Shown here: piece by piece, positions 1 through 64,000 of the stretch | Layout of the letters: each line of letters opens with the position of its first letter | How positions within the stretch are numbered: position 1 is the first letter of the stretch | DNA from: Rhynchopus sp. YZ270_cl-10 | Taxonomy: Eukaryota; Euglenozoa; Diplonemea; Diplonemida; Diplonemidae | Direction of reading: 5' to 3' | DNA length: 64,000 nucleotides | NCBI GenBank assembly: GCA_964035575.1 | Contig: OZ037834.1 | Span: 1,705,598 to 1,769,597 of the forward strand | The notes under the pieces: model-generated | Databases searched by the model: none | What the model was told of the DNA's origin: nothing | The model's input: only the letters and a program-made list of their open reading frames with translations | Program-made: the position numbers and the translations under genes

Positions 1-2195
1 CTCACAAACGACCCAAAAACGACCTTCTGTGTGACCACACATGGTTCTGACACCCCAGAATCGCTTTTCCCAGCCCACATAGCCAGGTATGGACCCAAAA
101 AACCACCCAAAAAGGTGAAAATCCCGGGTTTACAAACGCTGCATGTCTTTTATGTCTTTTAAGCGAAAAAGTGGAATTTTAAAAGACGATAAAAGACATA
201 AAAGACGTCTTTTAAAAGACATGTTAAAAGACAAGGGGGACCCTTAATCTATACCTTTGAAATTCATTAGCCTTCGGGCGACTTTGTGTACAGAACCCGT
301 CCTCGGACAGGGTGATTGTCGAAACTACAAAAAAATATGAGGTGGTGTGACTTTGTACTGGGGTTTGGGTTATACCCTAGAAGGACCCAAGAAGGATATT
401 TTTTTTGCACCTAATTTTTGGGGAAAGTCACACCATGAGGGAAGAGAAACAAAACAGATTGGGAAAATGTTGTTGATAACAAAAAAAAGGGAGAAAAGGA
501 GAAAATAATAGAGAATCGAGCTGTGTCCTCTTAACAGAGTAACACATGTTGCCATATTTCATTTTGATTATTATATTTTTTTTTTTTGTGCTTTCATCCG
601 GGGACTGGTATCGCAGTGGGTCACTCAGAAGTGCCTGTATCGATTGTTTTTCTCCCCCCGCCCCCGTCCTAGAATAAGCCCTGTACAATGGTGAAGGAAA
701 TGATTGGTTTGTGGTTTTACTTGTGATTTCACTGTTGGTTTGCAACAGTGAAACCACATGTCAAGTCATTTGCTTCACCGTCGTGTACTTTCTAGTAGAA
801 CGTGAGTGTGTGCTGTGGCTTCGCTGGTTGGCAGCCGATGCGCACCGTACTGTCCAAATTCACTCCATTTTTGTTGTTTTAGGGTATCAAGAAAAGAGGG
901 GGAAAAAAATGTTGTTTCCACACACCGACACCTCCCCCCAATACAACCCCACCTCTACCGCACCTTACAGCGTGTGTTGTGCAGTGTGTATTCCTTATTT
1001 GTATTATTACCGAATACATGCAGTCGCCATCACACGTTTTCCACCCATTTGAGCGTCCACTTCGATTGCCCGTAGAAGACCTTATTTAGAGAGACATAAG
1101 TTTAGTACACTGTATTAGTACAGTGTATGTATTAGGACAGATAGATTGCACAACTGTGGCAACACAACCGAGGTAACTACACTTCCAACAATTTATCAAA
1201 AAAAAAACATAATTTTAGGACCAGTTTTAGTAATTTTTACTTTCCTAAGGTCCCCTATTTATTTAATTGCGTATGCATTGTTGAAGCTGGGCTGCTGGCG
1301 GACGAAAAAAGCTACGACGTCTTTAGTAATTAAGTCCTCCGAAAATAAGGTCTGCTACGGTTTTGTGTATTTTTTTTCTTCTTTTTTCTTTTTTGCTTCT
1401 TCTCACTCGAAGGTAGCTCCCTGCCACCTGCCGTGCTCATTTTTATTTGCAAAATAACATTACTGATCCACCCTTTTATTGTGCCCAGGGTGTCATACTG
1501 TTTCCAGATGGAGAGTGTCATTTGCTAGACATTCGTCTCTCTAAATGAAACAGTGAGACATTTGCACTTCTGTTTTTTAGGTCAAGACAGCTAAGCAACC
1601 TTAGAATCCATCAAGACCACAATCCCACCCTTTTTTTTACTTTGCGCCAATTCTGTAAAACATCCCATTTAAAAGGGTGTTTTTATTTTGTCGCCTCATG
1701 AAATGAAGGAAATAGAAACAAAGCATTTTGAACACACTTTGTGGTTCTGGGGACGAACCGCGCTGCAGAGCCCACGCCTCACCAAAATCGATGGAGGTGT
1801 GTGCGTTTCACAACCTCTCCCATGGGGGGTTTTTCGTGTGATGAGTGTTAAGTTTCTATTTTTTTTTTAGCAGAAGCCCACTTTGTTTTTCCAGATGCAT
1901 CCCTCCCCCTCCCCCTTCCCATGCGCGGTTTTTCTCTTGTACCTGCTTTCTATTCACGCAATGAGATGGCCCTTTTTATCCCCCTCCCTCCCCCAACAAA
2001 AAAGCAACGACGGATGTTCGTTGCATGTTCATCCACGTTCAAAATAATCAAAAAAAAAAAAAAAAAAAAGGCTTCCTTTATTTTGTTTGTGAATAGCCCT
2101 GGCGGCTCATGTTGTGTGGGCTAGCCGGGTCTTGCGATCCTACCTTTTTTTTTTTTTTAGCAACCACATTACCCCTCCCTCAGTACAACGGAGCT
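1..2195. other. 5' intergenic region without a supported gene
   Basis: This stretch is rich in homopolymer T and A runs and holds only short open frames on both strands with no recognisable domain. Positions about 143-232 carry direct and inverted copies of AAAAGACAT-type units. Positions about 590-645 carry a copy of a dispersed motif (GTGGGTCA followed by GTGCCTG) also seen near 5220 and 31230. A small inverted repeat around GTACACTGTA lies near 1106-1130. I see no RNA gene. It may hold the upstream region of the gene at 2196. Confidence 0.6.
143..232. repeat. AAAAGAC simple repeat with inverted copies
   Basis: About 90 bases are built from AAAAGAC and its complement GTCTTTT in both orientations, with spacers of a few bases. 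The tract can fold back on itself. No gene is associated. Confidence 0.7.
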
Positions 2196-4649
2196 ATGGC
2201 TTACACAGAAATAATGCTTTTGATGCTGTGTGTCGTGCGATGTGCGACTGGGGAGTGTTATAGCCCGGACATTATTTTTTCATTTTCCTCGTCAGGCGTG
2301 CATGCTGCTGTGTCAAATTCGGGGCACGACGTTGCCGTGTGCGCGACAAAACCGCTGGCAGGTATTGGTGTGTCGGAGACGGGCGGTCTTGATGGATCTT
2401 TTGGGACAAACTTCGCTGCAGTGCTCCCTTCATCACGCTTTGGGAGTGGTGCTGTCCCTCTGGTCCTCTCCTCCCCCGACCCATGCGTTGGCATAGCCGC
2501 TAGTATCATGCAACGAGTCGTCGTCCTCCGAGACACAGGGTTCCACCCCACCGTCCACGTCTACCACCTCACCGGACAGTCCATCACCTGGGGTTCCATT
2601 CCCGAAATAAATTCTGCAGATCTCCCTGGGGTGGAGGTGCACTTTACTAAGTCAGGAGGGGATGTCTTCCATGTATGGACAAAGGGGGCGAATTCTTTGA
2701 TAGTCTTTTATAAGGCAGAGGATATGACGAAGGTAGGGCATTTAGATGGGAAGGGTGTGAAGGGTGTGCAGTACTCTTCAGGCGCTGTGTATATTCTGTA
2801 TTCCAGCTTCTATGAGAAGCGGCTTGTCAGTCTATCCATGGAAGGACCACCGGTGTACCGTGTAGATACTCCAGAAGCAACGAACACCGTACTGACGTAT
2901 GCGGGGAGGGGGGACTACATCGTGGTGGCAGCAACTACATACTCAATGTACAACGAAGGTGTTCTCAAGTCTAGCACGCCCACGCCGTTAAGGGGACAGT
3001 ACGTTTCTGGGGGGATTATGGGGATAGATGGTGTGTGTCCGTACCTCAAGGAGGATGGGTCTGTGGTATTGACGTCTGTTGACGATACAGGCTTGGTTGC
3101 AGATATATGTGGTCACCAGGCAGCCTCAGTGTCCTTCGGGGGGATGTCCCGGAATATGGTGTTCGTCGCGAAGGGGAGAGAGGAGTTCTGGTTGATGGTG
3201 GTGCCCAGTACTCTGACCCCAAAGGTGTTTCTCACAACGCTTGCGCCTCCCACAAAATCGCCGACAGCCGCACCCACTTCTATGCCAACCGTTGTACCAA
3301 AGGGTTGTACGGCACCACACCCTGTTCATGCTTCAATCAATGCCTCCCGGTCAACTGCAATGTCCCATGACGCTATTGCGGCATGTGAAGGAGGGAAAGG
3401 AGAGTCAGTTCTGGTGTGGTACCCACGCAGTCCACAGGGCAGTCCGACAGAGGATGTAACCTCGTATGACAGCCTGGGTTCTTGCTCGCTGGTTGGCTTT
3501 GCACCAGATGGCAGTCTCGCGGTGGTGTTTGAGGTGGAAAGGAGGGTCTACACTTTGGCGGTGGGGTCATCCGCATCGTCTTTGGTGGAGGTGGCTGAGG
3601 TGCCGTGTAGTGTGTATGTTGTTGGGGTGCACACGGATGGACGCTTTGTGATAGTGTCGTGCAGCGATAAGATGGTTGTGTTCGATGCGAACTACTCCTA
3701 TAAAACTGTTCTCGAGGAGACTATGTTTCCACAAAAGTGGCATTTTTCGACATCTCTTTCCTCTGATTCAAAACTATTCGGTATAGCCAATGAAACAGAC
3801 GTCTACATCTGGCAGCTCTACACTCGAGAAAGCGGTCCCTTAAAACCGGTTTTATCAGCGGTCATCAAAGGGTATAATACCCCGATTTTCGCTTTCTCTT
3901 CAACCGACCCCGATGAGATTGCCGTCGCCACCTCCACCGGCATTGAAATCCTTTACGTTGCATCCCTCCGCGCAAAGTTCTTCATCGACTGCAGCAGACC
4001 AAGCTATTTAGAATACCTTCCGAGAGGGGGGTTTCTTGTTGCAGTGGATTTTGATGCGACGAAGTTGACCTTTTGGAATACCTTCTTTGTAGCGTCGCAT
4101 ACCATAGACTTCTGTGTCCCGTATGTATCCACAGAGAGCCAGATTGTACGTGTGTTTAGTGGAGAAGGTGACACTCTGATTGTATCTGGTGACGACGGCT
4201 GGACAGCGCTTAATCTTAGCTATCTCTACCCCATCCCTTTGATGCGGATTAAAACGGAGGAAATCAAGCAAAGCATTGCACCCACAACACCTCTTCCACC
4301 CACCCAACCCCCGGTTACAGAGCTGCCAAGTCTGGCCCCAGTAGAGAGTACTAATACACCAAAGGTGGATGTGGTTGTGACCGCTGTTCCGGTTGTTCCG
4401 AACGTATATTCTCATGCGCCAGTGGTGGATCGGGTGGATGGCAGTGAGAGTGGTGGTGATGGTGGTGGTGTCGACACAGTGTACGTCTTCATCATCGTCG
4501 GGGTGCTTCTTTGCCTTGCCGGGGCCTCGCTCCCTTTTGCCATCATATTCTGTAGAAGAAGCCACGAAAATGACCCCCTTTCATCGCATCTCAGCGAAGA
4601 GCTCAAAGAACGACCCATAGAGGAAGAGGACTTTTGCGTAATTGAATGA
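2196..4649 (+). CDS. Single-pass membrane protein with repetitive, beta-propeller-like ectodomain
   Basis: The protein is 817 aa from the ATG at 2196. I prefer this start to the in-frame ATG at 2109 because it gives a clean signal peptide (MAYTEIMLLMLCVVRCATG), while the earlier start would add a poly-Phe stretch encoded by a T run that looks like an acceptor tract. The ectodomain, about residues 25-755, has many short strand-rich units (for example VVSV, LVSLS, VYILY) as in WD/YVTN-type propellers, in two halves joined by Thr/Pro-rich linkers near residues 360-375 and 690-720. A Gly/Asp linker leads to one hydrophobic helix at about 762-785, then a short acidic cytoplasmic tail of about 30 residues. 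No intron is needed. I do not recognise a named family. The architecture suggests a cell-surface receptor or adhesin and resembles the ectodomain of the channel at 46840. Confidence 0.8.
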   Translation: MAYTEIMLLMLCVVRCATGECYSPDIIFSFSSSGVHAAVSNSGHDVAVCATKPLAGIGVSETGGLDGSFGTNFAAVLPSSRFGSGAVPLVLSSPDPCVGIAASIMQRVVVLRDTGFHPTVHVYHLTGQSITWGSIPEINSADLPGVEVHFTKSGGDVFHVWTKGANSLIVFYKAEDMTKVGHLDGKGVKGVQYSSGAVYILYSSFYEKRLVSLSMEGPPVYRVDTPEATNTVLTYAGRGDYIVVAATTYSMYNEGVLKSSTPTPLRGQYVSGGIMGIDGVCPYLKEDGSVVLTSVDDTGLVADICGHQAASVSFGGMSRNMVFVAKGREEFWLMVVPSTLTPKVFLTTLAPPTKSPTAAPTSMPTVVPKGCTAPHPVHASINASRSTAMSHDAIAACEGGKGESVLVWYPRSPQGSPTEDVTSYDSLGSCSLVGFAPDGSLAVVFEVERRVYTLAVGSSASSLVEVAEVPCSVYVVGVHTDGRFVIVSCSDKMVVFDANYSYKTVLEETMFPQKWHFSTSLSSDSKLFGIANETDVYIWQLYTRESGPLKPVLSAVIKGYNTPIFAFSSTDPDEIAVATSTGIEILYVASLRAKFFIDCSRPSYLEYLPRGGFLVAVDFDATKLTFWNTFFVASHTIDFCVPYVSTESQIVRVFSGEGDTLIVSGDDGWTALNLSYLYPIPLMRIKTEEIKQSIAPTTPLPPTQPPVTELPSLAPVESTNTPKVDVVVTAVPVVPNVYSHAPVVDRVDGSESGGDGGGVDTVYVFIIVGVLLCLAGASLPFAIIFCRRSHENDPLSSHLSEELKERPIEEEDFCVIE

Positions 4650-5660
4650 TGTTTCTTTAGGGGGGGTGATGACAATTGTGTTGTCCCGTTTTGGGGTGGG
4701 GTGGGGAAGGGGGGGAGAATGTAGAGTAGGTGTGGTGTTCCGCCGAAAAAGGGTGAATTTTCGTGTAGGATTTCTTCAAGCTTTCGGTACCTTTTTTTTT
4801 TTTTATTTGATGTTGTGAAGCTGATGGGTCAAGTTCGGTGGCATTGGTATTTTATTTTATTTTATTTTTGACATGATGTGTGGTTCTTGTTTCATTTTTT
4901 CTCAGTCTTTTCAAGGTAACCCAACATAGGCTTGGAGTCATCGTGCCTGCCTTTTTTTCGTTCCTTTTTTTGTTCTTTTTTTTTTATCAGCTCCTTCACA
5001 GTATAGTATTTCATTTGTGAACGATAGGATGTGTCTTTGTGCGAATTTCTACGCTCCCCCCAGAAGGTAGTTTCGCTTTATTCCTCTCTCAAGAGAACTG
5101 TAGAGCGTGCAGGACTCAAATATGTATCAGGTGTGTGAGCACGTTCCATCTTACAATTTTTTTAGGTACATTGTCACGAGAGGGCTTTGTATTTCAAGTC
5201 AAACTATTTTTTTTTTTTCGTGTGGGTCAGTCGGAGGTGCCTGCATCAACACCAACAGTTTTCCCTTTCTTTTTGCATCAACGTGTGCAGGGAAGCCCTC
5301 TTCAATCCCGGACCCACCCTATTGATTTGGCACTGCAAAACGAACACAATGTCCCCCCCTTTTTTGTTGAGATTATTTGCGGGTTTGCCAACCTTTCTCG
5401 TCTGTTGGCTTAGGGTAGCTACCTCAGACAGTCTTTCGATAGTTGCAAAACAGCAGCTCCCTGACACACTTTCTGGCTGCTTCTCATAAACTACCCGCTG
5501 TTTTCAAACACAAGCAGCACTCATCACTTACCCACGTGGCCATCCTCTTTCTTCTCCGCCTTCTGGTGGTAGGTAGAAGGGGGTGGGTCACGACAAGCTT
5601 AACAGCACTCACCACTTACCCTTCACAGCACAGTACACTCTATGAGGCGTGGGAGATAAT
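4650..5660. other. Intergenic spacer with dispersed repeat motifs
   Basis: T-rich spacer. It holds a GGCTTGGAGTCATC motif near 4930, a TGTCACGAGAGGGCTTTG motif near 5171-5189 followed by the GTCAGTCGGAGGTGCCTG motif near 5225, and two similar GCACTCACCACTTACCC blocks near 5516 and 5607. No supported gene. The last part should include the promoter and 5' UTR of the gene starting at 5661. Confidence 0.6.
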
Positions 5661-8600
5661 ATGGATCGAGCAGGCGGTGGGTTCCGCAAGAGCACCGATA
5701 GCAGCAGACGCTTCGGGACACGCAGTGTGTCGAACACACCGTCTGCGTCTGCGAAGAAGCGTGGGAGCACGCCCACGCCTGCACCGCTAAGCCTGCGGGG
5801 GCGCAGTGCTTCTCCTGTTAGCGCGGCTGCTGCTTCCCGACGCGAGCAACATCAACAACAACAACAACAACAACAGTCCACACGCGCAGCATCGCAACAA
5901 CAGGTCCAGCAACATGCTTTGGATCAGATCCCGACGTTGAACCGCTCTGCACCAGCTCCACCACCACCACCACCAGCACCAAAGGCGGACCCCCCCGCTC
6001 CCTCCGCTGTCGCTGTCTCTGCCTCCCCAGAAGCCCCACCATTACCTACCATGCAGGAGGTGGTGTTGGCGCAGTCCGATGAAATGCAGTCGCTCCTGGG
6101 GCAGGTGCTTCCTGGAGGTGAGCGTGCGCTCCGGCAGGAGGGGGATCCGTTCAAGTTCACAGGGACGTTACAGAATATGTACCAGCTACGTCGCCAGATC
6201 GATGACCTGCAAGAGAGTCATAAGCGTGAGGAGGTGGCGTTGATACACAGTATGAAGCATATGATAGAGACCAATCAAGTGGAGAAGGGGCAGTTGACAG
6301 ACCTCGTGGAGAACACAGAGACCAGACTGAGGAAGGAGCAAGAGGAGAAAGTGCAGGCAGTGTCGCTGTACCACCAGTTCAAGGACCAGGGGGATGGGAT
6401 TATTCAGCGATTGTATGGCATTTTTTTTGAGAATCTGTTGTCATTTTAGTGTTCAAGGGTCAAGAGGAAATGTTTACACGCTCACAAAGAGATCCCACAA
6501 ATCCGTGTCGTCGTACGGAGCTTGTTTCGTCAGAAGCTCCAGCAATTCCGGGCGTCTCTGGTTTTGTTTTCTTCAAGTGTGCTGTGCCTTTTTTCTCATG
6601 TCCGGGTGAGAACGAAGTCCTCAGCAATTGGGGCAAGCACTCCTTCTTCTACTTTTCCACGAGTAGTTCGGGCATAAGGGCTGTCGCAGCCCTCAACCAA
6701 CTATCGTCATGAGCTCTTATTTTGTTTGTTATCTGCAGTCTCAAAGTTCGAAACGCGTTCTTGGCATTTTTTAAAGAGGTGGGTGAACGCTGGTATGGCA
6801 TGCCAGATCGCGCGGCTGATGTTGCATTTGTATTGAGTATCGCCTCCGGAAGTTGCTTGAAATATCCTAAAAATTCTTCAGCATTGTGGGGTTTTTTGGC
6901 CTCAGAGGTTTCCTCTTCACGGCCAGGTAGTGGGAGCGTATTGCATAAAAATATCAACACGGAATATTTATTTCACACTTTACGCACAAACAAACGCACA
7001 CCTCTCTGAATGTTCCAGACGAGCATCACATCCAATAACTGCAGGTACAGCAGTTGACCCTTTTTTTTGGGGGGGTTTTTTTTGCTCAAAAAATAGCACA
7101 AAAAATAAGCCTACACGACGGTGGGTTCAACGAAATGCTTCACAATACAATCCTACAGATCCACTTCCTTGACTGACCTTCAGCGGAAGTACGCCGAAGA
7201 TGGGAACCGATGTGTCTTTCTCCAAAAGGAGGTCATCCGTCTCCAGCAGGAGCTCCGCACCGAACACCAGAACAGGGCTGGACTCGAAAACCAGGTATCG
7301 TTTCCACACCACCCTCACTACACCTTTCTCTGTGCACTGAGACATACTCATCATTCAAAACGTTTCTCTTTGTGACGACTAAACAACGAGAGGCTTAGCT
7401 TTCACATACTCCCACCCTTCCCCTTTTTTTGTTCATTTACGAACTAATCATCTCACCTTTCTTTATTTCCCCTCTCCACCCCAACCACCTCCCTTTGTTT
7501 TAAAAAGAAATTCATTTCATAATTATGTTTTTTTTTGTATCCTCTAAAAACCCCTTTTCAGATCACCCAATACCAAATGCGGATGTCCACTGTCCCCGGC
7601 ATGGCACACCCTTCTTTGGGTGCCCCACCACAACCACCGCCCCCTTCTTCTTCTGCACCCCTTCCTGTACATGCGATGCAGCTGCAGGACTTGATCCGCG
7701 AGAAGGACGCGACGATTGTGATGCTGGAGCGGCAGATGTCCGCGAACAACAACAACAACAACACCTCCACCCTCTCTGCCCTCAATACAACCCCTGCTGC
7801 GTCTGTGGCCGAATCGTCTGCACCACAGGACCTACACCTTCTCCGTGAGGAAGTGGACCACTGGAAGCGACGATGTGAGGTTCTACAACGCAACACGAAT
7901 ACCTCTTCATCACCCGACACCACCGCCAACGAGGTCCTCCTCCGCAACGACGTCGAGACCTGGAAATCCCGCTGTGAACAAACCGAGAAGGTTCTCTCCG
8001 CTAAAATGGAGGACTACAAAAACCTTATTGTGCAGCAAGACGCACGGCTCCAAACCCTGCAAAGCAGCTCTGTCGAAAAGGATTTGAAGATCAAAGGGTT
8101 GGAGGAGAAGGTGAGTTTTATTGATGTCGCGGGGCAGAATTTTTCGGGGACGGATTATGATTCTTCGAGGGTTATTGTGAGCAATCTTTTGACGGATAGC
8201 ACGCCGACAGACCCGAGGCATGCAGCGTTGATGGAGAATGCGGTTGTTAAGATGTTGGTTGAACAGCTTAAAACAGAGAAACGGCATCGACTCGAAACTG
8301 AAGAGCAAAGCGACCGAATGCTGATGGAAACAAGCAAGCAGATCTCCTCCCTCGAGGACCGCCTCAAAGCCACCGACAGACGCGACCGTGACCGCGACCA
8401 CCCCCGCGCAAACCGGACCCCCCGCGGCTACAGCTTCCTCCCCTCCGCCATCTCCCACCCATCGCTTCCTGTATCGCGCTCAACCTCTCCGGATCCTGAA
8501 ACCCCTGAAACAGCGTCATCACCCCCACCTCCACCACCACCACCCCAAACACACCGACCGACTACCCCCGCGCCAACTCAGCCTCGACCAACTGCCTGGG

Positions 8601-9298
8601 AAATTCCGACCCAGCCTACACCCCGTATCCCAAAAGAGGACGATGAAGAAGAGGAAGAAGGGGGCATCCGGGATACCTTATTGAGATGGCAAAGGGTGCG
8701 GCAGAGAAGCCCGCCTGGGGTGCATCAGATGGGGGTGGTCTCTGGGGCCGCTTCCGCTTCTGTTGCTTCTGCTTCTGCTTCAGCACGCCAGGTGCGTGCT
8801 GTGAGGGAGCAAGGCAGGGAGGTGTCTGCGTCGCCGTCAAGCCATTATACGCCGTCTGCTCCGACAGCTTCACCTACACTGTCGCATGCGTCGTTGCCGC
8901 ATCAGATGGGGGTGCAGGTGCATGCAAACTTAGGGAGGGAAAAGAAGCGTCCAGAAGAAGATCTGCAAGAGGCAGAAGAAGAGTCGAGTATTCTGAAACG
9001 TCTCAAACGGCATTTGGACGAACCGCTTCCGGGGGTGGGGGTGGGGGTGGTGCAGCAGCGTGAGGTGAGGGCGCCGGTTGCACTTCCAGTACCGGCTGCG
9101 GCAGTGGCGGTTGGGGTAGGTGGGGAGGGGAAGGCGGTTAGTGGGGGTGGAGGAGGAGGAGGTGGAGGAGGTGGAAGCAAGTCCCACTCCCCCCCTTCCT
9201 CCCCAACGAAGGCCTGCAGCGACTCGCTCTGCGAGCTGGAGCGGCTGCTTGAGGAGCTGTCCGTCGATGTGATGCGGTCCCCTGAGAGGCAGAAATGA
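5661..9298 (+). CDS. Low-complexity coiled-coil protein, three exons
   Basis: I join exons 5661-6412, 7159-7294 and 7562-9298 into an 874-aa protein. Donors are GTATGG and GTATCG and acceptors are CTACAG and TTTTCAG. Phases match (2, then 0), and the joins keep the coiled coil running through both boundaries (IIQRL then STSLTDLQRKY; GLENQ then ITQYQ). The N-terminus is Ser/Ala rich with a CAA-encoded poly-Gln run and a poly-Pro run. Heptad-like segments follow in exons 1-3. Exon 3 adds more Pro runs, an acidic DDEEEEEGG patch, an 11-Gly run and a Ser-rich tail. No enzyme domain is visible. The design fits a cytoskeletal, basal-body or scaffold protein, but that is only inference. ATG 5661 was chosen because the longer frame upstream begins with GTG. 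Confidence 0.8.
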
Positions 9299-9507
9299 AA
9301 AATCACCCTCCCATTTTTGTAAAACGTAGAACTAGAATTTTTTTCGAGCAGTTTTTCAATTATATTTTGCCATTTTTAGAGTCATATTACCAAAACGACA
9401 CCACCCACACACACCCTTTAGTTTCCTTCCTGCCTCTCTCTCTCTCTCTCCCCAACTCTTTCTTCAGAATCCTCCATCATACACGTAATCTCTGGGACTG
9501 CTTCACA

Positions 9508-12500
9508 ATGGAAGCAGAATCAGAGTCCGTTCGCTTCGGCGAGATCCTTGGGAAAAGCGACCTTCTCGGGTCGCCTCTCGCACTGTTCATGACGCTTGAC
9601 ACACTTGGCATGCTTTGGCCTAGCTTGGCTTCCCTCTTTGCCCTGGTGGTGTCTGTGATCCAGCCAATCGCCTTTGTTGTGAACACCCGATGGGGCTGGG
9701 GATGGTTTATGTCAAAGCTGTCGGAGGGTGTGTATGTCTCGCTTATCCCCTTCTGGGATCCGGTATATGTTCATTCGTGGCAGACAGTGGGTGCGGTGAC
9801 GTCGTTCTGGTTGGTCACTCTTCTGATCGTTTGTGAGGCAGCGATGTTGGGGACGGTGTTCAATGGAGGTGCGGATCATACACCGAGGAAGCTGCTGGTG
9901 GTGTTGCGGATGATGGTGCATTCGACGGCGACGGTGCTGTTCACACCGATTGTGTGTTTTTTGTTGACAAGTCTTGTGTGTGATAAGGCGGGGGAGAAGC
10001 TCTGGCTTGTCCCCGACGAAGAGTGTGGCTCGCCCGTCCACATCGTGCAGTCCGTGTTGGGCATCACCACACTCGCTCTCGTGACGCTCATCGCCCTGAC
10101 GGTGCGCTGCCTGCTCTACTTCCAGTCGCCCCTCTCCCTCCAGAGGTGGAGCCGTGCGCACCCCTACTGCGACGCCGTCGGGATGGTGTACGACCTCGCA
10201 ACCCCGGTGCTCTACTTCTGTCTCCTCTCGCAAAGCTACGAACGCCTCTTCGCAACACTGCACTGCATCAACTCGCTAGCAATGGGTGTAATGTACGCCT
10301 TTGTGCAGCCATACTACTCGCAGGATGTGAACCTGATCCGTGCGATGGGCTACTTCACTGCGTCTGGGCTGTCTGCGTTTGTCATCGAACACCAATGGGA
10401 GTTGGTGGCGCGCGGCTACGACACGCCTGTCGTGGTCGGTATCTGTGTGCTGTCGTGGCTGCTGGCGGTCTTCTGTGTTCGGCGTGCGCGGGTGCCGCCG
10501 GTGTACTCTCATGTGATGTCGCTGGTGTACGAAGGGGAGAACCCCACGGGGCACACACCGCTGGAAAGGTTTCCTCTTGGCCTCCCCAGGAAGGACCTGC
10601 AATTTACCCGCAGCCCTGCCCAGGTGGAGGCGCTGCTCCAGCCAGAGCGCAGCATCGCGAACGATACACCTTCGCATCTGGCCCGCGGGGCACTGTTCTT
10701 CAACGTGTCGTACCTGCACAAGATCTACCTGCCCACCGACATCGAGGTTGCCTGCAGGTTCCTCAGGGACTATACCCTCAGGGTCGGGTCCATGCCCGCA
10801 CGGCAAGACATCGGGTACTACCTGCGCATCATCACAAAGGGCCTCTGCAAGTTCCCCCGCTCTGGCGTCGTGAGGTTCCAGTACATCACCTTCCTCCACT
10901 ACTACTGCAGACACCATATGCTCGCCCTGGAGGAGCTGAGCGATTTTCTTACGTGCCCTCAGCTGGATTTGAGTTTGCTGTACTCTGCGTTCAAGCTGGG
11001 TGGACGGCTGAAGGCGATTCTTAACATTAAGGAGACGGTGCTGCATAAGACGTTGCTGAAGGCACAGCGCATCCATATTCAGGTGTTGGGGTATATGACG
11101 ATGTTTTGGATGAAGCTTATGGCCGAGAGCTTTGACAAGGAGGACCTGGCGGTGCTGGTGGACACTATCTCGGAGAAGCGTGATGAGGGGCTTGCTGCCT
11201 TTGAGATTTCGCTGAGGTCGGGCTTCACCGCGAGCATGGGGATGCGGTATGCACGCTTCCTGGAGCAGGTCATGCTCGACGAATCTGGTGCAGCCAACAT
11301 CCGTGCCGCTCTCAAAGACATCCAAGGAGATACCAAACAAGACACCTCCAAAGCCTCGGAACGCGTCATGACACAGCTCGATACAGTAAAGGCCTCCGTC
11401 AAACGCTCCTCGCGTACGACCTCGACACTTGACATCAAGATGAACATCGTCTTCATACTGTTCTTCTTCATAGTTGTGGGCTTCGGTGTGGTAGAGGTCG
11501 TTACGTCGGCGGAAAAGCGTAATTTTATTCATAAAATTCATGTTGCAGGAAAGGCACGGAGTTTGTCCGAGTTTGCGTCGTTTGTGAGTCTCGTTTTGGT
11601 CAAGACGGCGGCGAAGGAGAAGATGCGGGACTCGAACTGCCATCGTGCGGTGTGCTCAGCGACGGGGCTGCTTGTCACGGACTATGACTGCTCGGTGTCG
11701 CAGATCTTCCCCGAAACGATCAAGCTCCGCGACCGTTTGAAGCAGACTGCCTCTGAGTTCCGCACTGAGTTCAACAAGCTCTCCAGTGGTGTCTACAGCA
11801 GCTCGCAGGCTGACTCCGTGCACTACATGAAAGACAAGATACAACAAGTGGAGAGCTTCGAAGGCGCACCAGAAGGCGAGGTGAAGTGGCTCAGCATGTG
11901 GGACGTCTGCACCACCCTCATGACATCTCTTGAGGCTCTCTTGGAAATTGAGGTATGTAAAGGATGTCAACAGGGATGCTATTTAAGGGCTCAGACCAGT
12001 TTGCCTCATGTCTACCCATCTCGCACTCTTTGTGGTTGAAGTGCGCCGTTCTGTGCCCAGCCTTTGTGATATTTGAGTACAGAACCCTCTTGGCGAGGGC
12101 CATGGTCAATACAACAAAAAGCTTCAACCCACATTGAGGCGCATATTCTGCGCAAGAAGCACCCCCCCCATATTGGTTATCAAACACACACACACACAAC
12201 AGCCACCCTGCTTGGAGTACGGCATCTCGCAGTCGTTTATCTTCACAAATGCAGAGAGGTCGGTATGCGTTATTCCCCTCTCTCTCTCTCTTTTACCTTC
12301 ATTTTAGCCATAGATGATACACCCTAGCAATGCTTAAACATAAATAATGCTACACTCAAGAACTCAAAAAAAAAAAACCCCCCCACCATGCCACAGTTTG
12401 CCCCTATGATCAACGCAACGATGGAGATCTATGAAGACGAGTTCACAAGCCTTTTGTACATCTCCGTCTCACTGCACACTGGGCTGTTCATCATTGCGCT

Positions 12501-15500
12501 GTGCCTTCTGTACTGCGCCTGCATGATGCTTGACTTCTCCTTCCTTGAGATGGAGAACACCAAGATGGAGACGCTCAACCTCTTCGCCTTGATCCCCAAG
12601 AGCACCGTACACTCCATCTACCTTGAGGCCAAGGATCGGCAGGGGCAAGACGAATCTAACGCCCCTAAGACTGAAGACACCGATGCGTCCAGCTCTGAAC
12701 CATCTCAAGGATCTGAATGTGAAGGCGACAAGAAGAGTGTGTCTGGGGCCTTCAAGATGTTTCTTCGCGATACCTCTAAGAGTGAGGGCAAGGTGATCAA
12801 GCACAATCTTGCTGAACAAAACCAGGACCCAAACAGTGGTGCGACTACCGAAGAGGTCGAGGAGTTGTCTGCCATTGAGGGGGGGCAGGATGAGAAGACG
12901 CCGCTTGTGTACGTACCGGACGAGAGCAGACCACAGCGCCTGCGTGCGATGCTCATGGGGTCGTCGCTGTTGGTCTCCTTTTGTCTCCTGGGAATGCTTA
13001 TCTTCGGGTTGATGCTCGCCACCACATGGATCGAGGCCGTGGAGAAGATTCAGTCAGTGCAGGGCATGCAGCATTCTCTTGCCAGTCTGACCTTCGACGG
13101 TATCGTGTATGCACAGAAGTATCAGGATACCTGCAAAACGGAGTACTTCGGAAGCTACGGAAAGGTGCTGTACACCCTGGAGGATAGCGACCCGCTGGGG
13201 GGTTTGCAGCGGGAGTACGGGCACGAGGTTGCGCATATGCAGGAATTGCATCAAATTATTATGAATGAGCAGAGTGAGCGGATGACGGCTGCGAGGTTGG
13301 CGTGCGCCAAGGGTGAGCAGCACGCGTCAGCTGTGTTACTTCGTTCACACGAGATCACACAGTTCGTGGAGGAGCTGCTTGCGCTTGACCGGCATGCTCC
13401 AAGCGACGAGATCCATACACTGTTGACAGTCATAATAGTGTTCAGCGTGTTGCTTGCTGTTTTGAGCACAGCCAAATCCTTTGCAGGCGACCCTTCTACC
13501 CCTATTGTGCACACCTACGGACTGCGCCTGGTGTCCCTCCTCTGCTTAGGTGTTCTCGTGATGTGCATCGGTGCGCGGCAGGACCACGAAAACCTTGATG
13601 ACGCCTTCCTCAGCAACGATATGCGTATCAGCCTCGAGCAGACGCGCTTCCACTTCATCGTTCTCTTCGATTCCCTGCACAACTGGCTGATCGTGGGTGA
13701 GACCTCATGGCTGGCGAAGTACTTCAGCATCATCGGCGAGAAGGTGTCCCTCCTCGCACCCCTCGACCACACCTACCAAGGCCTGTCAGAGAACTTCGGG
13801 AAGAAGCTTGAGTTCAACTCTGTCTACGAATCACTCGCCATGGTTGAATACCTCAACGACATTGTCATCGTGTTGAACCTCAACCTGACGCGAGAACTCT
13901 ACCTTGAGTACGAGACACGTGACGATCTCGACATCCCGCACTTGTTCAAGGACTTTAGGTGGGACAGTGCGACAGACTACTCGCAGGGCTACCACCCGCC
14001 CTATTCCAACTACAACACAGACATGAAGTTGAATGCAACAGAGCGCCTGGATCTGTCCTGGAAGATCCTCAAGTCGGGCTACTACCTGCACCAAAGGGAC
14101 CGCCTCTGGGAGGACTTCGCAGCGCTCTCAGAGATTCTCAGTGGAGACACGACCCTGGAGGTTGCGGAGACAAAGTACGACTGGGGTAGCACGTTTATAG
14201 CAGCGATCCTGCTTCAGTCCGTTATATCGTTGATTCTACTTGTGGTCACAGTGAGCACAGTTGTGCGTGGGTTTAAGGAGGCGATTGTTGCTAATGGGTC
14301 CAAGGGGAATAAGAGCCCTGTCCTGATCTTTGGAAAACACATGTTCCGTGTGAAGGTGTCGCTCCTGTTGGTGGCGGTCTTTGTCGTATCAGTGTTTGTA
14401 CTGCAGGTTGTGACTGTAATTGATTTGGCAACGCTTCCGGCACTGCTGAACAAGGCGTCTGTGCGGTCGTGGTACTCTGCGAAGTGTGCGCTGTCGGGGG
14501 AGCGCTTTTTGCATGTGGACCATGGCGACGACTTGCAGCATGAAGTCACGAAGCATGCGATCATAAAGAGCAGCGAGCTCCTGCGGAGGGGTGTGGACAC
14601 GTTCTATTTCAGTGTGCCGGGGTCGACGGCGTCGACGATGTTCGACCCAAGCACGAAGACGGACCACCGTATGCAGTGTGCCTCACCCTACACCGCAGTC
14701 AGCGACTACGGCGACGTGGAGACACGCAAATACCTGCACCTGCTCTTCGCAGCGGAGAACAAGGCCTTCACCACAGAGAAGGAGGAGGCCCTCGCTGTGC
14801 GAACCAACGTCGACAGCATCCTTGCCTCCCTAGCTGAGTCCACCCTGCAGCTCAAAGACAAACGCCTCAAGGATGTCGACAGCACAGAGTTTGTTGTCCT
14901 CGTCCTCCTCGTTGTCACAGTCCTGACACTCACAGTGGAGGCTATCTTCGTCTTCCGCCCCATGACCTCGAAGCTCCTGCAGCAGCAGGAGGGGACAAAG
15001 CTTATGCTCAAGATGATTCCAGAAAAGGAGCGGCAGACGGTGGGTGCCATTGTGCAATACCTGGAGACCGGCCAGATCTCGAACAACAAGAAGCTCAGCG
15101 AGGTGAACCAGGTGGTGACGAAGATATCCACGGTGCCTACGATTGTGATTGACCCATATGGGAAGATCCTTCTCTTCAGCAGGGCGTCTGTCGAGGTGTT
15201 TGGCTATGAGGAGCGCGATGCGCTTAACAAGAACGTCAAGATGCTTATGACCGAGGAGCACGAGCCGTACCACGACATGTACCTGGCACGCTACAGGAAG
15301 ACCGGCATCAAGCGTATCATTGGGTCGTCACGCAACTCGAAGGCGACGCGGAAGGATGGTAGTGTCTTTCCGATCAATGTTTCGGTGCATGAGTTCCGGC
15401 AGGGCAAGAAGTCTGTGTACATCGGTTTTGTGTCGGACATCTCTCTCGATATCGAGACCGAGCACGTCCACCAGCTCAGCAACGCTACCAGCCGTGCCAG

Positions 15501-18500
15501 CACGATCCCCGTTGTGTGCATCGATCTCAGAGGTGTCATCGTCCGTTGGAACCATGCCGCTGCAGAAGCCTTTGGATACAGCGCAAAGGAGACTCTCAAC
15601 CACAACGTCAAGATGCTCATGAAGCCGGAGGTCGCTGAGTGCCACGACCAATACCTGGAGAAGTTCAAGCGCACCCCGTGTGGGAAGTCGAAGCTGGTAG
15701 GCACCGGGACAAAGATCACTCAAGTGGCGGTGCGCAAGAATGGAACGCAGTTCTCAGTCGAATTCTTCCTCGAGGAGGTGCGTCTCGGGCAGGATACTGT
15801 CCTCATCGCGAATCTGCGTGATGTAACGGATGAGTTCAAGATCCAGCAGATCATCTCTGTTCATGAGACCATCATCCAGACCACACCCATCCCGTTGATC
15901 GTGGCCAACACGCTTGGCATCATCCAAAAGATCTCTCCTGCAGCAGAGCGTGAGTTGGGGTGGAAGATGGCAGACCTAGTGGGGCAGAACATCACCGCCA
16001 TCCAGGAAGACGAGATCGCGGCCCGTCACGACCAGATCCTTGCGACCTACATGAAGACAGGGAAGAAGAACATCATAGGCTCGACACGCAAGGTCAAGGT
16101 GAAGCGGAAGAACGGTGTTGTCTACACTGCAGCCATTCATGTACGCGATGTGGTGAGCAAGGAGGACAATGTGAAGTTCCCGCCTGTCTTCATTGGGTAT
16201 CTGGTGAACCAGACGGAGGAGAACCGGAAGGATGACCTGCGGAACATTGCCTTGGCGACAATTGCGTTGTGCCAGCATCCGGTTATTGTGTCGAACAACG
16301 AAGGTGTCATTGAAATTTTCTCCAAGTCAGCAAGCGAAGTGACCGGCTACGCGAGCGAAGAGGCAGTGGGGCGCAACGTCACGCTCATACAGCCTCTCGA
16401 GGCCGCAGAGAAGCACCCGGGCTACATCGAGCACTATCTGCAAACCGGCGAGCCACGCGTCCTTGGCAAGACAATAGAGGTCCCCGTCAAACGCAGGAAC
16501 GACACCATCATCACCTGCACCATCGAGGTGCAGGAGCTGCGCACAAAGTACGGACACAAATTCATTGCACAAATGGTCGACATCTCCACAGCGCTTGAAG
16601 CAGAGAAAATCAACAAAATTGTGTCCGTGGTGATTGCCCTGTGTCCCGTCGCATTGATCTGCATCAATGCGTCGGGGCAAATCCGTATCTTCTCCGAAGC
16701 AGCGTGCAAGCTGTTCGGGTGGGAGCAGGAGGACATCATGTACAAGAATGTGAAGGTGCTCATGCAGGAGGAGGTTGCAGAGCAGCATGACGAGGTCCTG
16801 CTGCGCTACAAAAACACCCGCAAGCAGAAGATCCTAAACACCACACAGCACCTGCCTGCACAGCGCAAGGACAACTCGCAGTTCACCGCCGAGCTGCAGG
16901 TGAGTGAGTTCATGCAGGACAGCGAATCCTTCTTTGTTGGCTTCATTACCGACTTCACTTCGCACAAAGCCTTTCTCATAGAGAGCATGATCGCGAAGTC
17001 TGTGATGCAGGGATCACGCAGTGGTATTATCAGCATCAACAGAGTGGGCATCATCGGGTTGATGTCGCAGGCAGCACGCGAGATCTTTGGGTGCAAGGAG
17101 GGTGAGCTTGAGGGACAGAACATCAAGATCCTCATGCCAAGCCAGATCGCAGATCACCATGACGGCTACCTCAAGAAGTACATGAAGACAGGGATCAAAA
17201 CCGTAGTCGGTGACGACTTCGTGACTGTCGCGAAGAAGCTCTCGGGTAAGGAGTTCTCCATCACGCTTTCGATCCGCGAGACGCTTCTGACCTCACTCAG
17301 TGGTGCGAAGTACGAGGCCTTTGTGGGCTACCTCACTGACAACTCTTCGCAGTGCATGATCCAGGAGAACACCATCCTCAACGAGGCGTCGGAGGGCCTC
17401 GCGTACTTCCCTATCGTGGTCATCACCATTACCGGGAAGATTGTCAGCTTCAACAAACACGCATGCAACACCTTTGGCTTCAAGGAGGAGGAGGCCGTCG
17501 GGTCGAACGTCAAAATGATCCTCCCACCCGAGATCGCAGAACACCACGACGGCTACCTCGCGCGATACAAGAAGACAAAGGTAAAGCACATCATCGACTC
17601 TTCGCGCAAGGTGACCGGCATGAAGAAGGACGGCACACTGTTCCCCATTGAGGTCTTCGTGCGCGAGGTTGTGCAAGACGGGAAGGCAACGTACTATGGA
17701 AACATCCACGACATCTCAGAGCAGCTTGCCATCGAATTCGCAAAGGAGGTGATGGACACAGTGCTGATGCAGTCGAACCAGCCTATCATCTCCATCGACG
17801 AGTGGGGGAAGGTGCTCTGCTACAACAGACGCGCGCAGGCTGTGTTCGAGTACAACGAGAGGGAGGTTATGGGGAAGAACATTAAGATGCTGCAGCCACA
17901 GGCAGTGGCTGATGCGCATGACGAATACCTCGCGGCTTATAAGCGGACTGGTATTGCAAAGGTTGTGAACACGGTGCGCACGGTGACGGGGAAGCGGAAG
18001 AACGGACGCCCCGTGGGTGTGACGCTGAACGTGAAAGAGCTCTTCTGTGAGGAAAAGCGGGTGTACGTGGGCTTCCTCATTGACGACGAAGAGGAGCGTG
18101 CTGCTAAGCAACAGGAGCTTGCGGGCAAGGCGCTGCTGAAGGGCATGCTCACACCCTGCCTCCGCATCACACACCTGGGCGAAATCGTACAGGCCTCTGA
18201 CTCCGTCGCCATCTGCTTCGGTTATTCCGAGGAGGAGCTCCTCACCATGAACGTCAAAGAGCTCCAACACCCCGAGATCGCAGAGAAGCACGACGGCTAC
18301 CTTGCACGTTACCTCAAAACAGGCGTGCAGCACGTCCTCAAGCAGGAAAGCCGCACCACAGGGCGGAGACGCGATGGCACAATCTTCCACTGCCTCATCT
18401 CCGTCAAAGAGATTGCGACAAAGAACGCCAAGGAGCCGTTCTTCGTCGGCTTTGTGAAGGACCTCACGAACGAGCTGAAGAGCGCACAGCAACACAACAT

Positions 18501-21500
18501 ACTCAAGAAGATCCAAGACATCTCCGTGGGAAGCCTGTTCGAGATGGACGAGGCCGGCATCCTGCGTGGCATGAACGCCTCTGCAGAGGCTCTCTTTGGC
18601 TACACCAAGGCAGAGCTCGTTGGGAAGAAGGTCAACACCATCCAACCCGACGAGATCGCAGAAGTGCACGACCGCTACCTCGAGGAGTACAAGAAGAACA
18701 AAGTGCGGCACATCATCGGGAAGGAGCAGCTCCTCAAGGGAAAGGCCAAGTCGGGGAAGCTCCTGAACGTCTTCGTTGACGTGCGTGAGATTACCGTGAA
18801 TGGCTTCCCGTCGACGTACGTCTCTTTCATCCGCGATGCTGACGTAGCCCTGGAGGCTGCAAAGATGGACAAGGTTATTGAGGTGTCAATTGCGTCGTTC
18901 CCCTTCCCGTGTGTGATCTGCTCCACCACAGGCGACATAGAGAGCTGCTCAAACTCCTTCAAAACTGTGTTCGAATGCGAGTCCCCTATTTCGATGAACA
19001 TCAAGGAGTTCATGCCTGTGGAGACAGCACTGAACCACGACGGCTACTTGCAGGCGTACCGCAACACCGGCAAGCAGACCGTCATGAATAAGTTCACAAA
19101 ACTGTCTGGTCTCTCGTTCACAAGCAAGGTTATCCCCATTGAGTCGTGGATCACTGAGGTGAAGGTCGAGACCGAACATAAGCTCATTGGGTACCTCCGC
19201 GATATGACACCAGAGCTGCTTCAGAAGAAACACGGCCTGTTTACAGAGCACGTTGCACAGTGTGCGCCTGTTGGGATGCTGTGCATCAACAGCGTGGGCG
19301 AGGTTCTTAAGGAAAACATCGCTGCCCTGAAGCTCATTGGGCGGTCTGTGGTGGGGACGAACGTGCGGGAGATCATGCCTGAGCCATACAGGTCGGAGCA
19401 CAGCGGGTACCTGCAGCACTACATGGACACAAAGGAGAAGCGGGTGATTGGGAAGACAACGTTGGTGTCCTTGCTGAACGAACAGGGCAAGCAGATTCGC
19501 GTGTCGCTGATGGTGTCCGAGATTGATTTGAACATCTCGGACCCGGTGTTCCTTGGGTCGTTGACGGACTTATCAGATTCGGACTACATGGACTATCTCG
19601 AGAAGTTCAATGCTGGTGTTGAGTCGCTTGTGAACGAAGCTGTCCTCTGCATCGACCTCTCAGGTCGTGTGCTCCGCTTCAACGTGCGTGCCGAAGAGAT
19701 ATTCGGCTACCGCAGCGACGAGGTGCTCGGGAACAACATAAAAATGCTCCTGAGCAAGGACATCGCAGACAAGCACGATGGCTACCTCGAGCGCTTCAAC
19801 CAGGTATGTCTTTTCCTGCGCTTCAATGGTGTCATTTTCCCCCTAGTTTTTTTCTGCCCGGATTAGCGACTCAGGGATGCTCCATTACCTCTCCCACTGC
19901 AAAACGGGCAGACGCCCTGCATCACGCAGACTTAATTAACCTGCGTTTCCAATAATCCCTGATCAGAGAGAAAAACGGATTTCTGATTTTAGTGCCACGT
20001 GGCGACATCTGTTTTGAGGTTTTTATTTCATTTTATCACTATTTTACAGAGTCGTGCTTCAGCTACAGGGTTGCTGGATACCTACAGGGAAGGTGTTGCG
20101 GTGACGAAGGACGGAAAAGAATTTAACGCAGTAGTCCGAGTTGTGGTATGCAGCTTTTACCCCCCCCCCCCCCCCCTAGGCATAGTGTGCAGACGAACAT
20201 TTTTGGTTCGTCGACGAACAAAATGTTCGTCGGTTTTGTTCGTCGATGTTCGTCGACGAACATCGACGAACATCGACGAGCAGGTCCCTGCCACAAGGGC
20301 AACCCACGACGAACAACGACGAACATCGACGAACAACGACGAACATCGACGAACATCGACGAACACTTTTTTTTTTTCCCCCCACGACGAACATCGACGA
20401 ACATTTTGTTCGTCTGCACACTATGCCTAGGGGGTTCCACCAAGGGCGTTTTGCTGTCCAAAACCCATTTTTTTGAAATTTCGGTGAAGAAACCCACTAA
20501 AATGGGCGTGCCTGGCCGCAAATCGCCCTGGGGATCACCCATATATCCCAATAAACCACCTGACGACCTTCACAGAGCATTTCTTGTCTAAAAAAAATCG
20601 ATTTTTTGTGAAAAAAAGCCCCAAAACTGCGTAACGCTCGCGTCACGCTTGGTGACCAAAATTTTACACTTGCCAAGAAATTTCTCCAATCAGACAAAAC
20701 TCCTTCTGAACACCCGAAAAACACTTCAGTCCACATCTTCTGGGGTCCCGGGGTGGAAATGTATAGTTTTTGCAGCTTTCAGGGGTCCTGGGAGGGTCCC
20801 AGACGTATTCATGAGGGTCGGAACCGCTTATAATGCCCGAATTTACCTCTTTTTTAGGGTGCTTTTTCACCTTAAAAATTCAAAAAAAAGTGCTCAGACA
20901 ATCACAGAAGTGTCCAAACCCCCTCGGAACTACTCGCCAGACCCCCTGCGGGGTGGAGAATCGTATTTGCGATCACTTTTTGGGCCATTTTGCCCAAAAT
21001 AACCCCATGTTACACTTTTGTTACACTTGCCCCAAAATAGGGTATTTTGGCCTATTTTGGGACAAGTGGGACAAAAGTGGGACACGGGGTTATTTTGGGC
21101 AAAATAGCCCAAAAAGTGATCGCAAATACGATTCTCCACCCCGCAGGGGGTCTGGCGAGTAGTTCCGAGGGGTTTTGGACACTTCTGTGATTGTCTGAGC
21201 ACTTTTTTTTGAATTTTTAAGGTGAAAAAGCACCCTAAAAAAGAGGTAAATTCGGGCATTATAAGCGGTTCCGACCCTCATGAATACGCCTGGGACCCTC
21301 CCAGGACCCCTGAAAGCTGCAAAAACTATACATTTCCACCCTGGGACCCCAGAAGATGTGGACTGAGGTGTTTTTCGGGCGTTTAGAAGGAGTTTTGTCT
21401 GATTGGAGAAATTTCTTGGCAAGTGTTAAATTTTGGTCACCAAGCGTGACGCAAACGTGACGCAATTTTGGGGTGTTTTTTCACAAAAAATCGATTTTTT

Positions 21501-22261
21501 TGAGACAAGAAATGCTCTGTGAAGGTCGTCAGGTGGTTTATTGGGATATATGGGTGATCCCCAGGGCGATTTGCGGCCAGGCACGCCCATTTTAGTGGGT
21601 TTCTTCACCGAAATTTCAAAAAAATGGGTTTTGGACAGCAAGTCCTTAAGGATTTCCTTATACGTGGAACCCCCTACCCCCCCCCCCCCCCTTTCTTTTG
21701 TACACGTCAAGGCACACTCATCTTCCAAGTTTTTTTGATGTGTACATTCTGATGTCAAGACTTCAATTTGGTTGTTGCCGCGCAACTGCTGGTAACATTC
21801 CCTTTCCTTCGTGGGGTTTGCACTTCTCCACTTGGCTCCCTTAATTTAGGTGACTAAGCATGAGAGGCTTAAAGGGGGGTTGACCTGGTATTACACGACG
21901 GTGAAGTATGTTACATTACAAGTGAAGTTACTCGTATCGTTACAAGTGAAAAACCGTTACAAGTACGTTACATGTACCACCTGATTTTGCCTGAAATTAA
22001 GTGAAGTTCAGTGGTTTTTGGTGGTGGTCATGTAACATTACATGTAACCCACTTGTAACACCCGTTACTTCACCGTCGTGTAGTTGTAGTATTCGTTTTC
22101 AAGAAAGTTCTGTTGATGCGAATACACTGGTTCAGTGGAATCGCGTGGTTACTGACAAAACCACATATTCCTCAATATATCGCAACACACCACAGGAAAC
22201 CCAGCTAGAAGGCACTAAGGATGTCTGCGTCCTTCTGGGGTTCGTCATGCCAACAACCTAA
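9508..22261 (+). CDS. TmcB/TmcC-like polytopic membrane protein with 13 PAS domains
   Basis: I join exons 9508-11952, 12397-19803, 20050-20145 and 22196-22261, all at phase 0 with GTATG donors and CAG acceptors, giving about 3,337 aa. Exon 1 has about eight membrane helices, a helical TPR-like region (about residues 390-640) and another membrane helix near 645-670. Exon 2 has about seven more helices separated by extracellular loops, then PAS units of about 120 residues from about residue 1720. Each unit carries an HDGYL-x-RY-x-KTG hallmark and ends in GF-x-x-D. I count 12 in exon 2 and a thirteenth completed by exons 3 and 4. The layout matches the Dictyostelium tiny macrocysts B/C family (TPR region plus PAS), here with a much longer PAS array. 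Role is inferred: a surface receptor whose PAS array senses small molecules or mediates interaction. Start MEAESES follows a pyrimidine-rich tract. Confidence 0.85.
11953..12396 (+). other. Intron 1 of the PAS-repeat gene
   Basis: Donor GAG/GTATGTAAAG and acceptor ATGCCACAG/TTT, preceded by long A and C runs. The ATG at 12388 inside the acceptor opens the long downstream frame, which could mislead a gene finder into calling two genes. Joining the two frames restores the family architecture of TPR region, membrane helix and extracellular domains. The intron also holds a CA repeat and a CT repeat. Confidence 0.75.
20172..20434. mobile_element. Small foldback element with CGACGAACAT repeats
   Basis: Terminal inverted repeats read CCCCTAGGCATAGTGTGCAG on the left and the complement on the right, about 31 bp including GACGAACA. 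The interior is a cluster of CGACGAACAT units in both orientations around a short unique core. No protein is encoded. It looks like a MITE-type, non-autonomous element sitting in intron 3 of the PAS gene, starting in a C homopolymer. Confidence 0.8.
20428..21676. mobile_element. Near-perfect 1.25-kb palindromic foldback element
   Basis: Arms of about 615 bases (20428-21041 and 21051-21676) are reverse complements with only a few differences and almost no loop; the centre lies near 21046 in GTATTTTGG. The ends carry TAGGGGGTTCCAC and its complement. It overlaps the last bases of the small element to its left by a shared G run. The arms encode only mirrored open frames, not a credible protein. 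In the pre-mRNA of the PAS gene it would form a hairpin of about 600 base pairs. Confidence 0.9.
21893..22081. mobile_element. Third small inverted-repeat element in intron 3
   Basis: The ends are ACACGACGGTGAAGTA and its exact complement (22066-22081). The interior is GTTACA/TGTAAC-rich and partly self-complementary. No coding capacity. The sequence ACACGACGGTG also occurs near 7113 in intron 1 of the coiled-coil gene, so the family may be dispersed. Confidence 0.75.
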
Positions 22262-23189
22262 GGGGACGAATCAGGGGTTTTGGGATCAGGGCCATTTCTC
22301 AAAGTACGTTCAGACCAGTGCGCAGTGGTGCGAAGTGAAGACACCGCAGAGCGAGTATCACTGTAGGCTATGTGAGGTGGATAGGGGTGTGTACCTATTG
22401 ACCACATCCCGAAAAGGGGGTCCGGGGAAGTGGGCGGGTGCGGACACAGTTATTTCCATGGCGTGTCCCCACCCACCCCCTTTCCCTCAGTGTGCTTTTG
22501 GATTTGGTACATTTGGATGGCTTTCGTTTTTTCATATTTTTTAGGAAAATATGTGTATGCACGAGGCAGCTGTCAATTTTTTTTTAAAGGTACACTGTCA
22601 CGAGAGGGCTTTGTATTTCAAGTCAAGTTTAATTTTTTTTTTTTTTTTGTGCAAAAGCCTTCGGAATGAGAGGGCCGCAAATTCAGGTCCCATGAAAAGT
22701 TGGGAATATTTTTGTTGATCCCTATACCTACGCTCTCAATTTATTGAATGCATCTGTTGAAATACTTTTTTGTTCCTTACGCGCAGTGTGGGCTGCGTTC
22801 AACGAAAATAATCTTCCCTGACATAGTCGTGTTATTAAGACCAGGTGGCGACCGTAAAAGTCCGGTTTTGACCCCAGTCGTCCCAGGAGGTAACCGCCCC
22901 CTTTTAACGAATTCACCCCAGCGGAGACTGCAACGTTTAGTACATTCATGCCATACCTGGTGTTTTTTTTTTATAAACGTTGCGCAAAAAAAAAAAAACG
23001 CGAATGTGAGAACAAAGTCTGATTTTAAAGTCAGGTATATTTATGCATGAAGGCTTAAGTTCATCCCGACAACCTTTTTTTCCCCTTCTTTTTTTGAAAA
23101 AAGAAACGTGGGTACTTTTTGTTCTGTTTTTTTTTTGTTTTCCCCCAAAACTACCGACCACCACTATCACCACTTTGTTTTAGACATGA
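22262..23189. other. Intergenic spacer
   Basis: No supported gene. A dispersed TGTCACGAGAGGGCTTTG motif, followed by TATTTCAAGTCAAG, lies near 22598-22626, preceded by AAAGGTACAC. The rest is T-rich with no recognisable RNA gene. Confidence 0.5.
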
Positions 23190-23644
23190 GATATATCAGC
23201 CATTCCATGAAAAACCGTATACAAAACCCCTGTTATTGGTAAAAATACTAGACAACTTCTACTCCACTAATCTTTTCGATTTTTTTTTTATTTGAAAGCG
23301 CCGAGCTCGGATATTCACACTAGCGCATTTTCGACAACAAAAAAATACTTTATATTTCCGCAAACGATGTCGTCTGTGGCCACATAATTTTAACAGGGCC
23401 CCAGGCAGGGCGCGCGCTAACTTTTCGGAAATTTCCCGAAAAAATGGATATCGGGTCCAAAAAAATGTACCTACAGGAAGTATGTGCAGGGGGGCAGAAA
23501 AATCAGGGTCATGTTACATTTCCGAGAAAATCCCGGGCTGTGGTGGGGGATATACGGAAAAATGGACAAAATTTTGGTGACTTAAATTTTCACAAAATAT
23601 GAACCCATACTCGTAAACAAGGGTCATTTTCAGGTCTTTCGGAC

Positions 23645-23682
23645 AGCCAGTACACAGTACACAGTACACAGTACACAGTACC
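23645..23682. repeat. Short AGTACAC array
   Basis: About four to five copies of AGTACAC, the complement of the GTGTACT unit that makes up the two long arrays downstream. It looks like a small seed or remnant of the same satellite. Confidence 0.8.
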
Positions 23683-24370
23683 CATTACCGTGACTTCACC
23701 GGAAAACACCGGCAAACATGGTCAAAATCAGGTGGAATATACATAAGTACATCATGGGGGGTAGGGAACAGGTAGCGCCGCAGGCGCACGGTACCCAACT
23801 TTTTTCTTTTTTCTTTCCCCTTTTCTCTGCTTTCTTTTGATTGCGCGAGCCGATTGCTCTCCACGGTGGGGTCACATGTGTGTCCAAAAACTATCTGAAG
23901 TGCCCTTACTGTACAATATGGGATTCTCTGATTTTCTTAAGGAAATCGTGTAAGGGCACGGTAATTTTTATTTTTGGTAAGCGTCTGCGTGCGTACTTTT
24001 TTTTTGAGATTCCAGGGAAAAAAATTATGTAGAAAAAAAAATTATAAAGGGGGGCCCTCAATAACTCAACTATGTATTTTAGGTAAAAAATGTACATTTT
24101 TCAGCGCAAATTGACCCCATCACAGCACACACAGACTCCCGAGAGCCGAAATCAAAAAAAATTTCCCCCGATTTTTTGTGGGCAAAAATTGGTGGGAAAA
24201 TATTTTTGGTACCTGTATTTCCCCCACTGTAATTTTCCCCTACCTACCCCCCCCCGTGTATATGTCCGGACCCATTTTGATGTGTGTATGTCCGGGACTT
24301 TCTGAAAATTTTCCGGACATATACACAGGTACAGGTGTATATGTCCGTGTGAGAGGTAAAAATCTGCCTT

Positions 24371-24520
24371 AAGGTGTACCTCCGCGAGCGAAGCGAGCGG
24401 GAAAAATTTTAAGGTGTACCTCCGCGAGCGTAGCGAGCGGAAAATTTTTTGAAGGTGTACCTCCGCGAGCGAAGCGAGCGAGAACAAATTTTAAGGTGTA
24501 CCTCCGCGAGCGCAGGGTTA
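24371..24520. repeat. Tandem hairpin units of about 40-45 bases
   Basis: Four copies of a unit reading AAGGTGTACCTCCGCGAGCG, then AAGCGAGCGG-type sequence and an AAAATTTT tail. The GCGAGCG/AGCGAGC part forms a small hairpin whose loop base varies (A, T or C) between copies. Two further copies occur near 32724-32790. Confidence 0.85.
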
Positions 24521-26535
24521 CGCGTTCTTTGTATGTACCTACGGCTTGTGACTCACCGGTGGCTACAAAGCTATCAAGGCTGCACAGAGGAGGAGAGGCC
24601 TGGTGGCGGGATGGTTCACAACCGCCCCCTCTCGTATTTGACCCATTTTCCCCCTTCTTCAACCCCATCCCCCGAAAAACCCTCTCCGAAAACATGAGGG
24701 GAGATGCCCCGCCAACGCACCGGCCGGAAAGCTCGGAATGGGTTTTTGCCACTGTACACTGTATACACTGAACTGTGCATATGTCCGGGATGTGTATATG
24801 TCCGAAAACATGTGTATATGTCCGAGCCTCGGCCAACACGGACATATGCACAGGACATATACACGGGGGGGGGTAGGTATAATTTTTTTCACCACTCATA
24901 ATTTTTTTTTACTGCATAATTTTTTTTTGCGTGCGTGCGTACTTTTTTTTGAGAAGTGGTCTGACGCTTACCAAGAAAAAAAATTACCGTGCCCTAATCA
25001 AAAAATTTTTGTACCGCGAAAAAACCTCGAAAAAACCGGGTGTGAGGGTGTGGATTTAGCGCGCGCCCTGGCCCCAGGTCCCCAAAAAAATTATTTTTTC
25101 TCTTTTTTTGGAAGATCGGGTACGAAATCTTTCAATTCCGGGGTCGGACGATTTTTTTTATGCATCTGTTGATGTCTATTATTTTTTGGGCAGTTCTTAG
25201 GCGGAAGGTACCTACTAGGAAGTGCCTTATGGTGACCCTTTTACAGAGGAATTCCTCTATATTTTAAGGCCACGCTTTCGTCAAAAAATAAATTGCCCAA
25301 GCACGCGTTTGAAAGATGCATTGCAATATCTTGCAATTCCGGGGTCGTACGACCAACGGGTAGACGCAGAAGGCGACCAGGGTACTACCGTATACCAGCG
25401 GCGAACACCCCATTTTCCAAGGTAATTTACCCTGCTATTTATAGCTATAGTGCAAAATTACCCATGGTAAAAAAAGTAGACAACTTCTACTCCACTAATC
25501 TTCTCGATTTTTTTTAATGAAAAGCGCCGAGCTCGGAAATTCACACTAGCGGGGTTTTGGGGGGTTTTTGTGACTGCGAAATTGTTGAGATCACTGGGAG
25601 AGCCGGACCCCAAAGCTCTCCCACACATCCTCGGATGGTATTTTTTTTTTATTTTTTTTTGAAAAAAATATTCTCAGATCCGGGGAGTCAAAATGAATCA
25701 AATGCGGGGTCGCACGATAAAAAATTTGCATCTGGGTTCTCTGAGTGACTTTTTTGCAAAAGTATACGGATTTTCATGGAATGGCTGATATAGAAGTCCT
25801 TTTTTCAACTCTCCCCCTTTTCATAACATAAGCTCCGTATATGAGTTGCAGCACTCATTCCCCCCTCCCTTTTTTTTTCCTTTCACGCGGAGTGTCAGTG
25901 CCTGCGTCCCAGAGGCGTTTTGCACTATCAACTTCACTTTCTTTTGATGATGTGCACGAGAGGGCACATGCATCTTTCAATTTTTCTCCTTTTTTTTTTC
26001 TCTTCCCTCCCCCTATTTACAGACGGTGCCTTCTACTCATTCTCACCGTTTTAGGGCTTTTGCATTTCATTTGTTTAATTTCCTATATTGTTCGATAAAC
26101 AATAAAAGGCTTAGGGTCATCTCACTGCCCGCACTAAACCTCTGACCAGTCATTTTTTTTTTTTTTTCATTTACCCTCTTTTTTTTCTGAGTTTTGTTAA
26201 ATCTGATAAGGGTAGTGTAACTTTTTCGGTCTGTTACCGTTATTTTGGTGTTAGAAAAATCCGGCGGGCGGCGGAGAAAAAAAAGTTATGAAGAAAAAAA
26301 AGTTTTACCAGGGGGAAAAAAGTTATGAAGAGATTTTCTTACATTTTTCCAGAGTTTTCTTCACAGCAAAATCCTTATTTTCGTGACGTGTATCTTGTTT
26401 TCTGTTACGTGTAGCATTTTGTGTCTTCTCATTATCATGTTGCCTGGGTACCTAGGTTCCTGGACACCGGGTGCCTGGTTCCCAGAATGTCTGGGTACCA
26501 GAAAGTTAGAGGTACTACAGTGTGCACAGTGCACA

Positions 26536-27284
26536 GTGTACTGTGTACTGTGTACTGTGTACTGTGTACTGTGTACTGTGTACTGTGTACTGTGTACTGT
26601 GTACTGTGTACTGTGTACTGTGTACTGTGTACTGTGTACTGTGTACTGTGTACTGTGTACTGTGTACTGTGTACTGTGTACTGTGTACTGTGTACTGTGT
26701 ACTGTGTACTGTGTACTGTGTACTGTGTACTGTGTACTGTGTACTGTGTACTGTGTACTGTGTACTGTGTACTGTGTACTGTGTACTGTGTACTGTGTAC
26801 TGTGTACTGTGTACTGTGTACTGTGTACTGTGTACTGTGTACTGTGTACTGTGTACTGTGTACTGTGTACTGTGTACTGTGTACTGTGTACTGTGTACTG
26901 TGTACTGTGTACTGTGTACTGTGTACTGTGTACTGTGTACTGTGTACTGTGTACTGTGTACTGTGTACTGTGTACTGTGTACTGTGTACTGTGTACTGTG
27001 TACTGTGTACTGTGTACTGTGTACTGTGTACTGTGTACTGTGTACTGTGTACTGTGTACTGTGTACTGTGTACTGTGTACTGTGTACTGTGTACTGTGTA
27101 CTGTGTACTGTGTACTGTGTACTGTGTACTGTGTACTGTGTACTGTGTACTGTGTACTGTGTACTGTGTACTGTGTACTGTGTACTGTGTACTGTGTACT
27201 GTGTACTGTGTACTGTGTACTGTGTACTGTGTACTGTGTACTGTGTACTGTGTACTGTGTACTGTGTACTGTGTACTGTGTACA
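26536..27284. repeat. 7-bp satellite array (GTGTACT)n, about 107 copies
   Basis: About 750 bases of GTGTACT with essentially no sequence variation by eye. All six frames stay open because 21 bases encode a seven-residue repeat without stops, so the long open frames here are artefacts of the array. Confidence 0.97.
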
Positions 27285-27510
27285 GAGTCCGCGGAACACC
27301 CCCGTTCACCCCGTCCCGGACGGGGGTCAATTATTTTCCAAAAACCGACCCCCGTCCCAAACCCCCGTCCAGGGACGGGGGTTTTGGATTTTTTTTGGGG
27401 GGGGAGGAGGGGCCCATATTATGGGGAATTTTTTGAGATACCATCGAGCCGGACTCAATTGGTCAAACGTCGAAGGAAAAGGAAGCACGCAGCACGGCGA
27501 AAGGAAAAAA

Positions 27511-27633
27511 GTAGAGTACCGTGCGCCTGCGGCGCAAGCCTGCATCACACCATTCCCGTGACATTGTTTGCCTGTAAAAATGTACAATTTTAAGCGCATT
27601 TTTTTTGAAATGTTGCGTACCGTGGCTTCGCTT
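27511..27633 (-). repeat. Dispersed repeat, family GCGAAGCCACGGTACGC
   Basis: One of three good copies (others at 32293-32430 and 44906-45026, both plus strand; a partial one near 23775). Each begins GGCGAAGCCACGGTACGCAA and ends in GCGCCGCAGGCGCACGGTAC, so ACGGTACGC occurs twice per copy about 100 bases apart. No coding capacity. Confidence 0.8.
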
Positions 27634-27973
27634 GGAACCTTTGGGTGACATACCGCCGTTTCTTTTGTAAAAAAAACTGAGGTTACTGATAATTCGTGCA
27701 CCATGTGTGCCTGGTGCAAATATCAATAAAGTGCCGAACTCCGCCGACCGAGCAATTCTCACATTCCGCCGGAGGCCCCCAACTTGAGCTGGGGTGGGGA
27801 CCCGGGCGCGCGAAGCGCGCCCGGGCTCGACCGAGTTTTGATCTTCTTCTTCCTGTGACTAGCTTGTCAGCGGAGAAAGCTCGGGAGAGGTTTTTTTTTT
27901 TTTTGTTTTTTGGGCGGGACGGGGGTTGGAAGGGGGTGCATAATTAATTTTCGGGGGAGGTCCGCGGGCTCTG

Positions 27974-28619
27974 ACTGTGTACTGTGTACTGTGTACTGTG
28001 TACTGTGTACTGTGTACTGTGTACTGTGTACTGTGTACTGTGTACTGTGTACTGTGTACTGTGTACTGTGTACTGTGTACTGTGTACTGTGTACTGTGTA
28101 CTGTGTACTGTGTACTGTGTACTGTGTACTGTGTACTGTGTACTGTGTACTGTGTACTGTGTACTGTGTACTGTGTACTGTGTACTGTGTACTGTGTACT
28201 GTGTACTGTGTACTGTGTACTGTGTACTGTGTACTGTGTACTGTGTACTGTGTACTGTGTACTGTGTACTGTGTACTGTGTACTGTGTACTGTGTACTGT
28301 GTACTGTGTACTGTGTACTGTGTACTGTGTACTGTGTACTGTGTACTGTGTACTGTGTACTGTGTACTGTGTACTGTGTACTGTGTACTGTGTACTGTGT
28401 ACTGTGTACTGTGTACTGTGTACTGTGTACTGTGTACTGTGTACTGTGTACTGTGTACTGTGTACTGTGTACTGTGTACTGTGTACTGTGTACTGTGTAC
28501 TGTGTACTGTGTACTGTGTACTGTGTACTGTGTACTGTGTACTGTGTACTGTGTACTGTGTACTGTGTACTGTGTACTGTGTACTGTGTACTGTGTACTG
28601 TGTACTGTGTACTGTGTAC
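27974..28619. repeat. 7-bp satellite array (GTGTACT)n, about 92 copies
   Basis: Same unit and same orientation as the array at 26536 and equally uniform. The two arrays are separated by about 690 bases of G-rich and repeat-family sequence. Confidence 0.97.
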
Positions 28620-28856
28620 AAGAAAACACTCGTGAAGGCAAACGACTTTTCTCTCGAGAAAAATTGCTTACTCACCAAGTGATCGAGAGGTGCTCTAGGT
28701 ATGGGCCCTGTACAGCCGCACGCAGATCTTTCCTATAGAACCTCTTCATAACTTTTTTCCCTAGGTACTTTCTACATAACTTTTTTTTTTTTGGTTTTCA
28801 AAAAATCCGGCGGGCGGTAACGGTAACAGGCTGAAAAAGTTACACTACCCTAACAT

Positions 28857-29040
28857 TAAAAATGCACATTTTTCTTCTTTTTTTTTTTTGATTCCTCCCC
28901 ACCACCCACCTACCCACCCACCCATCCACCCATCCATCCACCACCCCCACTTTCCCAGACATGCTTTTATAGATCCTCAACAACCCCAGCTGTGTGGGGG
29001 CATTTAATAAGAACGATAAAAAAACACATTTTTTTCCAAA
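28857..29040. other. Upstream region of the gene at 29041
   Basis: T-rich then CCAC/CCAT-rich tract reaching to the ATG at 29041. No distinct promoter element is recognisable. Confidence 0.4.
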
Positions 29041-30321
29041 ATGGAGTCTTGGAAGGAGGACGTTGCTGGGCAACACCAGCATTACCACCGAATCACCACC
29101 ACCACCACCACCACCACTATTCTTATCACCTTCTTTGTTCTCCTCCAAAGCAGCCTGGTCAGCGCAGAATACGAAGTGAGCAGCTCCTTGACAGGGGGGT
29201 TGTCGGACATCAGAAAAGGGCGGTTTCGATGTCCGTCGTGTAATACTAGTAGGGATTGTGGGGTGCGTGCGTCGCAGTTGTTGCATCAGAAGGATACGGA
29301 TTGGAGGATATGGCGTGCAGACAATGGGTATACATCTCCGACACCTTTTGCGGGGATGAAGCTGTGTATTCGGAAGTGGATGGTTGGGTGTAATGGACCG
29401 CAGGGGCCGAATCTCTGTAATAGTTATACAGAAGTGTGTATGCAGTCGAAGTCGCGACCAGAGAGTGGTAGGAATTTGCCGTATGAGGTCTGTTCGTCGC
29501 ATTCGTTCATGTCTCCAGCCTCGTTCACGTTGGTGATAACGATACCCATTTTTCTTTGTATCGTGTCCGCGCTGTCGATCGTAGCAACGCTGCATCATTC
29601 CTTTGTAAACGGATACTGCCAATGCCCGCCTTCAATAGAAAAGATTCCTGTGATGCTGTGCAGTGCGGTGCTGATGGTGTTCAGCTTTTTGACCTTCTTT
29701 TCGCCGCATTTCACCTGTGGGGTGGTAGGGATGTTTATTGCGATTCTCGCAATCATATCGCAAACGGTCGCAGCAACCATGGTGGGTGGTGCAGGAGTCG
29801 GCGGCTTCGACGGCGACAAAGACATGACAGAGCGAGCGCAGAGGTGGCTCTTTGCGGCAGGGGGGTCGACGGTGCTTCTCGTGCACCTTGCCTGGGGTGG
29901 GGGGTACCCCGTGACCAGCACGCTTCAGGAGCTCGGCAAGGAGTGCAGTGAGTTTTACAACTTCTTTGTGATCGACCAGAGATTGGTGCCAGGAGGCGCA
30001 GACCCGTACTGGGGGTACTGCGAGGTGTCGTATCTTGAGGACACCCTGTGGAATGTGACGGCCGTGCTCTGGATAGGGCTGGCCTTGGGTCTCCTCCACT
30101 TTCACTCCCTGGGAACGCTCTTTGCGCATCGGTTCACACACCGTGAGACGGAAGACCCACCCTCCTTTGGTGCAAAAGGCCCAGGCGCGTTTCTCATGTC
30201 TAGCAAGTCAAAGGTGCACCTCGACTTCACCCATGTCACAGGACGGCACGCAAGGAGAGACCACTTTCACTCCGTAGAAAGGTATGGGGTTTTTTGTACC
30301 ATTTTCTTTAGATCAATGTGA
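29041..30321 (+). CDS. Multi-pass membrane protein with Cys-rich N-terminal ectodomain
   Basis: The 426-aa protein starts at ATG 29041 with a signal-like segment that includes eight Thr residues encoded by a CAC/ACC microsatellite, then ILITFFVLLQSSLVSA. About residues 45-155 form a Cys-rich ectodomain (CPSC, CGV, CIR, GCNG, LCNS, EVC). About five hydrophobic helices follow (near 162-190, 200-222, 226-248, 262-284, 336-360), then a basic/His-rich tail. I do not recognise the family; topology resembles four- or five-pass surface proteins. The last 30 bases before the final codons begin GTATGG and end CTTTAG and keep frame, so they could be a tiny intron or could be translated. The repeats downstream make a further exon unlikely but not excluded. 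Confidence 0.7.
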   Translation: MESWKEDVAGQHQHYHRITTTTTTTTILITFFVLLQSSLVSAEYEVSSSLTGGLSDIRKGRFRCPSCNTSRDCGVRASQLLHQKDTDWRIWRADNGYTSPTPFAGMKLCIRKWMVGCNGPQGPNLCNSYTEVCMQSKSRPESGRNLPYEVCSSHSFMSPASFTLVITIPIFLCIVSALSIVATLHHSFVNGYCQCPPSIEKIPVMLCSAVLMVFSFLTFFSPHFTCGVVGMFIAILAIISQTVAATMVGGAGVGGFDGDKDMTERAQRWLFAAGGSTVLLVHLAWGGGYPVTSTLQELGKECSEFYNFFVIDQRLVPGGADPYWGYCEVSYLEDTLWNVTAVLWIGLALGLLHFHSLGTLFAHRFTHRETEDPPSFGAKGPGAFLMSSKSKVHLDFTHVTGRHARRDHFHSVERYGVFCTIFFRSM

Positions 30322-30438
30322 ACAAACATAACCCTCAAAAAGTTGAGAGAGTTTTGTGTAAAAGGGGGGAATATGGGAGGTTTGTTTTGTGCAAATACAT
30401 GCCGTCTCAAGGGGGGTTGGTGCTATAGGAAATGAGTC

Positions 30439-30872
30439 AACGACCTGTCAGCGACCTGTCAATATCGGGGGGGGGGAGGGTCATTTTTTGATAGTACTTT
30501 GCCATTTTTTCAGGTACACAGGTACACAGGTACACAGGTACACAGGTACACAGGTACACAGGTACACAGGTACACAGGTACACAGGTACACAGGTACACA
30601 GGTACACAGGTACACAGGTACACAGGTACACAGGTACACAGGTACACAGGTACACAGGTACACAGGTACACAGGTACACAGGTACACAGGTACACAGGTA
30701 CACAGGTACACAGGTACACAGGTACACAGGTACACAGGTACACAGGTACACAGGTACACAGGTACACAGGTACACATGTGCACAGGTACACAGGCCACCA
30801 AAAAATCGCGAAGGGCCGTTAAAAAATGACCCCCCCCTATGGCAACGACCTGTCAGCGACCTGTCAATATCG
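30439..30872. mobile_element. Array-bearing inverted-repeat insertion flanked by 31-bp direct repeats
   Basis: A 31-base sequence beginning CAACGACCTGTCAGCG occurs exactly at 30439-30469 and 30842-30872. Between them lie an inverted pair (GGGTCATTTTTTGA near 30478 and its near complement near 30822) and the 8-bp array. A related uninterrupted sequence (CAACGACCTGTCAATATCG followed by CCCCTCCCGGAGC) occurs near 45662-45697. Confidence 0.65.
30511..30794. repeat. 8-bp satellite array (GGTACACA)n, about 35 copies
   Basis: Uniform array of GGTACACA, with one variant region (GTACACATGTGCACAG) near the right end. The same unit on the other strand forms the short array at 33863. Confidence 0.97.
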
Positions 30873-31870
30873 GCCCCCCCTGGAGCACCAGGGGTGTTTT
30901 TTTTTTGACAACAAACTTATGGAAATCCACGCAGCTGATGCTCCGATAACGAAAAAAAGGTGACTAAGCAATGAGAGGCTTAGGGTCATCTTATAAAATT
31001 TTTCTTCTTACTTTTTCTCTTATTTGATTGAAATCAAGGTGACCGTGGGAAGCTGAGGGTTTCTCGAGGGTTTTGCACTTTTTCGCAACTTCTCTTCTTT
31101 TCTGTACTCTCCACTTATTCATTAGGTGGCTAAGCACAGAGGCTTCAGGTTCATCTTAAACACTCAAACATTTTCTTCTACTTTCATCCAGATGGCTGGC
31201 ACCGTACAGTGGGTCAGTCGGAGGTGCCTGCATTAATAACAACCACAATTTCCATACCATTTCCTTTACCACAGTTACAACGATGTTGGGGTTGATATGC
31301 TAACAAAATGAGAGCACGAGACAGAAGAGACTTGCATTAGGGACGGGTTGGTCACGCCGGATATACGTAAGGAGGCTACGTCTGTGTGTGGAAGGGGGGG
31401 AAAGGGGAAGGGAGGGTGTGTGTGTGTTTGTTAAGAGCACGCTGTCTTTTAAAAGGTGTATGCACGCAAGGGATCCATCTTTTTCAACTTATCTTTTCTT
31501 TGCTGATTTTCTGCCACCCCCCGCGCTCTAACTGCCTCCGCACCACTAAGGTTATTTTTTTTTTTTTGCATAAATAGACAAAACTGCCCCCCTTTTAACC
31601 CCAGCGTCACTATCGATTTTTTTGCTGCCACTCCATTTTTCAGATTCTCATTATATATTTTTAAAAAAACTCCTTTCGATGCGTTCAATGTGAGCATCTC
31701 GCAAAAGAGAAAAAAAAAAACAAAAGCAGACACCGTATTGCACGCGTGAGCCTAAAAGCTATTTACTATTTTAATAGCCGTAAAATTATTTCCTCAAGCC
31801 AAAATCCTTCTAGGAGCGGAGTTTTAAGAATGCCATAATTGACGTCTGGAAATAATTGCAGTGGAGGTAT
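30873..31870. other. Intergenic spacer with dispersed hairpin motifs
   Basis: No supported gene. GTGACTAAGC-type motifs ending in GAGAGGCTTAGGGTCATC or close variants occur near 30960 and 31125. The second is followed by CATCCAGATGGCTGGCACCG and the GTCAGTCGGAGGTGCCTG motif near 31190-31250, an arrangement also seen in part near 590 and 5220. Confidence 0.55.
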
Positions 31871-31963
31871 TTTAGCCGGGTTTCCCACACAAAAAATAAT
31901 TACCGTGTAATTATAGGAAATAATTACACGGTAATTATTTTTTGTGTGGGAAACCCGGCTAAA
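31871..31963. repeat. Perfect 43-bp inverted repeat with 7-base loop
   Basis: Arms 31871-31913 and 31921-31963 are exact complements, starting TTTAGCCGGGTTTCCCACAC, with a TAGGAAA loop. A long A/T and C-rich tract follows. It could be a minimal foldback element. Confidence 0.95.
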
Positions 31964-32292
31964 AAAAAATCGCGATTTTTTTTCTTTTTTTCTTTTGCAG
32001 GGTTTTTTCTAGGATTTTTTTTTTCAGATCTGGGGGGGGACGCAAAAAAACCACCCAAAAAAATTTTTTTTTCGCAGGTGCAAGCAGGGTTTCCGCTTAT
32101 CTTCATGGAAATTTTTTCCAAAACCGTGAAGATATGTCCAAAAAGGGGTCTATAGTTTTCGCGCTCCGCGCAAAAAAGCCCGTTCATTTCACGTAAATAC
32201 GTGATAACGTGGGATGGTAACGAACATCAAGAACCAAACCAACCCTTTTTCTCATGTTCCACATCCTACGGAGTCATGATATCAGAACTTTC

Positions 32293-32430
32293 TGGCGAAG
32301 CCACGGTACGCAACATTTCAAAAAATTGTGACCTAAAATTGAACATTTGTACGGCCAAACTATGGTAGAGGGCTGTGGTATTCCGCTCATAAGTTTTGAG
32401 TTGCGCCGCAGGCGCACGGTACGCTACTTT
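32293..32430 (+). repeat. Dispersed repeat, family GCGAAGCCACGGTACGC
   Basis: Second good copy of the family described at 27511, plus strand, with both the GGCGAAGCCACGG start and the GCGCCGCAGGCGCACGG end. Confidence 0.8.
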
Positions 32431-32619
32431 TTTATTTTTGCCGATCCCTTATTCTCACTCTTTTGTTCGGTCCGTCAAATGGTGCAAAGGTTGAGTGAAT
32501 TGGGGGCACGGTCTGAAACTTCACCTCGCTATATCCTCTTCACAATGATGCCAGAAAGGGGATAAGACGCGCTTCGCGTCTTATCCCCTTCCTGCCTCCC
32601 CTTTTTTTTTCTGGTGCGG

Positions 32620-33250
32620 GTTACGTACGTTCAGGGGTTAAGTTAGCTTTTTTTTTTTCTCGCTGAGTCGGGTTTTCTGGGTTTTTTTCGATTTTTCTGG
32701 ATTTTGCGAAAAATAACCAATCCCCTCCGCGAGCGCAGCGAGCGGGAAAATTTTAAGGTGCACCTCCGCGAGCGTAGCGAGCGAAAAAAAAATTCCGCGA
32801 TTTTTGGGCAAAGTTCAAAAATCCCACCAAAAAATGGGGGGCTGGGGATTTTTGGATTTGTCCTAACAATTTTGGAGCATAAATTTGAAGAACAGGACTG
32901 GTGTACCCCTCACCGACCTCAGTTCCCACGTCCTGCTTCACCCGCACTCTCGCAACACTAGTACTGAACCCGAAGTTCGCCAGAGATCCCTGTTGCCTCT
33001 TCATATGAATAATTCCCAGTTCTGACCGGGGGTTTGTTTGGGTCGGGAGGATATTTTTTTTCTTAGAGGGTGGGGTGGGGGCTCCGCCCCCACCCCTACC
33101 CCACCTTCCCAGCCTACACCACCCAAAAATTTGGATTTTTTTTTTTCGGATTCCATTTTTTTTTTTTTTTTTTTTGAAAAACCCGAAAACCCGAAAACCG
33201 GGTTTTGAAAACCCAGAAACCCGCCCTAACTTAACCCCTGCGTACGTTGT
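32620..33250. mobile_element. Foldback element with GTACG...GGGGTTAAGTTAG ends
   Basis: The ends 32624-32647 and about 33225-33247 are inverted copies (ACGTACG, CAGGGGTTAAGTTAG). Inside, CGGGTTTTCTGGG-type sequence on the left is mirrored by AACCCAGAAACCCG on the right. The interior holds two CTCCGCGAGCG hairpin units (32724-32790) and a unique stretch without a recognisable gene. Confidence 0.6.
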
Positions 33251-33423
33251 GTCCCAAATGGGGGTCTGTGCGGGTGACCCCCAACCACCCCCCCCACATC
33301 CTTTTTTCCCAAGTCAAAATGCGTCCCCCCCCCGGGGGGGGACGCGTTTCCCCCAAAAATCTGGGGGGGGACGCCGTCCCCCCCCCGCTCCCCCTAGAAA
33401 AAACCCTGTTTTGTGAACACCCC

Positions 33424-33862
33424 GGGTTTGATACCTGTACCGCAGGCATTCCTCTGAGTCTAACGATTGATAATCAGAGCTCGGTTTGTTGTCAAAGACA
33501 TCTTCCACCATGCATTGAGGAGGGTAAGACAGTGGTCGCAGTTTGTACTTGATAGCATTACAACATTTAACTTCTCCACGGGGGTCTTGGGCCGTTCACT
33601 CGGTTATACCTTGACCAGCGGAAGAGGCCTTTTTGGTCTCTAGAATATCCGGTATTCCCGAACGGAGGCACACTTTGTGTGTTACTACGACCTGGCAACT
33701 TCCAGCAGTAGGTTAAGTAATGCTTTCTTGTAAATTGTTGGATCATTTATCTCCTCAGTGCATGAATGCCCCACGTGACTGGACACTTTTGTGTTTGTCA
33801 AGTGGACTGTCTGGTCACTTCTCAGTGACTGGCGGGTTGGCTGTGGTTGCCCTGTCACGACT
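33424..33862. repeat. Dispersed repeat copy A, ends at an 8-bp array
   Basis: About 440 bases are shared with 43446-43995 (copy B), same orientation, with high identity from CATGCATTGAGGAGGGTAAG through ATGAATGCCCCACGTGACTG. Both copies run straight into an 8-bp array but with different units. Copy B has extra sequence near its start. No open frame is clearly maintained in both. Confidence 0.8.
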
Positions 33863-33950
33863 TACCTGTGTACCTGTGTACCTGTGTACCTGTGTACCTG
33901 TGTACCTGTGTACCTGTGTACCTGTGTACCTGTGTACCTGTGTACCTGGG
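33863..33950. repeat. 8-bp array (ACCTGTGT)n, about 11 copies
   Basis: Complementary to the GGTACACA unit at 30511. It ends in degenerate ACCTGGGTGACTGGGTACG sequence, which resembles the unit of the array at 44039. Confidence 0.95.
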
Positions 33951-34047
33951 TGACTGGGTACGTACCTGGGTAAATGTGACCAGGTGACCTGGTCAGACCT
34001 CTGACCAGCGCACCGTGACAGCACAGGCTGCCGAAAACGGATTTTGG

Positions 34048-34240
34048 CTTTCGGAAATAATTTTACGGCAATTAAATATCAAATTCCATGCAATTATTTC
34101 ACAGAAAATTGCACTCGGAGGTGTATTTTTCACTCGTTTTGTTAATTGCACTCGCTGCGCTCGTGCAATTAACCACTCGTGAAAAAAACACCTCCTCGTA
34201 GCAATTATGGTGAAATAATTGCATAGTAATTAAATACTAA
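34048..34240. repeat. Foldback of GCAATTATTTCAC type
   Basis: Inverted copies of GCAATTATTTCAC and AATTGCACTCG flank a small central hairpin (CACTCGCTGCGCTCGTG). Similar ATTATTTCAC-rich foldbacks form the region 40560-42600. Confidence 0.7.
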
Positions 34241-35358
34241 GGTTTTCAGAATAAAAAATAAATTTACCTGTTTTTATATACGGGAAAAATAGGGGGCAGG
34301 AAAAAAATACCTGCTTTTTTTCTGAGGGGAATTTCAATCTTTGAGTGGCTCTGTAGTGTAAAAGCTGCATTTTTACACTGTACCCTAATTTTTTTTCGCC
34401 TGCGGCGCCATCAATATTATTTTTTTGCTCCGCAAAAAAATAGAGGTCCGAATATCTTCGCCTACATTTTGCGGCCGAAAAAGACAACTTTGACCAAAGC
34501 TGCAAAAAGGTCGGCGCACGTAGCGCGCCCGGGTTTGGGACCTTTTTGCATTTCGAGGGGCCGGTGGCCCAGAATCATAGTTACATTTTACCCTGTGAAT
34601 CTCACTGGTGTAATGGCCAAAAATTGTATCAACCATAAACTTGTCCATTATTTTCGAAATAACCCGCTACAGTGAGGTGAATGCTCGCAAAACCCTCTAC
34701 AACCCGTCGGTAGATATACAACCCCTACCCCCGCCAGAGGACAAATCCCCACAAAAACATACTGCCAAAAGTTACTGCAAACTAGATACTTGGCACTTCC
34801 CAAAAATTTAAGTGATGGAAATTTTGGCCATTTTTTTAAAGTGACCCCAACACAGGCTGGGATTGGCCCAAAAATGCAAGAAACAGCGCTTTTGGGTGGT
34901 ACCCTGCCTCGAAAATGTGAAAAGTGGGAAAATCACAAGGTAATAAAAACAGGTAAATTTGTCTATTAGGTTAAGGAAAATCTGGAAAATAGGTACTATT
35001 TAGCCGCATGCGTGCCGTATTGGGATCTTTCTTGCGATGCGTAAACATTGTGTTATTACAGAAAAAAAATCACACCTCCTATGGACATCGTTTTCTCTGT
35101 GGTGCATCTTGTGTTCTCGTTTGAAGCGTTCTCCTCTTCGTACTCTGAAACTACAGTAGTTTCCAACTCCTCTTTTGCAGTTCAATCAGGGTCACTTTGT
35201 TACGACCTAGCGTGCAGCCCCCATCCCATCCCCCACCCTTCTTCCACCTCACAACCCCCACCACCACCACAGACCCCAACATTTAGGGGGGGGGGGGGGT
35301 TCTTTGAGTAAATCCCCTTTCCCCCCTTCCCTCCCCTCCCCCCCCCCTTTTTTTTACA
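34241..35358. other. Intergenic spacer upstream of the FHA-like gene
   Basis: No supported gene or RNA. It includes a GCGCACGTAGCGCGCC hairpin near 34513 and long G, C and T homopolymers (35284-35356) ending just before the ATG at 35359. Confidence 0.45.
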
Positions 35359-38300
35359 ATGATGTACGAGGAGGCGCAGACGGATTGCAGGGTAGCCGAT
35401 TTGAAGACTAGCCTGCGTGAATCTGCTCGACGTGGAAGCATTGCAGAACCGCAGTCGGAGGAGCTTGTACAGGAGTATGTTACTCGCATTTTGTCCGGCG
35501 CGAGGCAGGCTATTGAAGACCAAGGCGCGTTTTCTCAGGCGGAGAAGTGGTTGCGTGAAGCAGAACACATTACAAGAGAGGAGTCGAGATGGTTTGATGC
35601 GGTTAGTGGAACGCGAGGACTGCGTTCCGCGCTGCGCGCTGAAACCTTTTGCCTTCTCGCACGCCACGCTCAGGTCACCCGCCAGCGTGACAGCACCGTC
35701 TTCGAATATATTGACTTCGCCACAATGGAGAGCGCGACGCTCCCTGGAACCCTCAATGCACTGTCAGAGGTGTGTCTCTCTATGAAATGCCCTGAGCGTG
35801 CCATTGCGCCTGCCCAAACCGCGGTATACACTTTAGCAAAGGAGACGGAGAAGATCCGCAAAGAAATCAGCAACATAACAAAACACACGATGCGCGCCGA
35901 CAAGCAGAGCCGTGCAGCGTTGGTGGAGCGGCTGGGGGATGGGTACGGGGTGTTGGCGTATTCATACTTTTTGATGGGAAGTGCAGCCTTGTTAACCGAC
36001 AAAGCGACAAAGGGGGTTGCTGCATTGAAGAAAGCCGAGGCATTCGCGGGATTCAACGTGAATGCAGTGTTTGCAGCATTTCTCCGAGGTGAAGAAGGCT
36101 TCCTTGCAGACGAAACTGATGCATACTGGCAGAACGGCGTTGTCGACTACGAAACAGCAACCCCAGCCTTACCCCGCCACATCCGTCGCACCGTCAACGT
36201 CCTCGCTGCAGCCAACATCGCTGCCTCCCCACCACCACGCGAAACATTGTTAGCCCGTGCCCGGGAAGACCTGGAAGATGCAACAAAAGCAACCCCCTGC
36301 CAGCTTCCCAGCATTGCCAGCACCCCACCCAAGCGAAAGATCTCCCCACGACTGAACTCAGCGAAATCAGTCAAGGTTCCCCTCCCACCCCCTCTATGCC
36401 ATAAGAAGGTGGGGAAGGAGACTTTCGCGCATGTTCCGGTACCTCCTGGGAGGAAGGGGGAGACACCACATTGTCCGAAGGAGGCTGTAGGTTTGGATAA
36501 CAGCGTGAAGAAGCATCAAAGGAGGCACGGTCCATTCTCCTGTGTCGATTTTGGGTCGCGCCCAGCAAAGTGTGTAGCAAAGCTTTGTCTGCAGGGAAGC
36601 AGCGCCCCAATGTCCCTCGAGGTCTCCACCGGTGTTCTCAGCGTCGGGTCTGCCAGCATCATCCACGCCCATTTGGGGGAGTTTTCACAGAAAAGGGTGG
36701 ACGGTGTGTTGGACGGTCTGCTTCCTATTCACTGCCTCTTTGCGTGCAGCGCGGACAACGAAATCTTTGTGACCTCCCCCTACGCCAATGCGACCATAAT
36801 GTGCAACGACAAACTCATTGGCACCATGGTACACAAAGTGACCATTGGGGATACAATCTGTCTGTTCTCAGGGGATAGCGCAAAGTATTCCTTCAAGCTG
36901 AAAAAACAAAAGAAAAAGAGCGCACCAAAGATACCCCATGCACCACCAAAGAAGAAGGTCATCGATGAGAGCAGTGAACCCGCCATATTACCTCCCCCTC
37001 GTACACACATCATCGCTGCAAACCATGAGCCTGAAGAGGCCTGGCTTTCATTGAAATCGGAGTCCATTAATTCGTACATAAAGCACCTTAAGAAGGAGGT
37101 GCACGAAGAGGAAGTATTATTACAGAGGAAGCCACGAAAGGCGGATGGAAATTTATCAGCGCTTCGCGCGGTTTGTTGTATTGAAGAGGATATGCCGTGC
37201 CTTTGGGCGGAAGGGGTGCTTGCTTTGGGTAATACAGCTGCAGAAGAGAAACCGGTTGTACCAATGCAAACAGCGGTGCTATCGTTTACAGAGAAAAGCA
37301 GTATATTATACCCCATCATTCCTATGGTGCGTGATGATGGGAGTGTAGTTGCCCCAGCTGCCCCAGCATTGAACGCTACCTCCGCATCGGACGACGTAGA
37401 TGAAGAAGAGGAAGACGATTCTGCCACACCATTGTCCCCAGCGGAAGGGGAGTTTCCTTGTCTCCAGGTTTTGCTGTTAGGATCGGAGATGGAAGGGGGG
37501 CAAAAGACGGAGGAACAGCAGGGAGAATATAATTCTCTGGCAGCAGTCTCGTTGGCGTGCAATATGACGGAGCCTCCGAGGGCTCATAGAATTTCCTCGG
37601 AATGTACGTTTTCGCCTCATGAGACTTCGAAGGAGGATGTGGAAGGTTCTGGTGGAGGGTCCTGCAGTTCGTCACCCCGCTCAATGCATGGAGGCAAGGT
37701 GTGTGAGGAGGCGGCCTTGGGGTATTCTACAGCAGCGGTTGCGTCTGAATCGAGCGAAGTGTTTTCTACAGCATTAGCAGCAGTGTGTGCAGCCTTTGAA
37801 GATGTCTGGTGGGAGGAAACCTGGGTCGGCAGAATAGAGAGATTTGGAGCAGAGCAGGAAACCGTGTTGGTAGATGAAATTTCTCCCCCTCCTCCTCCTC
37901 CTCCTCCTGCCCGCGACCCAGATTTGACTGCATTGCTCTGCACCGAAGCGGCGGACGACTCTGGAGAAGCTACCGCATGGCTAAACGGCGTGCGTGCGAT
38001 CGGCCTCTCCAATTTCGTTCCCTCCATTTCACCCCGTTCCTCGGTGATGGTTGCGTTGGAAATGGAGGATGCAGACGTTTTCGATGATGAAGACGGACCA
38101 CCTCCTATGGCGGTTACGTTCTTAGAGGACGAGGAAGAGGAAAAGCCGGTAGAAGGTCTGTCACGGCTGAAGTCGACTGTGAAGATGAATATAAGCGTGC
38201 CAACAGAGGAGGTCCCCGAGGATGCGAAGGATGTCACCCCGCAGAATCGTGGCGAAAGAGAGGCCCTCCTCTCTAAGGCGTCCTTCAGAAAAGAGATGGG

Positions 38301-38436
38301 GCTGTCGCCGGACACAACAGGGTTGTCGCCAGTAGGGCGTGCGCCAGAAGGCAGTGCAATAGAAGAGCTGAAAACCATCGCACAGCCAGAGGGGATCGAG
38401 CACTATCCATCGCTTGCGATGTTGATGAAATATTAG
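35359..38436 (+). CDS. TPR-like helical protein with FHA-like domain, 1,025 aa
   Basis: A single exon starting MMYEEAQTD and ending at TAG 38434-38436. Residues about 1-300 are helical with alternating Ala/Leu pairs and resemble TPR or similar solenoid repeats. Residues about 440-520 look like a divergent FHA domain: HCLFACSADNEIFV, then ATIMCNDKLIG (place of the usual NGT-x-VNG) and VTIGDTICLFSG (place of LxxGDxIxLG), ending in an F-x-L-K strand. The Ser and Thr/Asn residues typical of phosphothreonine binding are only partly kept. A Lys-rich NLS-like patch follows, then about 480 residues of acidic low-complexity sequence with a poly-Pro run. The role would be as an adaptor, possibly phosphopeptide dependent; this is inference. 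A diverged copy of its 5' part lies at 38845. Confidence 0.8.
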   Translation: MMYEEAQTDCRVADLKTSLRESARRGSIAEPQSEELVQEYVTRILSGARQAIEDQGAFSQAEKWLREAEHITREESRWFDAVSGTRGLRSALRAETFCLLARHAQVTRQRDSTVFEYIDFATMESATLPGTLNALSEVCLSMKCPERAIAPAQTAVYTLAKETEKIRKEISNITKHTMRADKQSRAALVERLGDGYGVLAYSYFLMGSAALLTDKATKGVAALKKAEAFAGFNVNAVFAAFLRGEEGFLADETDAYWQNGVVDYETATPALPRHIRRTVNVLAAANIAASPPPRETLLARAREDLEDATKATPCQLPSIASTPPKRKISPRLNSAKSVKVPLPPPLCHKKVGKETFAHVPVPPGRKGETPHCPKEAVGLDNSVKKHQRRHGPFSCVDFGSRPAKCVAKLCLQGSSAPMSLEVSTGVLSVGSASIIHAHLGEFSQKRVDGVLDGLLPIHCLFACSADNEIFVTSPYANATIMCNDKLIGTMVHKVTIGDTICLFSGDSAKYSFKLKKQKKKSAPKIPHAPPKKKVIDESSEPAILPPPRTHIIAANHEPEEAWLSLKSESINSYIKHLKKEVHEEEVLLQRKPRKADGNLSALRAVCCIEEDMPCLWAEGVLALGNTAAEEKPVVPMQTAVLSFTEKSSILYPIIPMVRDDGSVVAPAAPALNATSASDDVDEEEEDDSATPLSPAEGEFPCLQVLLLGSEMEGGQKTEEQQGEYNSLAAVSLACNMTEPPRAHRISSECTFSPHETSKEDVEGSGGGSCSSSPRSMHGGKVCEEAALGYSTAAVASESSEVFSTALAAVCAAFEDVWWEETWVGRIERFGAEQETVLVDEISPPPPPPPPARDPDLTALLCTEAADDSGEATAWLNGVRAIGLSNFVPSISPRSSVMVALEMEDADVFDDEDGPPPMAVTFLEDEEEEKPVEGLSRLKSTVKMNISVPTEEVPEDAKDVTPQNRGEREALLSKASFRKEMGLSPDTTGLSPVGRAPEGSAIEELKTIAQPEGIEHYPSLAMLMKY

Positions 38437-38526
38437 CTGTTTTTTTTTTACAATGTTGAGTGCATTTTTTACCTCAATTTTTTCACCCTGGACTGTCTAG
38501 GGTTTCCCTTTTCAAAAATGTGGTGT

Positions 38527-38528
<2 letters not shown>

Positions 38529-38611
<83 letters not shown>
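38529..38611. repeat. (GA)n microsatellite, about 41 repeats
   Basis: Pure GA dinucleotide run of about 82 bases just downstream of the FHA-like gene. Confidence 0.98.
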
Positions 38612-38614
<3 letters not shown>

Positions 38615-38844
38615 TTTATCTTCCCAAAAAATTTTCAACAAAAAAAAAAAAATTATGGAGAATATTTGGTGGAGTGTGCAAAGTTCTCCCCCTCCCCTTT
38701 TCCCCCCTCATTTATTTTTACACCCGCAGAGAAGCAGTCCCCCATCTGCCTCTGCCGAACGGTGGGGAGGTTTTTTTTGCAATTTTTAGTTCTTTTTTTT
38801 AGTCGCAACGGTAGCAAAATGATGTGGAGGTGACTAAATGAGAG

Positions 38845-38941
38845 TCGAAGAAAGTGCAGAACTGCAGTCGGAGGGGCTTGTACAGGAGTATATTGTCGAC
38901 ACATTTTTTGTCCGGCGCAAGGCAGAACATTGAAGACCACT
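38845..38941 (+). pseudogene. Diverged fragment copy of the FHA-like gene 5' coding region
   Basis: This stretch matches 35430-35526 of the gene upstream (shared blocks GCAGTCGGAGG, CTTGTACAGGAGTAT, TTGTCCGGCGC, ATTGAAGACCA) at roughly 80 percent by eye, with small indels that break the frame. It is preceded by a GAGGTGACTAA motif and followed by the CAGTGCCTGCGTCCCAGAGG motif, both of which occur elsewhere as dispersed repeats. It is therefore a captured or duplicated gene piece, not a gene. Confidence 0.8.
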
Positions 38942-39417
38942 ATGCACTACCCCCGAGGATGAAGTACGAAAAAAAAACGATTCTTTTGTTTCAGTGCCTG
39001 CGTCCCAGAGGCGTTTGCACTATCAACTTCACTTTGTTTTGGGGTGCCTGCCTCAGAGTCCGGTGAGGTGTTTGCAGCTTCAAAACTTCTCTCTTTTTTG
39101 TTTTGTTTTTGGTTTTTTTTGTTTTTACAACGTGGACAAAGATCCATCCTGTAGTTACAATTTTATCTTATTCTTTTCAACGTGGTGTCATATTTGTCCT
39201 ATTTTCTTGAACAGGAATAAATGCAAATTATTTTTTGCGTTTTTGGTGTGCTTTTTTTTTGTCCACAAACAAAAAAGAGAACGTACACAAAATCCTGGGC
39301 AGGCATATTGCTAACTTTGCCGAAAGTGGAAAAAAGCAAAACGGCGACACTTTTTTTTTTTTTTTCCACACGGTGCGGTCTGTCGTGCTTGGAGTGTGTA
39401 AATAACGGACTTACCCC

Positions 39418-39500
39418 CTGAGTCCGACAGTCGGACCCCCTGAGTCCGACAGACGGACTCAGGGGTCCGTCTGTCGGACTCTGGGGTCCGACAGTCGGAC
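39418..39500. repeat. GTCCGACAGTCGGAC palindrome cluster
   Basis: Several overlapping copies of GTCCGACAGTCGGAC and CCCCTGAGTCCGAC in alternating orientation can form a strong hairpin. A similar cluster lies at 44424-44505 directly after an 8-bp array. Confidence 0.85.
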
Positions 39501-39898
39501 CCAAAAAAAAAATTTTTTTTTTTTTTGGGCCGAAAAAAAAAATTTTTTTTTTGGCCAAAAAAATTTTTTTGGCCGAAAATCGCCTTGTATAGCCACTACA
39601 GTACACATGGTTTTACCAAAATAGCCGTATTTTGGCTGAAAATTTGACTTGAAAATTTTTTTCATTGTTTGGTCAATCTGAGGTTTTCTTTGAATTTTTT
39701 GGGCCATTTTATGACCTACTACACCCAATTTTTGGGGGATTTTTTTTTTCTTGGTCAAAAAATAGCGCTTGTTGCCTACTACTGGGTATAGGCTTGTTCA
39801 GAGGTGTGTATTTGGTGTACCCAGACATGGTCAAAACACATGAATTTTGCGTTTTTTTGCATTTTTAGGTTCTCGACCAACCAGGGGGCGACCAATTT

Positions 39899-40156
39899 GG
39901 GTACTGGGTACTGGGTACTGGGTACTGGGTACTGGGTACTGGGTACTGGGTACTGGGTACTGGGTACTGGGTACTGGGTACTGGGTACTGGGTACTGGGT
40001 ACTGGGTACTGGGTACTGGGTACTGGGTACTGGGTACTGGGTACTGGGTACTGGGTACTGGGTACTGGGTACTGGGTACTGGGTACTGGGTACTGGGTAC
40101 TGGGTACTGGGTACTGGGTACTGGGTACTGGGTACTGGGTACTGGGTACTGGGTAC
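39899..40156. repeat. 8-bp array (GGGTACTG)n, about 32 copies
   Basis: Uniform array. It is bounded on the left by a stretch that starts after an acceptor-like tract (GCATTTTTAG, ending 39868) and on the right by about 50 bases ending in a consensus donor AAG/GTATGT at 40209. The array could therefore lie in an exon-like context, but no homology supports a protein. Confidence 0.95.
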
Positions 40157-40565
40157 CAAGAGAAGGCAGCTTGACAGCAGCGAAGGCGGAGGCTACGGGG
40201 AAGACAAGGTATGTAAATGTTTAACTTTCAGTTACTTGTGTAGATGCAAACAACACACCCAGTGGTTTGCAGCATTTTATTTTCTTGTGTGCTTTCTCTT
40301 CTTTGAATCGAAAGTATGTGAACCTTATTACATCATGATACAATGCAACGAGGCCGAAACAGCCTCACTAAGGCCTCTGAAAATAAATGTTCAGACTTGG
40401 CACTTACTTATGTTTAGGTGCGCCTCAACCACACGCTTGAATATATTTAATTTGCCACACCTCAGATAGATTTTCCAGATATGCCTATGTTCAGGTGTTC
40501 CAGGCCTCGTCACAAATAGACAAAAAAACAAAAGCCAAAACAACAGAGAGAGAGCCAACAATTTT

Positions 40566-40868
40566 TTATCTCACTTGTGTAATAATGTTTAGCCGCGTTT
40601 TCGAAATTCCTTCCTGGAGATTACACAAAATACAGTAGACATTATCTCCGCACACAAAGAACAAAACAAAACCCATGCCGAGAGTAGGCGCAAAAGCAAT
40701 GTGGAGGAGATCTGCGCATGCAACCAAAAGGGTTGCAGTCATAGGACTTCGAGGAACTGTTCACCATACCCAACCTTGACGCCCCGTACTAGGTGGTCAT
40801 ACATCATTTGTCAAATATACTGTAGGAATTTCGAAAACGCAGCACAACATTATTGCCCGTGAGATAAT
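40566..40868. mobile_element. Small inverted-repeat element
   Basis: Arms of about 45 bases (40566-40611 and 40824-40868), sharing AATTTCGAAAACGC and ATTATTG/AATAATG blocks. The interior of about 210 bases has no coding capacity. Confidence 0.75.
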
Positions 40869-40880
40869 AACTATTTATTC

Positions 40881-41028
40881 GAGTGAAATAAGAACTATTT
40901 TATTTCACGCGCCACTAAAAAGGTGCCCGAGTGCGTTATTTCCCGAGCGAAGCGAGGGGAATAAGAGTGAGAGAGTCACGAGGGTGCCTTTTTAGTGGCA
41001 AGTGCAAGAAAATGTTCTTATTTCACTC
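40881..41028. repeat. Hairpin with GAGTGAAATAAGAAC and CACTAAAAAGGTGCC arms
   Basis: Two stacked inverted pairs: GAGTGAAATAAGAAC (40881-40895) with its complement (41014-41028), and CGCCACTAAAAAGGTGCCC with near complement 40982-41000. The centre is a CCCGAGCGAAGCGAGGG hairpin. Confidence 0.8.
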
Positions 41029-41030
41029 AA

Positions 41031-41460
41031 TATGTAATTTTATTCCACAAGTGAAAAACGTATTTATAGGTGTAAACAGTGGAACGTTGAGCCCACGCTC
41101 CACCCCTCACACCACCACACTTCAAATTACAGATTATTTATTGCCTCTTACACACATGCCTAAACCCACGCGCAAGTTTGCGGAGATGGAGGATGCATAT
41201 GACAACTTGTTCGACGACATGAACAGTGGTGTGCAGTACAGGAAAACATGGGACGATTTCCTCCGTTTCAACAGACTTTCAGGAGCGAACGAGCCCAGGG
41301 AAGAACACGTCGTGTCCTTCAGATCACTCCGTGATCTTTTATTTCACTCCCCCACCCAATCCTTCACGATTTGCGTGAAATAAAACGTGAAATAAAACGA
41401 ATCTTATTTCACTCACTTTTTCACCTGTTTACGTTTTTCACGCGTGGTATAAAATTACGT
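41031..41460 (+). mobile_element. Small inverted-repeat element with recombinase-like fragment
   Basis: Ends of about 30 bases (41031-41061 and 41429-41460; TAATTTTAT, CCAC, GTGAAAAACGTA blocks) are inverted copies. Between them an open frame of 75 residues (about 41158-41385, starting MPKPTRKFAEMEDAYD) has the pattern SGVQYRKTWDDFLRF. This resembles the helical core-binding domain found N-terminal in tyrosine recombinases and Crypton-like elements. No catalytic domain follows, so the element looks incomplete. Confidence 0.5.
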
Positions 41461-41469
41461 ATCGAAAAC

Positions 41470-41662
41470 TAAAGTGAACATTATTTAACTGATGGGTGAT
41501 TCACAAACTGGAATACGTGATACCCACTCGCTATCGCTCGTGACATCACTTTTATGATTACACTCACTTCACTCATGAAATCAAAATGCTGAACTCCACT
41601 CGCTTCGTGAAGTTGAGCCCCAGTTTGAGTCACCCACCACCTCGTGAAATAATGTTCACTTT
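41470..41662. repeat. Foldback of AAAGTGAACATTATTT type
   Basis: AAAGTGAACATTATTT (41470 on) is complemented at 41647-41662, and GGGTGATTCACAAACTGG by near complement 41620-41637. The centre has CACTCGCTATCGCTCGTG-type hairpins. Confidence 0.8.
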
Positions 41663-41696
41663 ATTTCATGAGATAATAATTATCTAACTCAGTGAA

Positions 41697-42557
41697 ATAA
41701 AACTCGTGTAATTTTGCAGATTATATGCCCTTTGTGTCACTCAATTGTAACCGAGAATGTAAGGCAGTGAGTATTTGATCTGCCCTTTATGTCGCGAAAT
41801 ACTATGTTTGGTGTTTTGACGTCTTCCAAGCAGATGGATATTCCCTCACTTGCACGCAATCTACCGAGGAACCGACTGCCTTTCTCAAAAGCCAGTACAT
41901 GTCGGGGTGTCGAGGTCCGTGTCAATACAAAGCGGACCAAGTCGCTCGAGGTTTGAAAACCGCAAGAACTCGTCCCATTTCTTCTTGTACACCTCCTTGC
42001 TTCTCATACCCGCTGAGACTTGGTATCCGTAAGTGTCATACATCCTGTCCTTCTTCGTTTTGGCAGTGTTTGAGGGGAGCGATGAAAAAGTTCTTTTTTT
42101 TACTGAGTGATTTTTTTAACCAAAAGAAAACCGACGCAGGAGCTTTTCTGGAACTGTTTTATTCTCCCCACCCCAACAACATCACATTTCAGAAAAACAT
42201 TGTTTTTTCGTTTTTGTTCACTTTCTTTTCTTCTCCCTCACACCTGTTTGCTGTGAATTAAATTTTTTCGTTTCGGCCTGGTCGCAAACGCGAGTTTTCC
42301 TGGAAGCGCAGGAAAAATGACTGGGGAGTGTTGGTGGCTCCGTGACGCCACAGAGCCGGCACACTCGTTGAGTGCCTCACAAAACCTCAAATTTATTCCG
42401 CTTTGATTTCATTTATTGTCTTCACGCTTTATCGTTGTTGTTGGGTTGGGAAATAATATTTCATTCTCCCATACATTCTCGGTTACAATTGAGTGACAAA
42501 GGGCACATTATCACCCACCTTTGTGGGAATTCACAAAATTACACGAGTTTTATCCCC
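41697..42557 (-). mobile_element. Inverted-repeat element with a second recombinase-like fragment
   Basis: Ends 41697-41760 and 42472-42557 are inverted copies, including CATTCTCGGTTACAATTGAG and ACACGAGTTTTAT blocks. On the minus strand, roughly 41900-42065, a frame reads KTKKDRMYDTYGYQVSAG and then KEVYKKKWDEFLRFSNLE, matching the SGVQYRKTWDDFLRF pattern of the neighbouring element in the opposite orientation. It looks like another tyrosine-recombinase core-binding fragment. The element looks broken or non-autonomous. Confidence 0.5.
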
Positions 42558-43445
42558 TTTTTTTACCACATTAACCTCACCTTTCCCGATAACTGCGTTT
42601 CTACACCATACATTTCATTCATTAATCACACTCCACATTTACACTCATCACAGGATCGTGAAATCTGAACTGCATCTGCGATTGTGATGAGAAGCCTCGC
42701 CGCGTCTCCGACATTCAGCAACTCAAAATCCAAAGAGTATCACCCGCATCAATCCATTCTGAGTTTGCGGACTAAGATCTGGGGTGGAAGGGGGATGGGT
42801 ACACTTTGTCAGTCACTGCTATTGCCATTTAACCCAGGGAGCATAGCTAGTGCAAGAAATTCGACTTTGGAAACCTTCCGGAAAGTCTGTCCTCTGCTTG
42901 CGGAGGACGAGGCACAAGAAAATATTGCGTTCCCCCAGAAAACCAGTGCACATTTCACACTCCTTGTGGGTGGTCTTGTTGCCTTTTTGTCACAGTAATT
43001 TTGGCCCAGGCATGCTCTTGAAGCATGACAATTTAGTGTGTATGGGGCAGGGTGTTGTTTTGTTCTGAATTCTCTTTGTTATAACATCTAAGTCAATCGC
43101 GGGTGGTGGTTTGTGTAGCGTGAGGCACTCTTTTTAACAAACTTCCTGCGGCTGCTAAAGCGTTATTTCTTCGGATTTAACAACGTACAGCGTAACATAG
43201 TGGATTCGCCTGGTCGACACAACCTTTGATAGATATGGGATAACCAACCCCCTTCGACCCCTCGTGGGTTCACTAAACAAGCCCTCGTGGTAGTTAAACG
43301 CGATTGACATTTACATTCCTAGAGATGAAAGAACAAGACAACACTTCTGTACCCGCGCATCAAAATTGTGGAAAACTTTGCACCCCAAACACCCTCAACA
43401 ACGCCCGCCAAAAGGCGCCCCTTGTTGCTGGGAGTTGGTTCTCAT
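42558..43445. other. Intergenic spacer
   Basis: An open frame of about 100 residues at 42684-42998 has no recognisable domain. No RNA gene seen. It may be residue of the mobile elements on its left. Confidence 0.4.
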
Positions 43446-44038
43446 GTTTGATACCTGCACAGCGGGCATTCCTCTGAGTCCAACGCATGTTTGGCCTGTC
43501 TGCGGCGTTGTACTTCAGGTGCACGAAGACAGGGTCTGGTGGTAAATTTTGCGTAGTGTCGCATTCCCTCATGTGTGGGTCACTCACACTTGGCGGTCAT
43601 GTGCCACTGCGTGGGTCTGGGAATTTGGGTACCTGGGTACAGGAAATTTGTTGTGGAAGACATCAACCACCATGCATTGAGGAGGGTAAGACAGTGTTCG
43701 CAGTTTCTACCTGATAGCATTACAACATTTAACTTCTCCACGGGGGTCTTGGGCCGTTCACTCGGTTCTACCTTGACTACCGGAAGATATTCTTGAGGCC
43801 TTTCTGGTCTCTAGAATATCCGGTCTTCCCGAACGGAGGCACACTTTGTGTGTTACTACGACCTGGCAATTTCCAGCAGTAGGTTAAGTAATCTTTCTTG
43901 TAAATTGTTGGATCATTATCTCCTCAGTGCATGAATGCCCCACGTGACTGGACACTTTTGTGTTTGTCATGTGGAGCTGTGGTTGCTCTTTCACGACTTT
44001 TTTCCTGTTCCTGGGTACCTGTTCCTGGACCTGGACCT
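43446..44038. repeat. Dispersed repeat copy B, ends at an 8-bp array
   Basis: Shares about 440 bases with 33424-33862 in the same orientation. Copy B has about 150 extra bases near its start (43490-43640) that can be read as CTKTGSGGKFCVV; this faintly recalls a tyrosine-recombinase strand motif but is not enough to assign it. It runs into the array at 44039. Confidence 0.8.
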
Positions 44039-44418
44039 GGGTACCTGGGTACCTGGGTACCTGGGTACCTGGGTACCTGGGTACCTGGGTACCTGGGTAC
44101 CTGGGTACCTGGGTACCTGGGTACCTGGGTACCTGGGTACCTGGGTACCTGGGTACCTGGGTACCTGGGTACCTGGGTACCTGGGTACCTGGGTACCTGG
44201 GTACCTGGGTACCTGGGTACCTGGGTACCTGGGTACCTGGGTACCTGGGTACCTGGGTACCTGGGTACCTGGGTACCTGGGTACCTGGGTACCTGGGTAC
44301 CTGGGTACCTGGGTACCTGGGTACCTGGGTACCTGGGTACCTGGGTACCTGGGTACCTGGGTACCTGGGTACCTGGGTACCTGGGCACCTGGGTACCTGG
44401 GCACCTGGGCACCTGGGT
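44039..44418. repeat. 8-bp array (GTACCTGG)n, about 47 copies
   Basis: Uniform array of GTACCTGG with degenerate units at both ends (GACCTGG at left, GCACCTGG at right). It is followed directly by the GTCCGAC palindrome cluster. Confidence 0.97.
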
Positions 44419-44423
44419 GTGCC

Positions 44424-44505
44424 TGTCGGACCCCTGAGTCCGACTGTCGGACTCAGGGGGTCCGACTGTCGGACCCCCTCGGACTCCGACAAAAGGGTCC
44501 GACAT
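44424..44505. repeat. GTCCGACAGTCGGAC-type palindrome cluster
   Basis: Second cluster of alternating GTCCGACTGTCGGAC and CCCCTGAGTCCGAC blocks, adjoining the array end. A GCGCGCTTCGCGCGC hairpin follows near 44570. Confidence 0.85.
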
Positions 44506-44905
44506 TTCCAGGACAGACTGCACCGTGCAGGCCAAAAAAATATTTTCCCCCCGTTGAAAGCGGTCGTCGCGCGCTTCGCGCGCGCCTCCCTGCCAACCAC
44601 AGAGGGTATTATATAGCCCCCCTAGCCTCCACCAAAAAGGTGGTTTTGTGTGAGGCAGTCATTTTTTTCTGTGCGGAAAACTCAGCGGAAAAATTCTCGG
44701 CATTTTGTGATGCACGGCCAACCTACACCACCCCAACCCTTCTCTGCGGGAAAGCTTCCCTCCTCTGTGCCTTGGTAGATTTCAGCCACTGGTAATCCGC
44801 AATCCGTAGTGGGTGTCCGCCTTCTTATCAGTAACCTTAGTAAATTTATAAAAGAAATGGTGGCTATGGACTAACCAAAGGTTAGTCAGGTAACCAAAGG
44901 TTCCT

Positions 44906-45026
44906 GGCGAAGCCACGGTACGCAACATTTCAAAAATCGTGCTTAAAATTGCACTATTTTACAGCCAAACTATGTCATGGGAAGGGTGGGTTGCAAGCTT
45001 GCGCCGCAGGCGCACGGTACGCTACT
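44906..45026 (+). repeat. Dispersed repeat, family GCGAAGCCACGGTACGC
   Basis: Third good copy of the family described at 27511, plus strand. A run of AAACGGCG-type repeats follows at about 45060-45235. Confidence 0.8.
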
Positions 45027-45059
45027 TTTATGATTTTGCCAGATCCTTTTTCTCAAAAA

Positions 45060-45235
45060 ATGACGGCAGGAAACGGCGTTTTGTCGCGTTGAAAACGCCG
45101 TTTTCTCGGGGGGAACAGCGCTTCGCCAATTTTGAAAACGGCGTTTTTTTAAAAGGCAAAACGGCGAAACGGCGTTCTCAAAAAAATTTTTTTTTGTGAT
45201 TTTGGCCAAAAAGGCAAAACGGCGAAACGGCACTT
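45060..45235. repeat. AAACGGCG-rich imperfect repeat
   Basis: About 175 bases with many copies of AACGGCGTTTT or GGCAAAACGGCGAAACGGC in both orientations, able to fold into several hairpins. No gene. Confidence 0.7.
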
Positions 45236-45987
45236 AGCAATATGCCTGATCCTGGGGACGTTTTTTTTTTTTTTCTATACCTTGGAAAAAAAAGACCCCA
45301 TCAGTTGGTCATCAGAAAAAGAAAAATGTGATGGACAGTTTCAACAAGCATTTCCCTTCCCGACTACCATTTTTTGAGGTACACTGTCACGAGCGGGCTT
45401 TTGTATTTCAAGTCTGGTTGTTTTGTTTGGTGAACTTAGCACAGCAAAGGTTCGGTTCATCTTCCCCTTTTTTTTACCAAACCTTCCCTTTTTTTCATGC
45501 GACCCAAGCAAACGCAAGGCTTAGAGTCTCATCATCACAACTTTTCTCTTTTCCTTTACCGCTCCCCCTTTCCCTTCCCTTCCCCTTCCTTCAAAAAAAG
45601 CGCGGAGATCACACGAGAAAAAAAAAACGAGGTGACTGCACTGGTGCTTTCGGAAATCGGTCAACGACCTGTCAATATCGACCCCTCCCGGAGCTCCATA
45701 CACGTTATCAATTTTTCAAAAAGAAAAACGAAGAAGAAAAAAAAAGAGCAAAACTAAAACGCATTTTTGTTCCCTTGTCGCACCTTTTTACAAAGGTGAA
45801 GCATATTTATGCATCTCTCATCTTTTCAACTTTTCTTTTCTTTTTCTCCAATATTTTTGTACATTCAATTTTGACAACAGAAAAGGAAAACGCCAGGGCG
45901 TAGTACTGTGGTTTTATTGTTGTATTTTGTTCTCTTTTCCCCTTCCAATTCCACCAATTTTACTTCGAAAATCAATGAAAAATATAG
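45236..45987. other. Intergenic spacer with dispersed motifs
   Basis: T/C-rich. It holds a TGTCACGAGCGGGCTTTTG motif near 45385, a GGCTTAGAGTCTCATCATC motif near 45515 and the uninterrupted CAACGACCTGTCAATATCG sequence near 45662. No supported gene. Confidence 0.5.
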
Positions 45988-46150
45988 AGCACTTCAGGCC
46001 AGTATGTCGACAGCAATATGGGGTAGTACGAGAGGAACTCCCATTTCTCCCTGGTATCTACGGTTGTCCGATCGGACAGTGCCGTGATGCTACCACTGGA
46101 ATGGATTATGGCTGAACGCCTCTAAGCCAGAACCCAGTCTCGTCCTCCCA
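45988..46150 (+). rRNA. Isolated 3'-terminal fragment of eukaryotic large-subunit rRNA
   Basis: The sarcin-ricin loop AGTACGAGAGGAAC lies at 46025-46038. About 75 bases later comes GCTGAACGCCTCTAAGC (46111-46127), the universal eukaryotic 3' signature. In most eukaryotes this stem reads GACTGAACGCCTCTAAGTC; here it reads GGCTGAACGCCTCTAAGCC, a paired change that keeps the helix. The intervening GCTACCA and GGATTATG blocks are also in place. Upstream rRNA helices are not recognisable, so only the terminal domain VI part is present. Limits are approximate. It may be a scattered piece of rDNA, or, less likely, a separately transcribed piece of a fragmented rRNA. Confidence 0.8.
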
Positions 46151-46839
46151 CGCAACTCACAATGGGGAACGCAAAAAAAAAAACACAAAAATTCTTATCA
46201 AAGAGAAAAAGAGAGTACTGTATTCGTACAAATTATCGATCGTAATAATGTTCGACCTTTCAAGATTTTTATGGAAGTTCGACCTTTTTTGCGGAACATT
46301 TTTTTACGAAGACGGTATTACCATCTGAAGACGCATATCAAGACACAGGCAAATGGCCAGCTCTTAGGCACTGCCTATACCTCTGCTTCCAACCCCTCCC
46401 ACCCCACCCCTCACAATTCGCGATTCTGTTTTTTTGTTTTGTTTTGTTTTGCTGTTTACACACCAAATCAAATGAAACAGACCGCCCCCCTCTCCTTTTC
46501 TCTCCTATCCCACTGGCACCCTGCAGATCTACGCGGGTCCCGATTTATGCGTTTTTTTTTTTTTTTTCAAAAAAAAACCTTTTTCCCCTTTTCCAAAAAG
46601 AATTCCATCCCTCATTTTTTTTTTTTTTTTACCTCCCGCCCTCTCTCTCTGTCTTCTTCCCCTCCACCTCCACCACCCCAGGGTGTTACACAAAACAAAA
46701 CTACACCAAAAAACCTACACGAGATAACAGAAAAAAACCCCTTCTCTTTTCTCTTCTCTCATCACCCCCCTCCCTCTTGGGGGGTTTTCATGTCTCGCAA
46801 GGTTAGAACTAGATCTACTCTAGACTTCTTCTGTTTCCC
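46151..46839. other. Spacer upstream of the channel gene
   Basis: T-, C- and A-rich spacer with long homopolymers and a short direct repeat GTTCGACCTTT (46251, 46276). No gene. It should contain the promoter of the gene at 46840, but no element is distinct. Confidence 0.4.
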
Positions 46840-49800
46840 ATGCATCTCTTTGCAATAACCTTGTTGTTATATTTCAGCGATTCTGATGCAACAGCAGTGG
46901 TGGTGGGGTCTGATATTATTCGGAGTGAGTACAACCTAGAAGAATATGCAGAAGAAAGGGACAGTGAACACATGCACTTCTGGGACGGCAGATGCAACCC
47001 TTTGAAGTACCGTGACTGGGATTACCTCTCTACGGGGGTCTCCTCCTTGCAAGACGTCGCTTGGGATCGCGATGAAGGGTTCGAACTGACACAACGGGAC
47101 AGAAGTATTGCGTCACCACATCTCCGCATGCGTTCTCTCGCTATGGATGAATATGGGGCATCGTGGATTAAATATACGAACGGCCCTTCAACCGATGTGT
47201 GGGTCACCATAAAGGAAAAACTCTCAGAGCTGCATCTGTCCGACTCAGACCAAGGGAGTTTATACTCAAAGCCGTGGTATGAGTTCAGCACCTTTGAGCA
47301 TTGGTCGTTCTATAAGAGGGATTTTCCGGAGGTGTCGTTCCCTATTGCGAGGAATGTACGGAGAGCGGCGGATCTATCGTCAGATGGACGGCATTTGATT
47401 TTTACGCATGAAGTGGCAGTAGGGGAGGAGGATGAGTATGACGCATGGAAGTTCAAGACACCAGCGTTGCAGCGGACCTTTACGCTGATTGACATTCAAA
47501 AAAAGCTGAAAATTGCGTTAGAATCTCCGTGCATCGGCGCAGACACAGAGAACACCAAATACTACATATTATCGCCTGCTGTCGTTGGGGATTGGGTTTT
47601 GCTTGAAAAATGGGATGCTGACGCAAAGGTGCTGAACATCTTACTCTATAATATCGACCGTGGTACACGAAAGGTGGTGACGCATTATGCTGGGTTGAAC
47701 CACGTTATTTTCCAGGCAAATCTTTGGAACGCAACGAATGGGGTAGTGACGGGCACAGCCCCGCATGCCTTTTTTCTTTTTTTGGATGTAGAATTTGCAG
47801 GGGAAACACCGCTGTCGCTAGCTTCTTATGGGGAAGCGGTGTACGGCATTCACCTTGACTGGACGAATGTCAGGCAGGTCTCCATTGTGTACACAGAGCT
47901 GCCTTCGGGGCTTCGGTGCTTTATCCCTGCAGAGGAGTTGGTGCAGATCCTTCATGCTGTGACGTATTCGTATAACGGTGAGTCAGTGGTGCAGTCTGCG
48001 ACCTCGAGGAATTTCTCTAGGGTTCTCTCCTCTGTTGGTGCAGGAAATTGGATTTTTTCGATTCTGCATTCTCCAGAAGACCCGCCATTATATACTGTCG
48101 CTGCAACCCAGATTTACTCTGAGGATTGGACAGAAGGGGAACGGCGGGGTTGTCTTGAGTCACCAGAAACGCACGTTGTCGACTCTGTCACCACTGCAGA
48201 CACCGTCACCTTTGTGTCCAGCTTTCACACCGGGGTGGTGATCTCTGTTGGAAAGAACAATACACGGTATCTCATTGGGGAATATACAGACCGAAATGAG
48301 GGGGAAGGGTTTTCTGTATGCCGGCTGTTTGACCCTGCAGAGGAGGGAGAGGTGGGGGAGGCAGTGGTCTTTCATGATGTGGTGCTGTACCAGAGAGAGG
48401 ACAACGGGAGCGTTCGGTTGATGATGGCGGATTTGAACAAGGACAACGATGCGGCGTGGGATATTGTCGATAGGTTTCCTTTGCGCAACCAGTTTGTGAA
48501 TGATACTGACAATGATGGGATAGGTGACGCAGGGGACCTCGTTGAGGTGCATGGACGCTGTACGGACCACCTCCGAACGGACCCCTCAGAGTGTGTCAAC
48601 GACCTGGTGATTCTCTACTCAGCATGGGGTGCGTTCGTTGTTGTCATGGTGTCCGTCTGTCTTGCCGTAGGGTGCTACCGCAAGAAACACCTAGACGATC
48701 TCTACCTAAAGCGGCAGGCTACTGCGCGTGAATGGATAGATCGGCAGTGGCGTGAGTCTGCACGTCACGACATCCCCGAGCAAGAGCTCTTCACGTTAAT
48801 GGCAGAAATAGATGAAAGGATTCAAAGGCAGGAAGGGTTCCGGGTATGTAAAAGGGGGATGTGGGGGGGGAGTGTTTGGAAAAAAGAGTTGGGAAGGAAT
48901 GAACACAGACCGGGGGCAGCTATGCAATTTATCTGGACAAAATTGTTGTAAATAATATTATCTCAAAAAGAAAAACCCATTTCCTTTTGCAGGGAGAATT
49001 GGTCATGCAGTCACTGCTGTTCTTGCTGACGATCATCTCGGTTGGGTTGTGGATTGTGTCGATGTGGCGTTCAAATCCGTCCCTCAAGGTGTGTACTCTG
49101 GTTTTTTTCTTTCTGAAGCCTTGTATTACTGGGGATCCTCAGTAACACTCCTGAGGTCACACCCTTTTCTCCTTTGCCCATCATATGCCACACATTTCGT
49201 CAGTTGCTCAAATAACCACTACATGTTATTGGCTTTAGCAAACCAACACCAAAACCTACAACAGTTTGAACGCACCCTTGCGTGGATAGACTTCTTCACG
49301 TCCACTGTGTTTCTCATGGATTTGGTGTACCGCTGGTTCTTCCGTATTGAAGGCGAGTATAAATCCTTCAAGGACTACTGCATCAAGAACTGGTACGACT
49401 TCCCAAGCCTCATCTCCGACATCCCGGGACTTACCGGGGCCGGCACACTGAGCATCCTTGTTGTCGCCCGATTGATCCGTGTTTTGCGCATCTTTAAGGT
49501 ACGGCCCCTATTGAATCTAACCACACACCATTTCTTCTTGCACAGATGTTCCGTGTCGTCCGCCTATACCACAGGGTGACGCAGCAGCAGGCGATTCTTG
49601 CACTCATTCTCCGTTACGACACCATGTGGCAGACGGTGTTTGTGTGCGGGTTGATTCTGTCGCTGGGTGTGGTGATCAAGCTTATTGAGCAGAATGAGCA
49701 GGCCGTGTTTGACCCGTATGAGAACGTGTTGTGGTTCTGTGTCGTGACAGTGACCACCATAGGGTATGGGGATATGGTGCCGGAGAACCCTGTTTCACGG

Positions 49801-51762
49801 ATCATCGCCGTCTTCCTTATGGTGTCCGGGATTGGCATCATTGGAGTGCTGACGGCGTCGATGGGCGAGAGTGTGCGCGACTCCGGCATCGACAAGAGCA
49901 TGCTGAATGATAAGGTGCGTCGTGTGCAGCAAGGCAAATGGCGGCTTTCCCTAGAAGTCCTGCGGTACTCCGTGCTCTACAACCCGATACTAGCGCTGTT
50001 CAAGCCGTACGAAAGGGGGACCTGCTCGCATCCGCACTGCCTTCGCTCGTCGCGTGTGATCACTGCGGAGGACAGCGTTGTGACGGTGACGTATCAGAAC
50101 TCGAGGTACCATGCGTCGTGCTTTCGATGTGCCGACTGTGGGAAGACCCGCACTGAAGCGGACGGTGCGTGCTGGGTGGTGCCTGAATACGCGAAGGCGA
50201 ACCAATCTGTGAAGCGCCGTCGCCGCACTGCCTCTGTCCTGGGTGCGGCGTACAAAGACACGGGGAGTGCAACCACGGCGTCTGTGTTCCTCCACAAGCG
50301 CTGCCTCCGGCGTGCACGTGGCGGTGATCACGCCGAGGTCCAGCCCAGCCCCTGCAGCGATAAGTCTGCCATGCGCACCGAAGACGACGCCGCCTCGACC
50401 GTGGACTCCATCATATCCCAAGCAAGCACCCGCGAGTCTGAAGGAGCGATGCTCATCGAGGAGCTCTCCGTGCAGGGCCTCTTCGGCGTAGCTGAGCGCT
50501 ACAACGGTTCCTACACACGGCGGATGGCGGGGAATGAGTTCAGCCCGGTGCTCTTTGACCACGATGTGTCGGGGCTTGCCATTATCACCTACGACGATGG
50601 GCAATGGCAGCTTTTGTTCCGTCTTTCAGACCAGATTGAGACGTGCGCTGCGTCGTCGAAGTTTTTGGTTGGGGTGTGGGCGACGCCGACGGAACTTTCA
50701 AAACTGTACGGGACACCTGTTGTGGAGGACGTTGGCTCGCAGCTGCACTACTGGCACGTTGTGTACGACCCGCTGGACATGCCCGTACGCAACCTTGTCA
50801 TCAACTATGCCTCACACCGCACACGGCAACAGTTCTCCAACCTCCTCGAGAGCCTCACCGAGGAGGGCAACGCCTCCCAAGGTGTCTCCATGGGGATGGG
50901 CAAGTTTGGTGCTGCTGTCGACATGCCGCGCCGCTCCACCACCGCAGAGCATATACAGTGCATGGAGCGGCTGCGCTACCAGATCAAGGTCGTCACCGAG
51001 CTCGACGAAAAACGAACAAAACTCCGCACACCGTGCGAGCCCGGCGAGAAGCTGACCCTCCTCCTCCGCACCCACAAGCTCCGAGAGAGCGGCAAGGTGA
51101 CCAGCTTCGACCTCATGCGCGACCACCTTGAGTACCTCATCTTCAAGAAGAACGCCACCCGGCCGTGCGGCACGTCCCTCGAAAAGGTCTTCGCCATCCA
51201 AGCCATGCAAGAAGCCTCCCACGCAGGCAACCGATACCGCACCGACGACCAAGGCCTGGCGGCAGAGATGCGGCCATGGGACGAGAACGACCTGGACTGG
51301 ACGGACACCGTGGAGTGGACCATGCATGAGGTGGAGCGCTGTCTCTGCGACCACGGTGTGGACCGGCTGCCACAGTACAACAGTGTACGCATCGAGCTCG
51401 AGAACCTGGTACTGAGTTACGACAGGGTGTTGATGTGCCAGTGGGCGTGGCAGCATTTATCTTGGAAAAACTGGCAAGAAGGTGCGGTACGTCCCCTCAA
51501 GCTGCGTGTACAGCTCACCGACATGCCCGTCCCCCCAGGTGGCCGCACCCAATACGCTCAATACGAGACCTCCCTCCTCGACCCCCTCGCAGACAACCTC
51601 GAACGCCATCAGCTCGAGACCGGCAAGGAGCTCGCCGCCTCCTCCCTCCTCCACGCAAGCAGCACCAACTCTGCGAACATCCGCCGTGCAAGCTCGATGG
51701 AAAGCGTGATGACAACTGGAATGGACCAGAAATGCACCCCCATGGGAAGAACAAGTTTTTAG
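46840..51762 (+). CDS. Voltage-gated K+ channel fused to a large propeller-like ectodomain and a LIM-like finger
   Basis: I join exons 46840-48843, 48993-49088, 49265-49498 and 49546-51762, all phase 0 with GTATGT, GTGTGT and GTACGG donors and CAG acceptors, giving about 1,516 aa. Order: signal peptide (MHLFAITLLLYF); strand-rich ectodomain to about 585 ending in a TSP3/EF-like calcium motif (DTDNDGIGDAGD, about 555-566); one membrane helix (about 587-612); charged helical linker; S1 (exon 2); S2 and S3 (exon 3); S4 with Arg every third residue (ARLIRVLRIFK, then MFRVVRLYHR) split by intron 3; S5; selectivity filter TTIGYGD near residue 850; S6; a zinc-finger half HASCFRCADC as in LIM domains preceded by CSHPHC; and a long C-terminal region without known domain. 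A K+-selective, voltage-dependent plasma-membrane channel with an extracellular sensor is the likely role. Exon 1 alone has a stop soon after the donor if unspliced. Confidence 0.85.
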
Positions 51763-51984
51763 TAGTAGTAAGGGGAGGGGAAAGGAGGAGGAGGAGTCCT
51801 GTTCCAAAAAAAAAAAAACAACCAAAAATATCGCTAGAGGCTAACTTTATAGCAATGAAAAAGTACAGTTTTTTTTCATTTTTTTTACCCCAAAATTCAC
51901 TAAAACACTCCTTCCCATGGCACAAAGGTCTTACACAAGAAAAAAAACCTATTATTTCTCAATGCAATAAAAAATTGTACAAAA
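51763..51984. other. Short intergenic spacer
   Basis: 222 bases, A/T-rich near the downstream ATG. No feature beyond presumed 3' and 5' UTRs. Confidence 0.5.
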
Positions 51985-53594
51985 ATGTCTCGAACGGTTG
52001 CAGTGACCCTTGCGGAAGCGAGCTGTACATTCACTCGGGAGACTCCTTTACCTGAGGGGTGTTCCTTCGAGGAGTTCAAGGATGCTGTAGAACGAGCTTT
52101 TGACCAGCGTTTGCAGCTTTCCTTCGAACGCATCGTGGAGCAACGCGGCCACGCTGCGCTGAGTGCTGGGAAAACTGGACTGAGTGCCGAAGTGGTTGCC
52201 TTATTAGCGAAATCGCGCCACCCTCGCACCTCCCGCCACGTTGTCGCCCTCACAAACAAAACCTGGGAGACTTTCATCAAAGCGGACGACAAGAAGCCTC
52301 TCAAATGCCGTGCCTGGTCTGTCTTTGCTGGGAATGTACAGCTCTCTGCTGCGACTGAAGGGAAAGACACTATACCACGATTTGTCAGCGGGACGGAAAC
52401 GTTGCCGGCAGAGAAGAGGCTGGGAATGCTGCGGAAGCGGCTGACCGCGATGTCCGCACAGCATCGGGCGACGCGGAGTGAGAAGGGGCCGGATCTGTTT
52501 CGCACCTTATCTCGCGAACAGTGTAATGGAACGGTTGCGCGGTTGTGGCAGCACGCATCGAACAGAAACACCAAGCGTGCTGAAGACGAAAAGCTCGAAT
52601 CCCTGCGCCTAGCAGCGAAGCTCCGCCTCCCCCCACGTCGTGTAGAACGCACCCCAGAGGAGGAGGCCATGGTCGACACACTCCTAGACGAGCCTCTCTC
52701 AAAGCGCGGGGCCCTGGCAGAAGAGCTGGACGCCAAGTACGAAAGCCTCGCACCACAGCCAAAAGCAGTCGCGCAGCTCACTCCAGATGAGATGCGGGTA
52801 CGTTTTTTTTTCATATACCCCAAAGGTGCACTGTGAGAGGGTTTTTGCATTTAGTAAATTTTTACGATGTGGGTAGATAATTTTGCTTCGTTTCTCGGCG
52901 ATGACCTTTAAATTCAAAAAGGGAAAGTGGGTACATTATGGAAGAATGTGTGTTTTTTTAAAGATAGAGATTGTGGGTAATTTCATTTTCTTCCAAAATA
53001 ATTTGTATCATATTATCAGGAAACGGTGACCCGTCTGTACTCCTCGACGGATGCAACGGGGCGCAAGCAGGAAGAGGCACGGCGGCGAATATACGGCGAA
53101 CCCCGCCCAGAGAAGAAGCTAGCGAAGGGAGAGTTGGAGACGCGCATCGCAAGCGTATGTAAAACATCAATATCCCCAGGTGATACAACGCAAGACGAGG
53201 TTTATCTTGTCCACCTTGCTCTCTGCAAATATTGGTTGTATTTCATTGACACCTTTTGTACCTACCACAAATGCACTTTTCTTTTTATAGAAATTTGTTG
53301 TACACCAAACTGTATTCTATCACCTTAGAGAACCGGATGTATACACACCTCCGATCTATGTAGGTGCACTGTCCTGAGAAGGGCTTATTTCAAATTAATT
53401 TTGTTCTAAAATATTTTTTTTTGAATACCACCGAACCCTCTGCTTCCCTTCAGCTCTATGATACTGCAATTAAAAAACGCGAGGACAGTATACAGCGGCT
53501 TGCAGGCGCACATTGTGCACCACAGGTGGTGACCAAGAAGATGGCGCCCAAGAAGATCCAGGAGGTGGCCAATCGACTGTCTTCGCGACCGTAA
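51985..53594 (+). CDS. Conserved-looking hypothetical protein, three exons, 362 aa
   Basis: Exons 51985-52797, 53020-53154 and 53454-53594 join at phase 0 (donors GTACGT, GTATGT; acceptors ATCAG, TTCAG), ending at TAA. The protein is soluble, helical and charged. Two similar motifs near the C-terminus (RLYSSTDATGRKQEEARRR and LYDTAIKKREDSIQRL) recall the RLY-type repeats of flagellar or cytoskeletal proteins in some protists. That is a loose resemblance and I assign no function. Both introns contain a GGTGCACTGT-type dispersed motif (near 52834 and 53362). Confidence 0.75.
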
Positions 53595-54139
53595 GGCCAT
53601 TTTTATTATTATTTTGGCACCACAAAATAGGCTTCAATGAAGCAGCTTCAAAGCGTGTCTTCAACCCTTTAGAAAGGGTACCGTATAGCGTAGGTGGGAA
53701 ATCTTTTGAAAACTGCGTCGTGATGAGGATCGATGCTTTGCAATTCTCCTTGAATGAGGAATGCCTAATAGGCGCAAGCCATCAGCTGTTGCACTGATTG
53801 GAGCATTTTTCTGTTTCTGACAGCAATTTTTTTTGACCAATGAGACAATAGTTTCCACAGAGGATTCTCTCCCTTCCGGGACGGTCCGCTGTGAAATTGG
53901 GCGCAAAAAGGGGGGTAGATAAGAAAAGCAATAAAAAAAAATGGACTCATTTTTTTCCCCTCTAATTTATCAATGATTTCCTCTAATTTACTACATATTT
54001 TCACCTTTTTTTTCACCAGGAAAAAAAAAACAAACACACACACTAAAACATTCCTTTTAGCCGAGAAAAAGGGCGGAAAAAAAAAGGTTGAATGCACGTT
54101 GATAAGTAGCAGCAAACCTAAAGAAAAAGAAGGGGTACT
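53595..54139. other. Intergenic spacer
   Basis: About 545 bases, T- and A-rich, no supported gene or RNA. Confidence 0.45.
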
Positions 54140-57100
54140 ATGTCCGAGCTTTTTAAAGCCATGGTGCGACTGAGCAATGGGACTGATGCGAGTGGCTTTA
54201 CCGCGAAGAGTGACGGTGTGACCTCCGTTTTGAACAGGGTATGGCAAAAAAAAAAATTGCACCACAACGGGGTTTTCAGTAAAAAGCCGCGGTAAAACTT
54301 ACTAAAGAGGGGGGTTTTTATTTTAAGGTGACTAAGCACGAGAGGCTTAGGATCATCTTGTAAACTTTTCTTTTATTTTGATGGTGTTGCGTCGTTTTTC
54401 TAGACTCCTGGGTGTCGTTAACGCTGCATCTTAATACAAACTGTTCTATCAAAAGGGGTTTCCTTTAGACACATCTTCACTCTTTTTCGTTTATTTCACA
54501 ACGCCACCCTGCCCCGTACCCACAGAACCAGCTCCTCACCTACGGTGGTGTGGTGACCGACAAGGTGTGGGGCCTGAATCTAACCACACTGAAGTGGGTG
54601 CAATACCAATGCACGGGGTGGATCCCGCTGGCAAGAACCTTTCATTCCGCTGCAGTCTATGGCCAGCATATGGTATGCAGCTCACTTTCCGTTCTGTGGT
54701 GAGCGTTTTTGTTTTTTCGGATGGGGGAATGACTGTGTGCCTGCTTACAGTTTCCCTGTAGGCAACTTCCAAACACAACACTCCGGGGCTCGATATCCCG
54801 TTTAAAAGACAGCGGTGCTTACACAGCTTGGCAACTACACTATTTCAACAATTCTTCTAAAACATAATACAACTCCTCACACAGCTTGTCTACGGCGGGG
54901 TGTTGGAAGGTCTTGCCACCGAACCCGACTCCTCACCTTACTACGAACTGGACCTGGAGACGTACGACTGGATGCGTGTACAGACCTCTGGGGAGGCACC
55001 GGGGGTGCGTGCGTATCACACTGCGGTTGTGCATGGGGGGCGGATGATTGTCTTTGGTGGGCAGGATTTGTCACATGGTCCGGACCATGCGGTCACTGCC
55101 GCCGATGTGCAGCAGGCGAAGGCGGGGGGCTTCTTTGACCTCTTCGTCTTGGATATTGCGTCGCGCACGTGGTCGCGTATAGCCGTTGCACAGGAGGCAC
55201 CCATGCTGTGGGGGCACAGTGCAGTGCTCTTCAACAACTACATGCTTGTCTACGGCGGCTTCGATGTCACACCCGAGGAGGCCAGCAGCGGGGTCGTCAC
55301 CTCTGCACCCGACGCGCCACCGAGCTGCTCCCTCAACGAGAAGGTCTACATCCTTGACCTCACGACGAATGAGTGGAAGATCTCTACCCCGTCCCCCCAC
55401 GCACCACACCCAGTACCACGTGGTCTCCATGTTGCAGAGGTGGTGGGGGCAGAGCTGCTCATCTTCGGTGGCATGACCTTCGACGACGCAGGGCGTGCCA
55501 TCAACGTCAACGACGCGTGGGTCTGGGACATCGCGATTGGCCGCTGGTCGCAGGTGGAGTTCTGCATTCCCTACTGGCCGAGCAAGCAGCTTCTCAGTGC
55601 GGTGCACGAAGGTCGCCTCATGGTGTGCAGCGACCTCACTGCGGTTCACGTTCTCGACTTCAACGACCGCCGCAAAGGATGGGTTAAGTACGCCACCGAC
55701 CCTAGCCTTATGTTTGAAGACCGTCCTCAGCCACCACTACAGATCCCTGCCAATCCCATCCTACCCCCTCCAGCAGCGACACCACCGGTTGAGACACCGG
55801 CAGTAGTAAACACATCGCCGATGGTGTCGCCGGCAAGGGTGGAGGCAACCCCGGCGCGGTACTCTCCTGAACCAGCAACGTTGACACCACCGTTGCATCC
55901 ACAGCCACAACCACAGCCACAGCCTCCACAGGGTTATTATGAAACGCAACCACAAAGACCTGTCAGACACATTGCGTCTCCTACCGTTCCTATGGTCGCA
56001 CCATTGCCGCCGGCGCCTGCATTAGCAAGAGCGCCGCCTCCACCGGGGCCTAGTCCAAGAGCACAGCAAGCGCAGGAGGAGGCAATGGAAAGACAGCGTA
56101 TGCTACTGGAGGATGCGCGCAAGGCAAGGCAGGAGGAGGCGGTGCGGAAGCTGCAGAGGGAGATGAACACCTTGCAGGGTGAGTTGGGCGACCTGGCCGC
56201 GTTGAAGGAGAAGCTAGGTACGTCGACGCTGGCGCACAATGCGAACATCGGAGGCCCCTCTGTGTCGCCGCATCGTACGCACAACGTTGCATATCCTCCA
56301 GTCCCCTTGGGGGATGATCCCAGAGGGGCCAACCACTCCCTCCAGGTCAACGCCTTGACGAGCTATCTCGATAAGCTGCAAACACACCAAAAGTCTGTCA
56401 TGCAGGAGCAAAAGAAGCGCCACAACGATTACCTCGGGGATCTGAACGACACGCATGCGGAGCATGTTAAGATGCTGAAACAGCGTGCAGACAGCCAGAT
56501 CACCGCGCAGCAGCAGATTGAAGCCATTTCGCAGACAGTCGACGTTGAGGAAAAGCTTCGCGAACAGATGGAAGCGATCCAGAAGACATACGCCTCCATG
56601 ATGGAACTGCAACGCGAGCCCGAAAAGCTTCCATCACGCACACAAACACTCTACCCCGACGGTGCGGTGCCCATGGTGGAGATGCTCGGACGCCTCTCAA
56701 AGATCAACCGCCAACCTATCGTCGAGCCTCAACGCGGCTGGGGTCCTCAAGCAAACTCTGCACCCCCTCCACCCGGCTACGCATCACGCGCCCCCTCCGC
56801 TTCAGTACCTTACAGCACCGTCCCCGCATCACCCATGGCTATCCCCCAGGTCTACCCACCTGCCCCAGCACCCACCCTACATACCTACCAGACCGCCCCA
56901 CTAACAAGCCTTCCCGCAAAGCCTCCAGGCAACCCCATGCTGGCAATGCTTGGCAAGACCGCAACTGGAGGCGCGTTTCCGGTGCCACAGACAGTTCCAT
57001 CGACCCCGGTTGGTCAAATGGGGGCAGGTGGACCGATAGGGTACGGACCTGGAGGGGTACCACCTGGGGGGCATGCGGATTTGATCAACCAAAAGGCAAG

Positions 57101-57377
57101 CCATCTGCAGGATATGCGTGGCTCCCTCCAATCCATGCGGGACACAGTAAAGTCACCGAACACCTGGGAGGATGCGAAGCTCAGCCCCGCACGCTACTCC
57201 CGCGCCTCCTCCAGTCCAGGGGCATACTGGGAGAAGCTCAAAGGCATCATGGGTGACGACTACGTCGCAATAGAAGGCGACGGTGTCGGCAACATGGGCA
57301 ACCTCCTCTCCCCTTCCCACTCAGGGTCGCCACTCCCAAGGGGCGACACCTCCCTAGAGGCTGGGTATCGAATGTGA
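54140..57377 (+). CDS. Kelch-repeat protein with Pro-rich and coiled-coil C-terminus, three exons
   Basis: Exons 54140-54238, 54526-54672 and 54885-57377 join at phase 0 (GTATGG and GTATGC donors, CACAG acceptors), giving about 912 aa. Residues about 25-350 form about five kelch units with GG doublets (LLTYGG, LVYGG, IVFGG, LVYGG, LIFGG) and spaced Tyr/Trp pairs, predicted to form a beta-propeller. The joins rebuild two kelch units exactly across exon boundaries (VLNR/NQLLTYGG and YGQHM/LVYGG). A Pro-rich linker follows, then two coiled-coil segments (QEEAMERQRMLLEDARK and the THAEHVKMLKQRADSQ region), then a Pro/Gly-rich tail. Likely a cytoskeletal scaffold or trafficking protein; the exact role is unknown. 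Intron 1 carries a GTGACTAAGCACGAGAGGCT motif. Confidence 0.85.
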
Positions 57378-57613
57378 GATAGAACCAGCTTTTTTTTTTT
57401 TTTTGCGAGATCTGTAGACATGGCACATCTTGATATTTTGTGCGAATTTTAGAAGACTTCCTTTCCCCTCCCCCTGCCCCGTCTCCCTCCCAAAAAAAAA
57501 CCATGTATTTTCTGTAAAATGGCTGAATAAGATAGTGGGAGGGTGTTGTTTTTATCCTTTTCCTCCCCTGACATCATGTAACAACTCATCTCACAATACA
57601 GGGCCACAACACG
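57378..57613. other. Short intergenic spacer
   Basis: 236 bases with T and C runs, ending in an acceptor-like TCACAATACAG just before the next ATG. A 5' UTR intron is possible. Confidence 0.4.
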
Positions 57614-60600
57614 ATGGCTGGGGCAATCGCCCTCGTCGTGCTTGCGGTTGTCGGTGATCTGCCTATATACTCAGACTTGACACCGCCGGCGCCGTATGTT
57701 AGTGTGAACAGCACATGGAACACTTCGAATTTTGCGTCGAATTTGCAGAGGCCGTTCCCGACCGGGCAGTGGTGGACGGCGTTCGCAGACCCAACGGGCA
57801 CTGTAGACCCTGTGATCAACGCACTGCCCCTGCTTGTTAAGAGGATTGAGTGTGGGTTCGCCTTGGCACCCCCGACACTGACGTTTTCTAATGTGAATCG
57901 TGCTGCGTCGCACAGCTTCACCGACGACGTGACAGTGCGGGTGAGTACAAGCGCAACCGGGTGTGCGTCGTCGATCACCGGATGGGATTCATACTCAGTG
58001 ACGATGCTGCAGAGCGTGCCGCAGGGGTTGAGTGCGGGTGACGGGATTGAGTCGATCTTCGCGCGTGGGTCACCCTTCGCGTCGTTCAGGGCTGTGGGAG
58101 GTACGTTTGCGGAGATCACCTTCAAGGACCGCATCCGGCAGGTCTCGAATGTGCAGATCAACGGTGCAGTGCCCGTCACGGCAAGCATGCTTAACATCAC
58201 CACAGAGGAAGGCGACGCGTGGCTCGTGTTGCTCCCACAAAAGACGCAGCTCACGATCACACGCACCAGTGTTGTCTACACAGAAGCAATGGACGGCTGG
58301 GTGCGTATCGCATACATCCCCACCACAGGAGGCTCGATCGCTGCCGCGTCCGAGTACCTCGTTGAGCACGGCAGCTGTGTCGCCCAAGGTGGTTCGCCCA
58401 ACACAGACATACGCGGCACAACACTGACAGTGGAACACAAATGGAACGGGGCAGGCAACACCTGCAACCCGCTGATGCTCACTGCGCCCCACCACAGGAC
58501 ATTCTGGAAAGACACGTGGTCGACTGCGTGGCTCAGCAGCCCGCTGCAGTACGAGACGCTGATGGGGGTGCTCATGCCTGCGCCCGCACGCTTCACGTCG
58601 TTCACGCTTGCGCATGACGTTGTGGCCGGGTTTGACGACCTTACCACACGGGCGACAAACCTGCAGCTGTGCGAGGAGTACTTCCTTCACAACAAGGTGC
58701 TTGTGGACGATGCGTACCTCCTGGGCACCGTCCAGACAGACTCGAAGAACGCAACCGGAGAGGACGAATCCCTTCGGGTCAAGAGTCAGGAGCTCTACGG
58801 GCTGGCGAAGACGTACCGTGTGGCACGCCGTCTGAGTGCAGTGAAGATGGGACAACGTCTGCAGACGCGGATGTTTGAGGTGCTGTCAGGCATGACTTCG
58901 CTTGCTGCATACGACTCGACGTGGGGTGGCATGGTCATCTCGCCCCCAGACAGGCCCCTCTCCGAGAGCATCACCGACCAGTACGAGAACAACACAAAGA
59001 TCTTCGGACGCATCCTCTATGGGTACGCAGAGCTCTACGGCACCCCGCCTGGGAGCGTCAAGCCTGCACCGACACCGCCAGCCTCTATCTCCGTCTTCAT
59101 CACGGCGCTGCTGCGCACGGTCATGTTCTCCGGCACCTCCGATTGGTACCCACAGCTGCGCAACTACGACTTCTACACGGCGCTGTCCTTCTCAGGTGGG
59201 CTTGTGGCCGACACCGAGGAGGGGAGGGTGTTGTCGGCCCCGTCAGATGCGCTGATTCAGTGGCAGGCTGCACGCGATGTGTCGACGCTGCTGGGCATTG
59301 CGAACGCGACACAGCTGGCAACGATTCTGTTCACAATGGAGGCTGCCTCTGTGGGGGAGTACTGGCTGGCGCTCAACAGCAAGGTGGGAACGTCTTCTGT
59401 TGCAGTGGCGACGTACGGAACGATGAGCCTGTCGTCGCAGGACCAGCTCACAACACTGTCGCCTGTGGGCGAGCATCTGACGTCCCTGCGGACGGAGATT
59501 GCTTTGGTGGGGCGTACCACACAGATCATGACGAACCTGCTGCAGACGGTGCCGTCGACACTGCAGGACACAGCACGCCCCCTCGAGACGAACACATACG
59601 ACCTCACGCTCCTCGGCATCATCAACGGCACGCACACGCTGCAGCTCCTCGAGAACGGCGTCAGCGTGAACTACACAGTCATGGAGCCGCTCTTCTCCAT
59701 TGTTGAGTACGCCGTGCTCTCCGCCGACCCCTTCGCACTCATCCCCTGCAGCGAGATGTTCAGCACCTGGAACGGCTCACTCCCACTGACAGTGGTCGGA
59801 CGCCAGCTGTGGTACAAAGACTCCTTCAACTACCAAGTGCGCTCCATCGACTACGTCCCCGGAGTGATCTACCGTGAGCCCACCCAGACCAACATCTACG
59901 GTTCTGTGTACGAGCGGATCTTCAAGCGTGACTTCCCGCGTATCAAAGACGCAGGGTTCAACACCCTGAAGGTGCGGTGGTTTTCGAGCAAATCTGTGTT
60001 GGGGATGACGGAGTTTGTGAACCTTGCGGCGGAGTTCGACTTGAACATTATTTTCACGTTTTCGGCGAGTGAGGATGAGGTGCTGAACAACAGGCATTTG
60101 ACGGAGCAGCGTTTCATCGATGCGATGGATGCGATGGCCGACAAGTCAAACGTGATCATGTGGAACCTTGAGTCGACCTCCTTCGTGAGCATCTCTGTCG
60201 ACGGTGCCTACAACTACCTGACGCTGTTCCGCCAGCTGCTGCGTATCCGTAACAAGTACGACTACTACCTGCGCCGCCCTCTGGCCCTCTCGCTTCTGCC
60301 CTTCTACGCCGATGCCTTGGCCGTGGGTGGACTCAACCCTGTCGACATTTACACCGACGGAGTTGAGATTGTCATCATGACGGTGTACGAACTGAACCTG
60401 ACCTCCACACGAGAGCTGCTCGCAAAGGTCGCCCACCCCATCCACATCAACCTGCAGTCGGACTCGTACCACGGGATCAACGAGACGCAGGATGCTGTGT
60501 ACCGTTCAGAGTTGCTGTTCAACCAGACGCAGATGGTGTTGGCATTGCACCACGAACACGAGGTGTGTGGTGTTGGTGTCATTGAGTGGGTGGACGAGTG

Positions 60601-63600
60601 GTGGCGTGGTGAGGACTCTGACTCTGACAACGACTGTTCGGACCCATCTCCCGGGCGTCACAGCCACTGTGCGACGCGCGTGATCGACTTCCACGACGGA
60701 GAGATCAACCTTGAGCACCAAGGTCTGCACTTCCAAGAGGACAAGTGGCTGCTGCACTGCATCTCCCCGAAGCCGTCCTACAACGCTGTGTCGCGTGCGC
60801 TGACCGGCACTTCTGTGGACCACGGCGAGTCGTGCCTCTTCATCCCCCTCGACAACTTCTGGGCCTGGTTCGTCATGATCGCGTCTGCAGCCTTCTTCAT
60901 TGCAGGTATCGTCCTCTGCACCTCCATGCGTGTCCTTGCCTCCCGCAAGAAGCGCCGTGCCGAGAACAAAGGTGCCCAGTCGGGCACCCGCTGGCTCCAA
61001 CCAGACATCTCAAAGATCTCGCGTATCATCGTGAAGCGTACCTGCACCCTCCCGCACACACAGACACCCTTCCAACGCATTGCCATCCAAACCGAGTCGG
61101 GTCTCTCCTCCAAGGACCCAGCCCCGCTCTCGGGGGAGTGGGAAGGCGAGGTGCTGTGGTCCGAGCTGGACCAGGTGCGCGAGCTTGGGGTGTTCCTCCA
61201 GTTTTCGGCCCTGCCAAACAATATTGGGTACACGATCCAAGGACAGGATGTTGGGAACAAATACAAGATCACTGGACAGACACGGTCGCTTGATGTTGCG
61301 CAGACCTCTGGGATGCCGCGTACGAAGGAAGACGGGTCGAAGCTGCTTGTTGAGCGCTACTTGGTTGAGTTTGTTGCGAAGAACATGATCCCGGACCAGG
61401 ACGGTGGGGTGGACGAGGACCTTGAGTTTGTTGGTGTGTGGGAGAAGTGGGAGTCGCTCCCGAACGAGGACGGCGCCACACGCATCTCTGAGGTCATTGC
61501 TGGCGGTGCTGCTGCAGCCCCTACCATCCCACGCGGCATTCAGACTGGGTGCAGAGTCATCGACCACGGCGAACCCTTCGTCGAGTTTGCCGGATCCTTC
61601 AAACTCAGCCCACAGCCCGAGATCGACCCCTGGTGTTACAACAGATGGCAGTGTGTACGTCTCCAGCTGGAACGCCTGCAGATGCTTATCTACGACGAGA
61701 TGCTCTGCCAAGGCCGCTGGGGGACAGAGGCCAAGTACCAAGAGACCGACGCTGCCTTTGACTACGCAGTGAGCACCCTGCACTACCGTTACATGCATTC
61801 TTTCTACGGATGGTGCCACGCGCAGGGGCAGGTCGGCGGGATCCTCGACATCCCAGACGAGGCGCAAGAGAAGCGGACCGACGAGCAGCTGACGGAGCTG
61901 CTTGCGCTCTTCACGCTGTGGCAGCTGGGTGAGCAGATGACGCTGTTTGCGGGACACTGGCTGAGTTGGAACTTCCACTACTTCATGAAGTTCAAGAAGT
62001 TCCCACCGACACACGTGATCAACGATGGGCGGCACTTCATGGAGACCAACCTCACATTTGACGACCTGAACGAATCATGTGCGTTGATGCCGTACTACGA
62101 TGTGCCGCATCAGTGTAACGAGTACTGCCAGGAAGTGTGCTCGATTGCGCTTGAGGAGAAGGGCCAGCGTGCGATGCCGAAGCTGCTCCTTCCCGACGGC
62201 AACGTCGACAAGAACGAGACCATGCGCTACCCCTTCTTCAAGACGTTCCGTGAGCCGCGCAAGTGGGGTGTCGTGTTCTACATGCTGCACGATGGGTTCT
62301 TCATCCTGCACACAACGATCCTCATGTTCTTCTTCTGGGCACTTGTCGTACACTTCTCCGACGACAACGGCAGCCACGCCCTTGGCGAGGTCATGGAGCG
62401 CTCCTACAACGTGTGGAGTGGACAGCCGGACTCAATGCGCTTCATCTTCCTGGTGCTGTGCAAGATCGACTTCTGGATGGTCATCATCCACGAGTCGCTT
62501 GATCTGTGGATCCTTTCTGGTATCACACAAAGCCCTGCGCTTGGTGTCCTGGGGACACGTGTGTGCAGCATGTTCGGTCTGATGGTGTGCTACTGCCGGT
62601 GCTGCTGCAAGCGGCAGAGGGGCGCGACAGACATCCGTGAGATCTCATGCCAAACGTTCTGGACGGACACGACGTGTCGCCGTATCCGACTGCGTCCGTT
62701 CTTCCAGCTGCGGTGGTCGTCGTACGTTGCGCTGGTGTCGTTTGCCATCTTCTTGGGTGAGTCGCTCTTTGAGAACGACGCAACCGTGTCGAGCATCCGC
62801 ATCACAGGGCACCTTCTCGTCCGCATCGGCTTCCTGCTGATCTTCAACGCCGTCATCACACTGTGGCCGCACAGACTGCACGGTTCCCCTGTACCGGCCG
62901 ATGGGACGTCGCGCATCAACCACACTGCGTTGGTCATTTCGTTCTTCTTCTGGCTTCTCATTTACTCAGGCGCGTCGGTGTTCATGGCATGGACGATGTA
63001 CCGCACGGAGAATACAGGGTTTTCGTTCTGTGACTGTGATGGGTTGCAGTCGGACATTGAGGACCACGGTGCGACTGAGTTTGGACGGGACTTACTGAGC
63101 AAGGTGTACTCTTGCGTGCGTGACCAGCCACGTTGCTTTACGGCAGTGTTTTTCATCTGGCTGTCGACGTGCGTGATGTTTGCGATCTCTGTCCACGGGG
63201 TGTTCCTGCTGGGTGTCGTCTTCCTTGGCGGTGTGAAGCACCTTCTCATGCAGTGGCAGAACAAGAAGTCGCGCAACCTGCGCTCCCACAAGATGGAGAC
63301 GAAGTTCATCCTCTCCGCAATCAACGTCAAGCTGCTGTCCTTCTCAGACCCGCGAGACAACAAGCTTGCTATGCGCGTCTGGAACAGAGTCATCGAGGTC
63401 ATGCACGAAGAGGACCTGCTCACATCATACGAAAGCGAGACCCTGCAGATCCACCCGCATATCGTCGACATCCAGTTCACACTCGAAAACGCCTTTGCAA
63501 AGGAACGCATGTCAGGCTTCCTTGAGTACCTTCAGAGCTCTACTGAGTTTGACGAGACGTTAGGCCCCGTGCAGTGCTACCCATCTGTGTCGGTGATCGT

Positions 63601-64000
63601 GCCTGTGTACGGTGAGAACGTCCTTGCCGACAAACGTGCCCTTCGTCTCAAGGCGCGTGGCGACCACCAGCAGCAGTCGCAGCTGCACTTCCTCGTTGAG
63701 TGCTACGAAGACGAATGGAACAACTTCATCGAGCGCTGTGTCAATGAACAGCGTCTCTTCCGTGGCGCGCTGCTTGAGGACCAGATTGTTGCCCTGCTGC
63801 AGGACAAACAGACCCTGCAGGAGGAGTTCGACTACATCAAGAAGCGTGCCCTCAAGCCTGACCAGCGTCTGCGTGAGGTCTGCGGGAAGCGTGTTCTCGA
63901 GCTCTTCCACACGCGCCCGAAGCTCTTCAGCGACGAGGAGTTCGACGCTGTGTGGTGGTGGGCGTCGATGCGCATGCAGACTGTGGGCCGCACCATCCGT
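57614..64000 (+). CDS. 1,3-beta-glucan synthase (GT48) with N-terminal GH81-like and TIM-barrel GH-like domains, partial at right edge
   Basis: One frame runs from ATG 57614 to the window end (2,129 codons, no stop seen). A signal peptide (MAGAIALVVLAVVGD) leads into a GH81-like region, about 25-620: FPTGQWWTAF, TAPHHRTFW, YDSTWGG, WYPQLRNYDFY and SFSGGL match conserved GH81 blocks. The catalytic acids appear changed: the place of NDHHFHYG reads ENNTKIFG, and the ESSSE block reads SAPSD. A second glycosidase-like barrel follows, about 730-1000 (FPRIKDAGFNTLKV, WNLES, IEWVDEWW). A membrane helix lies near 1083-1105. The cytosolic and polytopic remainder matches FKS1/callose synthase: multiple helices from about 1555, YPSVSVIVPVYGE and WWWASMRMQTVGRTIR. 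It makes 1,3-beta-glucan from UDP-glucose at the plasma membrane. The C-terminal catalytic part lies beyond the window. Confidence 0.88.
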   Translation, partial: MAGAIALVVLAVVGDLPIYSDLTPPAPYVSVNSTWNTSNFASNLQRPFPTGQWWTAFADPTGTVDPVINALPLLVKRIECGFALAPPTLTFSNVNRAASHSFTDDVTVRVSTSATGCASSITGWDSYSVTMLQSVPQGLSAGDGIESIFARGSPFASFRAVGGTFAEITFKDRIRQVSNVQINGAVPVTASMLNITTEEGDAWLVLLPQKTQLTITRTSVVYTEAMDGWVRIAYIPTTGGSIAAASEYLVEHGSCVAQGGSPNTDIRGTTLTVEHKWNGAGNTCNPLMLTAPHHRTFWKDTWSTAWLSSPLQYETLMGVLMPAPARFTSFTLAHDVVAGFDDLTTRATNLQLCEEYFLHNKVLVDDAYLLGTVQTDSKNATGEDESLRVKSQELYGLAKTYRVARRLSAVKMGQRLQTRMFEVLSGMTSLAAYDSTWGGMVISPPDRPLSESITDQYENNTKIFGRILYGYAELYGTPPGSVKPAPTPPASISVFITALLRTVMFSGTSDWYPQLRNYDFYTALSFSGGLVADTEEGRVLSAPSDALIQWQAARDVSTLLGIANATQLATILFTMEAASVGEYWLALNSKVGTSSVAVATYGTMSLSSQDQLTTLSPVGEHLTSLRTEIALVGRTTQIMTNLLQTVPSTLQDTARPLETNTYDLTLLGIINGTHTLQLLENGVSVNYTVMEPLFSIVEYAVLSADPFALIPCSEMFSTWNGSLPLTVVGRQLWYKDSFNYQVRSIDYVPGVIYREPTQTNIYGSVYERIFKRDFPRIKDAGFNTLKVRWFSSKSVLGMTEFVNLAAEFDLNIIFTFSASEDEVLNNRHLTEQRFIDAMDAMADKSNVIMWNLESTSFVSISVDGAYNYLTLFRQLLRIRNKYDYYLRRPLALSLLPFYADALAVGGLNPVDIYTDGVEIVIMTVYELNLTSTRELLAKVAHPIHINLQSDSYHGINETQDAVYRSELLFNQTQMVLALHHEHEVCGVGVIEWVDEWWRGEDSDSDNDCSDPSPGRHSHCATRVIDFHDGEINLEHQGLHFQEDKWLLHCISPKPSYNAVSRALTGTSVDHGESCLFIPLDNFWAWFVMIASAAFFIAGIVLCTSMRVLASRKKRRAENKGAQSGTRWLQPDISKISRIIVKRTCTLPHTQTPFQRIAIQTESGLSSKDPAPLSGEWEGEVLWSELDQVRELGVFLQFSALPNNIGYTIQGQDVGNKYKITGQTRSLDVAQTSGMPRTKEDGSKLLVERYLVEFVAKNMIPDQDGGVDEDLEFVGVWEKWESLPNEDGATRISEVIAGGAAAAPTIPRGIQTGCRVIDHGEPFVEFAGSFKLSPQPEIDPWCYNRWQCVRLQLERLQMLIYDEMLCQGRWGTEAKYQETDAAFDYAVSTLHYRYMHSFYGWCHAQGQVGGILDIPDEAQEKRTDEQLTELLALFTLWQLGEQMTLFAGHWLSWNFHYFMKFKKFPPTHVINDGRHFMETNLTFDDLNESCALMPYYDVPHQCNEYCQEVCSIALEEKGQRAMPKLLLPDGNVDKNETMRYPFFKTFREPRKWGVVFYMLHDGFFILHTTILMFFFWALVVHFSDDNGSHALGEVMERSYNVWSGQPDSMRFIFLVLCKIDFWMVIIHESLDLWILSGITQSPALGVLGTRVCSMFGLMVCYCRCCCKRQRGATDIREISCQTFWTDTTCRRIRLRPFFQLRWSSYVALVSFAIFLGESLFENDATVSSIRITGHLLVRIGFLLIFNAVITLWPHRLHGSPVPADGTSRINHTALVISFFFWLLIYSGASVFMAWTMYRTENTGFSFCDCDGLQSDIEDHGATEFGRDLLSKVYSCVRDQPRCFTAVFFIWLSTCVMFAISVHGVFLLGVVFLGGVKHLLMQWQNKKSRNLRSHKMETKFILSAINVKLLSFSDPRDNKLAMRVWNRVIEVMHEEDLLTSYESETLQIHPHIVDIQFTLENAFAKERMSGFLEYLQSSTEFDETLGPVQCYPSVSVIVPVYGENVLADKRALRLKARGDHQQQSQLHFLVECYEDEWNNFIERCVNEQRLFRGALLEDQIVALLQDKQTLQEEFDYIKKRALKPDQRLREVCGKRVLELFHTRPKLFSDEEFDAVWWWASMRMQTVGRTIR

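Follow-up and report, generated by a model that had tools for sequence, protein, structure and literature searches.

Among the described systems closest to the channel reported here are the complexes of the voltage-gated potassium channel Kv4 with DPP6 or DPP10. According to the available text of PMC9409431 and PMC4350108, DPP6 and DPP10 hold a propeller on the extracellular side and have a single helix lying against S1/S2 of Kv4; they accelerate the movement of gating charge and help the surface delivery of Kv4, and each is a separate type II protein with an eight-bladed propeller and an alpha/beta hydrolase domain. Much of the effect of these subunits comes from the helix and the N-terminus: in the same part of PMC9409431, chimeras without the propeller and hydrolase ectodomain still took Kv4.2 to the surface. 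DPP6 is also given trafficking and adhesion roles there; what the extracellular domain of DPP10 does exactly is described as largely unknown (PMC4350108, available text). Since Kv4.2 was delivered without the ectodomain and the role of the DPP10 ectodomain is obscure, the precedent favors an extra helix (S0) more than a propeller. Some Kv channels are tuned from outside by separate proteins; in the channel described here, a large ectodomain lies in the same chain. An S0 helix ahead of S1 is also present in BK (Slo1), whose short N-terminus lies outside and which carries RCK domains.

We analyzed a gene in a window of 64,000 nucleotides (the whole stretch of DNA studied) from the diplonemid Rhynchopus sp. 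YZ270_cl-10. A one-chain ectodomain fixes the stoichiometry at 1:1, so the role of such an ectodomain becomes testable, which bears on the largely unknown function of the DPP10 extracellular domain (PMC4350108, available text). Diplonemids are described in the available part of PMC10161547 as being among the most abundant marine microeukaryotes, and the channel would offer a first handle on their electrical signaling.

Gene structure and homologues

The spliced model 46840-48843, 48993-49088, 49265-49498 and 49546-51762 on the + strand gave an open frame of 1516 residues. Together with the GT-AG borders of all three introns and with the homologues described below, this frame bears out the four exons and three phase-0 introns of the original prediction. 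Retention of intron 1 or intron 2 introduced an in-frame stop, and retention of intron 3 introduced no stop and shifted the frame. The canonical GT-AG introns agree with the D. papillatum genome paper, as far as its available text goes (PMC10161547). The features downstream of exon 1 were as follows.

48844..48992, + strand: intron 1, phase 0, GT-AG, 149 bases; the gene model of the homologue P0121 apparently reads through the same intron
48993..49088, + strand: exon 2, encoding S1 (splice model, alignment and hydropathy)
49089..49264, + strand: intron 2, phase 0, GT-AG, 176 bases; its acceptor fits the homologue spacing
49265..49498, + strand: exon 3, encoding S2, S3 and the first part of S4 (F716/D719 and D745 invariant in six aligned sequences)
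49499..49545, + strand: intron 3, phase 0, GT-AG, 47 bases; it interrupts the S4 coding stretch
49546..51762, + strand: exon 4, encoding the end of S4, S5, the pore, S6 and a presumed cytoplasmic C-terminus with the stop (Ion_trans_2, 1.5e-16)

A protein search of a 5.8-billion-protein set, in which 7,991 candidates were scored, gave 337 matches at E ≤ 0.01, and five proteins stood apart among the best 120 of these, which were the ones considered. P0001 from Diplonema papillatum (1486 aa) was 44% identical over 95%, and P0002, a Trinity transcriptome ORF of 1480 aa, was 41% identical over 97%. The partial relatives were P0003 (985 aa), P0004 (1031 aa) and P0005 (853 aa), and the other 115 of the best 120 were KCNQ2 or unnamed proteins with the same Pfam domains (1.0e-6 to 2.1e-6, 10-19% of the query). 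A three-sequence profile search found two proteins among 7,719 candidates, P0001 and the new P0121 (882 aa), which carries the ectodomain, the acidic segment, S0 and the S0-S1 linker. P0002, although part of the profile itself, was missed by this search; its candidate stage loses true members, and the lack of further relatives is thus weak evidence. The full ectodomain was present in four of the seven sequences compared (the window protein, P0001, P0002 and P0121), whereas P0003 held only the ectodomain end and P0004 and P0005 were without it. P0003 and P0005 are labeled complete ORFs yet start late. Shorter forms without the full ectodomain may exist, the alternative being truncated models.

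The original prediction had suggested looking for the same domain order elsewhere, and this protein search recovered it in the two full-length homologues, P0001 and P0002. P0001, deposited as 'putative potassium channel protein 2', has the same domain order as the window protein from end to end; it is known from its deposited annotation alone, and no study of it was found in the literature searched. The original prediction knew of no described channel class with this order; no describing paper was found, but the architecture is not unique to the window and this kind of sequence is not new, a D. papillatum orthologue having been deposited under a bare name. No description of such a channel was found in the open-licence literature searched, and one may exist elsewhere. 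None was found in the available text of PMC10161547, PMC4350108, PMC9409431 and PMC7935092, and the words 'channel' and 'potassium' were absent from the main text of PMC10161547.

The channel core and the region behind it

Pfam matched Ion_trans_2 (2.3e-16) and Ion_trans (3.5e-14) in the window protein, and hydropathy peaks marked S1 (672-690), S5 (807-825) and S6 (864-882), with overlapping windows over S4; S2 and S3 fell below the hydropathy threshold and were positioned from the alignment. In the core alignment of six sequences (the window protein and P0001-P0005), S4 contained six charges, one at every third residue (R769, R772, R775, K778, R781 and R784), all of them invariant, as were F716 and D719 in S2, D745 in S3, and T848, T849, G851, Y852, G853 and D854 in the filter. 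Basic residues in S4 with acidic partners in S2 and S3, and a T-x-G-Y-G filter in a pore domain, are the marks of a voltage-gated K+ channel, so the core has the predicted voltage-sensor machinery and K+ filter. The full S1-S6 channel with a TTIGYGD filter, as originally proposed, is upheld by Pfam, the alignment and the filter itself.

49753..49773, + strand: selectivity filter TTIGYGD, residues 848-854
50023..50319, + strand: LIM-like zinc finger, residues 938-1036
50458..51759, + strand: conserved C-terminal region, residues 1083-1516, conserved in P0001-P0005 except for a variable tail

A PDB search with a profile of P0003 plus P0001, P0002, P0004 and P0005, the window protein being left out, gave 207 matches at E ≤ 0.001, and the best 60 of these included KvAP, KCNQ, Kv1, Kv2, Kv4, TOK and KcsA. 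The top match was Lmo2059 (1.3e-14 over 62 positions); 1orq, which we take to be KvAP, scored 3.5e-14, KCNQ2 from 1.2e-12 and Kv1.2 1.8e-10. In the PDB, KvAP and KCNQ-type Kv channels are thus some of the best sequence matches for the core of this family, and to our knowledge they have no such ectodomain, S0 or LIM-like finger.

The finger predicted behind the channel held as a LIM-like one. C938, C943, H967 and C970, then C973 and C976, then H1028 and C1031 were invariant in the six aligned sequences, and these residues, presumably zinc ligands going by the LIM consensus, would form its pattern of two zinc sites, CCHC and CC..(H/C)C, with an unusually long second loop. Pfam scored LIM at 22.8 bits in the window protein, 0.1 under the cut-off of 22.9, and at 17.8 bits in P0001 and 19.7 bits in P0003; LIM was not reported in P0002, P0004 and P0005. 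The C-terminal region (1083-1516) gave no Pfam match.

The ectodomain, the acidic segment and the extra helix

Exon 1 encodes everything that precedes S1.

46840..46890, + strand: likely signal peptide, about residues 1-17, with the core LFAITLLLYF
46972..48417, + strand: propeller-like ectodomain, residues 45-526, from the conserved MHFWD (modest-confidence model)
48430..48537, + strand: thrombospondin-type-3-like acidic segment, residues 531-566 (21 invariant residues in five aligned sequences; TSP_3 top but below cut-off)
48598..48675, + strand: extra membrane helix S0, about residues 587-612 (hydropathy 2.31 over 589-607)
48676..48843, + strand: conserved S0-S1 linker, presumably cytoplasmic, residues 613-668, at the end of exon 1 (homologue identity)

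The N-terminal hydrophobic core reached a hydropathy of 2.51 over 10 residues (2.79 in P0001, 2.82 in P0002 and 2.52 in P0121) and, over 19 residues in the window protein, lay just below the threshold of 1.5. An N-terminal signal peptide is thus plausible, and with a signal peptide at the start and the ectodomain ahead of S0, the N-terminus would lie outside and S1-S6 would have their usual orientation. The extra membrane helix before the channel was confirmed as a hydropathy peak at 589-607, and an equivalent peak was present in P0001-P0004 and P0121. The S0-S1 linker was identical at 26-41 of its 56 residues in five homologues, P0005 not covering it, and this conservation suggests close contact with the channel core.

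The strand-rich ectodomain ahead of the extra helix likewise held up. It is large, as the original prediction had it, although nearer 540 residues (45-586) than 560, and its propeller-like fold is supported by the predicted structure at modest confidence only. The ectodomain model had a pLDDT of 53, with no residue at 90 or above and with residues 1-113 and most of the acidic segment below 50, and its Foldseek matches included the ectodomains of sortilin, DPP4 and DPP10 at low TM-scores. A model of P0003 with four relatives had a pLDDT of 34. We therefore describe the ectodomain as a putative beta-propeller, with modest confidence. Residues 45-526 were 29-35% identical to the window protein in P0001 (146/432), P0002 (124/425) and P0121 (163/461); P0003, covering only the ectodomain end, was identical at 10/28. 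Five N-glycosylation sequons lie ahead of S0 in the window protein.

Self-comparison of the ectodomain profile for internal repeats gave a single chance-level pair, the ectodomain had no match in the PDB by sequence up to E 1, and no alpha/beta hydrolase was matched by Pfam up to E 1. In one of four members the ectodomain matched DUF3228 (E 0.0053, 16.8 bits, cut-off 25), which was judged to be chance. A bacterial origin of the ectodomain was also discarded, on the weak negative that a scan of GTDB genome contigs with two peptide patterns gave 22 pattern matches and no relatives.

The acidic segment contains DTDNDGIGD at residues 555-563, and the motif DTDNDGIGDAGD, from which calcium or ligand sensing coupled to gating had been proposed, forms the latter half of a longer pair, DLNKDNDAAWDIVDRFPLRNQFVNDTDNDGIGDAGD. 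In the alignment of the window protein, P0001, P0002, P0121 and P0003, the residues D531, D535, N536, D537, D541, D544, N554, D555, D557, N558, D559, D563 and D566 were invariant, and we take these Asp and Asn residues to be putative calcium ligands, going by the thrombospondin type 3 (TSP3) pattern. TSP_3 was the top Pfam family in all five homologous segments, each below the cut-off of 25, with a best score of 16.7 bits in P0001 and 9.3 bits in the window protein, the second weakest of the five. In NCBIfam, three acidic segments weakly matched the MtsC thrombospondin-3 family (12.3-17 bits, cut-off 350). The segment shares with TSP type 3 repeats (PF02412) the repeated D-x-D/N-x-D-x-x-x-D pattern but is limited to a single short pair that scores under the Pfam cut-off. 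On its own, the 43-residue acidic segment had no match in the PDB, and the 57-residue TSP3-like part had none by tblastn in plasmids.

Residues 527-573 were identical to the window protein at 32/47 in P0001, 28/47 in P0002, 30/47 in P0121 and 25/47 in P0003, and P0004, whose model starts inside the segment, at 6/24. Identity here is higher than in residues 45-526, which argues that the stalk is more tightly constrained than the propeller. In thrombospondin type 3 repeats the calcium sites are structural, and sea water contains about 10 mM calcium, so a permanently filled clamp is likelier than a switch. Since such a site would probably remain filled in a marine cell, the acidic segment is likelier to be a structural stalk than a sensor. 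The proposed sensing found no support here, the motif being better read as a thrombospondin-type-3-like pair.

A proposed mechanism and its alternatives

We propose, with a probability of about 50%, that the protein is a Kv channel opened by voltage and tuned by a propeller of its own, carried on a stalk that calcium stiffens. The diplonemid channel would hold within a single chain a part that animals supply as a separate subunit. The signal peptide would place the N-terminus outside, followed by S0 and S1-S6, and S0 would pack against the voltage sensor in the way that the helix of DPP6 contacts S1/S2 of Kv4. The TSP3-like segment would bind calcium as a structural clamp that rigidly links the propeller to S0, and four propellers would crown the tetramer, where they would tune trafficking and voltage dependence and might bind an external partner; opening itself would be voltage-driven. 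Such a channel would have the same kinds of parts as Kv4 with DPP6 or DPP10, where a propeller lies outside and one extra helix sits next to the voltage sensor. In contrast, the window protein is a single chain in which the putative propeller comes before the helix and another six helices follow, and it does not have a type II topology. The likeness is at most one of function and not of descent, no test made here showing kinship.

It is possible, although clearly less probable, that the ectodomain acts as a genuine sensor: a ligand from outside (a prey peptide, a sugar or a surface) or a change in calcium would act on a receptor-channel, the movement of the propeller being passed through the TSP3-like stalk and S0 to the voltage sensor. 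The propeller is less conserved (29-35%) and the stalk, S0-S1 linker and core are conserved, as expected of a variable receptor on a fixed transducer, but fast evolution of the ectodomain also fits a loose structural constraint. The Foldseek matches include the sortilin and DPP4 ectodomains, which bind partners; however, no ligand or pocket residue was identified, and a calcium switch on the outside is unlikely at the calcium concentration of sea water. With the same reserve, one may think of a lineage-restricted class of receptor-channels in which the fused propeller detects an external ligand or surface and shifts voltage gating through the calcium-rigid stalk, S0 and the S0-S1 helix. If true, the receptor-channel would have arrived by convergence, and in one chain, at a counterpart of the Kv4-DPP6/10 complex.

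A slightly smaller chance falls to an ectodomain that plays no part in gating and works in adhesion, trafficking or anchoring to the glycocalyx. The likely secreted N-terminus and the sequons ahead of S0 are consistent with it, and DPP6 offers a precedent for trafficking and adhesion roles (PMC9409431, available text), whereas the conserved S0-S1 linker, which suggests close contact with the channel core, speaks against it.

Gene boundaries and channel class

It is highly improbable that two genes were joined by error, namely one in exon 1 for a propeller protein that is secreted or crosses the membrane once, and another in exons 2-4 for a Kv channel. The late ORF starts of P0003 and P0005, and the gene models P0121 and P0004, which each span only the first or the second part, would fit such a split. 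However, P0001 and P0002 are unbroken along 95-97% of the window protein. No stop interrupts exon 1 ahead of its donor, and exon 2 offers no Met before M673, which already lies at the start of S1. P0121 ends in an apparent intron read-through and not at a terminus; on reading its sequence, the model enters an apparently unspliced intron at 'EGFR', where exon 1 of the window gene ends, and the position of intron 1 is probably common to the two genes. Two separate genes were rejected on the continuous homologues, and the single gene that had been predicted, with ectodomain and channel in one frame, is corroborated by P0001 and P0002, which cross all three junctions.

Least probable of all is that a BK (Slo)-type channel has gained a larger N-terminus, an explanation we rejected since no RCK was found: an extracellular N-terminus and an S0 before S1, as suggested by hydropathy and the signal-peptide-like N-terminus, would match the BK topology, but a LIM-like finger stands in place of RCK, Pfam gave no RCK or BK family in the window protein up to E 1 or in the six homologues up to 0.1 (P0121 being without a C-terminal part), and none of the best 60 of the 207 PDB matches was named BK.

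The window gene, whose core is split by introns, was not among the Ion_trans matches listed from a search of its own genome; there were at least 154 such matches, many of them close together on long frames.

Channel-related sequences in the window and the genome

Alignment of the window's potassium channel with its homologues P0001 (Diplonema papillatum putative potassium channel protein 2) to P0005 showed that an NGxYxR ... H ... W ... LxGxW pattern is conserved in the C-terminal segment at 50458-50691, and this pattern may resemble a protist repeat. The organism's own genome contained at least 154 Ion_trans matches, many of them closely spaced on frames of 1000-3000 residues. Because of this close spacing on long frames, the clustered matches look like many four-domain channels, putatively of the Na+/Ca2+ type.

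Other coding frames and repeat arrays

Further features of the window are as follows.
12388-19863, + strand: PAS-fold frame of 2492 residues, with a hydrophobic N-terminus followed by 11 PAS-fold stretches
54972-57374, + strand: Kelch-repeat protein of 801 residues, downstream of the channel gene
57614-64000, + strand, open at the window end: single long frame with weak GH81 and 1,3-beta-glucan synthase matches
26521-27283; 27974-28619; 30511-30794; 39898-40156; 44010-44418: 7-/8-base repeat arrays

A GH81/1,3-beta-glucan synthase-type fusion occurs in Euglena. Since the GH81 (glycosyl hydrolase; 23.4 bits) and 1,3-beta-glucan synthase (33.8 bits) matches, both weak and below the cut-off, share the frame at 57614-64000, hydrolase and synthase may be fused in one protein.

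The five long arrays, with units of 7 or 8 bases, matched at 97-100%, and repetitive open frames overlie four of them.
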